55,026 nt of DNA from an uncultured Chitinophagaceae bacterium (GTDB taxonomy: Bacteria; Bacteroidota; Bacteroidia; Chitinophagales; Chitinophagaceae): contig CALLZY010000238.1 of assembly GCA_937858715.1 (NCBI GenBank), forward strand, positions 1 through 55,026. The letters are read 5' to 3'. A program made the position numbers and the translations under genes. The notes beneath the pieces were generated by a model. The model did not search any database, was not told where the DNA came from, and saw only the letters and a program-made list of their open reading frames with translations. The first letter of the stretch is position 1, and each line of letters begins with the position of its first letter. Positions 1 through 55,026 of the stretch are shown piece after piece.

Positions 1-319
1 AGATATCAGGGCCTTTTGTATTATTACGTAGAATAAATCCTGTAAAATCAACTTCGTTCCGTCACACGACGCTTTTTTATCCAGGCGGAGACCATCAAAC
101 CTCTGTGCAACTCCGTGCTGCCTTTCCCTCTGTGCCCTCTGTGGTTATTGCCTTTCCAACCGATAGCTATCGGTTCCGCTTCAGCGGAATCCTCTGTGCA
201 ACTCTGTGCTGTCTTTCAATCAGTGCCCTCTGTGTTTAAAACATTAAGAAACATCACCGTGTCCGCTGTGGTTAACCCATCTTCCATATTAAACTACTTT
301 CAACAACATTAAACAACTA
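1..319. other. Intergenic stretch with dispersed repeats
   Basis: I see no convincing gene here. The stretch holds repetitive 'ctctgtgcaactc(c/t)gtgct' phrases. A short palindrome of the CCGATAGCTATCGG type lies near 160-174. At 174-198 there is a 25-nt sequence containing an ATTCCGC-loop-GCGGAAT hairpin, found again unchanged at 5084-5108. The end nearest the gene (about 283-317) carries the ATTAAAC/TTTCAAC simple repeat seen throughout the polysaccharide locus. Confidence 0.6.
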
Positions 320-817
320 TTAATCTTCTCTCTCCCCCTTTTCATTCATTCGACCCCTTTGCACCGCAGGATTTCCTGTTACCAAAGCAAACGCCGGAAC
401 ATCCTTCGTTACCACTGCCCCGGCACCCACAAAAGCATATTGCCCGATTTCTACACCACAGAGTATGGTGGCATTGGCACCAATTGTGGCACCCTTCCTG
501 AGAAATGTTTTTTTAAATTCATTCTTCCTGTTTATTGCACTGCGGGGATTGGTTACATTAGTAAATACGGCCGAAGGCCCGATAAACACTTCATCCTCGC
601 AAATCACCCCTTCATATAAAGAAACGTTGTTCTGCACTTTTACCCCATTGCCCAGTATAACCCCGTTTGCTACAAACACATTTTGTCCCAGTATGCAGTT
701 TTCGCCAATTACAGCGCCTGACATCAGGTGACAGAAATGCCACACTTTAGTGCCGGCTCCTATGCGGCAGCCGTCATCAATAACAGAAGTGGGGTGTATG
801 AAAACTGTCTCACTCAT
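320..817 (-). CDS. WbpD/WlbB-like hexapeptide-repeat N-acetyltransferase
   Basis: This 165-aa protein consists almost entirely of left-handed beta-helix hexapeptide repeats of the type (I/V)GxGxx, for example [20 protein letters not shown] and [11 protein letters not shown] closing [20 protein letters not shown] segment is typical of sugar O- or N-acyltransferases. The N-terminal [21 protein letters not shown] is characteristic of WbpD/WlbB enzymes, which N-acetylate UDP-3-amino-GlcNAc-uronate during surface polysaccharide synthesis. That fits the neighbouring nucleotide-sugar genes. Its start overlaps the end of the upstream nucleotidyltransferase gene by 4 nt, so the two are probably co-translated. 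The substrate is inferred, and the matching dehydrogenase and aminotransferase are not in view. Confidence 0.8.
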
Positions 818-1428
818 TGAAAATACTTTCTGTGATGCTGAGTAACTGTTTTCTTTATCATCTCCCAGGATGCGGGCATCAGCATCTCTGGCATTTCATC
901 GTTCTCGGCATCCTCAAAATACACAAGACTTTTTAATACCATAAACGCTGAACCATCGGCAAATTTTTCTTCGTAAAGCTGAACCATTTCTTTAAGGCTG
1001 AATTCTTTCAGCAGGAAATAAAGATCAGTAAAGTCTTTTTTAGCACCCCTCCCTGTAATTGCAGACAGTTTCATTGCCGCTATATCCTTTTTGGAAGCAA
1101 GCCTGATGTTATTTTCATTTAAAGGTTCTGACAGCCATGGATATGAATAGTTTACAAAATCAACCTTAATACCATTTACAAGAAGACTCTTAATATTTTT
1201 CAACTTGTTAAGCCATACTATATTGCCCATTGAAGAAACTGTTTCTGTCAGTATCGTTTCATCCAATGATAACGCACCAAACAAATCCAGATCAACTGAT
1301 TTCCTGTGACCTGCTTGCAAAGCCATCGCAGTACCACCCACCAGTCGTAAAGGTGAGAACAAAGGTTCTGCCATGATTTTGTTCAGGAGTTCCAGTGTTG
1401 GGGAATCGACTGTTTCAAAATGTAACAT
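814..1428 (-). CDS. AbiEii/AbiGii-like nucleotidyltransferase
   Basis: This 204-aa protein has a nucleotidyltransferase core: GGTAMAL at residues 31-37 followed by [10 protein letters not shown] (41-50). That matches the GG(T/S)-x-(D/E)x(D/E) signature of AbiEii-type (MNT-like) enzymes. A later (T/S)[15 protein letters not shown] segment is also typical of the family, which includes toxins that modify tRNA 3' ends. The gene upstream overlaps it by 46 nt and encodes a 102-aa protein that could be its partner. The pair sits inside a polysaccharide operon, which suggests a passenger toxin-antitoxin or defence module. A toxic role is an inference. Confidence 0.7.
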
Positions 1429-1691
1429 CGAAACGATTCTTTTGGTATTCCGGTTAACAGTGAGATAAACCCAAGAGACTTCTCATCAAGAGAACGAAGC
1501 TCTTTGCATATTTCACCGATCTTGTTTATTCCATATTGCTGCTGCAGAATATTCCAGTCAAGGATCAACCCGTATTCCAATACCCTTTTTACGATTTGAG
1601 CTTTGTTTTTTTCCCAATCCAGTTTATTCCGGTCCACATCCCAAAAAAGGTGCGGCGAAAAATCAGCTATGGTTATTGTTTTATTCTCCAA
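1383..1691 (-). CDS. Small partner protein of the AbiEii-like gene
   Basis: This 102-aa soluble protein starts MENKTITIADFSPHLFWDVDR and then has helical segments ending with [27 protein letters not shown]. The layout, a short protein overlapping the 5' end of a nucleotidyltransferase gene, is common for AbiEii-type modules in Bacteroidota (DUF6922-like, from memory). A regulatory or antitoxin role is inferred from position only. I see no classical helix-turn-helix. Confidence 0.55.
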   Translation of the reverse strand: MENKTITIADFSPHLFWDVDRNKLDWEKNKAQIVKRVLEYGLILDWNILQQQYGINKIGEICKELRSLDEKSLGFISLLTGIPKESFRCYILKQSIPQHWNS

Positions 1692-1794
1692 AGTAAACTC
1701 CTTAAACTATATTAAACTTATTTCAACCACAATTAAACTATTTTCAACTACTATTAAACAATATTCAACCATCATTCAACCATTCTCACCAACC
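1692..1794. repeat. Simple ATTAAAC/TTTCAAC repeat spacer
   Basis: This spacer consists of about nine units of (n)ATT(A/C)AAC(n) with a period of 10-11 nt. On the transcribed (minus) strand it reads GTTGAA/GTTTAA. Similar spacers occur at about 283-317, 3588-3640, 5188-5226, 6610-6690, 7788-7830 and 13163-13275, always between genes around the polysaccharide locus. Confidence 0.7.
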
Positions 1795-2769
1795 CTATCT
1801 CTTCCCAAACGCCAGGTGATCCTTCCAGATTTCCTCCTGCGGCAATGATTTAAAATAGTCGTATGTCAGCTTCAGTCCTTCTGCTCTTGAAACTGCGGGC
1901 TGCCAGCCTAATATATTCTTAGCCCTGGTAATATCCGGCTGCCGTTGCTTTGGATCATCAGCCGGTAAAGGCCGGTAAACAATTTTTTGCGTGGTGCCTG
2001 TCAGTGCAATGATTTCTTCTGCAAAATCTTTCAGGCTGATCTCATCGGGGTTACCGATATTCATGGGCTGTGCATAATCGCTCAGCAGCAAACGGTAAAT
2101 ACCTTCTATAAGGTCAGCGACATAGCAGAAACTGCGGGTCTGGCTGCCATCGCCAAAAACAGTTAAGTCTTCACCACGCAACGCCTGGCCGATAAAGGCC
2201 GGCAGTGCCCTTCCGTCGTTTAAGCGCATACGGGGGCCATAGGTGTTAAAGATGCGTACGATCCTTGTCTCCACACCATGATAGGTATGATAAGCCATGG
2301 TCATCGCCTCCTGGAAACGCTTTGCTTCGTCATATACGCCTCTGGGACCTACAGGGTTTACGTTGCCCCAGTAATCTTCATTTTGCGGATGTACCAGCGG
2401 GTCGCCATAAATCTCACTGGTGCTGGCCACCAATACTCTTGCCTTCTTGCTCAACGCAAGACCAAGGCAGTTATGTGTGCCCAATGAACCAACCTTTAAT
2501 GTCTGAATGGGAATTTTCAGATAATCAATCGGGCTGGCCGGAGAGGCAAAGTGAAGGATATAGTCCAGGTGGCCGGGCACATGAATGAACTTACTTACAT
2601 CATGATGATAAAAACTGAACTGCTTCAGCGGAAACAGGTGTTCAATATTTTTCAGGTTACCGGTGATCAGGTTATCCATGCCAATCACCTCATACCCTTC
2701 TTTGATGAACTTGTCACAAAGATGGGAACCCAAAAAACCGGCGGCACCTGTTATCAGTACTCTTTTCAT
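1795..2769 (-). CDS. UDP-glucuronate decarboxylase (UDP-xylose synthase)
   Basis: This 324-aa extended short-chain dehydrogenase is read from the ATG at 2769. A longer upstream reading (to 2883) would add 38 residues translated from repeat DNA, so I reject it. The NAD-binding GAAGFLGS is at residues 8-15, STSE at 116-119 and the catalytic YDEAK (Tyr146/Lys150) follow in order. The [10 protein letters not shown] block is typical of UXS enzymes, which convert UDP-glucuronate to UDP-xylose. The Ugd gene just upstream would supply the UDP-glucuronate, giving a two-step route to a xylose donor for the polysaccharide. Confidence 0.87.
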
Positions 2770-3076
2770 GTATGATTTTGTATTTTTTAATATCGCCTCT
2801 TCTTCACTTGTCACGCCTTTGTTTCTTGGCACACTTAACCTACTTGTCACACTGACGAAGGAAGTGTCTCTCCTTTGAAACACGGCACCCCGGTCTACTT
2901 GTCACACCGACGAAGGAGGTGTCTCCCTTCTGGAAACCTGGGCTAAAGGCCGTCCCTTACTCGGGCCTTGCTCCTTCTGACACAGACTCCTCCTGCCACT
3001 TACTTTTGCCTGACAGATAAACCTTGTGTAAGGCAGTTCGGAGTGACAAGTTACCGGAGGCGTCTCACTTCTGAAA
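2770..3076. repeat. Dispersed inverted/direct repeats
   Basis: No gene is seen in this stretch. A roughly 40-nt unit beginning CTACTTGTCACAC(T/C)GACG occurs twice in direct orientation, at about 2840-2881 and 2895-2936, with small differences. A related GAGTGACAAG tail appears near 3035 and again near 3550. These look like members of a dispersed, non-coding palindromic repeat family rather than an insertion sequence, because there is no transposase. Confidence 0.6.
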
Positions 3077-3424
3077 CTATCCGTCCTTCCTGTGAAACAA
3101 CCGGTCCGGAGGCCATTTCCCACAAACCTCTTCATTCAAAAACTTCCAACCAGGATTAAAAGAACTGATTAATGCCTCCTTCTTACTTCTTCTCCAGCCC
3201 TTAATTTCCTTTTCACGGATAATCATATTATTAATATACGCAGAGGACTCATAATACAATAAGTAATGAGCATGATACTTTCCTGTAAAAAAAACGGGAT
3301 TACCTCTTTGTAAAAAATGCTCAACCAACCGCTGCGGCAAATTATTCGTTACCCCTGTATAAAGAACTTTCCTGGTAACATTTGTAACGATATAAACAAA
3401 ATACTCGCTGTTGTTTAAAAACAT
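3077..3424 (-). CDS. GIY-YIG nuclease-domain protein
   Basis: This 115-aa protein carries the single-domain GIY-YIG fold. YFVYIVTN at about residues 8-15 and VLYTGVTNNLPQRLVEHF (20-37) supply the GIY/YIG strands and the conserved Arg. A REKEIKGWRRSKKEALI segment follows, typical of the small UPF0213-like family. The last 15 or so residues run into repeat DNA and may be an appendage. Its biochemical role is unknown. It sits alone between UDP-sugar genes and is one of several passenger genes in the locus. Confidence 0.8.
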   Translation of the reverse strand: MFLNNSEYFVYIVTNVTRKVLYTGVTNNLPQRLVEHFLQRGNPVFFTGKYHAHYLLYYESSAYINNMIIREKEIKGWRRSKKEALISSFNPGWKFLNEEVCGKWPPDRLFHRKDG

Positions 3425-3625
3425 TGCCGTAACCCTTTACATGATAACAGGCTTCCTTTTAAGGCCGTATGATCCGTATTAAGGCTTTACTTCAGACTAT
3501 TCGATTCTTAACAAGGACTCCCCGCCACGGCGGGCAGGCTCGTTCCCCGGAGTGACAAGTAGGTTGAGGAATAACGCTAATTAAGACTTTCAACCCCTTT
3601 CAACTTTTCAACCCTTCAACCTCTC
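3425..3625. other. Intergenic repeats between ugd and the GIY-YIG gene
   Basis: No gene is seen. The stretch contains a GC-rich CCGCC-ACGG-CGGGC hairpin near 3521-3537, a GGAGTGACAAGTAGG motif shared with the 2840-3050 repeats, and a CTTTCAAC/CTTCAAC simple-repeat run near 3588-3640 that reaches into the end of ugd. Confidence 0.5.
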
Positions 3626-4960
3626 TCAGCCAACCTCAACCTTCTCTCTGCCAATACTCTCATAATAGAAACCAAGACTCCGCATCAAACCTGTATCATA
3701 GAGATTACGTCCGTCAAAAATCACTTTCGCTTTCAGCGATGATGCTATCTTTCCAAAATCCGGTGTGCGGAATTCATTCCACTCTGTACAAATAATCAGA
3801 GAAGCGGCTCCTTCCAAAGCTGCATACTGGCTGCCGGCAAACTGAATTTTATCTCCGTATATTCCCCTTACATTCTCCATCGCTTCGGGATCAAATGCCT
3901 GAACATTGGCACCATTGGCAAGCAGGTAATCAATTACCTCCAGTGCCGGTGCTTCACGGATATCATCTGTATTGGGCTTAAAGGCCAGCCCCCAGAGAGC
4001 AAATGTTTTACCGGCAATATCATTATTGTAATAATGCCTGATCTTGGAAATGAAGAAACTTTTCTGCAGTTTGTTCACATCCATTACAGCGTTCAGTATT
4101 TTAAAATCATAGGCCACTTCGGTTGATGATTTGGCCAGGGCCTGCACATCTTTAGGAAAACAACTGCCGCCATAGCCCAGTCCCGGGTACAGGAAATGTT
4201 TACCAATCCGGAAGTCTGTACCCACCCCTTTGCGAACCATATCTACATTGGCTCCCAATTTTTCGCACAACACAGCTATCTCATTCATAAAAGAGATTTT
4301 TGTAGCCAGGAAGCTGTTTGCCGCATACTTGGTAAGTTCTGCACTTTTCTCATCCATGAAAATGATGGGGTTGCCCTGCCGCACATACGGCTCATACAAT
4401 TGGTGCATCAGTTTTATGGCCCTTTCTGATTGTGTGCCCACCACTACCCTGTCGGGCTTCATAAAATCATCAACGGCACAACCTTCACGCAGGAACTCAG
4501 GGTTACTCACCACATCAAAAGCCTTTGCTAAAGAATCACCACCGCTTTCCAAAATAGTCTGCCGCACTTTATCAGCAGTGCCTACCGGCACAGTGCTTTT
4601 GTCAACCACAACAGTGTAGCCATCTGCAGGCAACAGTTTGCCCAGGTCCCCGGAAACACCCAGCACATATTTTAAATCGGCGCTGCCATCCTCACCCGGA
4701 GGTGTGGGCAAGGCCAGGAAGATTATGCTTGCACCTTTTATACCCTCTTCCAGTGAAGTGGTAAAATGCAGGCGGCCCTCTTTCAGGTTCCTGGTAAATA
4801 CCTTTTCAAGCCCCGGCTCATAAATAGTGATGGTTCCGGCGGAGAGCTTTTTCACTTTTGAAGCGTCAATATCAATACAAGTGACATCATTTCCGGTCTC
4901 AGCAAAACAGGTACCGCTTACTAAACCTACATAGCCGGTACCCACAACTGCAATCTTCAT
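3626..4960 (-). CDS. ugd: UDP-glucose 6-dehydrogenase
   Basis: This 444-aa protein is full length for bacterial Ugd. The Rossmann motif GTGYVG is at residues 7-12. The central SNPEFLREG block is near residue 152, and the catalytic cysteine lies in GYGGSCFPKD (Cys267). The C-terminal UDP-binding domain includes WGLAFKPNTDDIREAP. The enzyme oxidises UDP-glucose twice to UDP-glucuronate, which the UDP-xylose synthase two genes downstream can decarboxylate. The start at 4960 gives the expected MKIAVVGTGYVGL. Confidence 0.94.
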   Translation of the reverse strand: MKIAVVGTGYVGLVSGTCFAETGNDVTCIDIDASKVKKLSAGTITIYEPGLEKVFTRNLKEGRLHFTTSLEEGIKGASIIFLALPTPPGEDGSADLKYVLGVSGDLGKLLPADGYTVVVDKSTVPVGTADKVRQTILESGGDSLAKAFDVVSNPEFLREGCAVDDFMKPDRVVVGTQSERAIKLMHQLYEPYVRQGNPIIFMDEKSAELTKYAANSFLATKISFMNEIAVLCEKLGANVDMVRKGVGTDFRIGKHFLYPGLGYGGSCFPKDVQALAKSSTEVAYDFKILNAVMDVNKLQKSFFISKIRHYYNNDIAGKTFALWGLAFKPNTDDIREAPALEVIDYLLANGANVQAFDPEAMENVRGIYGDKIQFAGSQYAALEGAASLIICTEWNEFRTPDFGKIASSLKAKVIFDGRNLYDTGLMRSLGFYYESIGREKVEVG

Positions 4961-5228
4961 ACTATTTAATTTGTTTTATTTCATTTTATATGCTAACCAC
5001 AGCGAACACAAAGCACACTGAGAATGGCACTCACAGATTAACACAGATTCTCTGCTATTCTTTTTTTACTTTGGTACTTTTTATTCCGCTTCAGCGGAAT
5101 CCTCTGTGTCCTTCCATATTGCCTTTCCCTCTGTGTTAAAAATCACAAAGCATTCGCCGTGTCCGCTGTGCCTGCTGTGGTTTAACGATATTCAACTTTT
5201 AAACCATTAAACCATATTAAACCTTCCC
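4961..5228. repeat. Dispersed repeat cluster
   Basis: No gene is seen. It contains 'accacagcgaacacaaag'-type and 'cctctgtgt'-type phrases, the exact 25-nt copy (5084-5108) of the sequence at 174-198 with its ATTCCGC/GCGGAAT hairpin, and ATTAAACC repeats at 5188-5226. Confidence 0.6.
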
Positions 5229-6092
5229 TCACCTCATCGCAACCCGCCTGAGATACTCTCCATACCCGCTTTTTACCAGCTCATTGGCCAACGCCAGCAA
5301 TTGCTCTTTCGTAATAAAGCCATTCCGGTATGCTATTTCTTCAATACATCCAATATTCGTTCCCTGTCTTTTTTCAATCACCCTTACGAACTCACTGGCA
5401 TCACTTAAGGAATCAAAAGTGCCCGTATCCAGCCAGGCAGTACCCCTGTCAAGCACTGCTACTTTAAGCTTTCCCTTTTTCAGGTACTCCTTATTTACAT
5501 CCGTTATTTCATACTCTCCTCTTGCAGATGGCGCAAGGTTTTTTGCAATTTCCACCACACTATTATCATAAAAATATAAACCGGGCACCGCATAATTCGA
5601 TTTGGGTTCCTTTGGTTTTTCCTCAATACTAACAGCATTCATGTCATCATCGAACTCCACCACACCATATCGCTCCGGGTCAGATACCTGGTAGGCAAAA
5701 ACATAACCGCCTTCCACATCGTTAATTGATTTTAGCTGGCTGCCCAGGCCTGTTCCGTAAAATATATTATCACCCAGCACCAGGGCAGCTTTATCTTTCC
5801 CTATGAAATCTGCTCCGATTACAAAGGCCTGTGCCAGTCCGTTAGGTACTTCCTGTACTGCATATTCAAAACGGCATCCCACATGGCTGCCATCGCCAAG
5901 CAGACGTTTAAACTGGGCATTATCTTCCGGGGTGGTAATGATAAGCACCTCTTTAATTCCCGCCATCATCAAAGTAGAAAGCGGGTAATAGATCATCGGC
6001 TTATCATATATCGGCATTAACTGTTTCGAAATTGCCTTTGTGATCGGGTAAAGCCTGGTGCCAGAACCACCTGCTAGGATAATACCTTTCAT
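5229..6092 (-). CDS. rmlA: Glucose-1-phosphate thymidylyltransferase RmlA
   Basis: This 287-aa protein is read from the internal ATG at 6092, which gives [18 protein letters not shown], the usual N-terminus. The reading from 6152 would add 20 unrelated residues. The GGSGTRLxPxT nucleotide-binding loop, [21 protein letters not shown] and the [13 protein letters not shown] block are all present. RmlA makes dTDP-glucose from dTTP and glucose-1-phosphate, the first step towards dTDP-deoxysugars. RmlB lies one gene upstream. RmlC and RmlD are not seen in the window, so the final sugar is uncertain. Confidence 0.93.
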
Positions 6093-6152
6093 TTGAGGGA
6101 AGTTTAATGTAGTTGAACGTTGATGAAAATTGTTTATAGTGCTACCGGCCAC

Positions 6153-6605
6153 TTAACTGCTCAGCGGTATCATAGGTTGTAACAGATATGGAGCAGTTAT
6201 CAACAACCACATATAACCAAGTTTACCGATGCGCTTTACTTGAGATGTTTTTAGATTTGAGAGCTTAATTGAAAGTAATTGTACCTGTTGGCGATAAGCA
6301 GTTAATTTTTCGGCATTAAGATAACCAAGGTCAGTAGCAATGATGATATGATTAAATAATTCCATCAGACTGCTGAATGATACTGTTGTAAAATGAGCCT
6401 GGTCTTTTGCTGTTTGACGGGTAGTTCCCTCGGCAATATTTGCACATACTGACACTGCCGCTCTTCTCATTTGTGATACCAGTAAATATTTTTCTTCCTG
6501 CGGAAAAGATTGAGTAGCCTTATAAATTTCAGATGCGAGTTTTTTGGCCAATTGCCAGACCTCCAGCTTTTCAAATGAGAACTGATAAAATTTGGTTTCT
6601 TCCAT
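6153..6605 (-). CDS. Four-helix bundle (S23-like) protein
   Basis: This 150-aa protein has the family pattern FEKLEVWQLAKKLASEIYKATQSFPQEEKYLLVSQMRRAAVSVCANIAEG, followed by HHxx-like helices. It is typical of the four-helix-bundle proteins first noticed in 23S rRNA intervening sequences. These are common passengers in polysaccharide loci of Bacteroidota and have no settled function. The last 30 or so residues, after KTSQVKRIG, are hydrophobic and unlike the usual family end, so the C-terminus may have drifted. It lies between rmlB and rmlA. Confidence 0.8.
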   Translation of the reverse strand: MEETKFYQFSFEKLEVWQLAKKLASEIYKATQSFPQEEKYLLVSQMRRAAVSVCANIAEGTTRQTAKDQAHFTTVSFSSLMELFNHIIIATDLGYLNAEKLTAYRQQVQLLSIKLSNLKTSQVKRIGKLGYMWLLITAPYLLQPMIPLSS

Positions 6606-6688
6606 AATAAACAGTTTTCAACAATATTAAACCTCATTCAACCACATTAAACCATTTTCAACACTCATTAAACCACATTCAACCGTAC
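6606..6688. repeat. 10-bp-period simple repeat
   Basis: This is the clearest copy of the locus-specific spacer repeat. Successive 10-mers read tATTAAACCt, cATTCAACCa, cATTAAACCa, TTTTCAACac, cATTAAACCa and cATTCAACCg. It separates rmlB from the four-helix-bundle gene. Confidence 0.75.
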
Positions 6689-7738
6689 TCAGCCCCGATA
6701 CTGCGTCTCGTAATACCGCTGATACTCCCCGCTTGTTACATTCTTCAGCCACTCCTGGTTTTCAAAATACCAGTCAATCGTAAGCTTCAATCCTTCCTCA
6801 AAAGTTACCGAAGGTTTCCAGCCTAATTCTTTATTAATTTTTGTGGCATCAATGGCATAGCGGCGGTCATGACCGGGCCTGTCTTTGATATAAGTAATCA
6901 ACTGCTCACTGGTTCCGGGAGTATTGCCCAGTTTTTCATCCATCTGCCTGCACAATAATTTCACCAGGTCAATATTCTTCCATTCATTAAACCCGCCGAT
7001 ATTATACGTATCACCTGTTTTACCATGGTGGAAAACGGTGTCAATTGCTACTGCATGGTCTTTTACATAGAGCCAGTCACGGGTGTACAAACCATCCCCA
7101 TAAACAGGCAACGGCTTCTTATGTATAATGTTATTGATAAAAAGCGGAATCAGCTTCTCGGGAAAATGATTGGGTCCATAGTTGTTAGAGCAGTTGCTGA
7201 TAACCACCGGCAACCCATAGGTATCATGATAAGCCCTGACGAAATGATCGCTGGAAGCCTTGGAGGCACTGTACGGTGAATGAGGATCGTATCTGGTATC
7301 TTCTGTAAAGAACCCGGTATCACCTAATGCGCCATATACTTCGTCAGTAGAAACATGATAGAATTTCTTTCCGGCATAATCTCCCTTCCAGAATTCCTTC
7401 GCTGCATTCAGCAGGTTAACAGTGCCGATAACATTGGTATATACAAAATCCAGTGGTGACAGAATGGAGCGGTCCACATGGCTCTCAGCAGCCAGGTGAA
7501 TAACCCCTGCGGGCTGATATTTCCTGAAAATATTATCTATTGCTTCCTTGTCCAGGATATCAGCCTTCTCAAAAACATAATCAGGGGATTGTTCAATATC
7601 CCTCAGGTTCTCAAGATTTCCGGCATAGGTCAATGCATCAAGATTGATGATTTTATACTCCGGGTATTTTGTTACAAACAACCTCACTACATGCGAACCG
7701 ATAAAACCAGCTCCCCCTGTAATTATTATTGCTTTCAT
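6689..7738 (-). CDS. rmlB: dTDP-glucose 4,6-dehydratase RmlB
   Basis: This 349-aa protein has the expected length. GGAGFIGS at 8-15 binds NAD. HLAAESHVDRS (81-91), STDEVYG (130-136, with catalytic Asp132/Glu133) and YSASK (Tyr156/Lys160) are the diagnostic RmlB motifs. It converts dTDP-glucose to dTDP-4-keto-6-deoxyglucose, the branch point to rhamnose, fucosamine and other deoxysugars. It follows the WbpP-like epimerase and precedes rmlA on the same strand. Confidence 0.94.
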   Translation of the reverse strand: MKAIIITGGAGFIGSHVVRLFVTKYPEYKIINLDALTYAGNLENLRDIEQSPDYVFEKADILDKEAIDNIFRKYQPAGVIHLAAESHVDRSILSPLDFVYTNVIGTVNLLNAAKEFWKGDYAGKKFYHVSTDEVYGALGDTGFFTEDTRYDPHSPYSASKASSDHFVRAYHDTYGLPVVISNCSNNYGPNHFPEKLIPLFINNIIHKKPLPVYGDGLYTRDWLYVKDHAVAIDTVFHHGKTGDTYNIGGFNEWKNIDLVKLLCRQMDEKLGNTPGTSEQLITYIKDRPGHDRRYAIDATKINKELGWKPSVTFEEGLKLTIDWYFENQEWLKNVTSGEYQRYYETQYRG

Positions 7739-7829
7739 TTTTTGTTATTTATTGACAGAACTTCAGAACAGTAATATTGGCATAGCCCTTCAACCACATT
7801 CAACCGTATTAAACCACATTCAACTTCAC

Positions 7830-8780
7830 TCAACTCCTGTCCATGTACCACTTCCATGTCTGCCTCAAACCAGTAAGCACCGGCACCTTCACCTCGTATC
7901 CCAGCAGCGTCGTCGCCTTCGAAATATCCGCCAGGCTGTGTTTAATATCTCCGGTTCTTTCCGGCCCGAAATCAGGCTCCAGGCTGCTTCCGGCCTCCAT
8001 CCTCAACGCATAAAAAAGTTCAGTTAAAGTTGTCTGATCACCACAGGCTACATTATACACCTGGTTAACTGCAGATGGCCGATCGGTGAACAAGGCAAGT
8101 GTATTGGCCAAAACAGCATTATCAACATAGGTAAAATCCCTGCTGTGTGAACCATTGCCGTTGATGACGGGCGGTGTATTGGTCAGCAACCCCTGTATGA
8201 ACAAAGGAATAACGGCTGCATAAGGTCCATTTGGGTTTTGCCTGGGGCCAAAAACATTGAAATACCGCAGACCAACAAATTCCATGTCAAACAAACGGGC
8301 ATACACCTGTGCATATAATTCATTAACTAATTTGGTAACAGCATACGGTGAGAGTGGGTTACCAGTTTTATCTTCAACTTTCGGCAGCCCCTGATGATCC
8401 CCATAAGTGGACGAGCTGGCCGCATACACCACTCTTTTTATTTCACATTCTTTTGCAGCAGTAAATACATTCACTGTGCCGCCAATATTCACATCGTTAG
8501 TAGTAACAGGATCGGCAATTGAACGGGGTACTGAACCCAGTGCAGCCTGGTGTGATATTAAATGAACACCCCTGCAGGCTTCCAGGCAGGTATTATAGTC
8601 CCGGATATCGCCTTCGATAAACTGAAACTTAGGATTAGTGCGGAACTCTTTGATATTATCCAAAGAACCGGTTGACAGGTTATCAAGTACTCTCACCCCG
8701 GTCACCCGGTCATCCTTCAGCAAAGATTCAGTTAGATTAGAACCGATGAATCCTGCCCCTCCCGTAATCAAAACTATCAT
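7830..8780 (-). CDS. UDP-GlcNAc/GalNAc(A) C4-epimerase, WbpP/TviC-like
   Basis: This 316-aa extended SDR has GGAGFIGSNL at residues 7-16, HQAALGSVPRSIADP (77-91), the SSSTYGD loop and YAVTK (Tyr146/Lys150). The AALGSVPRS and NVFGPRQNPNGPYAAVIP blocks resemble WbpP/TviC-type UDP-N-acetylhexosamine(uronic acid) 4-epimerases more than GalE. It probably makes a GalNAc-type donor for the polysaccharide. The ATG at 8780 is 12 nt from the end of the wzc-like gene, so the two are likely co-translated. Confidence 0.82.
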   Translation of the reverse strand: MIVLITGGAGFIGSNLTESLLKDDRVTGVRVLDNLSTGSLDNIKEFRTNPKFQFIEGDIRDYNTCLEACRGVHLISHQAALGSVPRSIADPVTTNDVNIGGTVNVFTAAKECEIKRVVYAASSSTYGDHQGLPKVEDKTGNPLSPYAVTKLVNELYAQVYARLFDMEFVGLRYFNVFGPRQNPNGPYAAVIPLFIQGLLTNTPPVINGNGSHSRDFTYVDNAVLANTLALFTDRPSAVNQVYNVACGDQTTLTELFYALRMEAGSSLEPDFGPERTGDIKHSLADISKATTLLGYEVKVPVLTGLRQTWKWYMDRS

Positions 8781-8792
8781 GGAGTCGTTTGT

Positions 8793-11207
8793 TTATTTTT
8801 TTGCTTTGCGAAAGAACCTCCTGAAATCGAGAAAATCAACAATCCTGTCGAGAATACCCTTCGGTGGCGTTTCTTCCTCATAATAACTGCCATAACCATG
8901 TCCATAACCATATCCATACCGGCCATAGCCATAATAGCCATAACCCGGCTTCACTTTCACATCATTGATCACCACCGACATTTTCGGCAGTTTTTGTTCC
9001 CGGTAAAACTCATCAATCAGAGCCACCTGCTTTTTAAAAGTATAGTTCTGACGTACTATGTACAATGTGGTATCGGCATATTTTCCCAGTGTCATAGCAT
9101 CACTGACCATACCGATAGGTGCAGTGTCAATAACGATCATATCATAATGGTCTTGAAGCCAGGCAAATAATTTGTCAACTAATGGATCAAGCAGCAGTTC
9201 TGACGGGTTTGGCGGAACGGGGCCGCAACCCATTACAAAAAGGTTAGGCTGTTCCGGCACTTCCCGGATGAGGTCAGCAGGATTATCCGTCTTTCCTACA
9301 AGATAATTGGTAATACCCTTGCTTTTTGACAGTCCAAGACCGGAAATGAGTTTGGGTTTGCGTATATCAAACTCTAATACTACAGTTTTTTTGCCAGCCA
9401 ATGCCAGCACCGAAGCAATATTGGTACTGATAAATGATTTTCCCTCCCCGCTGAATGAAGAAGTGGTAAGTATCACCGCTTTTTCTTTACCATGTATTAC
9501 ATACTTAAGGTTTGAGCGTATGATACGGAATTGCTCGGCCACCATGCTCCGGTTGGTTTTGGTGGTTATAAGTGCCTTATCGGAAAAGGAGTGGCCTACT
9601 TCACCAATAATGGGTACCGGTGTGATCTTTTCAATATCGAACCGGGTGGTGATTTTATCGTTCAGTACTTCTGCAATAAATATAAATACAGCAGGAATCA
9701 AAATTCCTAATAATACAGCTATAGCCTGAATCATTCTTTTCTTGGGACTAACCGGAACAGAAGATGGCCCCGCTCTGTCAATAATTTCTGAATTAGAAAC
9801 GGTAGATGCCCTGGATATAGCCGTTTCTTCTTTCTTGACCGTAAAGTCTTTCTCTAATCCCTGGTATAAATCCACCTGTCTTTTCAGTTCTACCATCTCT
9901 TTGACCTTCTCGGGCATGGCACTCAACTGGTTTTCTCCCACACTGCCCCGCTGCCTGTTCTTCGCCAGGCTCTCACGGGCCACATTCTGCAGGTTGCGCA
10001 GGCTTTCCCTGATATTCAGTCTTGTTTTTTCAATCTGTTCGTCCAACTCCTTCACCATCGGATGTGCAACAGGTACATTTGCATCAACCAGTTTTTTTCG
10101 CTCCATCTGTGCCTGGTTGTAGGCTTCAACAAATGTAACAAGGGTATTATCTGCAAGACCCAGTGATGACGGAACCACTATTTTTGAAAAAGAGTTTTTC
10201 TTATCTGCCAGGTATTCATCCACATACTGCGCATTGCTCAGTATCTCTGTTTGTATAAGTATGTTTTTGTCTGTCTCAGCAATCACTTCAAAGTACTTCC
10301 CAGTCTGTGTTTCAGCATCAATCAGCTTATTCCTTGTCTGAAAATCAAGATACAAACGCTGTACGCTGTCAAGTTTGCGGCTGTTCTCGGCTAAACGTTC
10401 ATTCACAAACACCAGTATCTGGTCTGAAGAAAGTTTTTTCTGTTCTAAACTGTACAGATCATATTCTTCCATTACCCCGTTGATAACATCGGCCGCCAGG
10501 TTAGGATTGGTTGACTGCATGGATATAATAAGTATTCCGGTTCCTGCAGTTTTTGGCATAATCCGTAAGGCATTGGCATATTGAGCAGCCACCTGGTCTG
10601 TGGTTTGCCATACCACATTGTAGGTATTGGTACCTGCACCGCCATACGTCTTTTGCAACGCAAAAACACCATTTGAAGTGACAAACTCCTGTCCAAACCG
10701 GTAAACTTTAGCATCATCACCCACCCTGAATTCTTCGTTATTTAAGAACTTCAGCTTAAAAGAAAAGCTACTTGACGAATCCTTTACAATACCATTTACT
10801 AAAAAGGGGCCGGTCTTATAGATATTTACAGTTTTAATCTTTCCCACCGCATAGTAGCTGAAATGCAGATTATGCTTATCCACCACTCTTTTCATCAGAG
10901 GCTTTGACTTCAATATCTCCATCTCTGTCTGGATACTCTGGCTTTTGTTGCCGTCAAACAACTCATCCACCTTGTCACCCCTACCACCTTTTCCCTGGTC
11001 GTTGCCCTTTATAATCATGCTACCGGCACTGCTGTATGTGGGAATAGTATATCGCAGGTAAAGAAATGCACCCAGCAAAGCAATAGCCACTGATATCACA
11101 AACAGAGGAATAAAACGCACATACTTAAAAACAAGGTCTTTGATACTCAGGTTCCAGAGTTCAACCCGGTTTTTGTGCTGTTCAAACTGAACTGAATTTT
11201 CTTCCAT
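8793..11207 (-). CDS. Wzc-like polysaccharide co-polymerase / tyrosine autokinase
   Basis: This 804-aa inner-membrane protein has an N-terminal Wzz domain with a first membrane helix at about residues 30-53 and a long periplasmic coiled-coil region. A second helix (AVLLGILIPAVFIFIAEV) lies before a cytoplasmic BY-kinase domain. Walker A FSGEGKS is near residue 580, followed by Walker A' VLEFDIRKPK and Walker B MIVIDTAP. A Tyr/Gly-rich stretch (GYGYYGYGRYGYGYG) near the C-terminus is the expected autophosphorylation cluster, though here it is followed by about 30 more residues. It partners the Wza-like protein encoded 30 nt upstream to control chain length and export. Confidence 0.9.
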   Translation of the reverse strand: MEENSVQFEQHKNRVELWNLSIKDLVFKYVRFIPLFVISVAIALLGAFLYLRYTIPTYSSAGSMIIKGNDQGKGGRGDKVDELFDGNKSQSIQTEMEILKSKPLMKRVVDKHNLHFSYYAVGKIKTVNIYKTGPFLVNGIVKDSSSSFSFKLKFLNNEEFRVGDDAKVYRFGQEFVTSNGVFALQKTYGGAGTNTYNVVWQTTDQVAAQYANALRIMPKTAGTGILIISMQSTNPNLAADVINGVMEEYDLYSLEQKKLSSDQILVFVNERLAENSRKLDSVQRLYLDFQTRNKLIDAETQTGKYFEVIAETDKNILIQTEILSNAQYVDEYLADKKNSFSKIVVPSSLGLADNTLVTFVEAYNQAQMERKKLVDANVPVAHPMVKELDEQIEKTRLNIRESLRNLQNVARESLAKNRQRGSVGENQLSAMPEKVKEMVELKRQVDLYQGLEKDFTVKKEETAISRASTVSNSEIIDRAGPSSVPVSPKKRMIQAIAVLLGILIPAVFIFIAEVLNDKITTRFDIEKITPVPIIGEVGHSFSDKALITTKTNRSMVAEQFRIIRSNLKYVIHGKEKAVILTTSSFSGEGKSFISTNIASVLALAGKKTVVLEFDIRKPKLISGLGLSKSKGITNYLVGKTDNPADLIREVPEQPNLFVMGCGPVPPNPSELLLDPLVDKLFAWLQDHYDMIVIDTAPIGMVSDAMTLGKYADTTLYIVRQNYTFKKQVALIDEFYREQKLPKMSVVINDVKVKPGYGYYGYGRYGYGYGHGYGSYYEEETPPKGILDRIVDFLDFRRFFRKAKK

Positions 11208-11237
11208 GAAGGTGTTATTATTAAATCAGAAGAGTTA

Positions 11238-12005
11238 TTATCGTATTAAAAGATTGGTTAGGGTAGCCACAGCCATCACAATTCCAAGCGCAAAAGAAAC
11301 TTTCTGGAATGCTTTCTGCTGATCCATCTCTTTTACCCGTTGCTTCGAAGGAGATACCAGTATCATATCATTCTGTGCCAGGTTATAATAGGGCGAATCA
11401 AATATATCTTTTGAAGTAAGGTCTATGTAACCGGTCTCCCGTTGTCCGTTTACCTCTCTTATAATTTTAATATCATTCTTTTTGCCATATTCGGTTACTC
11501 CACCTGCTAATGTTATCGCCTCAAGAATAGTAAGCCGCTCCCCCGGCACTGTAATTTGTCCGGCACGGGCCACCTCGCCCAAAATATTCACCCGAAAATT
11601 AGTGAACCGTATAATCACCGTTGGGTTTGCTAATAGTTCTACCGGCACTGTAAGCCGCTTTTTAATTTCAGCAGCCAGTTCCTGCTTGGTCAGTCCTTCC
11701 GCATGAATAGCACCCAGACGGTGATGCTCAATATTACCCTGCATATCCACCAGGTAACCGCTGACAGTACTGCCTTCCGCTGCCGGCAAATTAAAAATGG
11801 CATCGGCTTCCGGTTTTGTACTCAGGCTGTTGATTTGAACAGACAGGATATCGCCTTTCTGTATTTTCAGATCGGCAATCTTTACAATACCTTTCCCTGT
11901 AGTGTCATTTACCTGCTCAAGATAATTGGGTAACGCCTGCTGTGGTTTGCACGACAGCAGGTAAACCGGCAAAATCAACAAAGGAATAAACCTCAGAATT
12001 TTCAT
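11238..12005 (-). CDS. Wza-like polysaccharide export outer-membrane lipoprotein
   Basis: This 255-aa protein has a signal peptide ending in a lipobox (LLSC, Cys19). Its Poly_export domain includes KGDILSVQINSL and the SLBB-like segment VNILGEVARAGQITVPGERLTILEAITLAGGVTEYGKKNDI. A final hydrophobic helix (FALGIVMAVATLTNLLI) could cross the outer membrane, as in Wza. It would form the export channel that works with the Wzc-like kinase downstream. Confidence 0.9.
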   Translation of the reverse strand: MKILRFIPLLILPVYLLSCKPQQALPNYLEQVNDTTGKGIVKIADLKIQKGDILSVQINSLSTKPEADAIFNLPAAEGSTVSGYLVDMQGNIEHHRLGAIHAEGLTKQELAAEIKKRLTVPVELLANPTVIIRFTNFRVNILGEVARAGQITVPGERLTILEAITLAGGVTEYGKKNDIKIIREVNGQRETGYIDLTSKDIFDSPYYNLAQNDMILVSPSKQRVKEMDQQKAFQKVSFALGIVMAVATLTNLLIR

Positions 12006-12064
12006 TACTTTTCTTTTATTGAATTAACGTAATAACTTCTTTGAAATCGCTTTCATAGCTGCCG

Positions 12065-12652
12065 CTAAATACTTTCTGCAACCACTTGCACTTTTTTCTT
12101 TTCAATATACGCCACCAGTAAATAACCAAGACTGTCAATAACAACCTTCACAAACTTACCTTTTAATTCCACTACCTTCCCTTCCAAATCCATAAAACTG
12201 CCGTTGGTGATTCGTACCCGCTGATTCACTTTGATACCCACCGGATAGGCCTCCACATTCTCATATTCATCCAGAAAACGTTTTATTGCTTCAATCTCTT
12301 TTTCCTTAATCACAGCAGGTTTTCCATCCCAATAAACAAAATTGATGACACCTGCTGTTGTACGAACAGGTAACCGGTGTTCATCAGCTATCTTTACGAA
12401 CACATAAGACTTAAATAACGGTTCTTCCACCACCTTGATACGGTCACTCCATTTTCGTCTTATTTTATTAAGCGGACAATAACATTCGATTCCCCTCTCC
12501 TCCAGGAGCCGGGCTGCTTTCTTTTCCCATCTGGGCCGTGTATAAACGGCTAACCACCTTTTAGTCAATGATAATAGTTTGCATAGCTTCGCCACCTCAG
12601 TCACATACTTTTTTCTTATATAACTGATTATTAAGGCATTAAATGTAGACAT
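12065..12652 (-). CDS. UpxY-type NusG-like transcription antiterminator
   Basis: This 195-aa protein has a NusG N-terminal domain (KRWLAVYTRPRWEKKAARLLEERGIECYCPL) followed by a linker. A C-terminal KOW module (VNQRVRITNGSFMDLEGKVVELKGKFVKVVID) completes it. UpxY/LoaP-type paralogues of NusG are the first genes of capsule and exopolysaccharide operons in Bacteroidota. They keep RNA polymerase from terminating early in these long operons. It is the first gene of this operon, and a hairpin lies just upstream of its start. The N-terminal 30 residues are longer than usual and no internal ATG is available. Confidence 0.88.
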   Translation of the reverse strand: MSTFNALIISYIRKKYVTEVAKLCKLLSLTKRWLAVYTRPRWEKKAARLLEERGIECYCPLNKIRRKWSDRIKVVEEPLFKSYVFVKIADEHRLPVRTTAGVINFVYWDGKPAVIKEKEIEAIKRFLDEYENVEAYPVGIKVNQRVRITNGSFMDLEGKVVELKGKFVKVVIDSLGYLLVAYIEKKKVQVVAESI

Positions 12653-12653
12653 A

Positions 12654-12677
12654 AAAACGGCGTTACTTATCCGTTTT
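12654..12677 (-). promoter_or_regulatory. Leader hairpin before the upxY-like start codon
   Basis: AAAACGG and CCGTTTT form a 7-bp inverted repeat with a 10-nt loop, ending 1 nt before the ATG at 12652. It could act as a small attenuator or mask translation start. It lies between the likely promoter and the antiterminator gene. Confidence 0.45.
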
Positions 12678-12687
12678 TATACGCATG

Positions 12688-12695
12688 CAAATATA
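12688..12695 (-). promoter_or_regulatory. Candidate -7 element of the polysaccharide operon
   Basis: TATATTTG on the minus strand matches the Bacteroidota TAnnTTTG consensus exactly, 36 nt upstream of the upxY-like start. I see no clear TTG at the expected -33 position. Confidence 0.5.
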
Positions 12696-13294
12696 CAGGA
12701 TGCTGGGAGTGAGAAAAGAATAAAATGCACAGATTTTGAAGGATTTATTCCCATTGGTTGATAACTATTTCGTAATACCACGAATGTTGTATAGTACCTT
12801 CCCTTGCATCTCATTAATGTCTTGCCCTATTTATGAAACTTTGCTAAAGCCCCTCAGAAATTTCATACCGTTGGAATGGGTTTTTGAAAGAGAGTTTTTG
12901 AGCCGTAAGTATTAAACAGAAAGTTGGGTTCACTTTCCATTAGCATGCCTGAGAATGCTGTTTTGTACAGCCAACCAGGGGGTTCTGGCATAGTTGTGGC
13001 ATAGTTCCGGCATAATTGTAGCATAGTTGTGGCAACCAATAGCAGCTATGGGACAACCCTGCCACAACTCCGGAATAACGCTGCATTAAACAGGATACAG
13101 GGTTCTGTTAAGCCCGGCAAGACAGAGGTTTCCCGGACCATTACAGAGGTGATGATAGCCGCGACCCGCTACATTCAACCATTTTAAACTATTTCATGCT
13201 ATGCCTGGTGAAGCAAGCCATATTCAACAACTTTGAACCAAATTCAAACATTTTCAACACCTTCAACTACCTTTAAGCACCAAAACAACTTCAC
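12696..13294. other. Long intergenic region upstream of the polysaccharide operon
   Basis: No coding sequence is evident over about 600 nt. It contains a short tandem repeat at 12986-13033, a partly complementary CCTGCCACAACTCCGGAATAA segment near 13067, and a stretch of ATTCAAC/TTTCAAC repeats at 13163-13275 next to the divergent acyltransferase gene. Regulation of both operons is likely to reside here. Confidence 0.5.
12986..13033. repeat. Four-copy 11-12-bp tandem repeat
   Basis: Successive units are TGGCATAGTTG, TGGCATAGTTCC, GGCATAATTGTA and GCATAGTTGTGG. The array lies 330 nt upstream of the upxY-like gene. Confidence 0.75.
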
Positions 13295-14482
13295 TTGAAA
13301 CAGCGTTATTACTCCCTCGATGTTTTCCGGGGTGCCACCGTTTGCCTGATGATTCTCGTAAACAATCCCGGTTCATGGTCTCATATTTATGACCCCTTAG
13401 AACATGCCCCCTGGCATGGCCTCACTCCCACAGACCTGGTGTTTCCGTTCTTCCTTTTTGCCGTAGGAAATGCCATGAGTTTTGTGATGCCCCGCCTCGA
13501 AGCCGGTGGCGATGCTGCTTTCTGGAAAAAAGTAATAAAACGTACAATACTGATTTTCCTGATTGGCCTGTTTCTGAACTGGTGGCCCTTTGTGAAATGG
13601 GCAGATGATACGCTGGCTTTCAAACCCTGGTCATACATTGACAGCAAGGGTAACTTGCAAGGGGTTCGTATTCTGGGTGTACTTCAAAGGATAGCCATTG
13701 CGTATTTCTTTGCTTCCGTACTTGTGTATTACCTGAAAGCCAGAAAAGCATTTTTGGTTGGGTTAATTTTATTATTGGTGTATTGGCTGCTCTGCTATTA
13801 TTGGGGCAACCCGGGTGATCCTTACAGCCTTGCAGGCTGGTTTGGAACTGATATTGATAAGTCCATATTAGGCGTTGGCCATATTTACAAAGGAGAAGGC
13901 GTACCCTTCGACCCTGAAGGACTGATGAGTACAATACCTGCCATTGTGCAGGTAATATTCGGGTATCTTGTTGGAGATTATATTCAAAAGAAAAGCCTGC
14001 AGGTTCCGGATAGTTCCGGAACAATGACTGGAGGAATTTACCAGATGCTCACCGGCTTATTTGTGATTGGCGTAGCCTTGCTTGTTACTGGTTTCTGCTG
14101 GGACACTGTATTTCCTATTAATAAAAAAATATGGACCAGTTCGTACGTAATCTACACCACAGGCCTTGCCATTATCACTATCGCCACGATGATCTATATG
14201 ATTGAAGTAAAGAATATCCGTGGCGGTCTGGCAAAGTTCTTCGATGTGTTTGGCAAGAATCCTTTGTTCATATTTGCCCTGAGTGCCTTTCTTCCCAAAG
14301 GATTGGGATTAATCAGACTGGGCGAGGGTGTAAATCCCTGGAACTGGTTGTACCGGGAAGTACTTGTACATATTCCCGGTGCAAAAGAAAATGGATCACT
14401 GTTATATGCCCTTAGTGTCATCACCTTCATGTGGGCTATTTGCTACTGGCTGGACAAGAAGAAGATTTATATAAAGGTGTAG
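13295..14482 (+). CDS. NagX/HGSNAT-like membrane acyltransferase
   Basis: This 395-aa protein with about 10 predicted membrane helices begins RYYSLDVFRGATVCLMILVNNPGSW and continues HGLTPTDLVFPFFLFAVGNAMSF. That is the signature of the DUF5009/heparan-alpha-glucosaminide N-acetyltransferase (YeiB/NagX) family. Such proteins are thought to transfer acetyl groups across the membrane to amino sugars and often accompany GlcNAc use. It is monocistronic and divergent from the polysaccharide operon. The substrate is unknown. Confidence 0.82.
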   Translation: MKQRYYSLDVFRGATVCLMILVNNPGSWSHIYDPLEHAPWHGLTPTDLVFPFFLFAVGNAMSFVMPRLEAGGDAAFWKKVIKRTILIFLIGLFLNWWPFVKWADDTLAFKPWSYIDSKGNLQGVRILGVLQRIAIAYFFASVLVYYLKARKAFLVGLILLLVYWLLCYYWGNPGDPYSLAGWFGTDIDKSILGVGHIYKGEGVPFDPEGLMSTIPAIVQVIFGYLVGDYIQKKSLQVPDSSGTMTGGIYQMLTGLFVIGVALLVTGFCWDTVFPINKKIWTSSYVIYTTGLAIITIATMIYMIEVKNIRGGLAKFFDVFGKNPLFIFALSAFLPKGLGLIRLGEGVNPWNWLYREVLVHIPGAKENGSLLYALSVITFMWAICYWLDKKKIYIKV

Positions 14483-14576
14483 TCCGGTACCTTAACAAGA
14501 TTTTACCACTTGCAATGACATCCCTGTTATGTAAGTGGTTTTTCTTTTGCATCTGTTTCATGTAACAATCGATAAC

Positions 14577-14983
14577 ATGAAACTCTATACATTTATCAGC
14601 GCAGCCGCCCTTCTTTTCTTTTCTGGTTTTATGATGAAGAAACAAGCTGCTCCACTTTACGACACCAAATGGTCGCTTAAAAAATATATACACAGCAAGG
14701 CACTGAACAGGTAAATACAAAAGCTTTTATAAAGTTCAACGCTGCAAATCTCAGTGCAGGCGGCAATGGCAGTTGCAACAGCTTTGGTGGAACTTTATAT
14801 GTTTCAAATGACTCCATCAGTATCACCAATATCTTCTCTACAAAAATGTACTGCGATGGCGTGCAGCAAACTGAGGACAGTTTTTTTAACCAGTTGGAAA
14901 AAGCAACCCGTTATAAAATAAAAGAGAAAACACTCCTGCTTTATAAAGGAAGCACTTTATTGCTTGAGTTTATGGCAGAATAA
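14577..14983 (+). pseudogene. META/HslJ-like secreted protein, frameshifted
   Basis: The frame starting at 14577 gives a signal peptide (MKLYTFISAAALLFFSGFMM) and then YDTKWSLKK, the classic start of a META domain, but it stops at 14712-14714. The +2 frame continues it: YTQQGTEQVNTKAFIKFN, then GGNGSCNSFGGTLY, ISITNIFSTKMYC and a C-terminal LLLEFMAE ending at 14983. These are the conserved META blocks (gC/NsfxG and T-x-M-x-C). One extra A in the run of six A's at about 14679-14684 would restore a single protein of about 135 aa. It is either a recent frameshift or a sequencing error in a homopolymer. Confidence 0.8.
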
Positions 14984-14984
14984 A

Positions 14985-15014
14985 AAAAGAGTACCATTAC
15001 CACCGGTACTCTTT
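14985..15014. terminator. Bidirectional terminator
   Basis: AGAGTACC (14988-14995) and GGTACTCT (15005-15012) form an 8-bp stem, flanked by A's on the left and T's on the right. It would stop the META gene (+) and the end of the RNA-repair operon (-), whose rtcB stop lies just beyond at 15023. Confidence 0.8.
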
Positions 15015-15022
15015 CGCTTTTT

Positions 15023-16492
15023 CTATTCGCCGGTCAGTCCGTCAGACTCTCCTGAATCCCTGTTACGTTCCTTTTTCCAGCTACGGTGTTTAGCACCATC
15101 CATCTTCACAATTTTAGGTGTAAACTTACCCACCACATCCACCAGTGCCTTTTGCGACTGCATTACCACATTTATATCCTTGTAGGCAAACGGAGATTCG
15201 TCGAGTCCGCCTCCCAGCAATTTCACTCCATACTTTTTCAGTTCATCTTTAAACTGCTTATCTGTTACTGAAGCAATGGCCCTTGTACGGCTCATCTTTC
15301 GTCCTGCACCATGCGATGCCGAATTAACAGATGCCGCTTCTCCTTTTCCTTTTACAATGAAACCATCCGCCGTCATAGAGCCGGGAATAATTCCCAATAC
15401 ATCTTTACCTGCAGGTGTTGCTCCTTTACGGTGAACAATTACATCTTTCCCTTCCCAGTTCTCTTTCCACGCAAAGTTGTGATGGTTTTCTACCATCTTC
15501 ACAGGCTTATGTCCCAACTGCTTTGCAATTTTTGCGTGAATAATATGGTGGCAGGCACTGGCATACTCTCCTGCCAGGTTCATGGCATTCCAGTATTCAA
15601 TACCGGCTTCTTCATCCAGCGTAAGCCAGGCAAGATTTTTTGCATCCTGGGGCAAACGCCTTTTGCTGATAGCCAGTTTGGTATAATGGTTGGCGATAGT
15701 GGCCCCTAATGCCCTGGAACCTGAGTGAGTTAAGAAACCCACATATTTTCCCGCATCAAGCCCCAGCACCACATCTCTTTCAGGTATATCTGCCACACCG
15801 AATTCTGCAAAGTGGTTACCGCTTCCGGATGTCCCCAATTGTTTCCATGCCCTGCCATGCAGTTTTTTTAGCAATGGTAACTGAAAGAACAGTTCATCTT
15901 CCATCACATCATGGTTGGCGGCCCGGTCGAACTGGGCACCACTGCCAAACAAGGTAGCTTCACCCAATTCTCTTGCATAGAAAGATTCCTTATCCGTCAG
16001 TTCTTTTGGGTTAATGGAGAATATACTCAGACACATACGGCATCCAATATCCACCCCCACACCGTAAGGGATTACGGCATTATCAGTTGCCAGCACTCCG
16101 CCAATGGGCAAACCATAACCACTGTGTGCATCGGGCATTAACGCACCGGCCACACTTACCGGCAATTTAGCCGCCTGGTACATCTGGTGCATGGCACCTT
16201 CTTCAATATGTTCCTGTCCGAATATATTGAAGTGAATACCTTTCTGGTTTAATGAAATGGTCTGTCCTTCCGCCTCCGGTTCAGGCATCAGTTTTTCAGC
16301 AATGGGCTTCAGTATTTCATCATCCAGGTAGTTCTCAGGAGCATTAAGAATTTGTTTCAATATGCCTAATGCCTCATCTTCTGTATGATGTTTGAATTGT
16401 GTGCACATTGTATGCATCGCCACACTCACTACCGGTCCTTCCGGGTAGCCAATGGCACGGATTTGTTTTCCTGTTAATTTTAGTTTACTCAT
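15023..16492 (-). CDS. rtcB: RNA 3'-phosphate / 5'-OH ligase RtcB
   Basis: This 489-aa protein is read from the ATG at 16492 (MSKLKLTGKQIRAIGYPEGP). The reading to 16516 adds 8 residues that overlap the upstream gene. Metal-binding PDAHSGYGLPIGGVLA and GVGVDIGCRM (with the active-site Cys) are present, as is SHGAGRKMSR near residue 393, whose His is guanylylated in the family. RtcB joins 2',3'-cyclic-phosphate or 3'-phosphate ends to 5'-OH ends and so repairs tRNAs cut by anticodon nucleases. It is the last gene of an operon that begins with an array of tRNA-like genes. Archease and RtcA are not seen. Confidence 0.95.
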   Translation of the reverse strand: MSKLKLTGKQIRAIGYPEGPVVSVAMHTMCTQFKHHTEDEALGILKQILNAPENYLDDEILKPIAEKLMPEPEAEGQTISLNQKGIHFNIFGQEHIEEGAMHQMYQAAKLPVSVAGALMPDAHSGYGLPIGGVLATDNAVIPYGVGVDIGCRMCLSIFSINPKELTDKESFYARELGEATLFGSGAQFDRAANHDVMEDELFFQLPLLKKLHGRAWKQLGTSGSGNHFAEFGVADIPERDVVLGLDAGKYVGFLTHSGSRALGATIANHYTKLAISKRRLPQDAKNLAWLTLDEEAGIEYWNAMNLAGEYASACHHIIHAKIAKQLGHKPVKMVENHHNFAWKENWEGKDVIVHRKGATPAGKDVLGIIPGSMTADGFIVKGKGEAASVNSASHGAGRKMSRTRAIASVTDKQFKDELKKYGVKLLGGGLDESPFAYKDINVVMQSQKALVDVVGKFTPKIVKMDGAKHRSWKKERNRDSGESDGLTGE

Positions 16493-16503
16493 AACACAAG
16501 TGC

Positions 16504-17577
16504 CTAAAGAGGCCAAATTTTTTTTTCATAAAGATTCTCTCTCATCGCAGTTACCAATCTGTTTGCCGCCTGAATATCCGGCTCATCAGGTAGGTCTGAT
16601 TTAGCAAATAATGCAGCAAGATCTTCTTTTAACTTTTCAGCTTGTTTCACCAAATCATCGTATTCGAACTTACCTTGTTTTATATCCAATAAAAAGTTTC
16701 TATCCTGTCTCTTCACATTAATACTCCCTTCGGTAGCTATTTCTTTAGCCATTCGCAAAAGACGAAATACATGCATCATGTTTTTGGAGTCATAATTCTT
16801 TCCATGTGACATGGTTGTATTGTACCTGCTTTCATTTCGCTTTTCTACCCAACCCCAATACTCTTTGTACTTTTTACAATATAAAGAATAGCCATCCTTG
16901 TTGAAGTACAACAATCCAACCGGATATTGGCCTTTTGGGATGCTGCTTAAACAAACATCATTTGCTTCCACCTTCCTCATAACTCCTGAATAAATATGTT
17001 CTTTGGAATAATACAAATTGTAACAATCCCGCAAATGGTTTATAGCAGCCAGCCCAATTTCTTCCTGTTTGTAATTATTTTCTGCAAGAAATTGTTGTAA
17101 CGTGATAGCTTCTTTTTGAACATGAACAAAACAAAAATCCAAAACTGATTTTTTCTCTTTCTCAACCGGGTTTACAATCTTCTTTTCCAGTCCAAATGCC
17201 TTTTTTATTTGTGTATAAGCATAGTTGGCAAAAGTTTGCTCACAAAGCTTAGAAAGAAATATTTCCCGCTTCACCATATTCATTACTTCATGTCTGTACA
17301 AAACACATTCATCCGGAATGTTTAATAACTCCAGGATGTTGGGGTTATTCTTAGCCAGCAATTCAATAAACCGCCTCAGTTCATAGTAAACAATATCATT
17401 GCTTTCGTTTGAAACTTGCGAATAGTAGTCCAAAGAATAAAATATTTCTTTAGGTAAAACAAATACACCCCTGATATCAGTATCAGATGTGGCAGTGTTT
17501 AATCCGTAAGCCTTGCTTCCTACGATAGCTTCAAATATCAACCAGCCCTTTTCTTTTATGTAATCAATTGTCAGCAT
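16504..17577 (-). CDS. RlaP-type nucleotidyltransferase (second copy)
   Basis: This 357-aa DNA-polymerase-beta-fold protein carries VGSKAYGLNTATSDTDIRGVFV at about residues 20-41: the GS motif followed by D-x-D metal ligands. KNNPNILELLNIP follows, typical of the 'RNA repair pathway' nucleotidyltransferase family (PF10127, RlaP). Such proteins are found next to RNA ligases and are thought to add or remove terminal nucleotides during RNA repair. Its stop is 11 nt from the rtcB ATG, and its start overlaps the upstream paralogue by 14 nt. The tight packing argues for one functional unit. Confidence 0.85.
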   Translation of the reverse strand: MLTIDYIKEKGWLIFEAIVGSKAYGLNTATSDTDIRGVFVLPKEIFYSLDYYSQVSNESNDIVYYELRRFIELLAKNNPNILELLNIPDECVLYRHEVMNMVKREIFLSKLCEQTFANYAYTQIKKAFGLEKKIVNPVEKEKKSVLDFCFVHVQKEAITLQQFLAENNYKQEEIGLAAINHLRDCYNLYYSKEHIYSGVMRKVEANDVCLSSIPKGQYPVGLLYFNKDGYSLYCKKYKEYWGWVEKRNESRYNTTMSHGKNYDSKNMMHVFRLLRMAKEIATEGSINVKRQDRNFLLDIKQGKFEYDDLVKQAEKLKEDLAALFAKSDLPDEPDIQAANRLVTAMRENLYEKKIWPL

Positions 17578-18322
17578 TTGTATTTACCATTTTTAAAAAA
17601 AACTTGGTTAAAGCGGAGTTATCTGCTTTGCTTACTCCGAGACTATTTTTTGAACAGTCAAGCAATTTCCATAATTCTTCCATCCATCCGCTCAATTTGT
17701 TGTCAGGCCTGTGAAGATATCTTTCGCCAACTTTTGCTTTGAGCCTTATCAGCTCCCGCAAATAATCTCTTTCTTTTGCATCGATAATACTCATAAGCCC
17801 CTCTATATCCATTGGTAGTACTGACCTATGTCTTACTATCCAATGACAGGAAAGCATAGAACGGATAAGATAAAAAAACGATTTTAGCCTTACTTCTTCA
17901 TTTCCTGTTAACTCCATCCAAAATTTTTTTGCCAACGAGTAATGATGAAAGAAAACAGCAGTAGGGGAGTAGTATTCCTGTATAAGATCTTTAAAATCTT
18001 CTTTGAAATTCTTATCTGCATAGTAGGTTATGGGAGATTGAAACCTTTCTATGAGCGGCGCATTGGATTTTTTTAATAATTGCAGACTTTTTCTCAAGTC
18101 CCACCCTGTTATATCCAGATCCCCATACATATACTCAATGGTTTCTTTATGTTGTGATAAAGACAAATACCAATCCCTTTTATGCATGTATATAAACCGC
18201 ACATCATAGTCACTGTCTGGCGATGGAAAACCCCATGCTCTACTGCCTGTTTCACAGGCAAAAAGGATTTTGACGTTTTCCTTTTGAGCTAATGCTGCAA
18301 GTACATCCTTTATCTTATCCAT
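17564..18322 (-). CDS. RlaP-type nucleotidyltransferase (first copy)
   Basis: This 252-aa protein has the same fold as its neighbour: CETGSRAWGFPSPDSDYDVRFIYM at about 23-46 holds the GS and D-x-D signature. DITGWDLRKSLQLLKKSNAPLIERFQSPI and an all-helical C-terminal half follow. It is clearly diverged from the downstream copy, about 100 aa shorter, and so probably has a different substrate or end chemistry. It lies 49 nt downstream of the slipin gene on the same strand. Confidence 0.85.
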   Translation of the reverse strand: MDKIKDVLAALAQKENVKILFACETGSRAWGFPSPDSDYDVRFIYMHKRDWYLSLSQHKETIEYMYGDLDITGWDLRKSLQLLKKSNAPLIERFQSPITYYADKNFKEDFKDLIQEYYSPTAVFFHHYSLAKKFWMELTGNEEVRLKSFFYLIRSMLSCHWIVRHRSVLPMDIEGLMSIIDAKERDYLRELIRLKAKVGERYLHRPDNKLSGWMEELWKLLDCSKNSLGVSKADNSALTKFFLKMVNTNADN

Positions 18323-18371
18323 ATCCTAAAAGTATTAAACATCCGGCACCCGAATGATGCCGGATGTTATA

Positions 18372-19469
18372 TTATTTACTCACCAATATCTGCTTCAGTT
18401 GCTCCAGCAGTTGTCCGTTTCCGCCTACGCTGATGCTGCTGATTTTGTCGGCAATCTTCTCCACATATTCCATCTCTTTCAGCTTCCACAGCATGGCGTT
18501 TTCTTCCATCAGCTTTGCAGTGTTCAGCAGGCTGCGGGTGCTGGCAGTTTCTTCTCGGCGCATGATAATGTTGGCCTGTGCCTTCTTTTCGGCAACCAGC
18601 ACCTGGTTCATAATCTCCTTTACATCACCCGGCAGGATGACATCACGGATACCAAAACCATTTACGGTCACACCCAGCGCTTCGGCTTTTTCTTTTACCT
18701 GCTGCAATACAAACGGGCCAATGGCTTCTTTTTTGTCCAGCAGTTCGTCAAAGCTGTACCCTGCGATGTATTCCCGCAGTGCCAGCTGCAGTGCCACATA
18801 CAGTTGCTTATCGTATTCCTTATTTTGCACCAGCGCCTTTTCAATATCGGCCACACTATACTGTGCCCAGGCATTGATGCGCAATGCAGCTTTGTCCTTA
18901 GTCAGTATTTCCTGGCCGTTTACTTCCAGTTGCTGCTGGCGCATATCCGCTTTCGCCACATGAATGGTAATGCCGTTTTTCCACCAGTAGTACATACCCG
19001 GCTGCAGCACCTGGACAAACTTACCATCAATAAACAGCACAGCTTTTTCATAGCTCTGCACTTCGTAGCTGCGCACCCAGTTGCTTACCGGGGCTTTGGC
19101 CAGTACGGCACGGTCAATAGCTTCGTCAATATCCACTTTGCTGATGTCTGCACGGATGAAATCGTTTTTCACAACAGATTTCCAGAATGCATAGCGGCCG
19201 GCAGTGAGTACCTGCTTCAGCAAACCGTTTTCGTATTGCAACACAATCTCATTGTCCCTTACTTCAACCACCTGCAGAATATCAGCCAGTGCTTTATCCT
19301 GCAGCAGGATGTTCAGTTCAACCGGCGCCACAAACTGTTTGGTAATATCGTAAATATATACCTGCTCATTCCTCCAGAACCAGTAAGTGCCGGCCAGCAA
19401 CATTTTTTTGTACGCTCCGTTTTTGAACACCAGGGCAACCTGCCAGGCGTTTACTTTTACTTTTTTCAT
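18372..19469 (-). CDS. SPFH-domain (slipin-like) protein of the RNA-repair operon
   Basis: This 365-aa protein starts at the ATG at 19469 (MKKVKVNAWQVALVFKNG). A GTG at 19490 is an alternative start. The central and C-terminal parts fit an SPFH/band-7 domain: LTKDKAALRINAWAQYSVADIEKALV, LQLALREYIAGYSFDELLDKKE, GVTVNGFGIRDVILPGDVKEIMNQVL, then a helical RREETASTRSLLNTAKLMEEN tail. Unlike typical slipins it has no N-terminal membrane helix. Instead, three short repeats of the form vL-x-(A/P)G-x-Y-x-(F/W)W (LLAGTYWFW, LTAGRYAFW, LQPGMYYWW) precede the SPFH domain. It may form a cytosolic scaffold for repair enzymes; that is inference. Confidence 0.83.
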   Translation of the reverse strand: MKKVKVNAWQVALVFKNGAYKKMLLAGTYWFWRNEQVYIYDITKQFVAPVELNILLQDKALADILQVVEVRDNEIVLQYENGLLKQVLTAGRYAFWKSVVKNDFIRADISKVDIDEAIDRAVLAKAPVSNWVRSYEVQSYEKAVLFIDGKFVQVLQPGMYYWWKNGITIHVAKADMRQQQLEVNGQEILTKDKAALRINAWAQYSVADIEKALVQNKEYDKQLYVALQLALREYIAGYSFDELLDKKEAIGPFVLQQVKEKAEALGVTVNGFGIRDVILPGDVKEIMNQVLVAEKKAQANIIMRREETASTRSLLNTAKLMEENAMLWKLKEMEYVEKIADKISSISVGGNGQLLEQLKQILVSK

Positions 19470-19678
19470 TGTTGTTTTGTTTTGTGCCACTAATGGACTA
19501 ATTACACAAATTGATTTGAGCTTCGCTCAAATTTTTGTTTGGCCACAGATGAACACTGCTTAACACAGATTTATTCTCGTAAATCATGTTACTGTTGCCT
19601 GTTTTTAATAAAGTCAGTGCTATTTGCCACCGTGCAAATACGGAACATGAGTATAATAATGTGTGTCAAAACAGTTCT

Positions 19679-19721
19679 GCATTACCTCGTTTACTGTACC
19701 AGTACAATAAACTATTAATGC
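19679..19721 (-). repeat. Nested inverted repeat (two-stem RNA element)
   Basis: On the minus strand, GCATTA and TAATGC enclose a long hairpin in which GTTTATTGTAC pairs with GTACAGTAAAC over 11 bp with a 2-nt loop. The order resembles an acceptor stem enclosing one arm. It lies between the slipin gene and the permuted tRNA-like elements. Confidence 0.5.
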
Positions 19722-19891
19722 GGAAGTGAAATGATATTCACTATTGTTCGTCCTGTTTCAGGTAGTTGCCTGGTTGCGACCTCACCTCCAGATCTCCTCT
19801 CCGATGGAGAGGGCAGAGAAAGGTCGCCAGCAAATAACCCTGACTTTAATTCCTTCACCATTTTCAGAAGCGGTGTACTTCTTACGAATCG

Positions 19892-19962
19892 AAGCATCTT
19901 CAGTGCTTTGCGTTTACCATTTCCGCCATACTTCACCAAGAAGCAGCAGGAATCGAACCTGC
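19892..19962 (-). pseudogene. tRNA-like element in permuted order (class-II-type D arm)
   Basis: Read on the minus strand it begins with a perfect T-arm (GCAGG TTCGATT CCTGC) and the 3' acceptor strand TGCTTCT. A 3-nt TGG and a complementary 5' acceptor strand TGAAGTA (6 of 7 pairs) come next. Then follow TG, a Leu-like D arm (GCGGAAATGGTAAACGC) and a perfect anticodon arm AAGCA-CTGAAGA-TGCTT (nominal anticodon GAA). The 3' half thus precedes the 5' half. Confidence 0.4.
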
Positions 19963-20037
19963 AATTAAAGGCTGTGCTCTAACTAACTGAGCTATCACAT
20001 AAAAATGTGAATGGGGGTTGCACCCATGACACCAGCG
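19963..20037 (-). pseudogene. tRNA-like element in permuted order
   Basis: On the minus strand the 3' half comes first: anticodon-stem strand GCTG, variable GTGTC, T-arm ATGGG-TGCAACC-CCCAT and acceptor strand TCACAT. After a 4-nt TTTT comes the 5' half: acceptor strand ATGTGA (6 bp), TA, a D arm GCTC-AGTTAGTTA-GAGC, A26 and CAGC, which pairs with the GCTG of the 3' half. There is no normal-order acceptor partner for either half. Confidence 0.4.
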
Positions 20038-20086
20038 TTTGGTGATATATGTGCCATTGCAATAACAGCATACAGATAGCTACTGC

Positions 20087-20138
20087 GTCTGCACTGCCAT
20101 GTTCCTTGAAACATGTACCTGGTTTATTACCAACAGAC
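20087..20138 (-). other. Compact two-hairpin tRNA-like RNA element
   Basis: On the minus strand GTCTG and CAGAC close a 52-nt structure. It contains hairpin TTGGT-AATAA-ACCAG and hairpin CATGTT-TCAAGG-AACATG, whose loop resembles a T-loop (TTCAAGG). It may be a shrunken relative of the array elements. Confidence 0.35.
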
Positions 20139-20245
20139 ATATACCTTCTTTAATTGATGTAGTTACATCAATAAAATCTTAAAGAACTTTTATTCATTTG
20201 GACTCCTAAAGCCCTCCTCCGGAGGAGGGGTTTGAGGAGCCCAGC

Positions 20246-21337
20246 TTAATTCATCATCGTTTCGGGCAGGCGAAAACCAATTACTTCTGTTTGCTTTACC
20301 ACTTCTTTCTTTTCCCCCGGATTGGCAATTTCGGCAATCGTCATCGGTTCTTTTATTATGGCATTGTGTCCAAAATGCCTGCTGAGCCGTTGTGCCTTTT
20401 CCACTGACAGTTTTCCGAATTCATAACGGGCAATCAACCGGCCTTGTCTTAACAGGGCATTGTCCACCGATGTAAGCGTACTGTTAAACGTACAGATCAA
20501 CTGCACATTCAGAAAATCGGCCAGCAAACCGTCTGAAATATTCAGCAGGTTACTAACTGATGAGCTGCTGTTGTGCTTTCTGTCCATGATTATGTTTTCC
20601 GCATCCTCAATAATCAAGACTGAACCAGGATTGTCAATGAGCAAATCCATCAGTTCAGGGTTCATTATTTCGCCAGCCGTTGCCGGAGACACCAGTAATA
20701 CCTTTTTCTTTAAACGCCCAATCAGGTATCGCAAATAGGTGGTTTTGCCTGTTCCGGGTAATCCATGGAGCAATACAATGCCCTTATCATTTTTTTTCGT
20801 CAGCCTTGCCTGAATTATCCTGTCCACTTCTTTAAAATCATCCTCGTAAAACAAATCAAGATTAAGTTTTGACTTTCTTATTTCCATGCTTTTCAATTCG
20901 AGACCGTAAGTATCCTTTGATATCAGGTTTATTTCAAACTTCTTTTTCTTTTCCCTTCGCTTAAAACGGCTCGCCTCTTTTACAAGTGTGTTTGCCATTT
21001 CATAATCCTGATGTGTATGCAGTATCTCGCAGTAATCTCCCCCCAGTTCTACAAGACAGTTTTCCTGCAACAGGATTATTGTTGTGCTATACTGGGTTGT
21101 TCTTTTCTTCCTGTTATACATCGAATTTTGAAATATCCCTGTTATTGCGTCTTTGTATTCCGTTCGGATATGCTTCAGCACCTTTTCGGTGTTCACCTGG
21201 CTAACCCAGGTTATACAGGGTACCTGCTGATAGGTATACATATAGTAAGCCTTTGCATCCAGGAAACTGTTCTCAAAAATGCTGTTGGCGTCCATTATTT
21301 TTTGTTGCTTTTCCATATTATTCTTTTTAAACTGCAT
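20246..21337 (-). CDS. AAA+ ATPase of the RNA-repair operon
   Basis: The protein has 363 aa from the ATG at 21337. A TTG at 21361 or an ATG at 21316 are other possible starts. The N-terminal 165 residues are of unknown type (with SFLDAKAYYMYTYQQVPCITWVSQVN). An AAA module follows: Walker A HGLPGTGKTTYLRYLI, Walker B SVLIIEDAEN, sensor-1 LICTFNST and an arginine-finger-like LLRQGRLIARYEFGKLS. The last blocks resemble BCS1/CDC48-type AAA domains. It probably remodels an RNP or protein partner. The gene sits between the YkuK-like gene and the slipin gene, with 117 nt to the former. Confidence 0.83.
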   Translation of the reverse strand: MQFKKNNMEKQQKIMDANSIFENSFLDAKAYYMYTYQQVPCITWVSQVNTEKVLKHIRTEYKDAITGIFQNSMYNRKKRTTQYSTTIILLQENCLVELGGDYCEILHTHQDYEMANTLVKEASRFKRREKKKKFEINLISKDTYGLELKSMEIRKSKLNLDLFYEDDFKEVDRIIQARLTKKNDKGIVLLHGLPGTGKTTYLRYLIGRLKKKVLLVSPATAGEIMNPELMDLLIDNPGSVLIIEDAENIIMDRKHNSSSSVSNLLNISDGLLADFLNVQLICTFNSTLTSVDNALLRQGRLIARYEFGKLSVEKAQRLSRHFGHNAIIKEPMTIAEIANPGEKKEVVKQTEVIGFRLPETMMN

Positions 21338-21478
21338 GATTGTTTTAACCTCATCAATCAACAGTATTTCAATACAAGTTTCATAATTGTCCTTTGTTAA
21401 GCAGAACCAGTGACAGAGAAGATTAACAGCTTATTTCGGTTCAATCCATTCAACCTTCCTCAACACCAGTTCTGATAT

Positions 21479-21964
21479 TTACTGCACCACTTTATTAGCG
21501 CAACTGGAACTGGCAAATGCTTCAGGCTTGGCCCTGAAGGCAAAGCCCATCCCGGTTATATAACCCATGGCTTCTTTCAACGCATCGTTGCTTTTAAAGC
21601 CGGGATTGGTGTTGATGTCGGCATGCACTTCCATGTCCACACCATAACGGCTGAAAATATTGCACAGGTTATAAGCCACTTCTATGCTTTTTCCAACTTC
21701 AGTAAGCATCCTTTCTTTAATACTCATCCGCTGCCGGGTTGTTTCATTGTGTATGTACATAAAACCTCCTTTCCCTTTACGGATGAATACAATTACTGTT
21801 GCAAATTCTGTTTCCCTGCCTTTTACCTGGCTGTCGGTACCAATGCACACTTTCAACTCATGACCAGCTTCTCTCTCCTGCATCAGTACACGGCTAACTT
21901 CTTCAGCAATAGGCACAGTAACCCTCTGTCCGTTTAATTTCCTCCATTGTTTTACCTGTTCCAT
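21479..21964 (-). CDS. YkuK-type RNase H-fold protein (DUF458)
   Basis: This 161-aa protein has the RNase H-like pattern VCIGTDSQVKGRETEFATVIVFIRKGKGGFMYIHNE. The first acidic residue is in GTDSQ, a later Glu is in RMLTEVGKSIEV, and VHADINTNPGFKSNDALKEAMGYI supplies further acidic residues. That matches the YkuK family, predicted to be a nuclease. Its start codon is only 30 nt from the 3' end of the last tRNA-like element, so the array and the protein genes appear to share one transcript. It could trim the tRNA-like RNAs or damaged tRNAs. Confidence 0.83.
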   Translation of the reverse strand: MEQVKQWRKLNGQRVTVPIAEEVSRVLMQEREAGHELKVCIGTDSQVKGRETEFATVIVFIRKGKGGFMYIHNETTRQRMSIKERMLTEVGKSIEVAYNLCNIFSRYGVDMEVHADINTNPGFKSNDALKEAMGYITGMGFAFRAKPEAFASSSCANKVVQ

Positions 21965-21993
21965 TGTTTTCCCATTATGGTATTTTACTTAAG

Positions 21994-22066
21994 TGGTGCC
22001 CCGTGGAATTGAACCACGATATCCGGGATTTCACTCCGGTGCATATATCCATTCTGCCAAAGCACC
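21994..22066 (-). tRNA. tRNA-like, anticodon GAA (Phe)
   Basis: Acceptor GGTGCTT/GGGCACC (7 bp, two G-U pairs), discriminator A, D arm GCA/TGC with GG in the loop, and anticodon loop GTGAAAT. The anticodon stem has an A-C mismatch at 31:39. T-arm is CGTGG-TTCAATT-CCACG. No CCA is encoded. It is the last array member, 30 nt before the YkuK-like ATG. Confidence 0.75.
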
Positions 22067-22138
22067 AGTTATGCCTGTTTCAAATACTGGCTGATTATAC
22101 TTTACTCATTGCCGAATTATATTTGATGCTAAACATGG
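22067..22138 (-). other. 72-nt gap in the tRNA-like array, possible eroded member
   Basis: The gap has exactly tRNA length. The only clear relic is a hairpin GCC-A-GT-ATTTGAA-AC-A-GGC. Read on the plus strand it carries a TTCAAAT T-loop. I cannot build a full cloverleaf. Confidence 0.3.
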
Positions 22139-22209
22139 CGGAAACAGAATGAGTCGAACATTCACCTGATGGTTAACAACCAGCTGTTCTGCCATTGAAC
22201 TATGTTTCC
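22139..22209 (-). tRNA. tRNA-like, anticodon GTT (Asn)
   Basis: Acceptor GGAAACA/TGTTTCC is perfect, discriminator G. D arm GTTC-AATGGCA-GAAC, anticodon loop TTGTTAA and T-arm GAATG-TTCGACT-CATTC are present. The anticodon stem has one C-U mismatch (28:42). It is 71 nt long with a very short D loop. Confidence 0.8.
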
Positions 22210-22213
22210 TTTG

Positions 22214-22288
22214 TTGGCCCGCAGGGATTCGAACCCCGAACTCCCGGTGTAAAAGACCGGTACTCTTATCCAATTGAGTTACGAACCA
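22214..22288 (-). tRNA. tRNA-like, anticodon TTT (Lys)
   Basis: Acceptor TGGTTCG/CGGGCCA has 7 bp including two G-U pairs; discriminator A. D arm ACTC/GAGT, anticodon arm CCGGT-CTTTTAC-ACCGG and T-arm CGGGG-TTCGAAT-CCCTG are well formed. It is among the most canonical members, and Lys(UUU) is the target of PrrC-type anticodon nucleases. Confidence 0.82.
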
Positions 22289-22293
22289 ATATG

Positions 22294-22365
22294 TGATGAC
22301 TGCCGGACTTGAACCAGCAACTTCTATCGTATCAGGATAGCACTCTTCCATTGAGTTAAGTCATC
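22294..22365 (-). tRNA. tRNA-like, anticodon GAT (Ile)
   Basis: Acceptor GATGACT/AGTCATC is perfect, discriminator A. D arm ACTC-AATGGAA-GAGT has a short loop. Anticodon arm CTATC-CTGATAC-GATAG and T-arm GCTGG-TTCAAGT-CCGGC follow. All stems are intact. Confidence 0.82.
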
Positions 22366-22408
22366 ATCAGTTGCCGCTGTGAGATTTTTCACATAAATAT
22401 TTATTTTT

Positions 22409-22494
22409 TGTGTTTATGAATTTCGCTTCGCTACATTTCGAATCAACATCTGCAGCTTATAAGACTTCCGGGTTAACCGTTACTCTAAACCACA
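22409..22494 (-). pseudogene. Degenerate tRNA-like element, nominal anticodon TAT
   Basis: Acceptor TGTGGTT pairs with AAACACA (6 of 7), and a weak D arm with GG is present. The anticodon stem GAAGT/GCTGC (4 of 5) encloses loop CTTATAA. The T-stem is not formed around TTCGAAA, and about 19 extra nt (GTAGCGAAGCG...) separate the T-loop from the 3' acceptor strand. Confidence 0.45.
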
Positions 22495-22499
22495 TTTAG

Positions 22500-22572
22500 T
22501 AAGCCTGGTGAGATTTGAACTCACACTAAATAGTTTCTAAGACTATTGCCTCTCCCGTTGGGCTACAGGCTT
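22500..22572 (-). tRNA. tRNA-like, anticodon TAG (Leu) on a class I body
   Basis: Acceptor AAGCCTG/CAGGCTT is perfect, discriminator A. D arm GCC/GGC, anticodon arm ATAGT-CTTAGAA-ACTAT and T-arm GTGAG-TTCAAAT-CTCAC are intact. The variable loop is only 5 nt (TTAGT), although bacterial tRNA-Leu normally has a long variable arm. Confidence 0.78.
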
Positions 22573-22586
22573 TTTTTATTTCCCCG

Positions 22587-22659
22587 TCGGCCTGAACAGA
22601 TTCGAACAGCTAACCTTGAACGTATTAGGTTTCCGCTCTTACCGTTGAGCTACAGGCCG
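22587..22659 (-). tRNA. tRNA-like, nominal anticodon AAT
   Basis: Acceptor CGGCCTG/CAGGCCG and D arm GCTC-AACGGTAA-GAGC are perfect. The anticodon stem (GAAAC/GTTCA) keeps only three pairs around loop CTAATAC. The T-stem (AGCTG/CTGTT) has a mismatch and a G-U pair around TTCGAAT. An AAT anticodon is not expected in bacterial tRNA-Ile. Confidence 0.65.
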
Positions 22660-22664
22660 GGTTG

Positions 22665-22738
22665 ATGACTCAAAGAGATTCGAACTCTTATCTCCTCATT
22701 CGTAGTGAGGTGTTCTTATTCCGTTGAACTATGAATCA
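22665..22738 (-). tRNA. tRNA-like, anticodon ACG (Arg)
   Basis: Acceptor TGATTCA/TGAGTCA (one G-U), D arm GTTC-AACGGAATAA-GAAC, anticodon arm CCTCA-CTACGAA-TGAGG and T-arm AAGAG-TTCGAAT-CTCTT are all intact. The discriminator is T, unusual for Arg. tRNA-Arg(ACG) is the target of colicin-D-type nucleases. Confidence 0.8.
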
Positions 22739-22742
22739 ATAT

Positions 22743-22836
22743 GTACGACCTTCAGAATTGAACTGAATACACTCATCTGCGATTTACCTTTCAGAAAGAA
22801 AGGGAGATGATTATGTTGCCATTACACCAGGTCGTA
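22743..22836 (-). tRNA. tRNA-like with expanded anticodon arm (TTC, Glu-like)
   Basis: Acceptor TACGACC/GGTCGTA is perfect; D arm GTGT/ACAT and T-arm TTCAG-TTCAATT-CTGAA are intact. Where the anticodon arm should be, a 6-bp stem TCATCT/AGATGA encloses a 26-nt loop. That loop holds a second hairpin CCTTT-CTTTCTG-AAAGG, whose 7-nt loop would carry TTC. Total length is 94 nt. Confidence 0.65.
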
Positions 22837-22847
22837 TTTCGTTTACT

Positions 22848-22920
22848 GGTTGACTCCGGGACTCGAACCCTGTTCTTCCGTTGCACAGACGGATGCTTTA
22901 CCAAATAAGCTAAAGCCAAC
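22848..22920 (-). tRNA. tRNA-like, anticodon GTG (His)
   Basis: Acceptor GTTGGCT/AGTCAAC (one G-U), discriminator C as in bacterial tRNA-His. D stem GCTT/AAGC, anticodon arm TCCGT-CTGTGCA-ACGGA and T-arm CAGGG-TTCGAGT-CCCGG (one A-G mismatch) follow. The linker before the D stem has an extra base, position 37 is C, and no G-1 is apparent. Confidence 0.75.
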
Positions 22921-22926
22921 ATTCAG

Positions 22927-22998
22927 ATGCCAGACTCAGGTTCGAACTGAGAACATCACAGTCAAAGTGTGATATGTTAACCATTACACTATCCGGCA
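22927..22998 (-). tRNA. tRNA-like, anticodon TTG (Gln)
   Basis: Acceptor TGCCGGA/TCTGGCA, D arm GTGT-AATGGTTA-ACAT, anticodon arm TCACA-CTTTGAC-TGTGA and T-arm CTCAG-TTCGAAC-CTGAG are complete. The discriminator is T rather than the usual G of tRNA-Gln. Confidence 0.82.
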
Positions 22999-23004
22999 AT
23001 TAAG

Positions 23005-23076
23005 CGGTTCGTATGAGAATCGAACTCATAGCCTCTGATAGACAATCAGAAATGTTAGCCATTACACTAACGAACC
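23005..23076 (-). tRNA. tRNA-like, anticodon GTC (Asp)
   Basis: Acceptor GGTTCGT/ACGAACC is perfect, with discriminator G as in tRNA-Asp. D arm GTGT-AATGGCTA-ACAT, anticodon arm TCTGA-TTGTCTA-TCAGA and T-arm ATGAG-TTCGATT-CTCAT are present. Position 37 is T instead of a purine. Otherwise it is canonical. Confidence 0.82.
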
Positions 23077-23082
23077 TTTTTG

Positions 23083-23168
23083 TGGACCACAAGTCCCGAT
23101 AGCTATCGGAAGACCCCTTCACTACAGCATTGCAAATGCTATTCGCCTGGCTTGGAACATGGCAGCCC
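23083..23168 (-). tRNA. tRNA-like, anticodon TGC (Ala), T-loop expanded
   Basis: Acceptor GGGCTGC/GTGGTCC pairs fully with wobbles and includes G3-T70, the alanine identity pair, and A73. The anticodon arm TAGCA-TTTGCAA-TGCTG is Ala-like. The T-stem GGGTC/GACTT encloses a 16-nt loop containing the dispersed palindrome CCGATAGCTATCGG instead of a 7-nt T-loop. Confidence 0.6.
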
Positions 23169-23173
23169 AATTG

Positions 23174-23246
23174 TATAGCAGACAGGATTCGAACCTGTAA
23201 CCTCTTCATTCCAGGTGAAGTATCCAACCAATTGGAATGCTGCTAT
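23174..23246 (-). tRNA. tRNA-like, anticodon TGG (Pro)
   Basis: This is the first array member in the transcription direction. Acceptor ATAGCAG/CTGCTAT is perfect, discriminator A. Anticodon arm CTTCA-CCTGGAA-TGAAG and T-arm ACAGG-TTCGAAT-CCTGT are intact. Position 33 is C, where U33 is almost universal, and the D stem is weak. Confidence 0.75.
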
Positions 23247-23345
23247 ATTTTACCCCAATCCCCTAAAGGGGAGTTATTATTTTCCTATTAAACTTTATTT
23301 CAATGACCTTTCAAAATCCCCCTTTAGGGGTTAGGGGTTTTAAAA
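23247..23345. repeat. Inverted repeat pair plus hairpin upstream of the array
   Basis: Two inverted copies of a CCCCTAAAGGGG-containing unit (about 23254-23277 and 23316-23340) flank an AT-rich spacer. They are followed near 23345-23372 by a CCCCGC-AGGTGCA-GCGGGG hairpin. Both look like dispersed intergenic repeats that now form part of the array leader. Confidence 0.6.
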
Positions 23346-23400
23346 GTGTCCCCGCTGCACCTGCGGGGAACACTTTATTCCTCCTTCTGCATCTGATCTT

Positions 23401-23535
23401 TTACCGTAATAAATATTCTGCAGGGTGTATTACCCGGCTGCTGTTGTTTATTTCTTCTGTTTCGTATTCATCTGTTTTATTATCCAGTAAGCTGAAAACA
23501 AAACGGATGACTATTATGGCTATTAAAAACTTCAT
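23401..23535 (-). CDS. Possible 44-aa leader peptide
   Basis: MKFLIAIIVIRFVFSLLDNK starts a 44-aa ORF with a hydrophobic N-terminal segment, preceded by an AAGGAAGG ribosome-binding-site-like sequence. It lies between an upstream terminator-like hairpin and the tRNA-like array. I do not recognise a family, and it could be a chance ORF. Confidence 0.35.
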   Translation of the reverse strand: MKFLIAIIVIRFVFSLLDNKTDEYETEEINNSSRVIHPAEYLLR

Positions 23536-23576
23536 CACATACCTTCCTTTCTTTTATCGATTCAATGAGCATAAAA

Positions 23577-23605
23577 AAACCCGGTCGTTATCGGCGACCG
23601 GGTTT
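23577..23605 (-). terminator. Terminator-like hairpin (second in the leader)
   Basis: On the minus strand the stem CCCGGTCG/CGACCGGG (8 bp) is followed by seven T's. It lies downstream of the 51-aa ORF and upstream of the tRNA-like array. Confidence 0.75.
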
Positions 23606-23626
23606 CCTTAATAAGCACTACTGTAC

Positions 23627-23782
23627 TTATGTATGAACACAATCCGGTCGTTGTTGTTTATTATCACTCATATTACCAATGGGCACAATACTCTCTATCG
23701 CCTCGGCATACCAATAGCAGCTGAGTGATAATGTATCATTCATTGTTTTTCTAAATCGTTTATGTCGTAGCTGCTTCAGCAT
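23627..23782 (-). CDS. Possible 51-aa small protein
   Basis: The ORF starts MLKQLRHKRFRKTMNDTLSL and continues CYWYAEAIESIVPIGN, ending 22 nt before a strong terminator hairpin. An internal ATG would give a 38-aa form. No family is recognised. Its position between two terminators suggests an independent short transcript or an attenuator peptide. Confidence 0.35.
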   Translation of the reverse strand: MLKQLRHKRFRKTMNDTLSLSCYWYAEAIESIVPIGNMSDNKQQRPDCVHT

Positions 23783-23856
23783 TTTTATGTTTTAGTTATT
23801 TAGTGATTCAATCTGTTTCCCTTTTACACAAAACATTTTTATATTCTTTGCCACAA

Positions 23857-23882
23857 TAAAAAAGCCCCGGTTTTGCCGGGGC
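23857..23882 (-). terminator. Terminator-like hairpin (first in the leader)
   Basis: On the minus strand GCCCCGG-CAAAA-CCGGGGC is followed by six T's. It lies about 30 nt after the 30-aa ORF. Confidence 0.8.
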
Positions 23883-23912
23883 CGTGTATATCTTGCATTT
23901 CGTTTCTTCAAC

Positions 23913-24005
23913 TTAGTCTGCAGCATTACATGCCCCGCAATACGTATAGTCCTTCCTGGGACTAAATCCGTTCGCTGTTTCAATATGTAATTGTATGCGC
24001 AGCAT
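23913..24005 (-). CDS. Possible 30-aa leader peptide
   Basis: The ORF begins MLRIQLHIETANGFSPRKDY and ends with a C-x-x-C-containing tail (YCGACNAAD). Its ATG lies about 24 nt downstream of a good promoter match, and a terminator follows. The short transcript could instead be a small RNA. Confidence 0.35.
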   Translation of the reverse strand: MLRIQLHIETANGFSPRKDYTYCGACNAAD

Positions 24006-24028
24006 GTTTTTTAATTTGTTTTGCGTTG

Positions 24029-24061
24029 CAAAGGTGAAACTATTTTTTTGATAGTGCCAAA
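24029..24061 (-). promoter_or_regulatory. Candidate promoter of the tRNA-like array leader
   Basis: TTTG (24058-24061), a 21-nt spacer and CACCTTTG (24029-24036) on the minus strand fit the Bacteroidota TTTG-N19-21-TAnnTTTG promoter with one mismatch. The same CACCTTTGC string occurs upstream of the TonB receptor gene. I see no better promoter between here and the array. Confidence 0.5.
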
Positions 24062-24084
24062 TTTAAATTGAAGAATTTTGAAAA

Positions 24085-24411
24085 TTATTTTTTTTGCTTC
24101 TTCTCGTTCTCTTGAATGCCTTTCAAATCTTGGGCACTTATGATGCCATTAGATTTCAAAATTTGCAAGTACTGGTCAGCCGATAATGGACAGTTTGCCA
24201 AGTCAATAAACTCCTTTTTTTCCAATTTACATTGACGCTTCATCATTCCAATATGAAAATCCTGTAACTCCTTTTCGCCATGGCTAATTTTTGTGTGTAG
24301 AATAAACTTTCCATTGAAAAAGAATTCCAGAAATTTATGATCGCCTTTCGCAGCCGTAAATCCCTTGCTTAACAGGTTTTGGTATGTCTTTTTTGCATCA
24401 AGTACTGGCAT
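24085..24411 (-). CDS. HicA-like small protein
   Basis: This 108-aa protein has the pattern KGFTAAKGDHKFLEFFFNGKFILHTKISHGEKELQDF. It resembles the dsRBD-like HicA toxin layout (G-F-x-x-x-x-G-(D/S)-H-x-x-(F/Y)). An MKRQCKLEKKEFIDLANCPLSADQYLQIL extension follows. The gene overlaps the stop of the upstream HicB-like gene by one base, giving an operon of the kind expected for a HicAB toxin-antitoxin system. The role is inferred, and the extension is not part of classical HicA. Confidence 0.6.
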   Translation of the reverse strand: MPVLDAKKTYQNLLSKGFTAAKGDHKFLEFFFNGKFILHTKISHGEKELQDFHIGMMKRQCKLEKKEFIDLANCPLSADQYLQILKSNGIISAQDLKGIQENEKKQKK

Positions 24412-25337
24412 TAGTCCTCAATATTTTTTACAATTGAATTTATTATAGTTTTAATACGCTTAGCCCTTTCTCCAAGCTTAGAATTTGAAAGTTCATTATA
24501 ACGAGTATAAACAAAATGAAACTCCTCAAAAAAATTCGCCTCTGCCTCGTCAATCGTTTTCCCAGTGCCAACAATGTCTATCATTTCAGATTCAATAACA
24601 TAGTAATCATCTTCTTTTTCTAATTTACATCTAAGTGGGAAGTCCAGTTCATACACTCTATTCCCAAAAACAATTGTGTCGAAAGGAATACCTGGTTCAC
24701 CGTGTTTAGTATCAAAAATTTCCTTGGCAGTCTTTTTAACAATTTTACCTCCCTGCCTTGTCACCTTAATTTTAGCCACTGCATCGTATTCTTCTTTTTC
24801 TTCCTCCTGCTTAATTATTTTGGTGATTAATCTATCCCTAACCTCTGGCTTAAACTTATTGATTTTATATACTGGGGTTATTGTCTTGCCTCTTAGCTCT
24901 ACTACACTAACTGGGGAATTTCCAAAGGTTGTTGCAAACGAATATAAATCCTCAACGATAATATTTCGAGTAGCGGCTTGTGGAATAAGTTTTTTTATTT
25001 CTGCATAATCTCCTTTATGTGCAACTTTCAAATAATTGTCAAATTTATTATTAACGAATTTTCTTTGCTGCAATACATCTCCACTTGTAACGGCTTTCAT
25101 TCTTGGGGTAAAAACAAATTCAGGTATTGCACTACCTACCTTAAATCCAGCAAGTTCAATTTTAAAGTTATCTAAATCAATTGCCCCATCAACCTCTAAT
25201 TGGTGGTTAGCAATATCCTGCAATAACTTCTGTAAGTTTTCAGCAAGTCTAACTAAATATTCAACCGGCAGTGTGTTATACCTGCCGATTTCGCCTTCGA
25301 CTCTTAGATTGACTCCTTTATTAAGGTCAACTTGCAT
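24411..25337 (-). CDS. Large protein with HicB-like C-terminal domain
   Basis: This 308-aa protein is mostly of unknown type. Its last third (EDDYYVIESEMIDIVGTGKTIDEAEANFFEEFHFVYTRYNEL) has the HicB pattern: a strand, then G-x-T-x-x-E-A-x-x-N and a helix. The N-terminal 200 residues contain no recognisable catalytic motif. Coupled to the HicA-like gene, it could be a large antitoxin or sensor. It lies upstream of, and on the same strand as, the tRNA-like array. Confidence 0.55.
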   Translation of the reverse strand: MQVDLNKGVNLRVEGEIGRYNTLPVEYLVRLAENLQKLLQDIANHQLEVDGAIDLDNFKIELAGFKVGSAIPEFVFTPRMKAVTSGDVLQQRKFVNNKFDNYLKVAHKGDYAEIKKLIPQAATRNIIVEDLYSFATTFGNSPVSVVELRGKTITPVYKINKFKPEVRDRLITKIIKQEEEKEEYDAVAKIKVTRQGGKIVKKTAKEIFDTKHGEPGIPFDTIVFGNRVYELDFPLRCKLEKEDDYYVIESEMIDIVGTGKTIDEAEANFFEEFHFVYTRYNELSNSKLGERAKRIKTIINSIVKNIED

Positions 25338-25386
25338 TTTCCTTTTTTTTGTAAATATAGTGGATAGATTTTAAATATTTCTTTGG

Positions 25387-26490
25387 CTAAAACAATCTCC
25401 CCTGTTCTCCCGGCCGCTTAAACAATGAGCGGTTAAGGTGCCATTCCTCTGCATTCATACCATAGAGTTTTCCATACTTTTTATATTGCTGTGCCACCAT
25501 TTTAGCGATATGTCCTTCACCACGCATCCGCACACCCCAGCGGCTGTCGTTTACTTTTCCGCCATGACTTTGCTCCACCAGGTGCCACACTTTATCGGCA
25601 CGGTCAGGAAAATTTTTATACAACCAGTCGTGAAATAAAAATTGAATTGCACCATTCAGCCTGATAAAAGTATAAGCTGTAAACGTAGCACCATTATCTG
25701 CCGCTGCCTTCATGATGCGCTGCATTTCATGTTCATTCAGCCCCGGAATCATAGGTCCCATCATGATACCCATGCGTACACCGGCACTGCTGAGTTCGTT
25801 TATTACTTTCAGTTTTTGTTTAGCAGTGGTGGTTCGGGGTTCCATTGCCCTTCTCAGCTCTTCATTAAAAGAAGTAATAGACACCATTGCTGAAACAATC
25901 TGCTTCTTTGCCATTTCCTGCAGCACATCCTTATCCTTCAGTATCCATGAGTTTTTAGTAAGTATGCCCACCGGCTGGTTAAACTCATTGCACACTTCGA
26001 GCAATGCCCTTGTAAGCCGGTATTTCTGCTCTGCCGGCTGATAACAATCTGTATTGCCACTCAGCATGATGGGTGTGGCATCCCAGTTCTTCTTCATTAA
26101 AAACTTTCGCAGCAGTTGCGGAGCATTCTTTTTTACAATGATCTTTCTTTCAAAATCAAGACCGGCACTATAGCCCCAATATTCATGCACATTGCGGGCA
26201 TAGCAGTAGATGCAACCATGTTCACATCCCGCATATGGATTCATACTGTAACTCATCCCCGTATCGGGGCTGTCAATCTTGTTCACAATAGATTTTGCTT
26301 CCTGCTCCAGATAAACAGTGGGTACGTTTCTTTCTTCCCAATCGTCTATTGCCTCAATATGCTCTTTTGTCGTTTCGTGTTTGTGAAACCGGTTCTTCGT
26401 ATTGAACTGTGCACCGCGGCCGGTAAGATATTGCTCTTCCTGCTTTTTGACTTTCACTTTGAAATGGTCCTGCTTACCTTTTTCAGACAT
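25387..26490 (-). CDS. PA0069-family radical SAM protein
   Basis: This 367-aa protein is read from the ATG at 26490 (MSEKGKQDHFKVK). The longer frame runs back through a terminator hairpin. NPYAGCEHGCIYCYAR contains the CxxxCxxC [4Fe-4S] motif. LSGNTDCYQPAEQKYRLTRALLE and the C-terminal GEGHIAKMVAQQYKKYGKLYG are typical of the SPL-like PA0069 family, whose reaction is unknown. Length and motifs are complete. Confidence 0.87.
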   Translation of the reverse strand: MSEKGKQDHFKVKVKKQEEQYLTGRGAQFNTKNRFHKHETTKEHIEAIDDWEERNVPTVYLEQEAKSIVNKIDSPDTGMSYSMNPYAGCEHGCIYCYARNVHEYWGYSAGLDFERKIIVKKNAPQLLRKFLMKKNWDATPIMLSGNTDCYQPAEQKYRLTRALLEVCNEFNQPVGILTKNSWILKDKDVLQEMAKKQIVSAMVSITSFNEELRRAMEPRTTTAKQKLKVINELSSAGVRMGIMMGPMIPGLNEHEMQRIMKAAADNGATFTAYTFIRLNGAIQFLFHDWLYKNFPDRADKVWHLVEQSHGGKVNDSRWGVRMRGEGHIAKMVAQQYKKYGKLYGMNAEEWHLNRSLFKRPGEQGRLF

Positions 26491-26515
26491 AAAACATTGC
26501 TGGTTTTGTTTGCCA

Positions 26516-26581
26516 ATAAAAAAGAGAGTAAAGAGCAATCCCGCAATATCAAAACTCACAATATCTTACTCTTTACTCTCT
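26516..26581 (-). terminator. Long-stem terminator of the LigT-like gene
   Basis: AGAGAGTAAAGAG (26523-26535) and its exact complement (26569-26581) form a 13-bp stem. On the minus strand T-rich sequence follows, between the LigT-like stop and the radical SAM start. Confidence 0.65.
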
Positions 26582-26628
26582 GTCTTCACACTATCCTTCT
26601 CACATTAATAGTTATTCCCCCTGGTTAT

Positions 26629-27243
26629 TTACCCGAATAAATCGCCTTGCCGGGTAGTAACCGGCAGGTTCTGAAAAGAAAACTTACTGACAACATGGTA
26701 TCTTAATTCACCTTCTGATCTTCGAAGCAGTGTCATTCCATCAGCAATGAAGCGTCCGGTGAAATGCTTGCCACTGTACTCAAGCCATCCTTTTTCATAT
26801 TGCCAGGGTTTCAGCATACGGGCAATTGTCAGATGAGGCTCTGTTATAAAATGAGGCTTGTTATCATCATTTAGTTTCATCAGGCGTTGTGTTTCTGTGC
26901 GAACCGTTTTAACCAGCTGTTTCACAGACAGCTTACTTGCCACATTAATATAGATGGTGTGTGACGGGAAACTGCCAAAGTCTTTCAACTCCACTTTAAA
27001 GGGAGGAAACCCCATAGCAACAGCCTGCAGCCGGTGCAGTATCCTGTCTTCCATCATTGCATGCTGCAAAAAATTCACCAGCGTAATATGAGGCTTGCCC
27101 CACCGGGCATGATCAGATTTGTACGTGTCAGCAAAACTTTCCTTTACTTTCATTATCCTGTCCCACAACTCTTCATGCGGACTTAATACCAGCAGATACT
27201 CATACACTTTATATCCTGGAATAGTGTTTACGATACTTTCCAT
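26629..27243 (-). CDS. LigT-like 2',5'-RNA ligase / cyclic phosphodiesterase (2H family)
   Basis: This 204-aa protein has the two H-x-T motifs of the 2H phosphoesterases: PHITLVNF (His52/Thr54) and EPHLTIARM (near residue 156). Such enzymes open 2',3'-cyclic phosphates or act on 2'-5' RNA links, the same end chemistry that RtcB uses. Its promoter faces the umuDC promoter. A functional tie to the RNA-repair operon 5 kb away is conceivable but only positional. Confidence 0.82.
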   Translation of the reverse strand: MESIVNTIPGYKVYEYLLVLSPHEELWDRIMKVKESFADTYKSDHARWGKPHITLVNFLQHAMMEDRILHRLQAVAMGFPPFKVELKDFGSFPSHTIYINVASKLSVKQLVKTVRTETQRLMKLNDDNKPHFITEPHLTIARMLKPWQYEKGWLEYSGKHFTGRFIADGMTLLRRSEGELRYHVVSKFSFQNLPVTTRQGDLFG

Positions 27244-27285
27244 AACCTGTTTATTTTAAGGTCGAAAAAATATTTACTCATTTTA

Positions 27286-27303
27286 TTAGTATAAATTTAC
27301 TAA
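27286..27303. promoter_or_regulatory. Palindromic operator candidate between ligT-like and umuDC
   Basis: TTAGTA-N6-TACTAA is a perfect 6-bp inverted repeat. It sits in the divergent intergenic region 97 nt upstream of the UmuD-like start and 43 nt upstream of the LigT-like start. A LexA-like or XRE repressor could bind here. Confidence 0.5.
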
Positions 27304-27399
27304 ATTGTTTAGCTTTACAATGCTTTACCCCGTTAAATTTTTGAAATATTTTTTGTCACCGCTTTCCCTGCCGCCATACAGGGGATTAAAACCGCATAT

Positions 27400-27834
27400 A
27401 TGAACGGAGAAGACATGGTTTATGGAGCAGCCTACAGGGGATCAAAACAGTTTACACAAAAGGAAGTAAGAACGGCCAATGCCACCGGCTTTGGTGCGGC
27501 AGCAGATGATTATGCAGAAAAAGGCATTGACCTGAACGAACAGCTTATCAGGAACAAGCCAGCCACTTTCTTCTTCAGGATGAAAGGAGATGCTATGAAA
27601 GAGGCCGGCATCTTTGACGGGGATATTTTAATTGTTGACCGGTCTCTGCACCTGGCCAATGGAAAAATTATCGTGGCCATACTTAATGGAGAACTGCTGG
27701 TACGGCGGTTTCATAAAAACTTTACAGCATCATTCCTTATTGCGGAAAATGAGCGGTATAAGAACATCAACTTGGCAGAGTTCAGCGATTTTTCTGTATG
27801 GGGAGTGGTGACCTATACAATTCACCCGGTATAA
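27400..27834 (+). CDS. umuD: UmuD-like protein lacking catalytic residues
   Basis: The 144-aa protein aligns well with UmuD: TGFGAAADDYAEKGIDLNEQLI, then FFFRMKGDAMKEAGIFDGDILIVDRS and GKIIVAILNGELLVRRF. The nucleophile expected in GDSM is Ala65 (GDAM), and the general-base lysine in 'FTVK' is replaced by Arg (LLVRRF, 101-104). The S24-type self-cleavage should therefore not work. It is followed after 5 nt by umuC, so it may act as an uncleaved Pol V subunit or inhibitor, or depend on another protease. Confidence 0.85.
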   Translation: MNGEDMVYGAAYRGSKQFTQKEVRTANATGFGAAADDYAEKGIDLNEQLIRNKPATFFFRMKGDAMKEAGIFDGDILIVDRSLHLANGKIIVAILNGELLVRRFHKNFTASFLIAENERYKNINLAEFSDFSVWGVVTYTIHPV

Positions 27835-27839
27835 AAACC

Positions 27840-29120
27840 ATGAAAGCAATTGTTGATTGTAACAGCTTTTACTGCTCCTGCGAAAGATTGTTTAAACCAG
27901 GGCTACAGAGCAAACCTGTTGTGGTACTCAGTAATAACGATGGCTGCATTGTGTCCCGCACAGATGAGGCAAAGAAGCTGGGCGTTGGAATGGCCGCTCC
28001 GTACTACCAGAATAAAGAAATTATTGAAAGAAATAAAGTGGCTGTTTTCTCCAGCAACTATAACTTGTACGGCGACCTGAGTATGCGGGTAATGGATACT
28101 CTGCGGGAACTGGTTGGAAAACACCGGGTGGAAGTATATTCGGTTGATGAAGCCTTTCTTGATCTTGCCATGATACCTGATGAACAGCTCGCAACTGCTG
28201 CTGTACAAATAAAAGATACTGTAGAACAATGGACAGGCATAGAAGTCTCCATCGGTGTGGCTCCTACCAAAGTGCTCAGCAAAGTGGCTAACCGGCTGGC
28301 GAAAAAAGATAAAAAAGATACCCGATGTGTGCTGGTGCTGGATACTGAAGACAAAATAAGAAACGCTTTACTAAAAACAGATGTGTCAAACATTTGGGGA
28401 GTGGGCTATCGCTATTCCGTAAAGCTGAAAGAACGGTACAGCATTTACAATGCGTGGCAGCTAAGCAGAATGAATACCGTATGGGCACATAAAAACTTAG
28501 GTGGAGTTGTGGGTGTGCGACTTATAAAAGAACTAAATGGCGAGCCCTGCAAGGAAATGAAAAATCCGCTTGAAACAAAGAAGATGATTGCCACCACAAG
28601 AATGTTTGGCATACCCATACACGACCTGCCCCCGCTGAAAGAAGCTGTTGCTACCTACACAACAAGAGCGGCTGAAAAACTACGCCGTCAAAATTGTGCG
28701 GCCGGTTTTATCAATGTATTTGTAGTAACAAATGAAAAAAAAGACGGACAATACGAATACAATCCTCAAACTTCAGGAACACATATAAGCCTGCCTGCTC
28801 CAAGCTCCTGCACCAATGAGCTGATTAAGTACGCCGTGCCGCTTATGGAGAAACTTTATATAAAGGGCCCCAAATACCTAAAAGCAGGTGTAATGCTGGG
28901 CGGTATTGTACCTGACACCTCCATACAGGGAAACCTGTTTACCGAAGCAAAAAATAACAACCGTAAATTGATGGATGCGATAGATAACATTAACTTCAGT
29001 CAACGGGATGATGTATTGAAGTTTGCCACCAGCGGCACCAGCCGCAACTGGAAGATGCGCCAGGAAATGCACAGCCCCCGATATACAACAAGATGGAATG
29101 AACTGTTTGAAATAAGCTAA
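27840..29120 (+). CDS. umuC: Y-family DNA polymerase V subunit UmuC
   Basis: This 426-aa protein starts at the ATG at 27840 (MKAIVDCNSFYCSCERLF). Metal ligands are in DCNSFY (Asp6) and YSVDEAFLDL. PTKVLSKVANRLAKK, the HhH region NIWGVGYRYSVKLKERY and the C-terminal NLFTEAKNNNRKLMDAIDNIN are typical of UmuC. It carries out translesion synthesis with UmuD. The pair forms a two-gene operon, with the operator-like palindrome upstream. Confidence 0.92.
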   Translation: MKAIVDCNSFYCSCERLFKPGLQSKPVVVLSNNDGCIVSRTDEAKKLGVGMAAPYYQNKEIIERNKVAVFSSNYNLYGDLSMRVMDTLRELVGKHRVEVYSVDEAFLDLAMIPDEQLATAAVQIKDTVEQWTGIEVSIGVAPTKVLSKVANRLAKKDKKDTRCVLVLDTEDKIRNALLKTDVSNIWGVGYRYSVKLKERYSIYNAWQLSRMNTVWAHKNLGGVVGVRLIKELNGEPCKEMKNPLETKKMIATTRMFGIPIHDLPPLKEAVATYTTRAAEKLRRQNCAAGFINVFVVTNEKKDGQYEYNPQTSGTHISLPAPSSCTNELIKYAVPLMEKLYIKGPKYLKAGVMLGGIVPDTSIQGNLFTEAKNNNRKLMDAIDNINFSQRDDVLKFATSGTSRNWKMRQEMHSPRYTTRWNELFEIS

Positions 29121-29126
29121 GGTTAT

Positions 29127-31370
29127 CTAGTTGGCCTCTTCGCCCATTGCCAGTTTATAAGCTTTAATGTACAGAGCCCCAAGATTCTTATAGGGAGGAA
29201 TATAGTCCGCAAACTCCGGAACATTTACAATCTTATCCAGTGTTTCCCAAAACTCCATCCAGTAGATATCTTTTCCGTTTCTTAACCTGTCGGCAAGCAC
29301 ATCAATAAACGGGCGGTTAACCGCCGTGGCACCGATTTGCTTAGAAGCAATAATATGAGCTTCGGGTGCTGTCTCCAGCACTCTGTGTATAAGATGATAA
29401 CCTCCACAAGAACCTAAGAACACAATTTTAGAAGATGGAAACATCTGGTTAATCGTGGCATCGGCATAATAACTATGCCCCCTGTGTATTGTAACAGCCG
29501 GATAGAACTTGTTCTTTTCGATATACTCACACAAAGCCTCCTGTGCCTTTTCATCTTCTCCAGTTTCCTCCGGTAATGCCCTGTTGGCAAAGATGGTAAC
29601 AGGTTTCCCTTTAACCGAATTCACTGTAATCCATTGCGGATTAGCCGCATCTACCTTCCAGTTGGCATTGCTGAACTGTTTTACAAAACCATTGAACACT
29701 CCTTGTCCGTCTTTATCACCATAAAAGAACACCTGCACATATACACGGCCACTGTCATCCTGCATTGATTTATAAGGAACTTCATACACCGGCGGGATGC
29801 CCAGTTCTTTGGTAAGGTCAACCTTTTTTGTACTGTCAGCAGAAAGAAACAAATATTTAAGAATGCGGTACACAGCCATTCCCTTCTTATTATTCTGTTT
29901 CTCGTTTCTTATGTAATTCTCATCCACATTCATCAGCATTTCATCAGCCAGGGGCTTTAGTGTTTCGGCTATGCTGGCATAAGAATCGGCCACATCCACT
30001 GCATCTTCAGGCCCGTTTGATTTTTCAAGGTTTTTGACAAATGCCCGCATCAGTGTTTCGGCCCTGTTTTCATCACCGGGCTGTTCTGCTTTTGGAAATG
30101 AAGAAAGAAAATTGTCCAGCGTATTATACCCGGCGCACATCTTGATAAACTTGCGATACTTATCGAAATGCACAGTCATCAGCAGGGAATCTCCTTTATT
30201 ATTAACCTTCTTCATAATAAGCGGATAGACCCCTCTGACAAAACTGGACGTATAAATGGACCCGTCTGAAGAAACAGCTAAATAATATAACTCTTCAGGA
30301 GTAAGAGGCTGTATGGATGCGAACCGGACAGGAGCTTCTTCATTATGCAAACCATTAATTACGTTCACAAAACTCTCCTTGGCTTTCTGGATTAAGCGTT
30401 GTGTCAGCGATTCAAACTCAAAAGCAGTATCCTTATCCTGTGCCCTTTTTACGTATTCAATCTGCGTCTTCACCAATAAACGGTAATACTGTAATGAATC
30501 GTCTTTGGCCGCATCAATTTCTTCCAGGCTCATCTTACCATTAACGATGTTATCCAGAAATGGAAAATACTGCATGCCGCTTTTACTGCGGGCCATCTTC
30601 ACCACCGTTCTGATAAAATCATCATCATTAATATTTCGTATCACAAAACCCAACTGGTTATTATTCGACTGGGCATAGTTATATAACTGTTTAGGATAGC
30701 TTTTTGCCACCAGCCTTACCATACTGTCGGCAAACGGCATCCCGGGATTTTGAAAAAGTGTGGGAAGGGTCTTTGATGGATGCAGTACACAATATTTTAA
30801 TACTACGGCCTGTTTAGCTGCTTTTAAACCAATATTCTTTTCAAAGGTTGTATTATCAGCGTTTACAATTGAGTAGGCGGTTTCATAAGGATAAGCATCC
30901 GCAACCTGACTGATTGATTTCCCTTCCCTGTCAAGCAAATAACACTTCTCAAAACCATTTATAATATCGGGAAGGTGCAACGGGCTAACCTTTCTTGTTG
31001 CAACATTGGAAATAAAAAACTCAAGCAGATTTTTTAAACCCCGCAGGTACTTCTTCTTTCCCTGATCATTTAACAGTGTATCATTCTCTATCCTGCATTG
31101 TAGAATATCAATTTTCAGCGTTGCAGACTGCTGAAGCAGATAGTTTATTTCTTTATCTGCTGATGGTGCAAAAACAGAATCCGCCTTACCATCCAGGCCG
31201 AAAAGGTTCGCTTGCTGCTGATTGACCCAATCATGAAACAGCTCACGGTTTTTGGGTGGCTTGCATACATTATCAGCAGGCAATTGGTTAAAAACTGTTT
31301 GCCCCGATACACTCAGTGCCAGTAGTCCATATAAAACCGTCAATATCAGTTGTCTTATCATCATTTTCAT
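29127..31370 (-). CDS. Secreted protein with clan-CD-like His/Cys motif
   Basis: This 747-aa protein is read from the ATG at 31370, with signal peptide MKMMIRQLILTVLYGLLALSVSGQ. Most of the chain is helical with no recognised domain. Near the C-terminus, YPAVTIHRGHSYYADATI (His about 627) and SKIVFLGSCGGYH (Cys about 655) are each preceded by a hydrophobic strand. This is the arrangement of caspase/gingipain-like (clan CD) or CHAT-type peptidases. I infer a periplasmic or secreted cysteine peptidase, or an inactive relative. It is monocistronic, convergent with umuC and divergent from the phoB-like gene. Confidence 0.65.
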   Translation of the reverse strand: MKMMIRQLILTVLYGLLALSVSGQTVFNQLPADNVCKPPKNRELFHDWVNQQQANLFGLDGKADSVFAPSADKEINYLLQQSATLKIDILQCRIENDTLLNDQGKKKYLRGLKNLLEFFISNVATRKVSPLHLPDIINGFEKCYLLDREGKSISQVADAYPYETAYSIVNADNTTFEKNIGLKAAKQAVVLKYCVLHPSKTLPTLFQNPGMPFADSMVRLVAKSYPKQLYNYAQSNNNQLGFVIRNINDDDFIRTVVKMARSKSGMQYFPFLDNIVNGKMSLEEIDAAKDDSLQYYRLLVKTQIEYVKRAQDKDTAFEFESLTQRLIQKAKESFVNVINGLHNEEAPVRFASIQPLTPEELYYLAVSSDGSIYTSSFVRGVYPLIMKKVNNKGDSLLMTVHFDKYRKFIKMCAGYNTLDNFLSSFPKAEQPGDENRAETLMRAFVKNLEKSNGPEDAVDVADSYASIAETLKPLADEMLMNVDENYIRNEKQNNKKGMAVYRILKYLFLSADSTKKVDLTKELGIPPVYEVPYKSMQDDSGRVYVQVFFYGDKDGQGVFNGFVKQFSNANWKVDAANPQWITVNSVKGKPVTIFANRALPEETGEDEKAQEALCEYIEKNKFYPAVTIHRGHSYYADATINQMFPSSKIVFLGSCGGYHLIHRVLETAPEAHIIASKQIGATAVNRPFIDVLADRLRNGKDIYWMEFWETLDKIVNVPEFADYIPPYKNLGALYIKAYKLAMGEEAN

Positions 31371-31502
31371 ATAAACAGGTATTGCAAATGTAACAAGCCT
31401 CTGCGACATGTCATTTTACTTACTATTGATACAGACGGTTTTATGTATTAATTAGCTGTTTCAAAAGCAGATTTTTTATTCCGCATAAAAATCGCAGTGA
31501 AT

Positions 31503-31575
31503 ATTAAGTTATCATTAAGTCTCTATAAACAACAGCCTATATATTTCATTTACATTCATTTAACATTTAGGTTTG
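31503..31575 (+). promoter_or_regulatory. Candidate PHO boxes and promoter of the phoB-like gene
   Basis: ATTAAGT-TATC-ATTAAGT (31503-31520) and TTTACAT-TCAT-TTAACAT (31549-31566) are 7-bp direct repeats with 4-bp spacers, the geometry of PHO boxes. TAGGTTTG (31568-31575) is an exact -7 element. Together they suggest autoregulation of the two-component system. Confidence 0.55.
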
Positions 31576-31592
31576 CGAAAATTTTTTCCTGC

Positions 31593-32270
31593 ATGGAAAC
31601 AGTTCCCCGAAAAGTGCTGATTGCTGACGATGAGCCGGATATTCTGGAGATTCTCAAATACAACCTCATAAATGAAGGTTACGAAGTTATTACTGCCAAA
31701 GACGGCGACGAAGCCCTTGATAAAGCCCGCCGCACCCAACCCGACCTGGTGGTACTTGATGTAATGATGCCCAAAAAGACAGGTGTGGAAGTTTGCCAGC
31801 TGCTGAGGGCTCAATCGGCTTTTAAGGATACGCTGATTATTTTTCTTACAGCTCTCAATGATGAGGGGACGCATATCAAGGGTCTCGAAACAGGAGCAGA
31901 TGATTATGTAAGCAAGCCTATCAGTCCGAAACTTTTCCTGAGCCGGGTAAATGCCCTGTTCCGCAGGCTGAACAAGAAAGAAACCCAGCCGCTAACCATC
32001 GGTAACCTTACCATCGATCCCGAAAGGTTTATTATTGTGGTTGATGAAAATGAAATCTCTCTTGCCAAAAAAGAATTTGAATTGCTTTACCTGCTGGCGC
32101 AAAAGCCCGGCCGGGTATTTCTGCGCAATGAAATACTGAACCAGGTTTGGGGCAATGAAGTAATTGTAGGCGACCGCACCATTGATGTGCACATCCGGAA
32201 AATAAGGCAAAAACTGGGGGTTGATTGTATAACCACAGTTAAAGGCGTTGGTTACAAATTTGAGCTTTAA
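31593..32270 (+). CDS. PhoB-like response regulator
   Basis: The 225-aa protein starts at the ATG at 31593 (METVPRKVLIADDEPDIL). The receiver domain has DD at 12-13, the phosphoacceptor Asp56 (LVVLDVMMP), a Thr in IFLTAL and Lys in DYVSKPIS. The C-terminal winged-helix OmpR/PhoB domain ends RTIDVHIRKIRQKLGVDCITTVKGVGYKFE. Its kinase gene follows after 71 nt. The neighbouring phosphate uptake genes and PHO-box-like repeats support a phosphate-starvation role. Confidence 0.9.
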   Translation: METVPRKVLIADDEPDILEILKYNLINEGYEVITAKDGDEALDKARRTQPDLVVLDVMMPKKTGVEVCQLLRAQSAFKDTLIIFLTALNDEGTHIKGLETGADDYVSKPISPKLFLSRVNALFRRLNKKETQPLTIGNLTIDPERFIIVVDENEISLAKKEFELLYLLAQKPGRVFLRNEILNQVWGNEVIVGDRTIDVHIRKIRQKLGVDCITTVKGVGYKFEL

Positions 32271-32341
32271 TCATTCAACATTTTTCCCGTTTTAATTTGA
32301 AGCGGTAATACAGCAACAACCAGTTACCTGTATCTTGCACT

Positions 32342-33391
32342 ATGTTTTCCACAAAGAACACATCACCCAAACAGTTATCAGCCTTCATTGCGCTGGTACT
32401 GGCTATCCCGGAAAGCATTCTCGTATTAATTGTAGAAAAAACATGGTGGTGGGCTGCGGGCTCATTTGTGGTCATTTTTGTGGGCAGCTATTTCCTGATC
32501 TCTTTTATGCTGGAGCGGTTCATCTACCGTAAGATTAAACTCATTTATAAGTTTATCAACAAAACAAAGGCCACCAGGCGGGAAGAAACCTATTATAAGT
32601 ACATCCTTCCGCAAAAGGGCATTGACGAAGTGCGGGAAGATGTGGAGGCATGGGCTGCTAAAACTGAAGAAGAAATTGAATCTCTTAAAAAAAATGAACA
32701 GTTCCGGAGAGAGTTTCTGCAAAACCTGTCGCATGAATTTAAAACCCCCGTATTTGCCATACAGGGGTATGTGGACACCTTGCTTGGCGGTGCCCTGGAG
32801 AACCCGGATGTAAATAAAAAATTCCTTGAGAAGAGTTCGAAAAACATCGAACGGCTCACTAACCTGCTCAACGACCTGGATGAAATATCCAAATTAGAAA
32901 GAGGTGAACTGGTGCTTACCAAACAGTCTTTTGTAATACAGGATGTTGTAAAAGAAGTTTTTGAAAGCCTGTCGGGGATTGCAGAAGCAAAAAACATTCA
33001 TTGCTCTGTAAAAAAGGGTTGTGAATCGCCATTAACTGTATTTGCTGATAAAGAGAAGATAAGACAGGTACTTATCAACCTGGTTGAAAACTCCATCAAA
33101 TACGGAAAACAAAACGGAAGCATCACCGCCAGTATGTATAATACTTACGACAGGCAAATTCTTATAGAAATAAGCGATGACGGCATCGGCATTGATGAAA
33201 AGAACCTCTCCCGCATATTTGAACGGTTTTACCGTACAGCCGAAGGCCGCAGCATTGATGTAACCGGAAGCGGTCTTGGCCTTGCCATTTGCAAACATAT
33301 TGTTGAAGCTCACGGGCAGGCCATCCATGTAAGAAGCACTGAAGATGTGGGCACCACTATCGGATTTACACTGGAAGCCAAAAAAGATTAA
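32342..33391 (+). CDS. PhoR-like sensor histidine kinase
   Basis: This 349-aa protein has two N-terminal membrane helices (about 13-30 and 37-56) with almost no loop between them. A linker helix follows, then the H-box FLQNLSHEFKTPVFAI (His131). The HATPase domain has N-box NLVENSIKYG, G1 DDGIGIDEKN and G2 GSGLGLAICKHIVEAHG. It lacks a PAS domain, as many Bacteroidota PhoR proteins do. It is paired with the PhoB-like regulator. Its stop codon overlaps that of the convergent lipoprotein gene. Confidence 0.88.
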   Translation: MFSTKNTSPKQLSAFIALVLAIPESILVLIVEKTWWWAAGSFVVIFVGSYFLISFMLERFIYRKIKLIYKFINKTKATRREETYYKYILPQKGIDEVREDVEAWAAKTEEEIESLKKNEQFRREFLQNLSHEFKTPVFAIQGYVDTLLGGALENPDVNKKFLEKSSKNIERLTNLLNDLDEISKLERGELVLTKQSFVIQDVVKEVFESLSGIAEAKNIHCSVKKGCESPLTVFADKEKIRQVLINLVENSIKYGKQNGSITASMYNTYDRQILIEISDDGIGIDEKNLSRIFERFYRTAEGRSIDVTGSGLGLAICKHIVEAHGQAIHVRSTEDVGTTIGFTLEAKKD

Positions 33392-33789
33392 TACCAGTTC
33401 TTCCCTTCTGCAAGGCTTTTCAGAAAATCAACTGCCTCGTTGTTCATCTTTACGGCCCTTACTTTATTCTCCCAATCGTATAGAAAATAACGGCAGTCTT
33501 CACTGTAGCTGAATACTACAGGCAACAACTGTTTTCCTTTGCTGAAGAAAATCATATTACCATCAAATCCGCACTTGTACTGGGGGCTCTCACCTTTATC
33601 CAGAAACCCGGCTATTTTTCTGATAGCATTTTTATCTCCTGTGTGCACTGTGTTGCTTACCGAGTCAGTTCTGTTATGATTAAATGTAATTGTAAGACTG
33701 TCTGCTATTGCTAATTGTTTGGTTATGCCTGAGCCCCCACATGCGGCCATGAATACACACAAAGAAAGAAACGCAGCCCCTTTTCTCAT
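33388..33789 (-). CDS. Small lipoprotein of unknown function
   Basis: This 133-aa protein has a signal peptide with lipobox FMAAC (Cys17). SLTITFNHNRTDSVSNTVHTGDKNAIRKIAGFLDKGESPQYKCGFDGNMIFFSKG then leads to FSYSEDCRYFLYDWENKVRAVKM. Two internal cysteines may pair. No family is recognised. It lies downstream of the terminator of the TonB operon and ends inside the phoR-like stop codon. Confidence 0.6.
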   Translation of the reverse strand: MRKGAAFLSLCVFMAACGGSGITKQLAIADSLTITFNHNRTDSVSNTVHTGDKNAIRKIAGFLDKGESPQYKCGFDGNMIFFSKGKQLLPVVFSYSEDCRYFLYDWENKVRAVKMNNEAVDFLKSLAEGKNWY

Positions 33790-33814
33790 AAAAAAATTTT
33801 ATTGAAAGGTAGTA

Positions 33815-33843
33815 TAAAAAAATCCCGCCAAAGCAGGCGGGAT
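33815..33843 (-). terminator. Terminator of the TonB receptor/lipoprotein operon
   Basis: On the minus strand TCCCGCC-TGCTTT-GGCGGGA is followed by seven T's, 26 nt after the stop of the beta-helix-like lipoprotein gene. Confidence 0.8.
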
Positions 33844-33868
33844 TACAAAAATATCCTCCGAATGCTCC

Positions 33869-35332
33869 TTAATTGTAGTTAAACTTTGTCCATCCTTTCC
33901 ACCAGGTAGCCAGCTCACCAGCAGGTGCCACACCACCACGGAACGTAACTGTTTTATCAAAGAACGTATCGCCTGTGAATTTTGCATCTGTAAAGCCACC
34001 TCCGGTTAATATTTTCTGGTTTCCGTTTGAACCGGCAAATGGTGTTGGATCCGGGGCAGAATAATTGAATGGCTGAATCAGTTTTGCATCAGATGTATTT
34101 GTCAAAATATCATTGTTATAGAATGCAGTTCCAAACCATGTGGTAAAAGCTGCATCATTGGTTATTGTTGCACCTGCTGTGCCGCTAAACCTTGTATTGG
34201 TTGCACAACCTGCAAGGGTGATATTGCGCAGCCTGATAGTGCTGTCTTCAATATTCAATGCAGTAGAAGTTCCTGTTGTAGCATCGATTTCAATACCCCT
34301 GGGCCAGCCCATGAAGATTGAGTTGAATATTGAGATACCTGTATTTCTCCTGATATGTGCACCACCACGGAATAATGAACTGCCTACATTGCTTAATGTT
34401 GCCCTCGGGCCAATGGCAGTAATGTTGCTGAAAACCGCTGTTGTTTTTGGAGTCGCCGTTGTTCCGGTTGCATTATTATCGCTTTCAAAAGCTTCAGAGT
34501 TTGAGATGTCGGCAATGAGTGAATCCCTGATTACCAAACCAAACTGCACCTTGCCACTATACCCATTATCGGTATCAAAATCGTCATCTTGCGTTTTGTA
34601 TGCAATCAGGTATTTGCAGTTAACCGTACCTCCAAACCACTCAAACGCATCGTCTTTCGCATAAACCACCTGCACATGGTCAATTACTGTTTTGCTTCCT
34701 ACGCCGGCCATTGTCAAACTGTTAATTTCTTTGTCGGGCTGAAAAGCATATCCGGCGTATTCAATGCGTACATATTTCAAAGTACCAGAACTATCCGCCG
34801 CATCAGCAGTTGGCACTAAAGCATCGCCTGAACCAGCGAGGCCATCACCATTTGCGTTATCAATACCACCTTCAATTTGCAGCAAGCCAGCAGTTCCGTT
34901 AAAGCTGGTATTGATTGGCGCTTTACCGCAAATCACTATACCACCCCAGTCGCCCGACTGCGGATTGGGAGATGCTGAAGTGAATACGATTGGTTCACTT
35001 GCATTTCCTTCTGCCACAATTTTTGAACCTCTCGTAATAATCAGTGCGGCTACATCTGAACCGCTGAACGAGCCTTTAATCGTTGTTCCTGCTTCAACCC
35101 TCATCGTATGATTGCCCACCATGTACACTAACCCTTTCAGGATATAAGTGTTCTGCTTGCGCAACACAGTGTCTGCATTAATTCTTCCCGACAAGGTAAT
35201 TGTCGTTCCGGTAGTTGTGCCGCCACCCTGGTTTACATATACAATTTGAACTTCACCATCTGTTTCAATTTTACGGCAACCAGTAACAGCCAGTGCAGCA
35301 ACAGCGGTTAAAAAGAAGATGTACTTTTTCAT
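33869..35332 (-). CDS. Surface lipoprotein, probable beta-helix, partner of the TonB receptor
   Basis: This 487-aa protein has a lipobox (LAVTGC, Cys19). Short strand-turn repeats follow: VEAGTTIKG, ADTVLRKQNTYILKGLVYM, PIVFTSASPNPQSGDWGGIVICG, TMAGVGSKTVIDHVQVVYA and ILFNSIFMGWPRGIEI. That pattern suggests a right-handed beta-helix. Its ATG is 19 nt from the TonB receptor stop, so they are co-transcribed. In the phosphate-regulon context the pair may capture and import a phosphorus compound. The family name is not known to me. Confidence 0.65.
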   Translation of the reverse strand: MKKYIFFLTAVAALAVTGCRKIETDGEVQIVYVNQGGGTTTGTTITLSGRINADTVLRKQNTYILKGLVYMVGNHTMRVEAGTTIKGSFSGSDVAALIITRGSKIVAEGNASEPIVFTSASPNPQSGDWGGIVICGKAPINTSFNGTAGLLQIEGGIDNANGDGLAGSGDALVPTADAADSSGTLKYVRIEYAGYAFQPDKEINSLTMAGVGSKTVIDHVQVVYAKDDAFEWFGGTVNCKYLIAYKTQDDDFDTDNGYSGKVQFGLVIRDSLIADISNSEAFESDNNATGTTATPKTTAVFSNITAIGPRATLSNVGSSLFRGGAHIRRNTGISIFNSIFMGWPRGIEIDATTGTSTALNIEDSTIRLRNITLAGCATNTRFSGTAGATITNDAAFTTWFGTAFYNNDILTNTSDAKLIQPFNYSAPDPTPFAGSNGNQKILTGGGFTDAKFTGDTFFDKTVTFRGGVAPAGELATWWKGWTKFNYN

Positions 35333-35351
35333 TTTATTTTGTTTGAAATAT

Positions 35352-38156
35352 TTACAATGAATAATTAAATGTGAGGCTGAAAGTTGTTCCGGGTTTCCGG
35401 GTAAAGCGGTACTTATCGGTGTCTTCCTGGAAAGTGGTTTTGTCGTTCCTGTTCTGGTAGAAATTCTGAAGCTGATTGAATATGTCAGATACAGTAAGCC
35501 TGATTTCCGCTTTGTTCTTCAGCATCTTTTTGGCCATCTGGAAATCGAGCAATGAACGTGGCGCTTCATAAGTATCCGGTGTGCTGGCAGATGCGGTTTT
35601 ATCGCCAACTAAGTAAATACGCTGACCAATACGGTTGAATAATATTGTTGAGCTGAATCCGGCTTTCTCCAGATCGTATTGCAAGCCCAGATTAAATACA
35701 TAAGGCGATTGCCCCTGCATGGTTCTGTCAAGGTCAAGTCCCTCATCCTTTACACGGCTGTGTATGTATGAAAAGTTTCCCTGCAGTGTAAAATTTTTCA
35801 GCAGGTCTGCAAATGTTAATTTCTTCCTGAACTCAAATTCGGCACCATAAGCAATTGCTCTTTCAGGATTTGCAAACAGGAACGTACTGGCACCGCCACT
35901 TCCTTCCTGCAGCATTTGTTCAATAGGCTTATCAAAATGCTTGAAGAATGCACCAACGGTAAAGAATTCTCCGGCTGCGGGATATAGTTCATACCTCACA
36001 TCAGTGTTCGTCACTTTTGTTCTTTCTAATGAAGGATTGCCCTGCACAGAAGCGTTCAGTTCAAAATCATAAAGGTTTAATGCCGCCAGTTCCCTCAATT
36101 CCGGCCGGATAACCGTCTGCGAGGCAGATATACGGAGATTGGTTTTTGTATTAACCTTATAAGTAGCATTTATCCCTAGCAGGATGTCGAATACTTTGGT
36201 ATGCGTATGACGGGGATCCCATGTCTTCACACTTCCCACTACCTGGTCGTAATGTTCGGCCCTGGCACCCCAAACAATCCTTAACTTTTTTGAAAAGCTG
36301 TTATCGAATTGTACAAAGCCTGCATTAAGAATAGTATTCGCCATATAACGGTATGTATTCCCAACAATAGCATCAAAGGCAAACAGTGTGCTGTTTGGGT
36401 TTCCGTCGCCAAAGTTTTCAGCAGCAAAAATTTTATCTGGTGTTAACAGGCGCAATGCCGGGTTGTCTTTTGGCAATTTATAAGCAAACAACAATGCATC
36501 ATACAGCCTGTCTTTTATTTGCAGCATATAGCCGCCTTTAACAGTCTGCTTTTGTCCCAGCCAGTCAAACTTATATGATAAATCTCCGCCGCCTGTATAA
36601 ACATAGTCACTCAGGCTTTGGAAAATGCGGCTGCCGCTTTGCTGCGCCAAAGAGTTTGCAATAACTGCGGTAAACGGATCAGACGGGCTTTTTCGGCTAT
36701 AGAGCAGCCTGCGCTGATCAGGCACATATCCATCGAGAATATTAAAGGCCCCGTACCATTTAAATGTTAATGGTGCAACGATTGTGTGCTCACCTACCAA
36801 CTGTGTGGTAAAGAAAATATTCTGACGGTAAACAAATTCATTACCTCTTAATAAAGAATCCTGCCGGGAAATATCGGTGCCGTTTCTGTTTGTTACTGCA
36901 TTAGTGGTGTTAACGTTAACGATTGCCTTGGCTGAAATCTTGTTATAAGGGTTAAGCTGTATGGATAACCCGCCAAAAGCGCCGGCTGTTGTTTCCTTAA
37001 TGTGTTTTGTGTCGTTATAATCGGCCTCCAGAGTAAAGTTGTTGTTAACGTCAATAATGTTTCTCCTGTTAACAATAAACTGCGTTTTATATGCCCTGTT
37101 GTAGAGTACTCCCAGTGTGCCCCCAATTTTTTTACCGAATACTTTCGAGTTAAACCCGCCGTTAATCTGTACTGAATTATTTAAAGGAGCATCGGACTCA
37201 TTAGCCACCCAATGGTTTCTCATATTTTTTCCTATTGCAGACTTTTCTGAAGCAGACAAAATTCCAAACTGGTATTTTGTAGTATATCCTTGCGGATAGC
37301 CTCTGGAGCCATCTTCAACGCCAAGCCAGTCTGTTTTGCCTTTCTGGTTGTCGTTCAAAAAAGCTTTTCCGGTTGTTTGTGTATTAAATCCTGCGCCAAC
37401 CTGAATGTTCAGAAAATTTTTTGCAGGAACATCTTTTGTGTTTACCTGTATTAAACCACCCGACCATTCACCCGGATACTCCGGAACAAATGCTTTGTTC
37501 ACTACTATATTATCAATCATAGAGGCCGGTATCAGGTCGAAGGAGAACGTTTTTCTATCCGGTTCAGTGCTTGTCAACAATACGCCATTTAACACTGCCT
37601 GGTTATAGCGGTCTGCCAGACCCCGTACTATAATGAATTTTCCATCCAGAAGACTTACGCCTGATAAACGCTTCAGCACTTCACCAGTATTTCTGTCCGG
37701 CGAACGGCGAATGCTTTCTGCAGAAATAACAGAAGCCACTGTATTTGTATTCTTCTGAAAAGTGATAACCGCATTTACGGTTTCTTTTCTTGCTGTGGAA
37801 GTTTTAGCTGAGACGATTACATTTTCTTCAGTCTTTGCTTTTATTTCCAGAACGATGTTCTGTTCATTTACCTGCCCGGCAATCACTTCCACTTCTGTCA
37901 GTGTTTTCGGTTCATATCCCGCAGATGAAATTTCGATGGCATATTTTTTCCCTGCAGAAAGAGAAAGAGTATAAAACCCATCTACATCTGTAGTAGCACC
38001 TGTTGTTGTCCCGGAAATGCGAACAGAAACGCCGGCAAGCGGCTCATTCTTGTTATTGCTGATCTTACCAGTCAGCTTTATAGTTTGCGCCTGAGAAACA
38101 GAAATAAAGATGAGGGAAAAGACCGTCAAGAACACCACCCGTAGCTTAGAAAACAT
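35352..38156 (-). CDS. TonB-dependent receptor with CarboxypepD_reg-like domain
   Basis: This 934-aa outer-membrane protein has a signal peptide ending SVSQAQ. An N-terminal Ig-like carboxypeptidase-regulatory domain (TIKLTGKISNNKNEPLAGVSVRI) precedes a plug domain with SLLDGKFIIVRGLADRYNQAVLNG and a beta-barrel ending GTTFSLTFNYSL. Unlike SusC proteins its partner is not a SusD but the beta-helix-like lipoprotein downstream. Six phased 7-mers and a CACCTTTG element lie upstream, so it is probably induced on phosphate limitation. Confidence 0.88.
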   Translation of the reverse strand: MFSKLRVVFLTVFSLIFISVSQAQTIKLTGKISNNKNEPLAGVSVRISGTTTGATTDVDGFYTLSLSAGKKYAIEISSAGYEPKTLTEVEVIAGQVNEQNIVLEIKAKTEENVIVSAKTSTARKETVNAVITFQKNTNTVASVISAESIRRSPDRNTGEVLKRLSGVSLLDGKFIIVRGLADRYNQAVLNGVLLTSTEPDRKTFSFDLIPASMIDNIVVNKAFVPEYPGEWSGGLIQVNTKDVPAKNFLNIQVGAGFNTQTTGKAFLNDNQKGKTDWLGVEDGSRGYPQGYTTKYQFGILSASEKSAIGKNMRNHWVANESDAPLNNSVQINGGFNSKVFGKKIGGTLGVLYNRAYKTQFIVNRRNIIDVNNNFTLEADYNDTKHIKETTAGAFGGLSIQLNPYNKISAKAIVNVNTTNAVTNRNGTDISRQDSLLRGNEFVYRQNIFFTTQLVGEHTIVAPLTFKWYGAFNILDGYVPDQRRLLYSRKSPSDPFTAVIANSLAQQSGSRIFQSLSDYVYTGGGDLSYKFDWLGQKQTVKGGYMLQIKDRLYDALLFAYKLPKDNPALRLLTPDKIFAAENFGDGNPNSTLFAFDAIVGNTYRYMANTILNAGFVQFDNSFSKKLRIVWGARAEHYDQVVGSVKTWDPRHTHTKVFDILLGINATYKVNTKTNLRISASQTVIRPELRELAALNLYDFELNASVQGNPSLERTKVTNTDVRYELYPAAGEFFTVGAFFKHFDKPIEQMLQEGSGGASTFLFANPERAIAYGAEFEFRKKLTFADLLKNFTLQGNFSYIHSRVKDEGLDLDRTMQGQSPYVFNLGLQYDLEKAGFSSTILFNRIGQRIYLVGDKTASASTPDTYEAPRSLLDFQMAKKMLKNKAEIRLTVSDIFNQLQNFYQNRNDKTTFQEDTDKYRFTRKPGTTFSLTFNYSL

Positions 38157-38172
38157 ACCTTAATATTTGCCG

Positions 38173-38250
38173 CAAAGGTGTTTTCATTGCATTAACCGTA
38201 TGTTACGCCAACGTTAAGCAATTATAATGTGAATATTACCGGAATGTTAC
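38173..38250 (-). promoter_or_regulatory. PHO-box-like array and promoter of the TonB receptor
   Basis: On the minus strand, 7-mers at exact 11-bp steps read GTAACAT, GTAATAT, ATTATAA (weak), TTAACGT, GTAACAT and TTAATGC (38250 down to 38189). Eight nt later comes the -7 element CACCTTTG (38173-38180). No -33 element is seen, as expected for an activator-dependent promoter. Confidence 0.65.
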
Positions 38251-38258
38251 GTAAGGGC

Positions 38259-39581
38259 TTAAAACCTGAATTGCAGCCTGCAGGTAAGAATATTGTCCTT
38301 TTTATCAGCAATATATCCTGATAGTTGTGTCTTTTCATTCTTAACTATATCATAATACAGAATGATTTTAGTTTGCGGATTAATATGATAAGTATATCCG
38401 AGGCCAAGAGTTGAATATTTAATATCAGCCGCTGTGAGATTTGTGCCCGGTTTGCCAATATCTTTTGCAGTCACCTTTGTATTGGGATCGTACCAGTCAT
38501 ATTTTATCATAAGCTGGTGCCTTGTATTAATAATATTTTGAAGAAATAATAAAAAGATACCGTCAAACTGCCTCAGATATGCTGGCGCTATTACCCCGTT
38601 AACCTGCGGAATGGTACCCGGATTAGAAGTAGATACTGAAGTACCGGGCTGCTTACCAAACCAATATTCAGCCCTCCATTCAGTTTCGCCCCATTTGTGT
38701 TTTAATTTCAGTTGTGCATCTGCCCCATAATATTGGCGGGGCAATGCATCCCCAAGATTTGATTCTGCAGAATCAACTGTAAATATTTTATCTCCATTTG
38801 CGGCAGCACCGCTTTCAAATACATACTTAGTCCCATTTTCCCACCCGCCCCGCAGCAGTGAGATACCCGATGAAAATTCAATTCTATTTTTAGTATTGGG
38901 TTTTAAAACAGCTCTTGCAATCAAATCTTTATTACTGTCAAAATCGGTGGTGCCTGCAAGCCCCTGGCCATTAAAAAAACCAATATCGAATTTGAAACGG
39001 GAATATTTTCTTTTCTGATCCTGTGGTTCATGCGACAGCATCACACCCAAATCCCTTTCAGAAGGCATCAGTATTTGTGACATTCTTCCCCGTTCAGGAG
39101 TTTCCCTGAAAGCAGATGACAAGTTGACTTCATAACCAAACGGCCGGGCAAACAAGCCGGCTGTCATTGAAAATAAATTGCTCTTTGTTTCAAACAGTTT
39201 TAAAAACATATCCCTTACAATCACTCCCCGTTCTGTAGCGTCAATCTGGAATGAAAACAATGCTTTTGGATAACGCAGTTTTGAAGGCATTACATAATCA
39301 ATTTTCACCCTTGCCCTCCGGAGCATAAACCGGCTTTTGGAAAAAGCAGAAAAATTGCCCCCGGAATAAGAGGCTGCCCCTTCTGATTGTGCCACCTGGT
39401 ACTGTGGCTGGATATAACCAGTAATACGCAGATTTTCAAACCGTTTAATAACTGGCCGAACTGTATCCTTTATAAAGAAAGAGGAGTCCATATCAGAAAG
39501 ATAACGCTGTGCATTTATCCCGGTATTACATAGAAAGAACAGAATGATGGCCGTAAAACACTTCCTGATAATCATCTTCAT
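38259..39581 (-). CDS. OprO/OprP-like phosphate-selective porin
   Basis: This 440-aa protein is read from the ATG at 39581, with signal peptide MKMIIRKCFTAIILFFLCNTGINAQ. RITGYIQPQYQVAQSEG, KSRFMLRRARVKIDYVMPSKLRYPKALFSFQID and the final aromatic KDNILTCRLQFRF are typical of 16-stranded OprO/P-type barrels. It would let phosphate or polyphosphate cross the outer membrane. Repeats like those of the TonB promoter lie upstream with the same spacing. Confidence 0.85.
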   Translation of the reverse strand: MKMIIRKCFTAIILFFLCNTGINAQRYLSDMDSSFFIKDTVRPVIKRFENLRITGYIQPQYQVAQSEGAASYSGGNFSAFSKSRFMLRRARVKIDYVMPSKLRYPKALFSFQIDATERGVIVRDMFLKLFETKSNLFSMTAGLFARPFGYEVNLSSAFRETPERGRMSQILMPSERDLGVMLSHEPQDQKRKYSRFKFDIGFFNGQGLAGTTDFDSNKDLIARAVLKPNTKNRIEFSSGISLLRGGWENGTKYVFESGAAANGDKIFTVDSAESNLGDALPRQYYGADAQLKLKHKWGETEWRAEYWFGKQPGTSVSTSNPGTIPQVNGVIAPAYLRQFDGIFLLFLQNIINTRHQLMIKYDWYDPNTKVTAKDIGKPGTNLTAADIKYSTLGLGYTYHINPQTKIILYYDIVKNEKTQLSGYIADKKDNILTCRLQFRF

Positions 39582-39593
39582 GTATTTGTAGTG

Positions 39594-39638
39594 CAAAATT
39601 GTTATCAAATGATGAACCTTATATTAACTAATTATTAA
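39594..39638 (-). promoter_or_regulatory. PHO-box-like repeats and promoter of the porin gene
   Basis: On the minus strand TTAATAA-TTAG-TTAATAT and a weaker TTCATCA follow at 11-bp steps. Eight nt later is CAATTTTG (39594-39601), the same box-to-element distance as at the TonB receptor promoter. Confidence 0.55.
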
Positions 39639-39675
39639 TTCTGCTAATTGCGTATTTACCGGCAAAAGCATCGGG

Positions 39676-39683
39676 TAACTTTG
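39676..39683 (+). promoter_or_regulatory. -7 element of the DUF47/PiT operon
   Basis: TAACTTTG matches TAnnTTTG exactly, 42 nt before the PhoU-like ATG. The PHO-box-like repeats between the divergent genes lie about 38 nt upstream and could serve both promoters. Confidence 0.5.
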
Positions 39684-39725
39684 CCGCACTTTAACCGAAT
39701 CGCCGGTAAATTAAAATATAAAACT

Positions 39726-40376
39726 ATGGCAGGACTTAATTCTTTTCTAAAAATCTTCATGCCGAAGAACAAAATTTTCTATGAGCTTTTTGAGAAAGTA
39801 GCTGATAACCTGAAAAAAATGGGTACTATTCTAAAAGAAGCTGTAGCCGAATCTGATTTTGACAAAAGGGCTACATTAATAGTTCAGCTGGAAGACCTCG
39901 AACATGCGAACGACGAACTGACACATACCCTGTTTACTGAACTCGGCAGAAATTTTATAACTCCGTTTGACAGGGAAGACATCCACTATCTCGCCACTTC
40001 ACTTGACGATATTGCCGATTATATTTATGCTTCTGCAAAAAAGATTAACTTCTACCGTGTTAACCCAAATGATACCGGTTTGCAAAAATTTGCTGACCTT
40101 ATTGACCAGGGTTGCGCACAGATAAAAATTGCTGTAACAGAACTCAGGGACATGAAGAACATGAGAACGATTACAGAAGCATTGGTAAAGATCAACAGTT
40201 TGGAAAACCAGGCTGATGATGTGTTTGACTTCAGTATTGAACGCTTATTTGAAACAGAACCTGATGCCAAAGAAGTAATAAAGAAGAGAGAAATATACCA
40301 GGTAATGGAACTGGTAACTGATAAATGTGAGGATGCCAGCAATGTGATAGAGTCTATTATTATCAAATACGCTTAA
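39726..40376 (+). CDS. DUF47/PhoU-like regulator of the phosphate transporter
   Basis: This 216-aa all-helical protein starts at the ATG at 39726 (MAGLNSFLKIFMPKNKIFYELFEKVADNL). Two PhoU-like helical repeats carry the E/D-rich metal-binding patterns LEDLEHANDELTHTLF and LENQADDVFDFSIERLF. This is the PitA-accessory (DUF47, YkaA-like) family, nearly always encoded next to a PiT transporter, as here (86-nt gap). It probably tunes low-affinity phosphate uptake. Confidence 0.88.
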   Translation: MAGLNSFLKIFMPKNKIFYELFEKVADNLKKMGTILKEAVAESDFDKRATLIVQLEDLEHANDELTHTLFTELGRNFITPFDREDIHYLATSLDDIADYIYASAKKINFYRVNPNDTGLQKFADLIDQGCAQIKIAVTELRDMKNMRTITEALVKINSLENQADDVFDFSIERLFETEPDAKEVIKKREIYQVMELVTDKCEDASNVIESIIIKYA

Positions 40377-40462
40377 ATAATTTGAAAGCTGATAATTGAA
40401 GAGTTTGAAAAAAATCAAATGCCTTTTCAAGTTATCAAATCCACACATTTTCAAATTTCAAC

Positions 40463-41674
40463 ATGACAACTTTTTTAATTTCAATCATAGCCCTGGCACT
40501 GATTTTTGATTTCATCAATGGCTTTCATGATGCGGCCAATTCCATCGCCACTGTTGTCTCCACAAAAGTTCTTACACCTTTTCAGGCTGTGCTCTGGGCT
40601 GCTGTTTTTAATTCAGTAGCCTTCTTTATTTTTAAAGACCATGGTGTAGCCGATACCGTAGCAAAAACAGTAAAACCAGAAATAGCCGGAGCAACAAACA
40701 TGATGACCGTAATTTTCTCCGGGCTGATTGCTGCTATCACCTGGAACCTGCTTACATGGTGGTTTGGCATTCCATCCTCTTCATCGCACACATTGATTGG
40801 TGGTTTTGCCGGTGCAGCAATTGCTGCCGGTGGTTTCGGGGCTGTAAACTCAACTGTTATCATTAAAACAGCCAGCTTTATTTTCCTTGCTCCGGTTGTG
40901 GGAATGATAATGGCGTTTATTATGTCGCTCTGGTTCCTCAGCTCATTCAAAAAAGGGTGGACTTCTAAGATATTCTCGGTTATCATAATCATCCTTGTTT
41001 TTGTTTTCCTGTATAGGAACCTTGAATTCAGCAAAGACGTTCTCAGTAAAAAGACCCACTACGAAAGCTATGTGGCCCAGGTAATTTTTTACTCCAAAAA
41101 TTTTAAATGGATACTGCTGGCATTAATACTGCTGATAATGGCAGTGTTCTCTTTATACCTGAGCCAGCTAAATGCGCACAAATCGAATCAGTGGTTCAAG
41201 AAACTACAATTAATTTCTTCTGCCGCCTTTAGTATTGGTCATGGTGGTAATGATGCACAGAAAGTAATGGGTATCATCACCGCTGCATTAATTGCCGGCG
41301 GAAATATTACCAGCTTCCATGATATGCCCAACTGGGTGCCAATCGCCTGCTATGTTGCCATTGGATTAGGCACAATGAGCGGCGGCTGGAAAATCGTAAA
41401 AACAATGGGCACCAAGATCACCAAAGTAACCCCGTTTGAAGGTGTAGCCGCTGAAACTGCCGGTGCTGTTACCTTGTTTGTTACCGAAGCCCTGAAAATA
41501 CCGGTGAGTACCACCCATACCATTACAGGTTCAATCATGGGTGTGGGGGCCACCAAACGTTTGTCAGCAGTACGCTGGGGTGTAACAATCAATCTTATTT
41601 GGGCATGGATACTGACTATTCCCATCAGTGGGTTGTTAGCTGCCGGTGTTTATTTTGTTGTAAGGTTATTCTGA
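40463..41674 (+). CDS. PiT-family inorganic phosphate transporter
   Basis: This 403-aa protein has about 10 membrane helices. The two duplicated PiT signature blocks are present: DFINGFHDAANSIATVVSTKVL near the N-terminus and SIGHGGNDAQKVMGIITAALI in the second half. Each ends with a sorting block (GIPSSSSHTLIGG and KIPVSTTHTITGSIMGVG). It imports phosphate with H+ or metal-phosphate complexes across the inner membrane. It is the second gene of the DUF47 operon and ends at a strong terminator. Confidence 0.92.
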   Translation: MTTFLISIIALALIFDFINGFHDAANSIATVVSTKVLTPFQAVLWAAVFNSVAFFIFKDHGVADTVAKTVKPEIAGATNMMTVIFSGLIAAITWNLLTWWFGIPSSSSHTLIGGFAGAAIAAGGFGAVNSTVIIKTASFIFLAPVVGMIMAFIMSLWFLSSFKKGWTSKIFSVIIIILVFVFLYRNLEFSKDVLSKKTHYESYVAQVIFYSKNFKWILLALILLIMAVFSLYLSQLNAHKSNQWFKKLQLISSAAFSIGHGGNDAQKVMGIITAALIAGGNITSFHDMPNWVPIACYVAIGLGTMSGGWKIVKTMGTKITKVTPFEGVAAETAGAVTLFVTEALKIPVSTTHTITGSIMGVGATKRLSAVRWGVTINLIWAWILTIPISGLLAAGVYFVVRLF

Positions 41675-41701
41675 TAATCAAAATCAATTTTCTTTTAGCA
41701 T

Positions 41702-41729
41702 AAAATCCTGACTTTTGTCAGGATTTTTT
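41702..41729 (+). terminator. Terminator between the PiT gene and galE
   Basis: AATCCTGAC-TTTT-GTCAGGATT is followed by T's. Only 4 nt separate the T-tract from the galE start codon, so the hairpin also forms the galE leader. Confidence 0.8.
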
Positions 41730-41733
41730 ATTT

Positions 41734-42789
41734 ATGGCTAAAATACTTGTAACAGGCGGCTGCGGTTACATTGGTTCTCACACCATTGTTGACCTTATTG
41801 AAAATGGCTATGATGTCATTTCCTCCGATAATAACTCCCGTTCCAACCCGGCAATACTGAATGGAGTGGAACAGATAACCGGAAAAAAAGTAAAGAACTA
41901 TAAAGTGGACCTGTGCAGCTTCGATGACACACATGCCATCTTCCAGGAGAATGAGGATATTGAAGGCATCATCCACTTTGCTGCTTATAAGGCCGTTGGC
42001 GAATCGGTGGAAAAACCACTGATGTACTTTGAAAACAACCTGAACTCACTCATTAACCTGCTGAAATGTGTGCAGGAGTTTGATATTCCTTATTTTGTTT
42101 TCTCTTCATCCTGTACCGTATATGGCAACCCCGACAGCATTCCTGTAACAGAAACCACCCCTATCAAGCCTGCTGAATCACCTTACGGCTGGAGCAAGCA
42201 GATGAGTGAAACCGTCATTCAGGAGTTTGCAAAAAATTCAATTAGCAATAGTATCCTGCTTCGTTACTTCAATCCTGCAGGGGCACACCCTTCAATTTCG
42301 ATTGGCGAAATGCCGTTGGGCAAGCCACAGAATTTAGTTCCTGCCATTACACAAACTGCCATTGGCAGAATTCCTAAAATGACTGTTTTTGGAGATGATT
42401 ATGCAACAAGAGATGGCAGTTGTGTGAGGGACTTCATCCATGTGAGTGACCTTGCACATGCACATACGCTGGCCCTCCAGTTTTTGGAGAATGAAAAGAA
42501 CAAGACTAATTGTGAAATATTCAATTTGGGAACAGGTAATGGAGTTTCTGTACTGGAAGCCATACATGCTTTCGAAAAAGTAAGCGGCAGAAAACTTAAC
42601 TATGAAATTGGTCCCCGCAGATCAGGTGATGTGGTAGCCATTTACGCCAATAATGATTTAGCTAAAAACGTATTGGGGTGGAATCCGGCCTATACGCTGG
42701 ACGATATAATGAATACGGCCTGGAAATGGGAGCTGAAGCTAAAAGCAGATGAAACCGTATTCGGGAATATAAACGGGGGGTTGAATTGA
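41734..42789 (+). CDS. galE: UDP-glucose 4-epimerase
   Basis: This 351-aa protein starts MAKILVTGGCGYIGSH. It has the GGxGYIGS NAD motif, IIHFAAYKAVGESVEKP, SSSCTVYG and the catalytic YGWSK. The TRDGSCVRDFIHVSDLA block is typical of GalE, and length is standard. It interconverts UDP-glucose and UDP-galactose, which could feed the polysaccharide locus elsewhere in the window. It has no recognisable RBS because the preceding sequence is a terminator hairpin. Confidence 0.92.
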   Translation: MAKILVTGGCGYIGSHTIVDLIENGYDVISSDNNSRSNPAILNGVEQITGKKVKNYKVDLCSFDDTHAIFQENEDIEGIIHFAAYKAVGESVEKPLMYFENNLNSLINLLKCVQEFDIPYFVFSSSCTVYGNPDSIPVTETTPIKPAESPYGWSKQMSETVIQEFAKNSISNSILLRYFNPAGAHPSISIGEMPLGKPQNLVPAITQTAIGRIPKMTVFGDDYATRDGSCVRDFIHVSDLAHAHTLALQFLENEKNKTNCEIFNLGTGNGVSVLEAIHAFEKVSGRKLNYEIGPRRSGDVVAIYANNDLAKNVLGWNPAYTLDDIMNTAWKWELKLKADETVFGNINGGLN

Positions 42790-42879
42790 TTCGTCGCAAT
42801 GACCATTGACAACCCGATAGTAATCGGGGCACTTTTCACTCTCTTAACCTACTTTTGCACCACTTTAATAAATTATACT

Positions 42880-43842
42880 ATGGCGTTAAAAGATATTCAG
42901 TCAATCGGAAATAAAGATACCCGCAGCGGTTTTGGTGATGGAATTGTTGAAGCAGCCCGGAAGAATCCAAATATTATAGCCCTGACAGCCGACCTGTTAG
43001 GTTCGATGAAACTGAACCAGTTTGTAAAAGAATTTCCTGACCGCTTTATACAATGCGGCATTGCCGAAGCCAATATGATTGGGGTAGCTGCCGGGCTGAC
43101 TATTGGCGGGAAGATTCCATATACTACAACATTTGCCAATTTTTCTACAGGCCGTGTTTATGATCAGATCAGGCAGGCGGTGGCTTATAGCGGTAAAAAT
43201 GTCAAGATTTGTGCCTCACATGCAGGCCTTACTTTAGGAGAAGACGGTGCTACCCACCAGATACTGGAAGATATTGGTTTGATGAAAATGCTTCCGGGCA
43301 TGACCGTTATAGTTCCCTGCGACTATGCACAAACCAAAGCTGCCACTATTGCCATCGCTGATTATAAAGGACCCGTTTACCTCCGTTTTGGCCGTCCTTC
43401 ATGGCCCATTTTTACAACTGATTTACCTTTTGAAATTGGTAAAGCCCAGTTCTTCTCGGAAGGTACCGATGTAACCATTTTTGCCTGTGGCCATTTAGTA
43501 TGGAATGCAATCCAGGCAGGCATTCAATTGCAGGAAAAAGGTATCAGTGCTGAGGTAATAAACATTCATACCATCAAACCGTTAGACGAAGAAGCAGTGC
43601 TGAAATCTATCCGTAAAACAAAATGCGTTGTTACTGCCGAAGAGCACAATGTGCTTGGCGGGATGGGCGATAGCATTGCACAATGTGCTGCAAAAAATTT
43701 CCCTGTGCCAATCGAATACATTGGTGTAAACGATAGCTTCGGCGAAAGCGGCACTCCTGCCCAGCTTTTAAAGAAATACGGATTAGAAGCCAGCGATATA
43801 ACTGCTGCTGCAGAAAGGGCTATTGCGAGGAAAAATGCTTAA
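42880..43842 (+). CDS. Transketolase, C-terminal subunit
   Basis: The 320-aa protein starts at the ATG at 42880 (MALKDIQSIGNKDTRSGFGDG). It has the pyrimidine-binding and C-terminal domains of transketolase: RFIQCGIAEANMIGVAAGL, TTFANFSTGRVYDQIRQAVAYS, ASHAGLTLGEDGATHQ and the final VTAEEHNVLGGMGDSI. The N-terminal thiamine-diphosphate half, which forms a separate protein in such organisms, is not nearby. It catalyses two-carbon transfers in the pentose phosphate pathway. Confidence 0.88.
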   Translation: MALKDIQSIGNKDTRSGFGDGIVEAARKNPNIIALTADLLGSMKLNQFVKEFPDRFIQCGIAEANMIGVAAGLTIGGKIPYTTTFANFSTGRVYDQIRQAVAYSGKNVKICASHAGLTLGEDGATHQILEDIGLMKMLPGMTVIVPCDYAQTKAATIAIADYKGPVYLRFGRPSWPIFTTDLPFEIGKAQFFSEGTDVTIFACGHLVWNAIQAGIQLQEKGISAEVINIHTIKPLDEEAVLKSIRKTKCVVTAEEHNVLGGMGDSIAQCAAKNFPVPIEYIGVNDSFGESGTPAQLLKKYGLEASDITAAAERAIARKNA

Positions 43843-43862
43843 TTTTAAAAGAAAGCAGCGAT

Positions 43863-44090
43863 ATGACCGTTTTGGATATTAATGCACTTCTTAACCTTCC
43901 TGAAAAAGAAAGAAGAAAAATAGCACAGAAGCTGTGGTACAGCCTTGCCCCGGAGCAGCAGGATGAGGAAACTGTATTGAAGCTACTGGACAAAAGATGG
44001 AATAATATTAAAGTTGGAAATGAAAAAGCTGTTAGCTCTGAACAGTTTTGGAAGAAAATGGAAAAACATCTTGCCGCTAAAAAACAATGA
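43863..44090 (+). CDS. Addiction-module antitoxin component
   Basis: This 75-aa protein, with LLNLPEKERRKIAQKLWYSL and a W-rich C-terminal half, fits the 'putative addiction module component' family (PF09720) that accompanies ParE/RelE toxins. It starts 20 nt after the transketolase stop and overlaps the toxin start by 4 nt (ATGA). It would neutralise the toxin and repress the operon. Confidence 0.8.
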   Translation: MTVLDINALLNLPEKERRKIAQKLWYSLAPEQQDEETVLKLLDKRWNNIKVGNEKAVSSEQFWKKMEKHLAAKKQ

Positions 44091-44386
44091 AATACATTGT
44101 TAATTATAGTGCAGGCGCAATGCAGGATGTAACAGAGATTATTGACTGGTACGCAGAAAAATCGTTGGCTGCCGCCTCAAATTTTCTGCTGCAACTAAAG
44201 AAATCAGAAAAAAGGATTTCTAACAACCCCAACTTATTCAGGGTCTTTAAAAAGAACTATAAGAAAGCAAATATCACCCGTTATCCTTTTTCAGTTTTCT
44301 TCAAGCTGGAAGAAACCACGGTAACCATACTTGCTGTCATCCATTTTGCCCGTTCAAACAAGTATGTAAAAAGCAGGCTCAGGTAG
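44087..44386 (+). CDS. ParE/RelE-family toxin
   Basis: This 99-aa protein has the RelE/ParE fold pattern: YIVNYSAGAMQDVTEIIDWYAEKSLAAASNFLLQL, ISNNPNLFRVFKKNYKKANITRYPFSVFFKLEETTVTILAVIHFARS. The last segment, with H-x-(A/S)R, is the usual RelE/ParE end. Whether it cuts mRNA or blocks gyrase cannot be told from sequence. It is translationally coupled to the antitoxin. Confidence 0.83.
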   Translation: MKYIVNYSAGAMQDVTEIIDWYAEKSLAAASNFLLQLKKSEKRISNNPNLFRVFKKNYKKANITRYPFSVFFKLEETTVTILAVIHFARSNKYVKSRLR

Positions 44387-44475
44387 TTCTCCGCTTTTTT
44401 TCGTTATCCTGCCGTTCATCAACCTGGTTTATTTCTTATTTCATTTTGTAAGTACATTTACACTACAAGTAAGCA

Positions 44476-44487
44476 AAGTTGCAACTT
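44476..44487. promoter_or_regulatory. AAGTTGCAACTT palindrome upstream of the VPS10-like gene
   Basis: This is a perfect 12-bp palindrome 41 nt before the ATG. A shorter copy, AGTTGCAACT, occurs at 51111-51120 in the mbl-rodA gap. It is a possible operator, with weak support. Confidence 0.3.
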
Positions 44488-44528
44488 GCCCTTTGCATTA
44501 TTCTCACACAATTACCAAAGCAGCTTTT

Positions 44529-47500
44529 ATGAAAAAATTTCAAAGTAATTGCCGCAGGCTTTCATTGGCTATAACGGCATCAGCATTTTTATTGATTACC
44601 AGCAATCATATTGCAGCACAACCTAAAGAAAAGAACAAACCTGTAGTTGCCGCTGTAAAACAGGATACCCTGAAATCTTCCGTCTTTAACGGATTGAAGT
44701 GGCGCAGTATTGGCCCGGCTGTGGCTTCGGGCCGCATTGCCGATTTTGCTGTGAACCCTAAAAACCACAGCGAATGGTATGTGGGTGTTGCCTCCGGCCA
44801 TGTGTGGAAGACAACCAACAACGGTACCACATTCGAACCCATTTTTGATAACTACGGTTCTTATTCAATAGGTGTTGTGGTAATAGACCCGCAAAACAGC
44901 AGTACTATCTGGGTAGGTACCGGTGAAAACAATCACCAACGGGCATTAGGCTATGGCGATGGTGTATATAAAAGCACCGATGGCGGAAAGACCTGGAAGA
45001 ATATGGGTCTTAAAGAATCCAGACAAATCGGAGGCATCGTTGTTCATCCTAAGAACAGCAGCGTTGTATTTGTCGCTGCCGAAGGATCTGTGTGGGGTCC
45101 AGGCGGCGAAAGAGGTCTTTACAAAACAACTGATGGTGGAAAGAACTGGAAAAAAGTGCTGGAGATAAGTGAGAATACCGGCATAAACAATGTGGTGATG
45201 GATCCCGAAAATCCGGACATACTTTATGCCACCAGCGAACAGCGCCGCAGGCATGTGCATACCAAGATTGGTGGTGGCCCTGAGTCTGCCGTATATAAAT
45301 CAACCGATGGCGGCAACACCTGGGATAAACTTACCAATGGTATCCCAACGGCTGATAAAGGCGGTATGGGTATTGCCATTTCGCCTGTTGACCCGAATGT
45401 TGTATATCTCATTATTGAAGCAGCCGAAGATGCCGGCGGTTTTTACCGCAGCAGCGACAAAGGAGCTTCCTGGCAAAAGATGAGCAGTTATACCGCATCC
45501 GGCCAGTATTACAATGAAATTTTCTGCGATCCGAAAGAAGTAAACAAAGTTTACTCCACCGAAACAACATCACAAGTAACTGAAGACGGTGGTAAAACTT
45601 GGAGGCCTGTTGGCAACAACAAACGTCATGTGGATGACCATGCCATGTGGATTGACCCAACAGACAACACCCACTTTATGATTGGCGGTGATGGCGGCAT
45701 TTATGAAACCTTCAACAGTGGTAAAGATTATATCTTCAAATCCAATCTGCCTGTAACACAATTCTACCGTGTACAGGTTGACAACTCCGAGCCCTTTTAC
45801 TATGTATATGGCGGCACACAGGACAACAACTCAATGGGTGGCCCATCACGCAACTTCCAGCGTATCGGGGTGATTAATGAAGACTGGTTTGATACAAATG
45901 GTGGTGATGGATTCTTTTCACAAATTGACCCTAACGACCCGAACATTGTTTATGCAGAATCTCAATACGGCGGAATGGTCCGCTTCGACAGAAAGAACGG
46001 TTCGAGGGTATCCATTAAACCCCAGCCAAGAAAGGGAGAAGACACTTACAAATGGAACTGGAACACACCACTCATTCTCAGCAACCATCTTTCTACCAGG
46101 ATTTATTGCGCAGCCAATAAAGTGTTCCGCAGTGATGACAGGGGCAACAGCTGGCAGGTAATAAGCGAAGACCTTACTGCAAAAATTGACCGCAACACCT
46201 GGCCCGTTATGGGCAAGTACTGGCCCAGCAGTGCAATTGCAAAAGACAAGAGTACTTCTTTATATGGAACAATCGTTTCGCTGGAAGAATCTCCGCTAAA
46301 AGAAAATCTTTTATACGCCGGAACAGATGACGGCCTTATACAGGTTACGGAAGACGGAGGAAAAACCTGGTTTAGAGCAGATAAGTTTCCCGGTATTCCG
46401 GAGAATACATATGTAAGCGATATCCTTGCTTCGAAGTTTGATGAAAATGTGGTGTATGCAGCTTTTGATAATATCCTGAGAGATGATTTCAAACCTTATA
46501 TACTCAAGAGCAGTGACAAAGGCCGTACATGGATTTCTCTTTCCGGCAATCTGCCTGCCAACGGAACCGTACACAGTCTGCAACAGGATTTTGCAAATGC
46601 TGACTTGCTGTTCGCAGGAACAGAATTTGGTTTTTATTTCTCAGTAGATGGTGGAAAAATATGGGTGGCACTCAAAGGCGACCTGCCTGCCATTCCTGTA
46701 CGGGACATTGCCATACAAAAAAGAGAAAATGACCTTGCCATTGCCACATTTGGCCGCGGCTTCTATATCCTGGATGATTACACACCGCTTCGTCATTTCA
46801 AAAAAGATGTGCTTGAAAAAGAAGGACAGCTTTTCCCTGTGAAAGACGGGTTGATGATGGTACTCTCTGGCGAAAGAAGTCTCAACGGCTCGATGCCTTA
46901 TGCGGCAAAGAACCCTGAAGTGGGGACTGTGTTTACTTATTACCTAAAAGATAAACTGGCACCAAAATCTTTAAAAGAAAAAAGAAAAGAACAGGAAACC
47001 GAACTGTTCAAGAAGGGTGAAAAAATTCCAATGCCAACTCCCGAACAATTAAAAGCCGAGGAACAGGAAACACCTGCTTACGTTTCGTTTACAATAAAAG
47101 ACAGCGATGGAAATATTGTGCGGGAATTAAGAAAAAAACCTTCAGGTGGTATTCAGCGTATTGTTTGGGATATGCGTTACCAGGCCAGCAGGCCAGTAAG
47201 CGGTGTTACAAAATTTGATGTACTGGCAGATGCAGGCAGCGGCATCGCCGTTGCTCCGGGAAAATATAATGTAACCATGAGCCTCACCACCGGCAACCAG
47301 ACAAAGGTGCTGGCCGGCCCTGTTGATTTTGTATGCAAAACTATTGGCAGCAGTTCTTTACCTGTAAAAGACAACAAAGCGTTACTGGCTTTTCATAAAA
47401 AAGTAACTGACCTTTCCACCGTAGTAAGAGGAACACAAACCTATGCCCAGGAGTTAAACCAGCGGACGCTGAATGCCCTGCAGGCCATCAATGCCATGCC

Positions 47501-47855
47501 CAATGCCGTCCCTGAACTGTCGGCTAAGGCAAAGGGAATCCTTAAGCAGCTTGATGAAATACTGAACCAGAAATTCGACCGCAAATCCGATTTCCCGAGT
47601 TATGAGGAAAATCCTCCATCACCGGTTACTATCAATGCAAGGCTCGGGTCTGTTGCCAGTGCGTTGTGGGCAGCTTCCAGCGACCCGACACAAACTGCTG
47701 TTGACGCTTACAACATTTTGATGGACGAGTTCCCGGCGATTTACGAACAGGTGAAAAAAATTGGCGAAACCGATTTGCCTGAGCTGGAAAAAGAACTCAA
47801 CCGTGTGGGCGCACCACTTACACCGGGCCGCCTGCCGGTATTTAAGAAGAACTGA
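44529..47855 (+). CDS. VPS10/sortilin-like secreted protein with Asp-box repeats
   Basis: The 1108-aa protein starts at the ATG at 44529, with a signal peptide ending HIAAQ. It carries many Asp-boxes (S-x-D-x-G-x-x-W), for example KSTDGGKTWKNMG, KTTDGGKNWKKV, SSDKGASWQKM, SSDKGRTWISL and FSVDGGKIWVAL. These form a long beta-propeller over about residues 60-760. A C-terminal region with FTIKDSDGNIVRELRKKPSGGIQRIVWDMRY and coiled helices follows. The family is common in Bacteroidota and Acidobacteria and is often annotated as glycosyl hydrolase or sortilin. No catalytic residues are assigned. It is monocistronic, ending at a clear terminator. Confidence 0.85.
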   Translation: MKKFQSNCRRLSLAITASAFLLITSNHIAAQPKEKNKPVVAAVKQDTLKSSVFNGLKWRSIGPAVASGRIADFAVNPKNHSEWYVGVASGHVWKTTNNGTTFEPIFDNYGSYSIGVVVIDPQNSSTIWVGTGENNHQRALGYGDGVYKSTDGGKTWKNMGLKESRQIGGIVVHPKNSSVVFVAAEGSVWGPGGERGLYKTTDGGKNWKKVLEISENTGINNVVMDPENPDILYATSEQRRRHVHTKIGGGPESAVYKSTDGGNTWDKLTNGIPTADKGGMGIAISPVDPNVVYLIIEAAEDAGGFYRSSDKGASWQKMSSYTASGQYYNEIFCDPKEVNKVYSTETTSQVTEDGGKTWRPVGNNKRHVDDHAMWIDPTDNTHFMIGGDGGIYETFNSGKDYIFKSNLPVTQFYRVQVDNSEPFYYVYGGTQDNNSMGGPSRNFQRIGVINEDWFDTNGGDGFFSQIDPNDPNIVYAESQYGGMVRFDRKNGSRVSIKPQPRKGEDTYKWNWNTPLILSNHLSTRIYCAANKVFRSDDRGNSWQVISEDLTAKIDRNTWPVMGKYWPSSAIAKDKSTSLYGTIVSLEESPLKENLLYAGTDDGLIQVTEDGGKTWFRADKFPGIPENTYVSDILASKFDENVVYAAFDNILRDDFKPYILKSSDKGRTWISLSGNLPANGTVHSLQQDFANADLLFAGTEFGFYFSVDGGKIWVALKGDLPAIPVRDIAIQKRENDLAIATFGRGFYILDDYTPLRHFKKDVLEKEGQLFPVKDGLMMVLSGERSLNGSMPYAAKNPEVGTVFTYYLKDKLAPKSLKEKRKEQETELFKKGEKIPMPTPEQLKAEEQETPAYVSFTIKDSDGNIVRELRKKPSGGIQRIVWDMRYQASRPVSGVTKFDVLADAGSGIAVAPGKYNVTMSLTTGNQTKVLAGPVDFVCKTIGSSSLPVKDNKALLAFHKKVTDLSTVVRGTQTYAQELNQRTLNALQAINAMPNAVPELSAKAKGILKQLDEILNQKFDRKSDFPSYEENPPSPVTINARLGSVASALWAASSDPTQTAVDAYNILMDEFPAIYEQVKKIGETDLPELEKELNRVGAPLTPGRLPVFKKN

Positions 47856-47884
47856 TTAGAAAATAACCTTTAAGCACTTTCAAG

Positions 47885-47914
47885 AAGGATTATGGTTCTC
47901 CATAATCCTTTTTT
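47885..47914 (+). terminator. Terminator of the VPS10-like gene
   Basis: AAGGATTATGG-TTCT-CCATAATCCTT forms an 11-bp stem followed by T's, 30 nt after the stop codon. Confidence 0.85.
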
Positions 47915-47998
47915 ATATTTACAGAAGTTGGAAAATAATAATCAGTCAGTCCATTAAACATTTGACAATTCCAATATTCTAATCCGGGCTAAACACCG

Positions 47999-48550
47999 AT
48001 GAACACCACTATGACAGACACCGAACTGCTAGTACAATTCAGGGAGCCTGCCTCTAAGGAAAGGGCCTATACCGGTATCGTAAAAAAATACCAGGAGAAA
48101 CTTTATTGGCATGTGCGCAGGATGGTTGTGGACCACGACGACGCCAACGATGTGCTGCAGAATGTGCTCATCAGGGTGTGGAATGGATTAAACAACTTCC
48201 GGGAAGACAGTCAGTTATACACCTGGTTGTACCGCATTGCCACCAACGAGTGCCTCACTTTTATCGAGCAGCAGAAAAAAAGGACCGCCGTAAGCCTGAA
48301 CGAGGTGGAAAGTGGTCTGAGCAACCGCATCAGGGCAGATAAGCATTTTGACGCCCAAAAGGCCGAATGGAAACTTCAATTAGCCATACAGCAGTTGCCT
48401 GAAAAACAAAGAGTTGTGTTTAACCTCAGATACTATGATGAAATGCCTTACGAAGAAATGAGCCGGGTGCTTGACACCAGCGAAGGTGCCCTGAAAGCCA
48501 GCTACCACCATGCAGTGAAAAAAGTTGAAGATTATCTGTTAAACGGTTAA
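47999..48550 (+). CDS. ECF RNA polymerase sigma factor
   Basis: This 183-aa sigma-70 family protein has region 2 (YWHVRRMVVDHDDANDVLQNVLIRVWNGLNNFREDSQLYTWLYRIATNECL) and region 4 (LQLAIQQLPEKQRVVFNLRYYDEMPYEEMSRVLDTSEGALKASYHHAVKKVEDYL). It is followed by a membrane protein and a small secreted helical protein, in what looks like a three-gene envelope-stress-type operon. Confidence 0.92.
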   Translation: MNTTMTDTELLVQFREPASKERAYTGIVKKYQEKLYWHVRRMVVDHDDANDVLQNVLIRVWNGLNNFREDSQLYTWLYRIATNECLTFIEQQKKRTAVSLNEVESGLSNRIRADKHFDAQKAEWKLQLAIQQLPEKQRVVFNLRYYDEMPYEEMSRVLDTSEGALKASYHHAVKKVEDYLLNG

Positions 48551-48586
48551 ACCCGAAACGCTAAAAACCGTCTTTAATTAGACAAA

Positions 48587-49345
48587 ATGACACAGAAAGA
48601 CTACATATTGCAGGAATTGAGCGAACTGAACAGCATTTTGGGGGCAAATATGGGCCAGCTACCTTACTTGGTACCGGCCAGTTATTTCGACAACCTGGCT
48701 GAAAATGTGCTGGCAAGGATAAAAGCCATGGAGGCCGCCACTGCCCGTGAAGAGTTGCTGCACCTGTCGCCGCTGCTTGCAGGTTTGTCTAAAGAACTGC
48801 CTTATAGTGTTCCGCCTGGTTATTTTGAGAAAATGGCTGTTCCTGCAAATACTCAGACAGCTGCCGAAGAACTTTCATCGCTTTCACCTTTGTTAAGCGG
48901 ATTGAAAAAAGAAACTCCGTACAGCGTTCCTGAAGGATATTTTGAGAACCTTTCATCTTCTCCTTACAGTGCCACTATAAAACCACAGGCAAAAGTTATT
49001 TCTATCACAAGCCGCAGATGGTTCCGCCTGGCAGCAGCAGCCGTTGTTACTGGTGTGATTGTGACGGCAGGTTTTATCATCAAAAAGGGTAAGGTTGATC
49101 CGGCTGAAAATTCCTATGCATGGGTAAAGAAAAACACCAAGAAAGTAAGTACAGAAAAAATTGAGGAATTTGTTACGCTGGCTGAAGAAGAGAATCTGGC
49201 CACGGAATCTGTCGTGGTAACCACAGGCATTAAGGCTCAAGACGTAAAAGATCTGATTAAAGATGTGCCTGAAAACGAAATACAAAGCCTTTTGAACGAT
49301 ACACAATTACTGGATAATACAGACGAAGTTGAAATGGTGAATTAA
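48587..49345 (+). CDS. Membrane protein with three PYxVPxxYF repeats (anti-sigma-like)
   Basis: This 252-aa protein has three repeats of about 30 residues at about 9-38, 55-84 and 94-123. Each has the form EELxxLSPLLxGLxKExPYSVPxGYFExL, with cores at 26-34, 72-80 and 111-119. A single membrane helix (about 147-165) and an acidic C-terminal part follow. Its place after an ECF sigma gene, with a cytoplasmic N-terminus, one helix and a periplasmic C-terminus, suggests an anti-sigma or sigma-associated regulator. No zinc motif (HxxxCxxC) is present. Confidence 0.65.
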   Translation: MTQKDYILQELSELNSILGANMGQLPYLVPASYFDNLAENVLARIKAMEAATAREELLHLSPLLAGLSKELPYSVPPGYFEKMAVPANTQTAAEELSSLSPLLSGLKKETPYSVPEGYFENLSSSPYSATIKPQAKVISITSRRWFRLAAAAVVTGVIVTAGFIIKKGKVDPAENSYAWVKKNTKKVSTEKIEEFVTLAEEENLATESVVVTTGIKAQDVKDLIKDVPENEIQSLLNDTQLLDNTDEVEMVN

Positions 49346-49357
49346 ATTGTCGGTAAA

Positions 49358-49771
49358 ATGAAAAAGTTATTCTTCATATTAAGTTTGTTTCTCGTTACTG
49401 CCACAGCAATTAAGGCGCAGGACGATGAAAAAATAAGGGATAAAATGCGGGAGTACATCCAGCAGCGGATGCGGCTCACCCAACATGAATCTGAACGCTT
49501 CACTCCTGTCTTTTTGCGTTATTTCAGAGAATGGAGAACTACACTAAAAGACAACCAGGGAGACCGGCTTATTCTGCAGCAAAAAATTGTAGAATTACGC
49601 ATCCGATACAGAACTGAGTTCAGGGATATCGTTGGCGAAAGAAGAAGTAACGAAATTTACGAACATCAGGAGAAATTTATCCGGGAGTTAAAGCAAATAC
49701 GGCAAGAAAGAATAATGGAACGCCGTGGCCCTGGTATGCGGGCAAGGATTATCAATTCTCAAGTTATTTAA
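49358..49771 (+). CDS. Secreted helical protein (Spy/CpxP-like)
   Basis: This 137-aa protein has a signal peptide ending AIKAQ. A basic, helical mature part follows with RMRLTQHESERFTPVFLRYFREWR and REFRDIVGERRSNEIYEHQEKFIRELKQIRQER. The LT-x-x-E/EsErF pattern resembles Spy/CpxP-like periplasmic proteins of envelope-stress responses. It is the last gene of the sigma-factor operon. Confidence 0.6.
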   Translation: MKKLFFILSLFLVTATAIKAQDDEKIRDKMREYIQQRMRLTQHESERFTPVFLRYFREWRTTLKDNQGDRLILQQKIVELRIRYRTEFRDIVGERRSNEIYEHQEKFIRELKQIRQERIMERRGPGMRARIINSQVI

Positions 49772-49798
49772 TCTAGGTGTTTTTCATAGGTTAGCAAC

Positions 49799-49832
49799 GG
49801 CCGGCTCCGAAAGGGCCGGCCTTACCTTTTTT
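49799..49832 (+). terminator. Terminator of the ECF sigma operon
   Basis: GGCCGGC-TCCGAAAGG-GCCGGCC forms a 7-bp GC stem followed after a few bases by a run of six T's. Confidence 0.75.
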
Positions 49833-49913
49833 GTAACACTAATCTGCGCCAATTACGCTAATGGTCACTCAACGTTTTGAGGCAATTCCTAAATTCTTTT
49901 TTATCTTTAAAAG

Positions 49914-50315
49914 ATGGAGGATACAAAAAAAATTATTGACGACCTTCTGTTTAAAGATGAGTGTTTTCAGATTGTTGGTTTGTGTATGAAAATACATAAT
50001 AGCCTCGGGAAGGGATTTAAAGAAGTGGTTTATAAGGATGCAATGGAAATCGAATTCAAAAACAATAACATTTCTTATGAACGGGAAAAGCCATTTAAAA
50101 TCTCATACGAAGGGGTAATACTTCCACATAGTTTTTTGGCAGATTTTCTTATTTACGACTCTATAATTCTTGAAATAAAAGCATCCTCATTTTTTCATCC
50201 GGATAATTTTAAACAAACTATTAATTACCTGAAAGCTTCCAAAATACAACTCGGGATACTGATAAATTTTGGAGAAAACAAGCTGAACTTCAAAAGAGTA
50301 GTTTGCTCTTATTAG
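49914..50315 (+). CDS. GxxExxY-family protein
   Basis: This 133-aa protein has VVGLCMKIHNSLGKGFKEVVYKDAMEIEFKNNNISYEREKPFKI and then LADFLIYDSIILEIKASS and KLNFKRVVCSY. This is the GxxExxY family, a predicted PD-(D/E)xK nuclease fold: D in ADF, E-x-K in EIKAS. The usual G-x-x-E-x-x-Y motif appears as GFKEVVY. Function is unknown. Confidence 0.85.
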   Translation: MEDTKKIIDDLLFKDECFQIVGLCMKIHNSLGKGFKEVVYKDAMEIEFKNNNISYEREKPFKISYEGVILPHSFLADFLIYDSIILEIKASSFFHPDNFKQTINYLKASKIQLGILINFGENKLNFKRVVCSY

Positions 50316-51064
50316 CGGTTATTGGCGTTATTATTAAATATTGGCGTTTTAATATCATGATAGAAAAGAAACGACCACTTCTCTTCCTCACCTGTTCGCC
50401 ACCATTCCTGCCTTAGCTCCATAGCTTTCTTACCATCAAAGTCATATTTTGCTGCAAAGCGGTGTTTCATCTGCTGAAGTTGCGGTGCTTCATCGCCGCC
50501 GTAAAAAACAGTTTCGCCATCTTCCCTTATCCAGAACACCTGGTGATGGGGCGAATGTGCCCCGCTTACTTTGTACTCAATATAACTATCAATAAAGCCG
50601 TCACCGTTCAGTAACTGCACATTTTCATTCTCCTTCAGGCATTTCAGGTCATTTTTATCGAAGGATGAACTGTTTCTTTCAAAAGCAAATGCAAGTTCGG
50701 TTTCCTGCACATAATGCGTAGCTTGCGGAAAAGCAAGTTTACACTCTCCAGCCTCGCTATGTAAAGCCAGCCCACCAGCATGGTCTTTGTGCAAATGGCT
50801 CATCAGCACCTTAGTTATTTCAGAAGGGTTGATACCCGCATTAATCAGGTTGTGGTGCAATTGTAACCGGCCTTCTTTACTAAAGCCCAAACCAGCATCT
50901 AATAATAAAATGTCATTTGAAGTAATAACAACAAAGGGCTGAATTTCGACCAGCAGACTACCTACAGGTCTCTCTTTAAGACTGTGTTCTGATTCATTAT
51001 ACGGCACAAAATGTTTTGTGGCATCAACCGTAAACAGCCCTTCTGAAAGTGGAATGATTCTCAT
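50312..51064 (-). CDS. MBL-fold metallohydrolase
   Basis: This 250-aa protein has the metal-binding signature MSHLHKDHAGG (HxHxDH) near residue 89. A later Asp/Gly and His follow (SGAHSPHHQVF, YGGDEAPQ). Substrates of this broad family range from quorum lactones to thioesters, and none can be assigned. Its stop overlaps that of the convergent GxxExxY gene by 4 nt. Confidence 0.83.
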   Translation of the reverse strand: MRIIPLSEGLFTVDATKHFVPYNESEHSLKERPVGSLLVEIQPFVVITSNDILLLDAGLGFSKEGRLQLHHNLINAGINPSEITKVLMSHLHKDHAGGLALHSEAGECKLAFPQATHYVQETELAFAFERNSSSFDKNDLKCLKENENVQLLNGDGFIDSYIEYKVSGAHSPHHQVFWIREDGETVFYGGDEAPQLQQMKHRFAAKYDFDGKKAMELRQEWWRTGEEEKWSFLFYHDIKTPIFNNNANNR

Positions 51065-51154
51065 TTAGAAATTTCGGAATTAAGAAATTGGGGAAATTAA
51101 TAACACTGCAAGTTGCAACTCAATTTGCCAATTTCCCAATTCAACTTTTCAAAA

Positions 51155-52495
51155 CTATCTCAGCACCATTTGCCTGTCTGCATCAAGCCGTATCAGAACA
51201 AATAATAAGATTGTAAATGTCAGCAGCGAGGTTCCTCCGTAGCTGATTAACGGAAGCGGAATGCCAATAACAGGGGCAAGGCCAATTGTCATCCCTATGT
51301 TAATGATTATATGGAAGAAGAAAACAGAAGCAACTCCGTAAGCATATACACGGCTGAAAGCACTTCTTTGTCTTTCGGCGATTGTAACAATCCGAAAAAG
51401 AAGTAACAAGTATAAAGCCAGGAGTATCATACTGCCGGTAAAGCCAAACCCTTCGCCCACTGTACAGAAAATAAAGTCTGTCCGCTGCTCAGGCACAAAA
51501 TCATAACGGGTTTGTGTGGCATTTAAAATGCCTTTGCCTGTTAACCTTCCGCTGCCGATAGCAATTTTAGATTGCCGCACATTATAGCTGCTGCCACTTT
51601 CCTTTTTCTTTTTCTTTTCTTCGGCCGAAACAGTATCGCCTTTTGCAGCATAAGGATTATCCTTACCAAACAAATCGTAAATACGTTCCACCTGGTGTTT
51701 CTGCAAAACGTTTTTGAAGATATACGGAACAGCAAACCGCTGCACCCCAACACACAATGCCCATAAAAGGATAACAGAGAAAAGCAAGCCTCTTTGCCGC
51801 TTAATCTGTTTTCGAAATGCATAAGCAACCAGTAAAGCAATAGCGGTTATAATTACAGCCAGCGTATCGGGCTGTACAAGAATTGTAGCAACGATAAGTG
51901 CGGCAGCAGCAAAACCAATAACCAATATGGTTGACGGCAGCCCTTCACGATACATAACAATGAAGAACGAAAAATATACCAACGCTAAACCCGTCTCGCT
52001 TTGCAGAATTGACAACGCCGCAGGCAGCAATGCAATACCTGCCGCTATCATTTGAGAACGGGTTTTTGAAAAATCCGTCTCAGGCCTTGAGAGATATTTT
52101 GCCAACGCAAGTGCCACAAAAATCTTACACAACTCCGCAGGCTGAAAATTAAATGCCCCAATCCTGATTATAGATTCTGTTCCTTTAACAGAAGAATGAA
52201 ATGGAAATACAATCAGCATGGCGAATATGCCAAACGCATACCCCAGGTTAGCAGTGGCAGCAAAAAACTTACTGTCCGTAAGTAAAATAAACAAACCAAG
52301 CACCCCGCTTAATACAAAAAAATAAAACTGCTTGCTGTAGTCTGTTTTAAAACCAATAAAACTCTGCACTACAGGGTCACCTTCTTTATAAGTGGCGGCA
52401 AAAATAGCAACAAGTCCAATAGTTACAAGCAGGAGATAAATCCACACTATGCTCCAGTCAATGCCTTTTGATATGGTTGGGTTACGCTGGTTCAT
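51155..52495 (-). CDS. rodA: Peptidoglycan glycosyltransferase RodA
   Basis: This 446-aa SEDS protein has about 10 membrane helices. Signatures are FQPAELCKIFVALALAKYL, SETGLALVYF and the C-terminal GMTIGLAPVIGIPLPLISYGGTSLL. A charged insert (SAEEKKKKKESGSS) lies in the large extracytoplasmic loop, before RQSKIAIGSGRLTGKG. RodA polymerises glycan strands with PBP2, encoded just upstream (3-nt gap). Confidence 0.92.
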   Translation of the reverse strand: MNQRNPTISKGIDWSIVWIYLLLVTIGLVAIFAATYKEGDPVVQSFIGFKTDYSKQFYFFVLSGVLGLFILLTDSKFFAATANLGYAFGIFAMLIVFPFHSSVKGTESIIRIGAFNFQPAELCKIFVALALAKYLSRPETDFSKTRSQMIAAGIALLPAALSILQSETGLALVYFSFFIVMYREGLPSTILVIGFAAAALIVATILVQPDTLAVIITAIALLVAYAFRKQIKRQRGLLFSVILLWALCVGVQRFAVPYIFKNVLQKHQVERIYDLFGKDNPYAAKGDTVSAEEKKKKKESGSSYNVRQSKIAIGSGRLTGKGILNATQTRYDFVPEQRTDFIFCTVGEGFGFTGSMILLALYLLLLFRIVTIAERQRSAFSRVYAYGVASVFFFHIIINIGMTIGLAPVIGIPLPLISYGGTSLLTFTILLFVLIRLDADRQMVLR

Positions 52496-52498
52496 CTT

Positions 52499-54607
52499 TT
52501 AGTTTCCAATTGAGTCAGGTTTGGCCGGTTTTGGGATTTGTTGCTTGTCTGGTAATGCCATATCTGCCTGAACAGGTTTTTTATTTTGTGAGTCTTTGGC
52601 GGGTTTTGGGTTCCTGTTATTACCTGATTTCAATTCGGCTTCGGTTGGATTATCATCCGACTGCAAAGTGTCTTTTATATTTTTTACATCAGGTATTGCT
52701 TCTTTTACCCGTTGTACGGAATCCTTCTCTCTCATCTTTTTCAGCATCAGCGGCGGAATAAGGTTTATTTTTTCCATCCTTTCGGCTAATGGCTTACGCT
52801 TAACATCGATGGTGTCATTCAGATATTTCTCAATCATCAGGCTTACAATAGGCGCAGCGTATGTACCTCCATAGCGGCCACTGTTTTCCACTACACACAT
52901 GATGGCAATTTTAGGGTTTTCTCTTGGGGCAAAAGCACAGAAGAAAGAGTGATTGGGCTGTTTAACCCCACGATAATAGTTTTCAACTGTACCTGTTTTG
53001 CCGCAAATTGTTATCCCCGGCACTTTGGCGCCACGTCCTGTTCCGCTTTCCATTACACCCTGCATTCCATCATGCACAGCCTCAAAGATGCTGTCCGGAA
53101 TATCCATGGGCACATTCCTTGTTTTATATTTTTCAAGTAACCCGTATTTATCCCCGCCTTCAATCGAATCAACTATATGCGGGATAATATACCAGCCTTT
53201 ATTAGCTATATAGGCCATTTCATTCGCTACCTGCAAAGGTGTGGTGCTTACTTCACCCTGACCGATGCTTACAGAACGATAGGTACAGAAGTTCCATCTG
53301 CCTTCTCCATACACTTTATTAAAATACTCAGGTGTTGGTATATTTCCTTTTTGTTCTGTTGGCACATCTACTCCAAGTCTGTGACCAAGGCCGAATGCAT
53401 ACATATATCTGTTCCAGTTGCGCAAACTGCTGTCCTGAGATGGATACTTAGGATTATTAATCACCCTTTGCATCACATTCGCAAAATAAGTATTGCAGGA
53501 GTGTGTGATGCCTGTAGAAAGATAATAAGTACCGGGGTCTAAACAACCCATCGGCTTACCACTGCCGCAACCATAAAAAGCACCCCCACAACTGAATGTT
53601 GTTCTTGTTGTGATAACACCTTCATGCAGGCCAACAAGGGCCTGTAGGGTTTTAAAAGTTGAGCCGGGTGAATAACTGGCATTAACTGCCCTATTTAATA
53701 AAGGAAGCCTTGGATCAGTATATAATTCTGAAAAGTGTTTTCTCCTTTCGCTTCCTGTCAGCAATCCCGGGTTATATGTAGGGCTGCTTACCATTGTAAT
53801 GATTCCACCCGTTTTCGGATTTATAGCCACAATGGAGCCCACTTTATTGCTCATCAGCTTTTCACCAAATTGCTGTAGCTCGATATCTATACTTGTATGA
53901 AGATTATTTCCTGCTATAGCCTCAACATCTAAATCTCCGTTTTCATATGAGCCTTTAATTCTGTTGAAGTTATCTTTAATGAGATACTGAATACCTCTTT
54001 CACCCATGAGTGCCTTTTCATAACTAGCCTCGAGACCCGTCATCCCTGCATAATCTCCGCTTTGGTATCCTTCTTCAGCATGTTTCTTAAGATAGTTTGA
54101 GTCAACCTCCCCTATATAACCAAGGATGTTGGCCGCAGCGTTATAAGGATAAGAACGAATTGGTCTTTCCTGCAGATAAAAACCATTCTGAAAACGCCAA
54201 AAGTTTTCCTGTATACGGGCATATTTTTGCTGCGATAGTGATGCCTCAAAAACTGAAGGGCGAAATGATTTATTTTTAATAATGGCGGCCACAATCCTAT
54301 CTCTGAATTCTGATGTATCTATTTCCATAAGCCGGCAGAAAAAAAGAGTATCAATACCTTTTACCTGCGATGGCGTAACCATTAAGTCATAGGTAAGTGT
54401 ATTATTAAGGATTGCTTTTTTATCTCTGTCGAACACTAATCCCCGGGGAGGATAAATGGTTTTTTTAAGAATGGCGTTTTCATCGGCCATCTGCCGGTAT
54501 TTACCCGACAGTACCTGCAGGTTGAAAAGCTGGGCAGCTATTGCCAAAAAGGCAAGCAAAAAAAGCAGGCGTATAAAACGGCTTCTTGATTGATTAAACA
54601 CTGGCAT
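52499..54607 (-). CDS. mrdA: Penicillin-binding protein 2
   Basis: This 702-aa protein is read from the ATG at 54607 (MPVFNQSRSRFIRLLFLLAFLAIAAQLF), with one membrane helix. The dimerisation domain has YPPRGLVFDRDKKAILNN. The transpeptidase motifs are SPGSTFK (SxxK), SCN in THSCNTYFAN, and KTGT in CGKTGTVEN. An unusual C-terminal tail rich in Lys, Asn and Pro (DNPTEAELKSGNNRNPKPAKDS) extends beyond the catalytic domain. It cross-links sidewall peptidoglycan with RodA. Confidence 0.93.
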   Translation of the reverse strand: MPVFNQSRSRFIRLLFLLAFLAIAAQLFNLQVLSGKYRQMADENAILKKTIYPPRGLVFDRDKKAILNNTLTYDLMVTPSQVKGIDTLFFCRLMEIDTSEFRDRIVAAIIKNKSFRPSVFEASLSQQKYARIQENFWRFQNGFYLQERPIRSYPYNAAANILGYIGEVDSNYLKKHAEEGYQSGDYAGMTGLEASYEKALMGERGIQYLIKDNFNRIKGSYENGDLDVEAIAGNNLHTSIDIELQQFGEKLMSNKVGSIVAINPKTGGIITMVSSPTYNPGLLTGSERRKHFSELYTDPRLPLLNRAVNASYSPGSTFKTLQALVGLHEGVITTRTTFSCGGAFYGCGSGKPMGCLDPGTYYLSTGITHSCNTYFANVMQRVINNPKYPSQDSSLRNWNRYMYAFGLGHRLGVDVPTEQKGNIPTPEYFNKVYGEGRWNFCTYRSVSIGQGEVSTTPLQVANEMAYIANKGWYIIPHIVDSIEGGDKYGLLEKYKTRNVPMDIPDSIFEAVHDGMQGVMESGTGRGAKVPGITICGKTGTVENYYRGVKQPNHSFFCAFAPRENPKIAIMCVVENSGRYGGTYAAPIVSLMIEKYLNDTIDVKRKPLAERMEKINLIPPLMLKKMREKDSVQRVKEAIPDVKNIKDTLQSDDNPTEAELKSGNNRNPKPAKDSQNKKPVQADMALPDKQQIPKPAKPDSIGN

Positions 54608-54751
54608 ATCTGAAGTGCAATAACAGGCGTATGTTTCAGGGAAAAAATAAACGAAATGCAATGTACGATTTGGCAGGCGGGGTTTCCAAATCTATTTTAA
54701 AAAAAACACCGTTTTAAGAAATATTTCTGCCTTCGTTTTTTCCCGAATACC

Positions 54752-55026
54752 TTATGCAGTATTCGTTCTGAATTTCAATTTTCTTGGAAAGATAACCTCG
54801 GCAGCAAAGATGAGCAACAAACTTATGCCTGTGGTGGCAACCACTTTGATAACAAAGCCAAGAAATGAGCCGAAACTGAGCCACTCCAGCAGCACCATAT
54901 AACCATGATGAAGAAGGGTGAGTACAATTACATACACTGCATAAGGTGTCCACTGCATGGCCTTGGGTGAAGGTTCCCGGTAAGTAAACTCAGAAGCATC
55001 TTTGGGTGTAAGTATTGTAATAAGAA
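54752..55026 (-). CDS. mreD: Rod shape-determining protein MreD, C-terminal part
   Basis: The open frame runs off the window end (5' part missing). The visible 91 residues include three hydrophobic helices (WTPYAVYVIVLTLLHHGYMVLLEWL, GFVIKVVATTGISLLLIFAAEVIF) and a short basic tail, as in MreD. The gene order mreD-mrdA-rodA is the classical elongasome operon, which supports the call despite the weak sequence signature. Confidence 0.75.
   Translation of the reverse strand, partial: LITILTPKDASEFTYREPSPKAMQWTPYAVYVIVLTLLHHGYMVLLEWLSFGSFLGFVIKVVATTGISLLLIFAAEVIFPRKLKFRTNTA

Follow-up and report, generated by a model that had tools for sequence, protein, structure and literature searches.

A putative tRNA replace-and-repair operon preceded by tandem attenuator-like leader peptides in Chitinophagaceae

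A single locus of an uncultured Chitinophagaceae bacterium joins an array of extra tRNA genes, RNA repair genes and two tandem leader ORFs, and is probably an emergency tRNA replace-and-repair operon under ribosome-mediated transcription attenuation that would sense the loss of the tRNAs it supplies. The locus lies within a 55,026 nucleotide stretch of contig CALLZY010000238.1 (hereafter the window), with all features on the minus strand: the array, which comprises 11 well-supported tRNA genes plus three degenerate elements, is followed by genes for YkuK, an AAA ATPase, a permuted tRNA-like RNA, an SPFH protein, two RlaP proteins and RtcB. A literature search found no description of this array-leader-repair arrangement.

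The protein genes were assigned in a Pfam scan of the 10 proteins of 15026–27243, which agreed with the original prediction for all six members of the one-strand operon. These are a YkuK-type RNase H-fold protein (21479–21964; RNaseH_like PF04308, 7.6e-38), an AAA ATPase (20246–21361; PF00004, 8.2e-11), a slipin-like SPFH protein (18372–19469; Band_7), two RlaP nucleotidyltransferases (17564–18322, PF10127, 1.1e-65; 16504–17577, PF10127, 1.2e-27) and the RNA ligase RtcB (15023–16492; PF01139, 4e-79). An alternative GTG start of the SPFH gene is possible at 19490, and the stretch separating the SPFH and RlaP genes contains a hairpin followed by a weak T tail (18368–18338). The terminator predicted at the operon end was found as a terminator-like hairpin 3' of rtcB (14985–15015). 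Eight of the proteins searched with the PADLOC defence models gave one weak match only, that of the AAA ATPase (mad8, 2.1e-4). We infer that the genes are co-transcribed, and the same holds for the role given below to each protein.

ARAGORN identified 10 tRNAs at 21993–23076, and 11 elements passed the gathering score of the Rfam model RF00005 (41.0–64.8 bits, threshold 29). The additional element (23174–23246; 53.5 bits), read as tRNA-Pro(UGG), was also found by ARAGORN once its threshold was lowered. Both programs call tRNA-Asp(GUC) (23004–23076), tRNA-Gln(UUG) (22926–22998), tRNA-His(GUG) (22848–22920), tRNA-Arg(ACG) (22664–22738), a tRNA with the unusual anticodon AAU (22586–22659; 48.1 bits), a tRNA-Leu(UAG) that lacks the long variable arm (22499–22572), tRNA-Ile(GAU) (22293–22365), tRNA-Lys(UUU) (22213–22288), tRNA-Asn(GUU) (22136–22209) and tRNA-Phe(GAA) (21993–22066). 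The tRNA-His carries the extra 5' G (G-1) expected of this tRNA. Of the approximately 14 tRNA-like genes originally predicted, the three others are degenerate: an Ala(UGC)-like element split by a palindrome (23084–23168), with uninterrupted counterparts in the relative loci L062 and L089; a Glu-like element with an additional hairpin in the anticodon loop (22745–22835), with a counterpart in L064; and an element, earlier read as TAT, in a gap (22366–22498) where neither ARAGORN nor Rfam makes a call. Decay is visible in some elements of the array. The genome holds at least 47 tRNA matches, at least 36 of them outside the array, with 150 of 236 candidates scored.

Further degenerate tRNA-like elements had been predicted after the AAA gene, and we located them at about 19900–20030. 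The region resembles several circularly permuted tRNA-like modules joined in series (T-arm, acceptor-like hairpin, D-arm), akin to YrlA, with compensatory pairing in relatives and a degenerate final unit in the window. The YrlA Y RNA model RF02553 scored 30.8 bits in the window, 30.1 and 32.6 in L062 and 30.3 in L073, all below its gathering threshold of 69.

Upstream of the array are two modules in which a short leader ORF directly precedes an intrinsic terminator, a hallmark of attenuation. The original prediction described a leader with a promoter; we read a promoter-like element from the sequence (TTTG(GCAC) and a TTTG-type -7 region; 24027–24061), which we take to resemble the Bacteroidota promoter consensus, and the two modules come in addition to what was described then. 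A sequence similar to this element precedes leader ORF 1 in L062 and L089. ORF 1 (23913–24005) encodes 30 amino acids of 18 of the 20 types and contains a candidate antiterminator segment (23931–23940) complementary to the 5' arm of terminator 1 (23858–23882). ORF 2 (23627–23782; 51 amino acids) includes all 20 amino acids, all of them already upstream of candidate antiterminator segment 2 (ACGACCGGA; 23643–23651), which is complementary to the 5' arm of terminator 2 (23573–23602); taken alone, this complementarity has p = 0.08 against shuffles. A scan of both strands of the window revealed no other leader modules. Between terminator 2 and the array is a small hydrophobic ORF of 44 amino acids (MKFLIAIIVIRF...HPAEYLLR; 23401–23535), with counterparts in L062, L064 and L089 and a less similar one in L075.

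Arrays adjoin the same genes in Chitinophagaceae and Flavobacteriaceae, although their order varies: seven loci (L062, L063, L065, L066, L075, L079 and L089) have array-YkuK-AAA-SPFH-RlaP-RlaP-(RtcB), and Flavobacteriaceae show related orders. The predicted conservation thus holds for the array beside these genes, but not for every related repair locus. RlaP-pair loci are mostly without arrays: 25 were counted as array loci among the best 80 of 297, and ARAGORN found an array in none of 20 order relatives in the stretch around the RlaP pair; one of these (G253) has a three-tRNA array just past that stretch. Leader modules are visible in 22 of 26 array loci, and in the remaining four the array is at the contig start. 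RlaP2 is upstream of the leader in 13 of the 22 loci with modules, a layout that would place the array, but not RlaP, under control of the leader; L071 and L074 have an RtcB upstream as well.

Scanning 100 loci gave 65 modules in the forward and one in the reverse orientation. Across 44 modules, the ORF end pairs with the module's own terminator arm at -11.22 kcal, compared with -7.16 when arms are permuted (0 of 5000 permutations), and the own arm paired better than the foreign mean in 43 of 44. Compared with shuffled sequence, no more than 21 of the 44 had segment complementarity with p below 0.05. From the end of the segment to the stop codon the median distance is 17 nucleotides (IQR 13–20). 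Judged by sequence, these segments could therefore form antiterminators mutually exclusive with the terminators. A search of 195 family genomes with the module-2 pattern alone hit 8, and its reversed control hit none; tRNAs lie behind the match in seven of the eight, among them the window and the L089 contig, which was known before.

In composition the leader peptides come close to pangrams. One 30-amino-acid leader peptide of L204/L205 includes all 20 amino-acid types, for which the chance is about 1.3e-4 per random peptide; several leaders are not exceptional in diversity, with 14–16 types in modules of L068, L070, L082 and L086, and in a control set 8 of 16 small ORFs with all 20 types are not leaders. 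An amino acid was present in every module of a locus in 253 of 261 cases with the array tRNA versus 156 of 233 without it, in statistics that ignore kinship. Within the Chitinophagaceae the match was not significant (z 1.1–1.2; 545–849 of 3000 permutations), because leaders there hold nearly every amino acid, and five additional loci alone gave nothing significant. In 16 loci outside this family, which comprise large-array and small-array subgroups and were compared with kinship ignored, Trp occurs in every module in 3 of 3 loci with tRNA-Trp and 0 of 13 without, and Asp in 10 of 11 with tRNA-Asp and 1 of 5 without. Among 19 amino acids taken singly, only Trp and Asp were below 0.05 (uncorrected; the two were picked after seeing the data), with His at 0.050. 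At the codon level the match is mixed: Leu and Arg behave as expected and Ile in the opposite way. Thr is present in leaders and absent from every array. Leader codons thus appear to match the tRNA supply as expected for attenuation, but not significantly within Chitinophagaceae and with mixed results by codon.

From this arrangement we infer the following regulation and trigger. Transcription would start upstream of the two leader ORFs. With ample charged tRNAs, the ribosome at the stop codon would cover the antiterminator segment near the ORF end, so that the terminator forms and the operon is off. When a charged tRNA is lacking, for instance because an anticodon nuclease has cut it, the ribosome would stall earlier in the leader; the segment would then pair with the terminator's 5' arm, and RNA polymerase would read through. 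The two serial modules would act as a double lock, and the loss of almost any supplied tRNA would be a trigger, because the leaders contain nearly all amino acids, notably those supplied by the array. Once on, the operon would provide extra tRNAs fit for charging and, in the window, would also yield the ligase RtcB; the two RlaP nucleotidyltransferases could restore lost nucleotides, and YkuK, AAA, SPFH and the tRNA-like scaffold parts would be made along with the tRNAs and repair enzymes.

Several known systems share parts of this scheme. In trp, his and ilv attenuation, a leader ORF with sensing codons and alternative antiterminator and terminator hairpins controls genes that cure the shortage. 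The present locus shares leader ORFs, putative alternative hairpins and candidate shortage-curing genes, but while attenuation leaders are to our knowledge rich in one or few amino acids, those described here approach all 20 and are arranged in tandem ahead of genes for tRNAs and RNA repair. Burroughs and Aravind reportedly described, in 2016, RlaP/RtcB/SPFH repair systems with a tRNA-like RNA nearby; RlaP, RtcB, Band_7 and a tRNA-like RNA are together here too, and a multi-tRNA array and leader peptides are not known to be part of that family. The Salmonella rsr-yrlBA-rtcBA operon likewise joins RtcB and a tRNA-like RNA and is regulated by damaged tRNAs; it is controlled by RtcR with a CARF domain, and the available part of its description mentions no tRNA array (PMC7790460). 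Unlike in that operon, RtcB is found here with no RtcA, RtcR or Rsr among the 10 proteins of 15026–27243. Mycobacteria, their plasmids and phages have similarly dense spare-tRNA array units, regarded as a putative antidefense system, for which the accessible portions of the reports mention no such repair operon or leader (PMC5966550; PMC12803027).

The original prediction proposed that the array supplies decoys, sensors or ligation substrates for tRNA damage; that the elements serve mainly in this way is not supported. Anticodon-nuclease decoys or sponges, or ligase bait, would not require charging, and such a role would fit the unusual elements, such as the Glu-like hairpin, the palindrome inserts and the 22 of 25 Leu elements without a long variable arm. 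The elements nevertheless retain the cloverleaf and features of charging identity. Of 263 elements scored, 233 share the discriminator base of their housekeeping cognate (114.8 on average when shuffled; 0 of 5000 shuffles), and an extra 5' nucleotide, with G first, is present in 17 of 18 His elements against 14 of 258 others, the exact register being a reading. Both features matter for charging and not for nuclease binding at the anticodon arm, and their retention family by family makes the decoy role unlikely. U33 is kept in 257 of 266 elements and the long variable arm in all Ser (26 of 26) and Tyr (14 of 14) elements, and the array tRNAs of the window are closer to array cognates from other genera than to their own housekeeping cognates. 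Since charging identity is retained, the evidence favours functional replacement tRNAs, and sensing appears to fall to the leader peptides rather than to the array. An ordinary phage- or plasmid-borne tRNA cluster that lies beside repair genes by chance is hardly credible, judging by phage records and by the related loci. YkuK relatives occur in 78 phage records, of three phage YkuK neighbourhoods inspected, one includes three tRNA genes within 4 kb, and the consulted text of one report has phages carrying tRNAs together with RNA ligases and RlaP (PMC7824862). However, these three neighbourhoods, where many genes are unnamed, lack a dense array as well as any annotated RtcB or RlaP, and arrays with leaders recur across families. 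Phage acquisition had been named in advance among the threats to the prediction, and the search of phage records found no source for the array: of 582 matching records none covers more than 80% of the query, and the 20 best listed cover 7–8%.

The leader itself could be read in other ways. The leader 1 sequences of Chitinophagaceae resemble one another, as would suit ORFs that encode small proteins with their own function and terminators that merely end upstream transcripts; the tandem layout, the narrow terminator distances and the segments that covary with the terminator make this very unlikely. It is also improbable that the operon answers ribosome stalling in general, for example by antibiotics, with rich leaders merely spreading the stall sites. 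The precedent is Anabaena PCC 7120, where, in the available part of the study, antibiotics against elongation relieve TrcR repression of the trn array and rtcB, and the table of genes raised without TrcR also includes a slipin and an AAA ATPase gene (PMC10272220). As here, a large extra tRNA array is involved, there induced by translational stress, with rtcB, slipin and AAA ATPase genes under the same repressor; according to the same text, the Anabaena array is on a megaplasmid, rtcB is chromosomal and the repressor is of the ribbon-helix-helix type, whereas here a single locus has attenuator-like leaders (PMC10272220). Against a general stall sensor, leader content tracks array content, notably for Trp and Asp, which such a sensor would not need.

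On balance we favour a closed-loop surveillance of the tRNA pool, in which tandem near-pangram leaders would test nearly every charged tRNA, failure at any codon would release matching replacement tRNAs, in some lineages together with RNA repair enzymes, and leader codons would be gained and lost with array tRNAs. If true, this would join spare tRNA arrays, RNA repair and leader-peptide attenuation, which are usually separate fields, and would offer a testable reason why tRNA arrays adjoin repair genes. It would also suggest that the loss of any tRNA may be sensed without one dedicated receptor per tRNA, and would make these leaders a natural pan-amino-acid stall reporter.

The operon on the minus strand of the window consists of two leader modules, each a short ORF with an intrinsic terminator and a putative antiterminator segment inside the ORF, followed by a run of tRNA genes (the array) and, 3' of it on the same strand, genes for YkuK, an AAA protein, SPFH, two RlaP proteins and RtcB. 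The tRNA array of the original prediction is present: ARAGORN called 10 tRNAs and Rfam 11 above threshold at 21993-23246 (minus strand). The predicted number of about 14 stands for 11 elements above the Rfam threshold, the three others being degenerate: an Ala-like element broken by a palindrome, a Glu-like element (22745-22835, minus strand) whose anticodon loop carries an additional hairpin, similar to one in the related locus L064 (3716-3829), and the predicted TAT element in the gap 22366-22498. Possible counterparts of the Glu-like element with four-base anticodons were seen in L062, L075 and L079 when the ARAGORN threshold was lowered. Outside the array, the window's genome (G000) has at least 36 tRNA matches; ARAGORN, run on the stretches around them, found every amino acid except Ile, with Ala as GGC only, and called no tRNA labelled Ile or Ala(UGC) there. 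These missing genes may sit in unassembled rRNA operons. The same genome carries a second YkuK copy (contig C216:21007-21423).

Leader module 2 is separated from the array by a small hydrophobic ORF of 44-45 amino acids (23401-23535, minus strand) ending in HPAE..LR or similar, which is also found in L062, L064 and L089 and, in a less similar form, in L075. The upstream neighbours, an rSAM protein of the PA0069 family and a LigT/2'-5' RNA ligase-like protein (25387-27243, minus strand), keep their position in L062; in L089 the rSAM gene and those for two unnamed proteins, p308 and p108, keep theirs.

From the best 80 of 297 loci returned by a search with RlaP2, we picked 25 with arrays. Loci with four or fewer tRNAs, or with eight scattered ones, were left out (L097, L104, L111, L120, L122, L125, L131, L132, L136), and two small arrays were retained (L075, three tRNAs; L085, two). 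Gene order from the array through YkuK, AAA, SPFH, RlaP1 and RlaP2 to RtcB is identical to that of the window in L062, L065 and L089, whose records are named Chitinophagaceae or Sphingobacteriales, and related but differing orders are seen among Flavobacteriaceae and some other named groups, where an array can have up to 20 called tRNAs (L078). Against conservation stands the result within the order, where an RlaP search matched 45 of 298 genomes and ARAGORN showed no array around the RlaP pair in any of the 20 fetched. In one of these 20 (G253), a reduced three-tRNA array with YkuK and SPFH lies just outside the stretch taken (L209). Another (G088) has leaders, AAA, RlaP and RtcB without tRNAs (L141); its modules, at 8911-9301, precede the AAA, RlaP and RtcB genes, a possible case of array loss. 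L207 (758-1170) also has both leader modules, with neither an array tRNA nor any protein of the window found behind them, and mini-arrays of three or four tRNAs follow one to three leader modules in the Flavobacterium loci L122, L125, L131 and L132. YkuK was rejected as a marker of arrays: PF04308 is present in 41 of 395 genomes of the phylum, and an array adjoins it in 3 of 30 annotated loci, namely the window's own, L195 and L197. The latter two, from another family of the same class, combine an array with YkuK and SPFH.

By their sequence features, the elements of the array resemble functional tRNAs. Of 270 tRNAs in the 25 loci, four isolated ones were dropped, and nine of the remaining 266 belong to neighbouring clusters (L070, L072, L078) and were left in the count; three without a standard amino acid were unscored for the discriminator. 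With the housekeeping cognates of genome G000 as reference, and assuming A for Ile, the discriminator base agreed in 233 of 263 scored elements (shuffled mean 114.8; 0 of 5000 shuffles reached the observed value), in 86 of 92 from families that use a non-A discriminator, and in 8 of 10 in the window, Arg and Gln being the exceptions. A long variable arm is present in all Ser (26/26) and Tyr (14/14) elements and absent in 22 of 25 Leu elements, U33 is retained in 257 of 266, and G3:U70 was seen by eye in four of four Ala elements, in L074 only after the 3' arm was shifted by one. A single extra 5' nucleotide beginning with G, found in 17 of 18 His elements versus 14 of 258 others with such a spacer, we read as the G-1 of tRNA-His. 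Mean identity to cognates in other Chitinophagaceae arrays is 0.72-0.93 for nine of the ten window elements (0.61 for the AAU element, in one comparison), and the eight elements with a housekeeping cognate in the window's own genome are 0.55-0.68 identical to it; since the elements are nearer to other arrays than to their own housekeeping cognates, the set is probably old and separate. Thr tRNA was absent from every array examined. In L089, the Gln, Lys and Asn tRNAs (3474-3568, 3815-3907, 3995-4087) exceed normal length by about 20 nt; splicing of these inserts was considered and set aside, the Gln insert being a palindrome in the variable region. In L068, L069 and L086 (Flavobacteriaceae), non-tRNA stretches of about 70-100 nt that resemble one another recur in the gaps between array tRNAs, and several of them contain CTGTCTCT- or TCTCA-type motifs.

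Leader modules, each a short ORF followed by an intrinsic terminator, lie near 22 of the 26 arrays, window included: 20 loci have two, L114 has three, and one was counted in L085. In the four loci with no module in view (L063, L065, L066, L079) the array is at the contig start. RlaP2 is downstream of the modules in 9 of the 22 loci and upstream in 13. In the window, leader ORF 1 (23913-24005) has 30 codons with 18 amino-acid types, and leader ORF 2 (23627-23782) has 51 codons with all 20. Amino-acid types exceed expectation by a mean of 1.75 in 45 leader ORFs versus 0.59 in 19 control ORFs, with no selection on content, and richness reaches p < 0.05 in 15 of 45 versus none of 19; one of the 45 (L078, 13391) was discarded as spurious. 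The most extreme leader, in L204 and L205, has all 20 types within 30 residues, for which about 1.3e-4 would be expected per random peptide; other leaders are unexceptional, with a minimum of 14 types in 44 residues. All 20 types occur in 16 of 851 small ORFs (13 loci, one a duplicate contig), 8 of them leaders.

Near its end, nearly every leader ORF contains a segment whose sequence is complementary to that of its own terminator's 5' arm (p < 0.05 against shuffles in 21 of 44, median p 0.05). Own segment-terminator pairs average -11.22 kcal versus -7.16 for permuted pairs (0/5000), and the antiterminator segment changes with its terminator. The segment ends a median of 17 nt upstream of the stop codon, so that a ribosome terminating there would probably mask at least part of it. 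A scan for complete modules gave 65 forward versus 1 reverse match in 100 loci, with thresholds chosen after the array loci were seen and the reverse strand and new genomes as independent checks; some of the forward matches at loci without an array (L145, one in L160) are probably chance hits. Across the whole window it found exactly the two leader modules. The module-2 RNA pattern alone matched 8 of 195 genomes of the family (reversed pattern, 0), with tRNAs behind the match in the window, G352 (known as L089), G408, G387, G330 (two tRNAs), G201 and G418, and no tRNAs behind it in G300.

Leader content follows array content. L085 was excluded from these tests, and L202, which by length and peptides is the same contig as L089, and L205, of the genus of L204, lie outside the counts. 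With kinship ignored, an amino acid that has an array tRNA is found in every module of its locus in 253 of 261 cases, against 156 of 233 for one that has none (26 loci); for at least one module the figures are 260 of 261 versus 212 of 233. When stratified by amino acid, the every-module association in the 16 loci outside Chitinophagaceae has z 6.1 (0/3000 permutations, kinship ignored); in the ten Chitinophagaceae loci, whose leaders contain almost everything, it is non-significant (z 1.2). Single tests of 19 amino acids in the 16 loci gave uncorrected values below 0.05 only for Trp, present in every module in 3/3 loci with tRNA-Trp versus 0/13 without (p 0.002), and Asp (10/11 versus 1/5, p 0.013); a looser tRNA threshold gave 3/4 versus 0/12 and 10/12 versus 1/4. 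Leader enrichment correlates with array frequency over the 20 amino acids (rho 0.59, p 0.007), and the match at codon level is mixed.

A further RNA, between the AAA and SPFH genes, looks like a chain of circularly permuted tRNA-like modules, each with a T-arm, an acceptor-like hairpin and a D-arm. In an alignment of eight sequences 95.6% of cells pair, with the D-arm off by one in two rows, and the covariation score is 0.68 versus 0.10-0.20 for slid versions of the same alignment. Folding energy is no better than that of shuffles; it is the covariation that argues for this putative structure. The RNA resembles YrlA, below the family threshold.

A phage source of the array was considered by comparing the array DNA and YkuK with phages and reading three phage YkuK neighbourhoods, and was set aside. 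The module-2 pattern matched at least 80 stretches in viral contigs; since the full module scan of 714 kb of these stretches, on both strands, found only 2 modules, we take the matches as chance.

The open-licence literature searched yielded no description of a pan-amino-acid leader linked to a tRNA array, nor of an array plus RtcB in Bacteroidota. The nearest described case is the trn operon of Anabaena, whose repressor TrcR also controls rtcB; a slipin and an AAA ATPase gene are tabulated there among the genes whose expression rises when TrcR is missing (PMC10272220). Elsewhere, RlaP is described as acting beside RNA ligases and restoring missing bases (PMC7824862), and the RtcB operon of Salmonella is stated to be regulated by damaged tRNAs (PMC7790460). 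What the data show is the anatomy of the locus, its conservation and the covariation. The window most likely holds a replace-and-repair operon, presumably co-transcribed, in which RtcB and the RlaP proteins would carry out repair and tandem leader-peptide attenuation would sense the loss of the very tRNAs that the array supplies.
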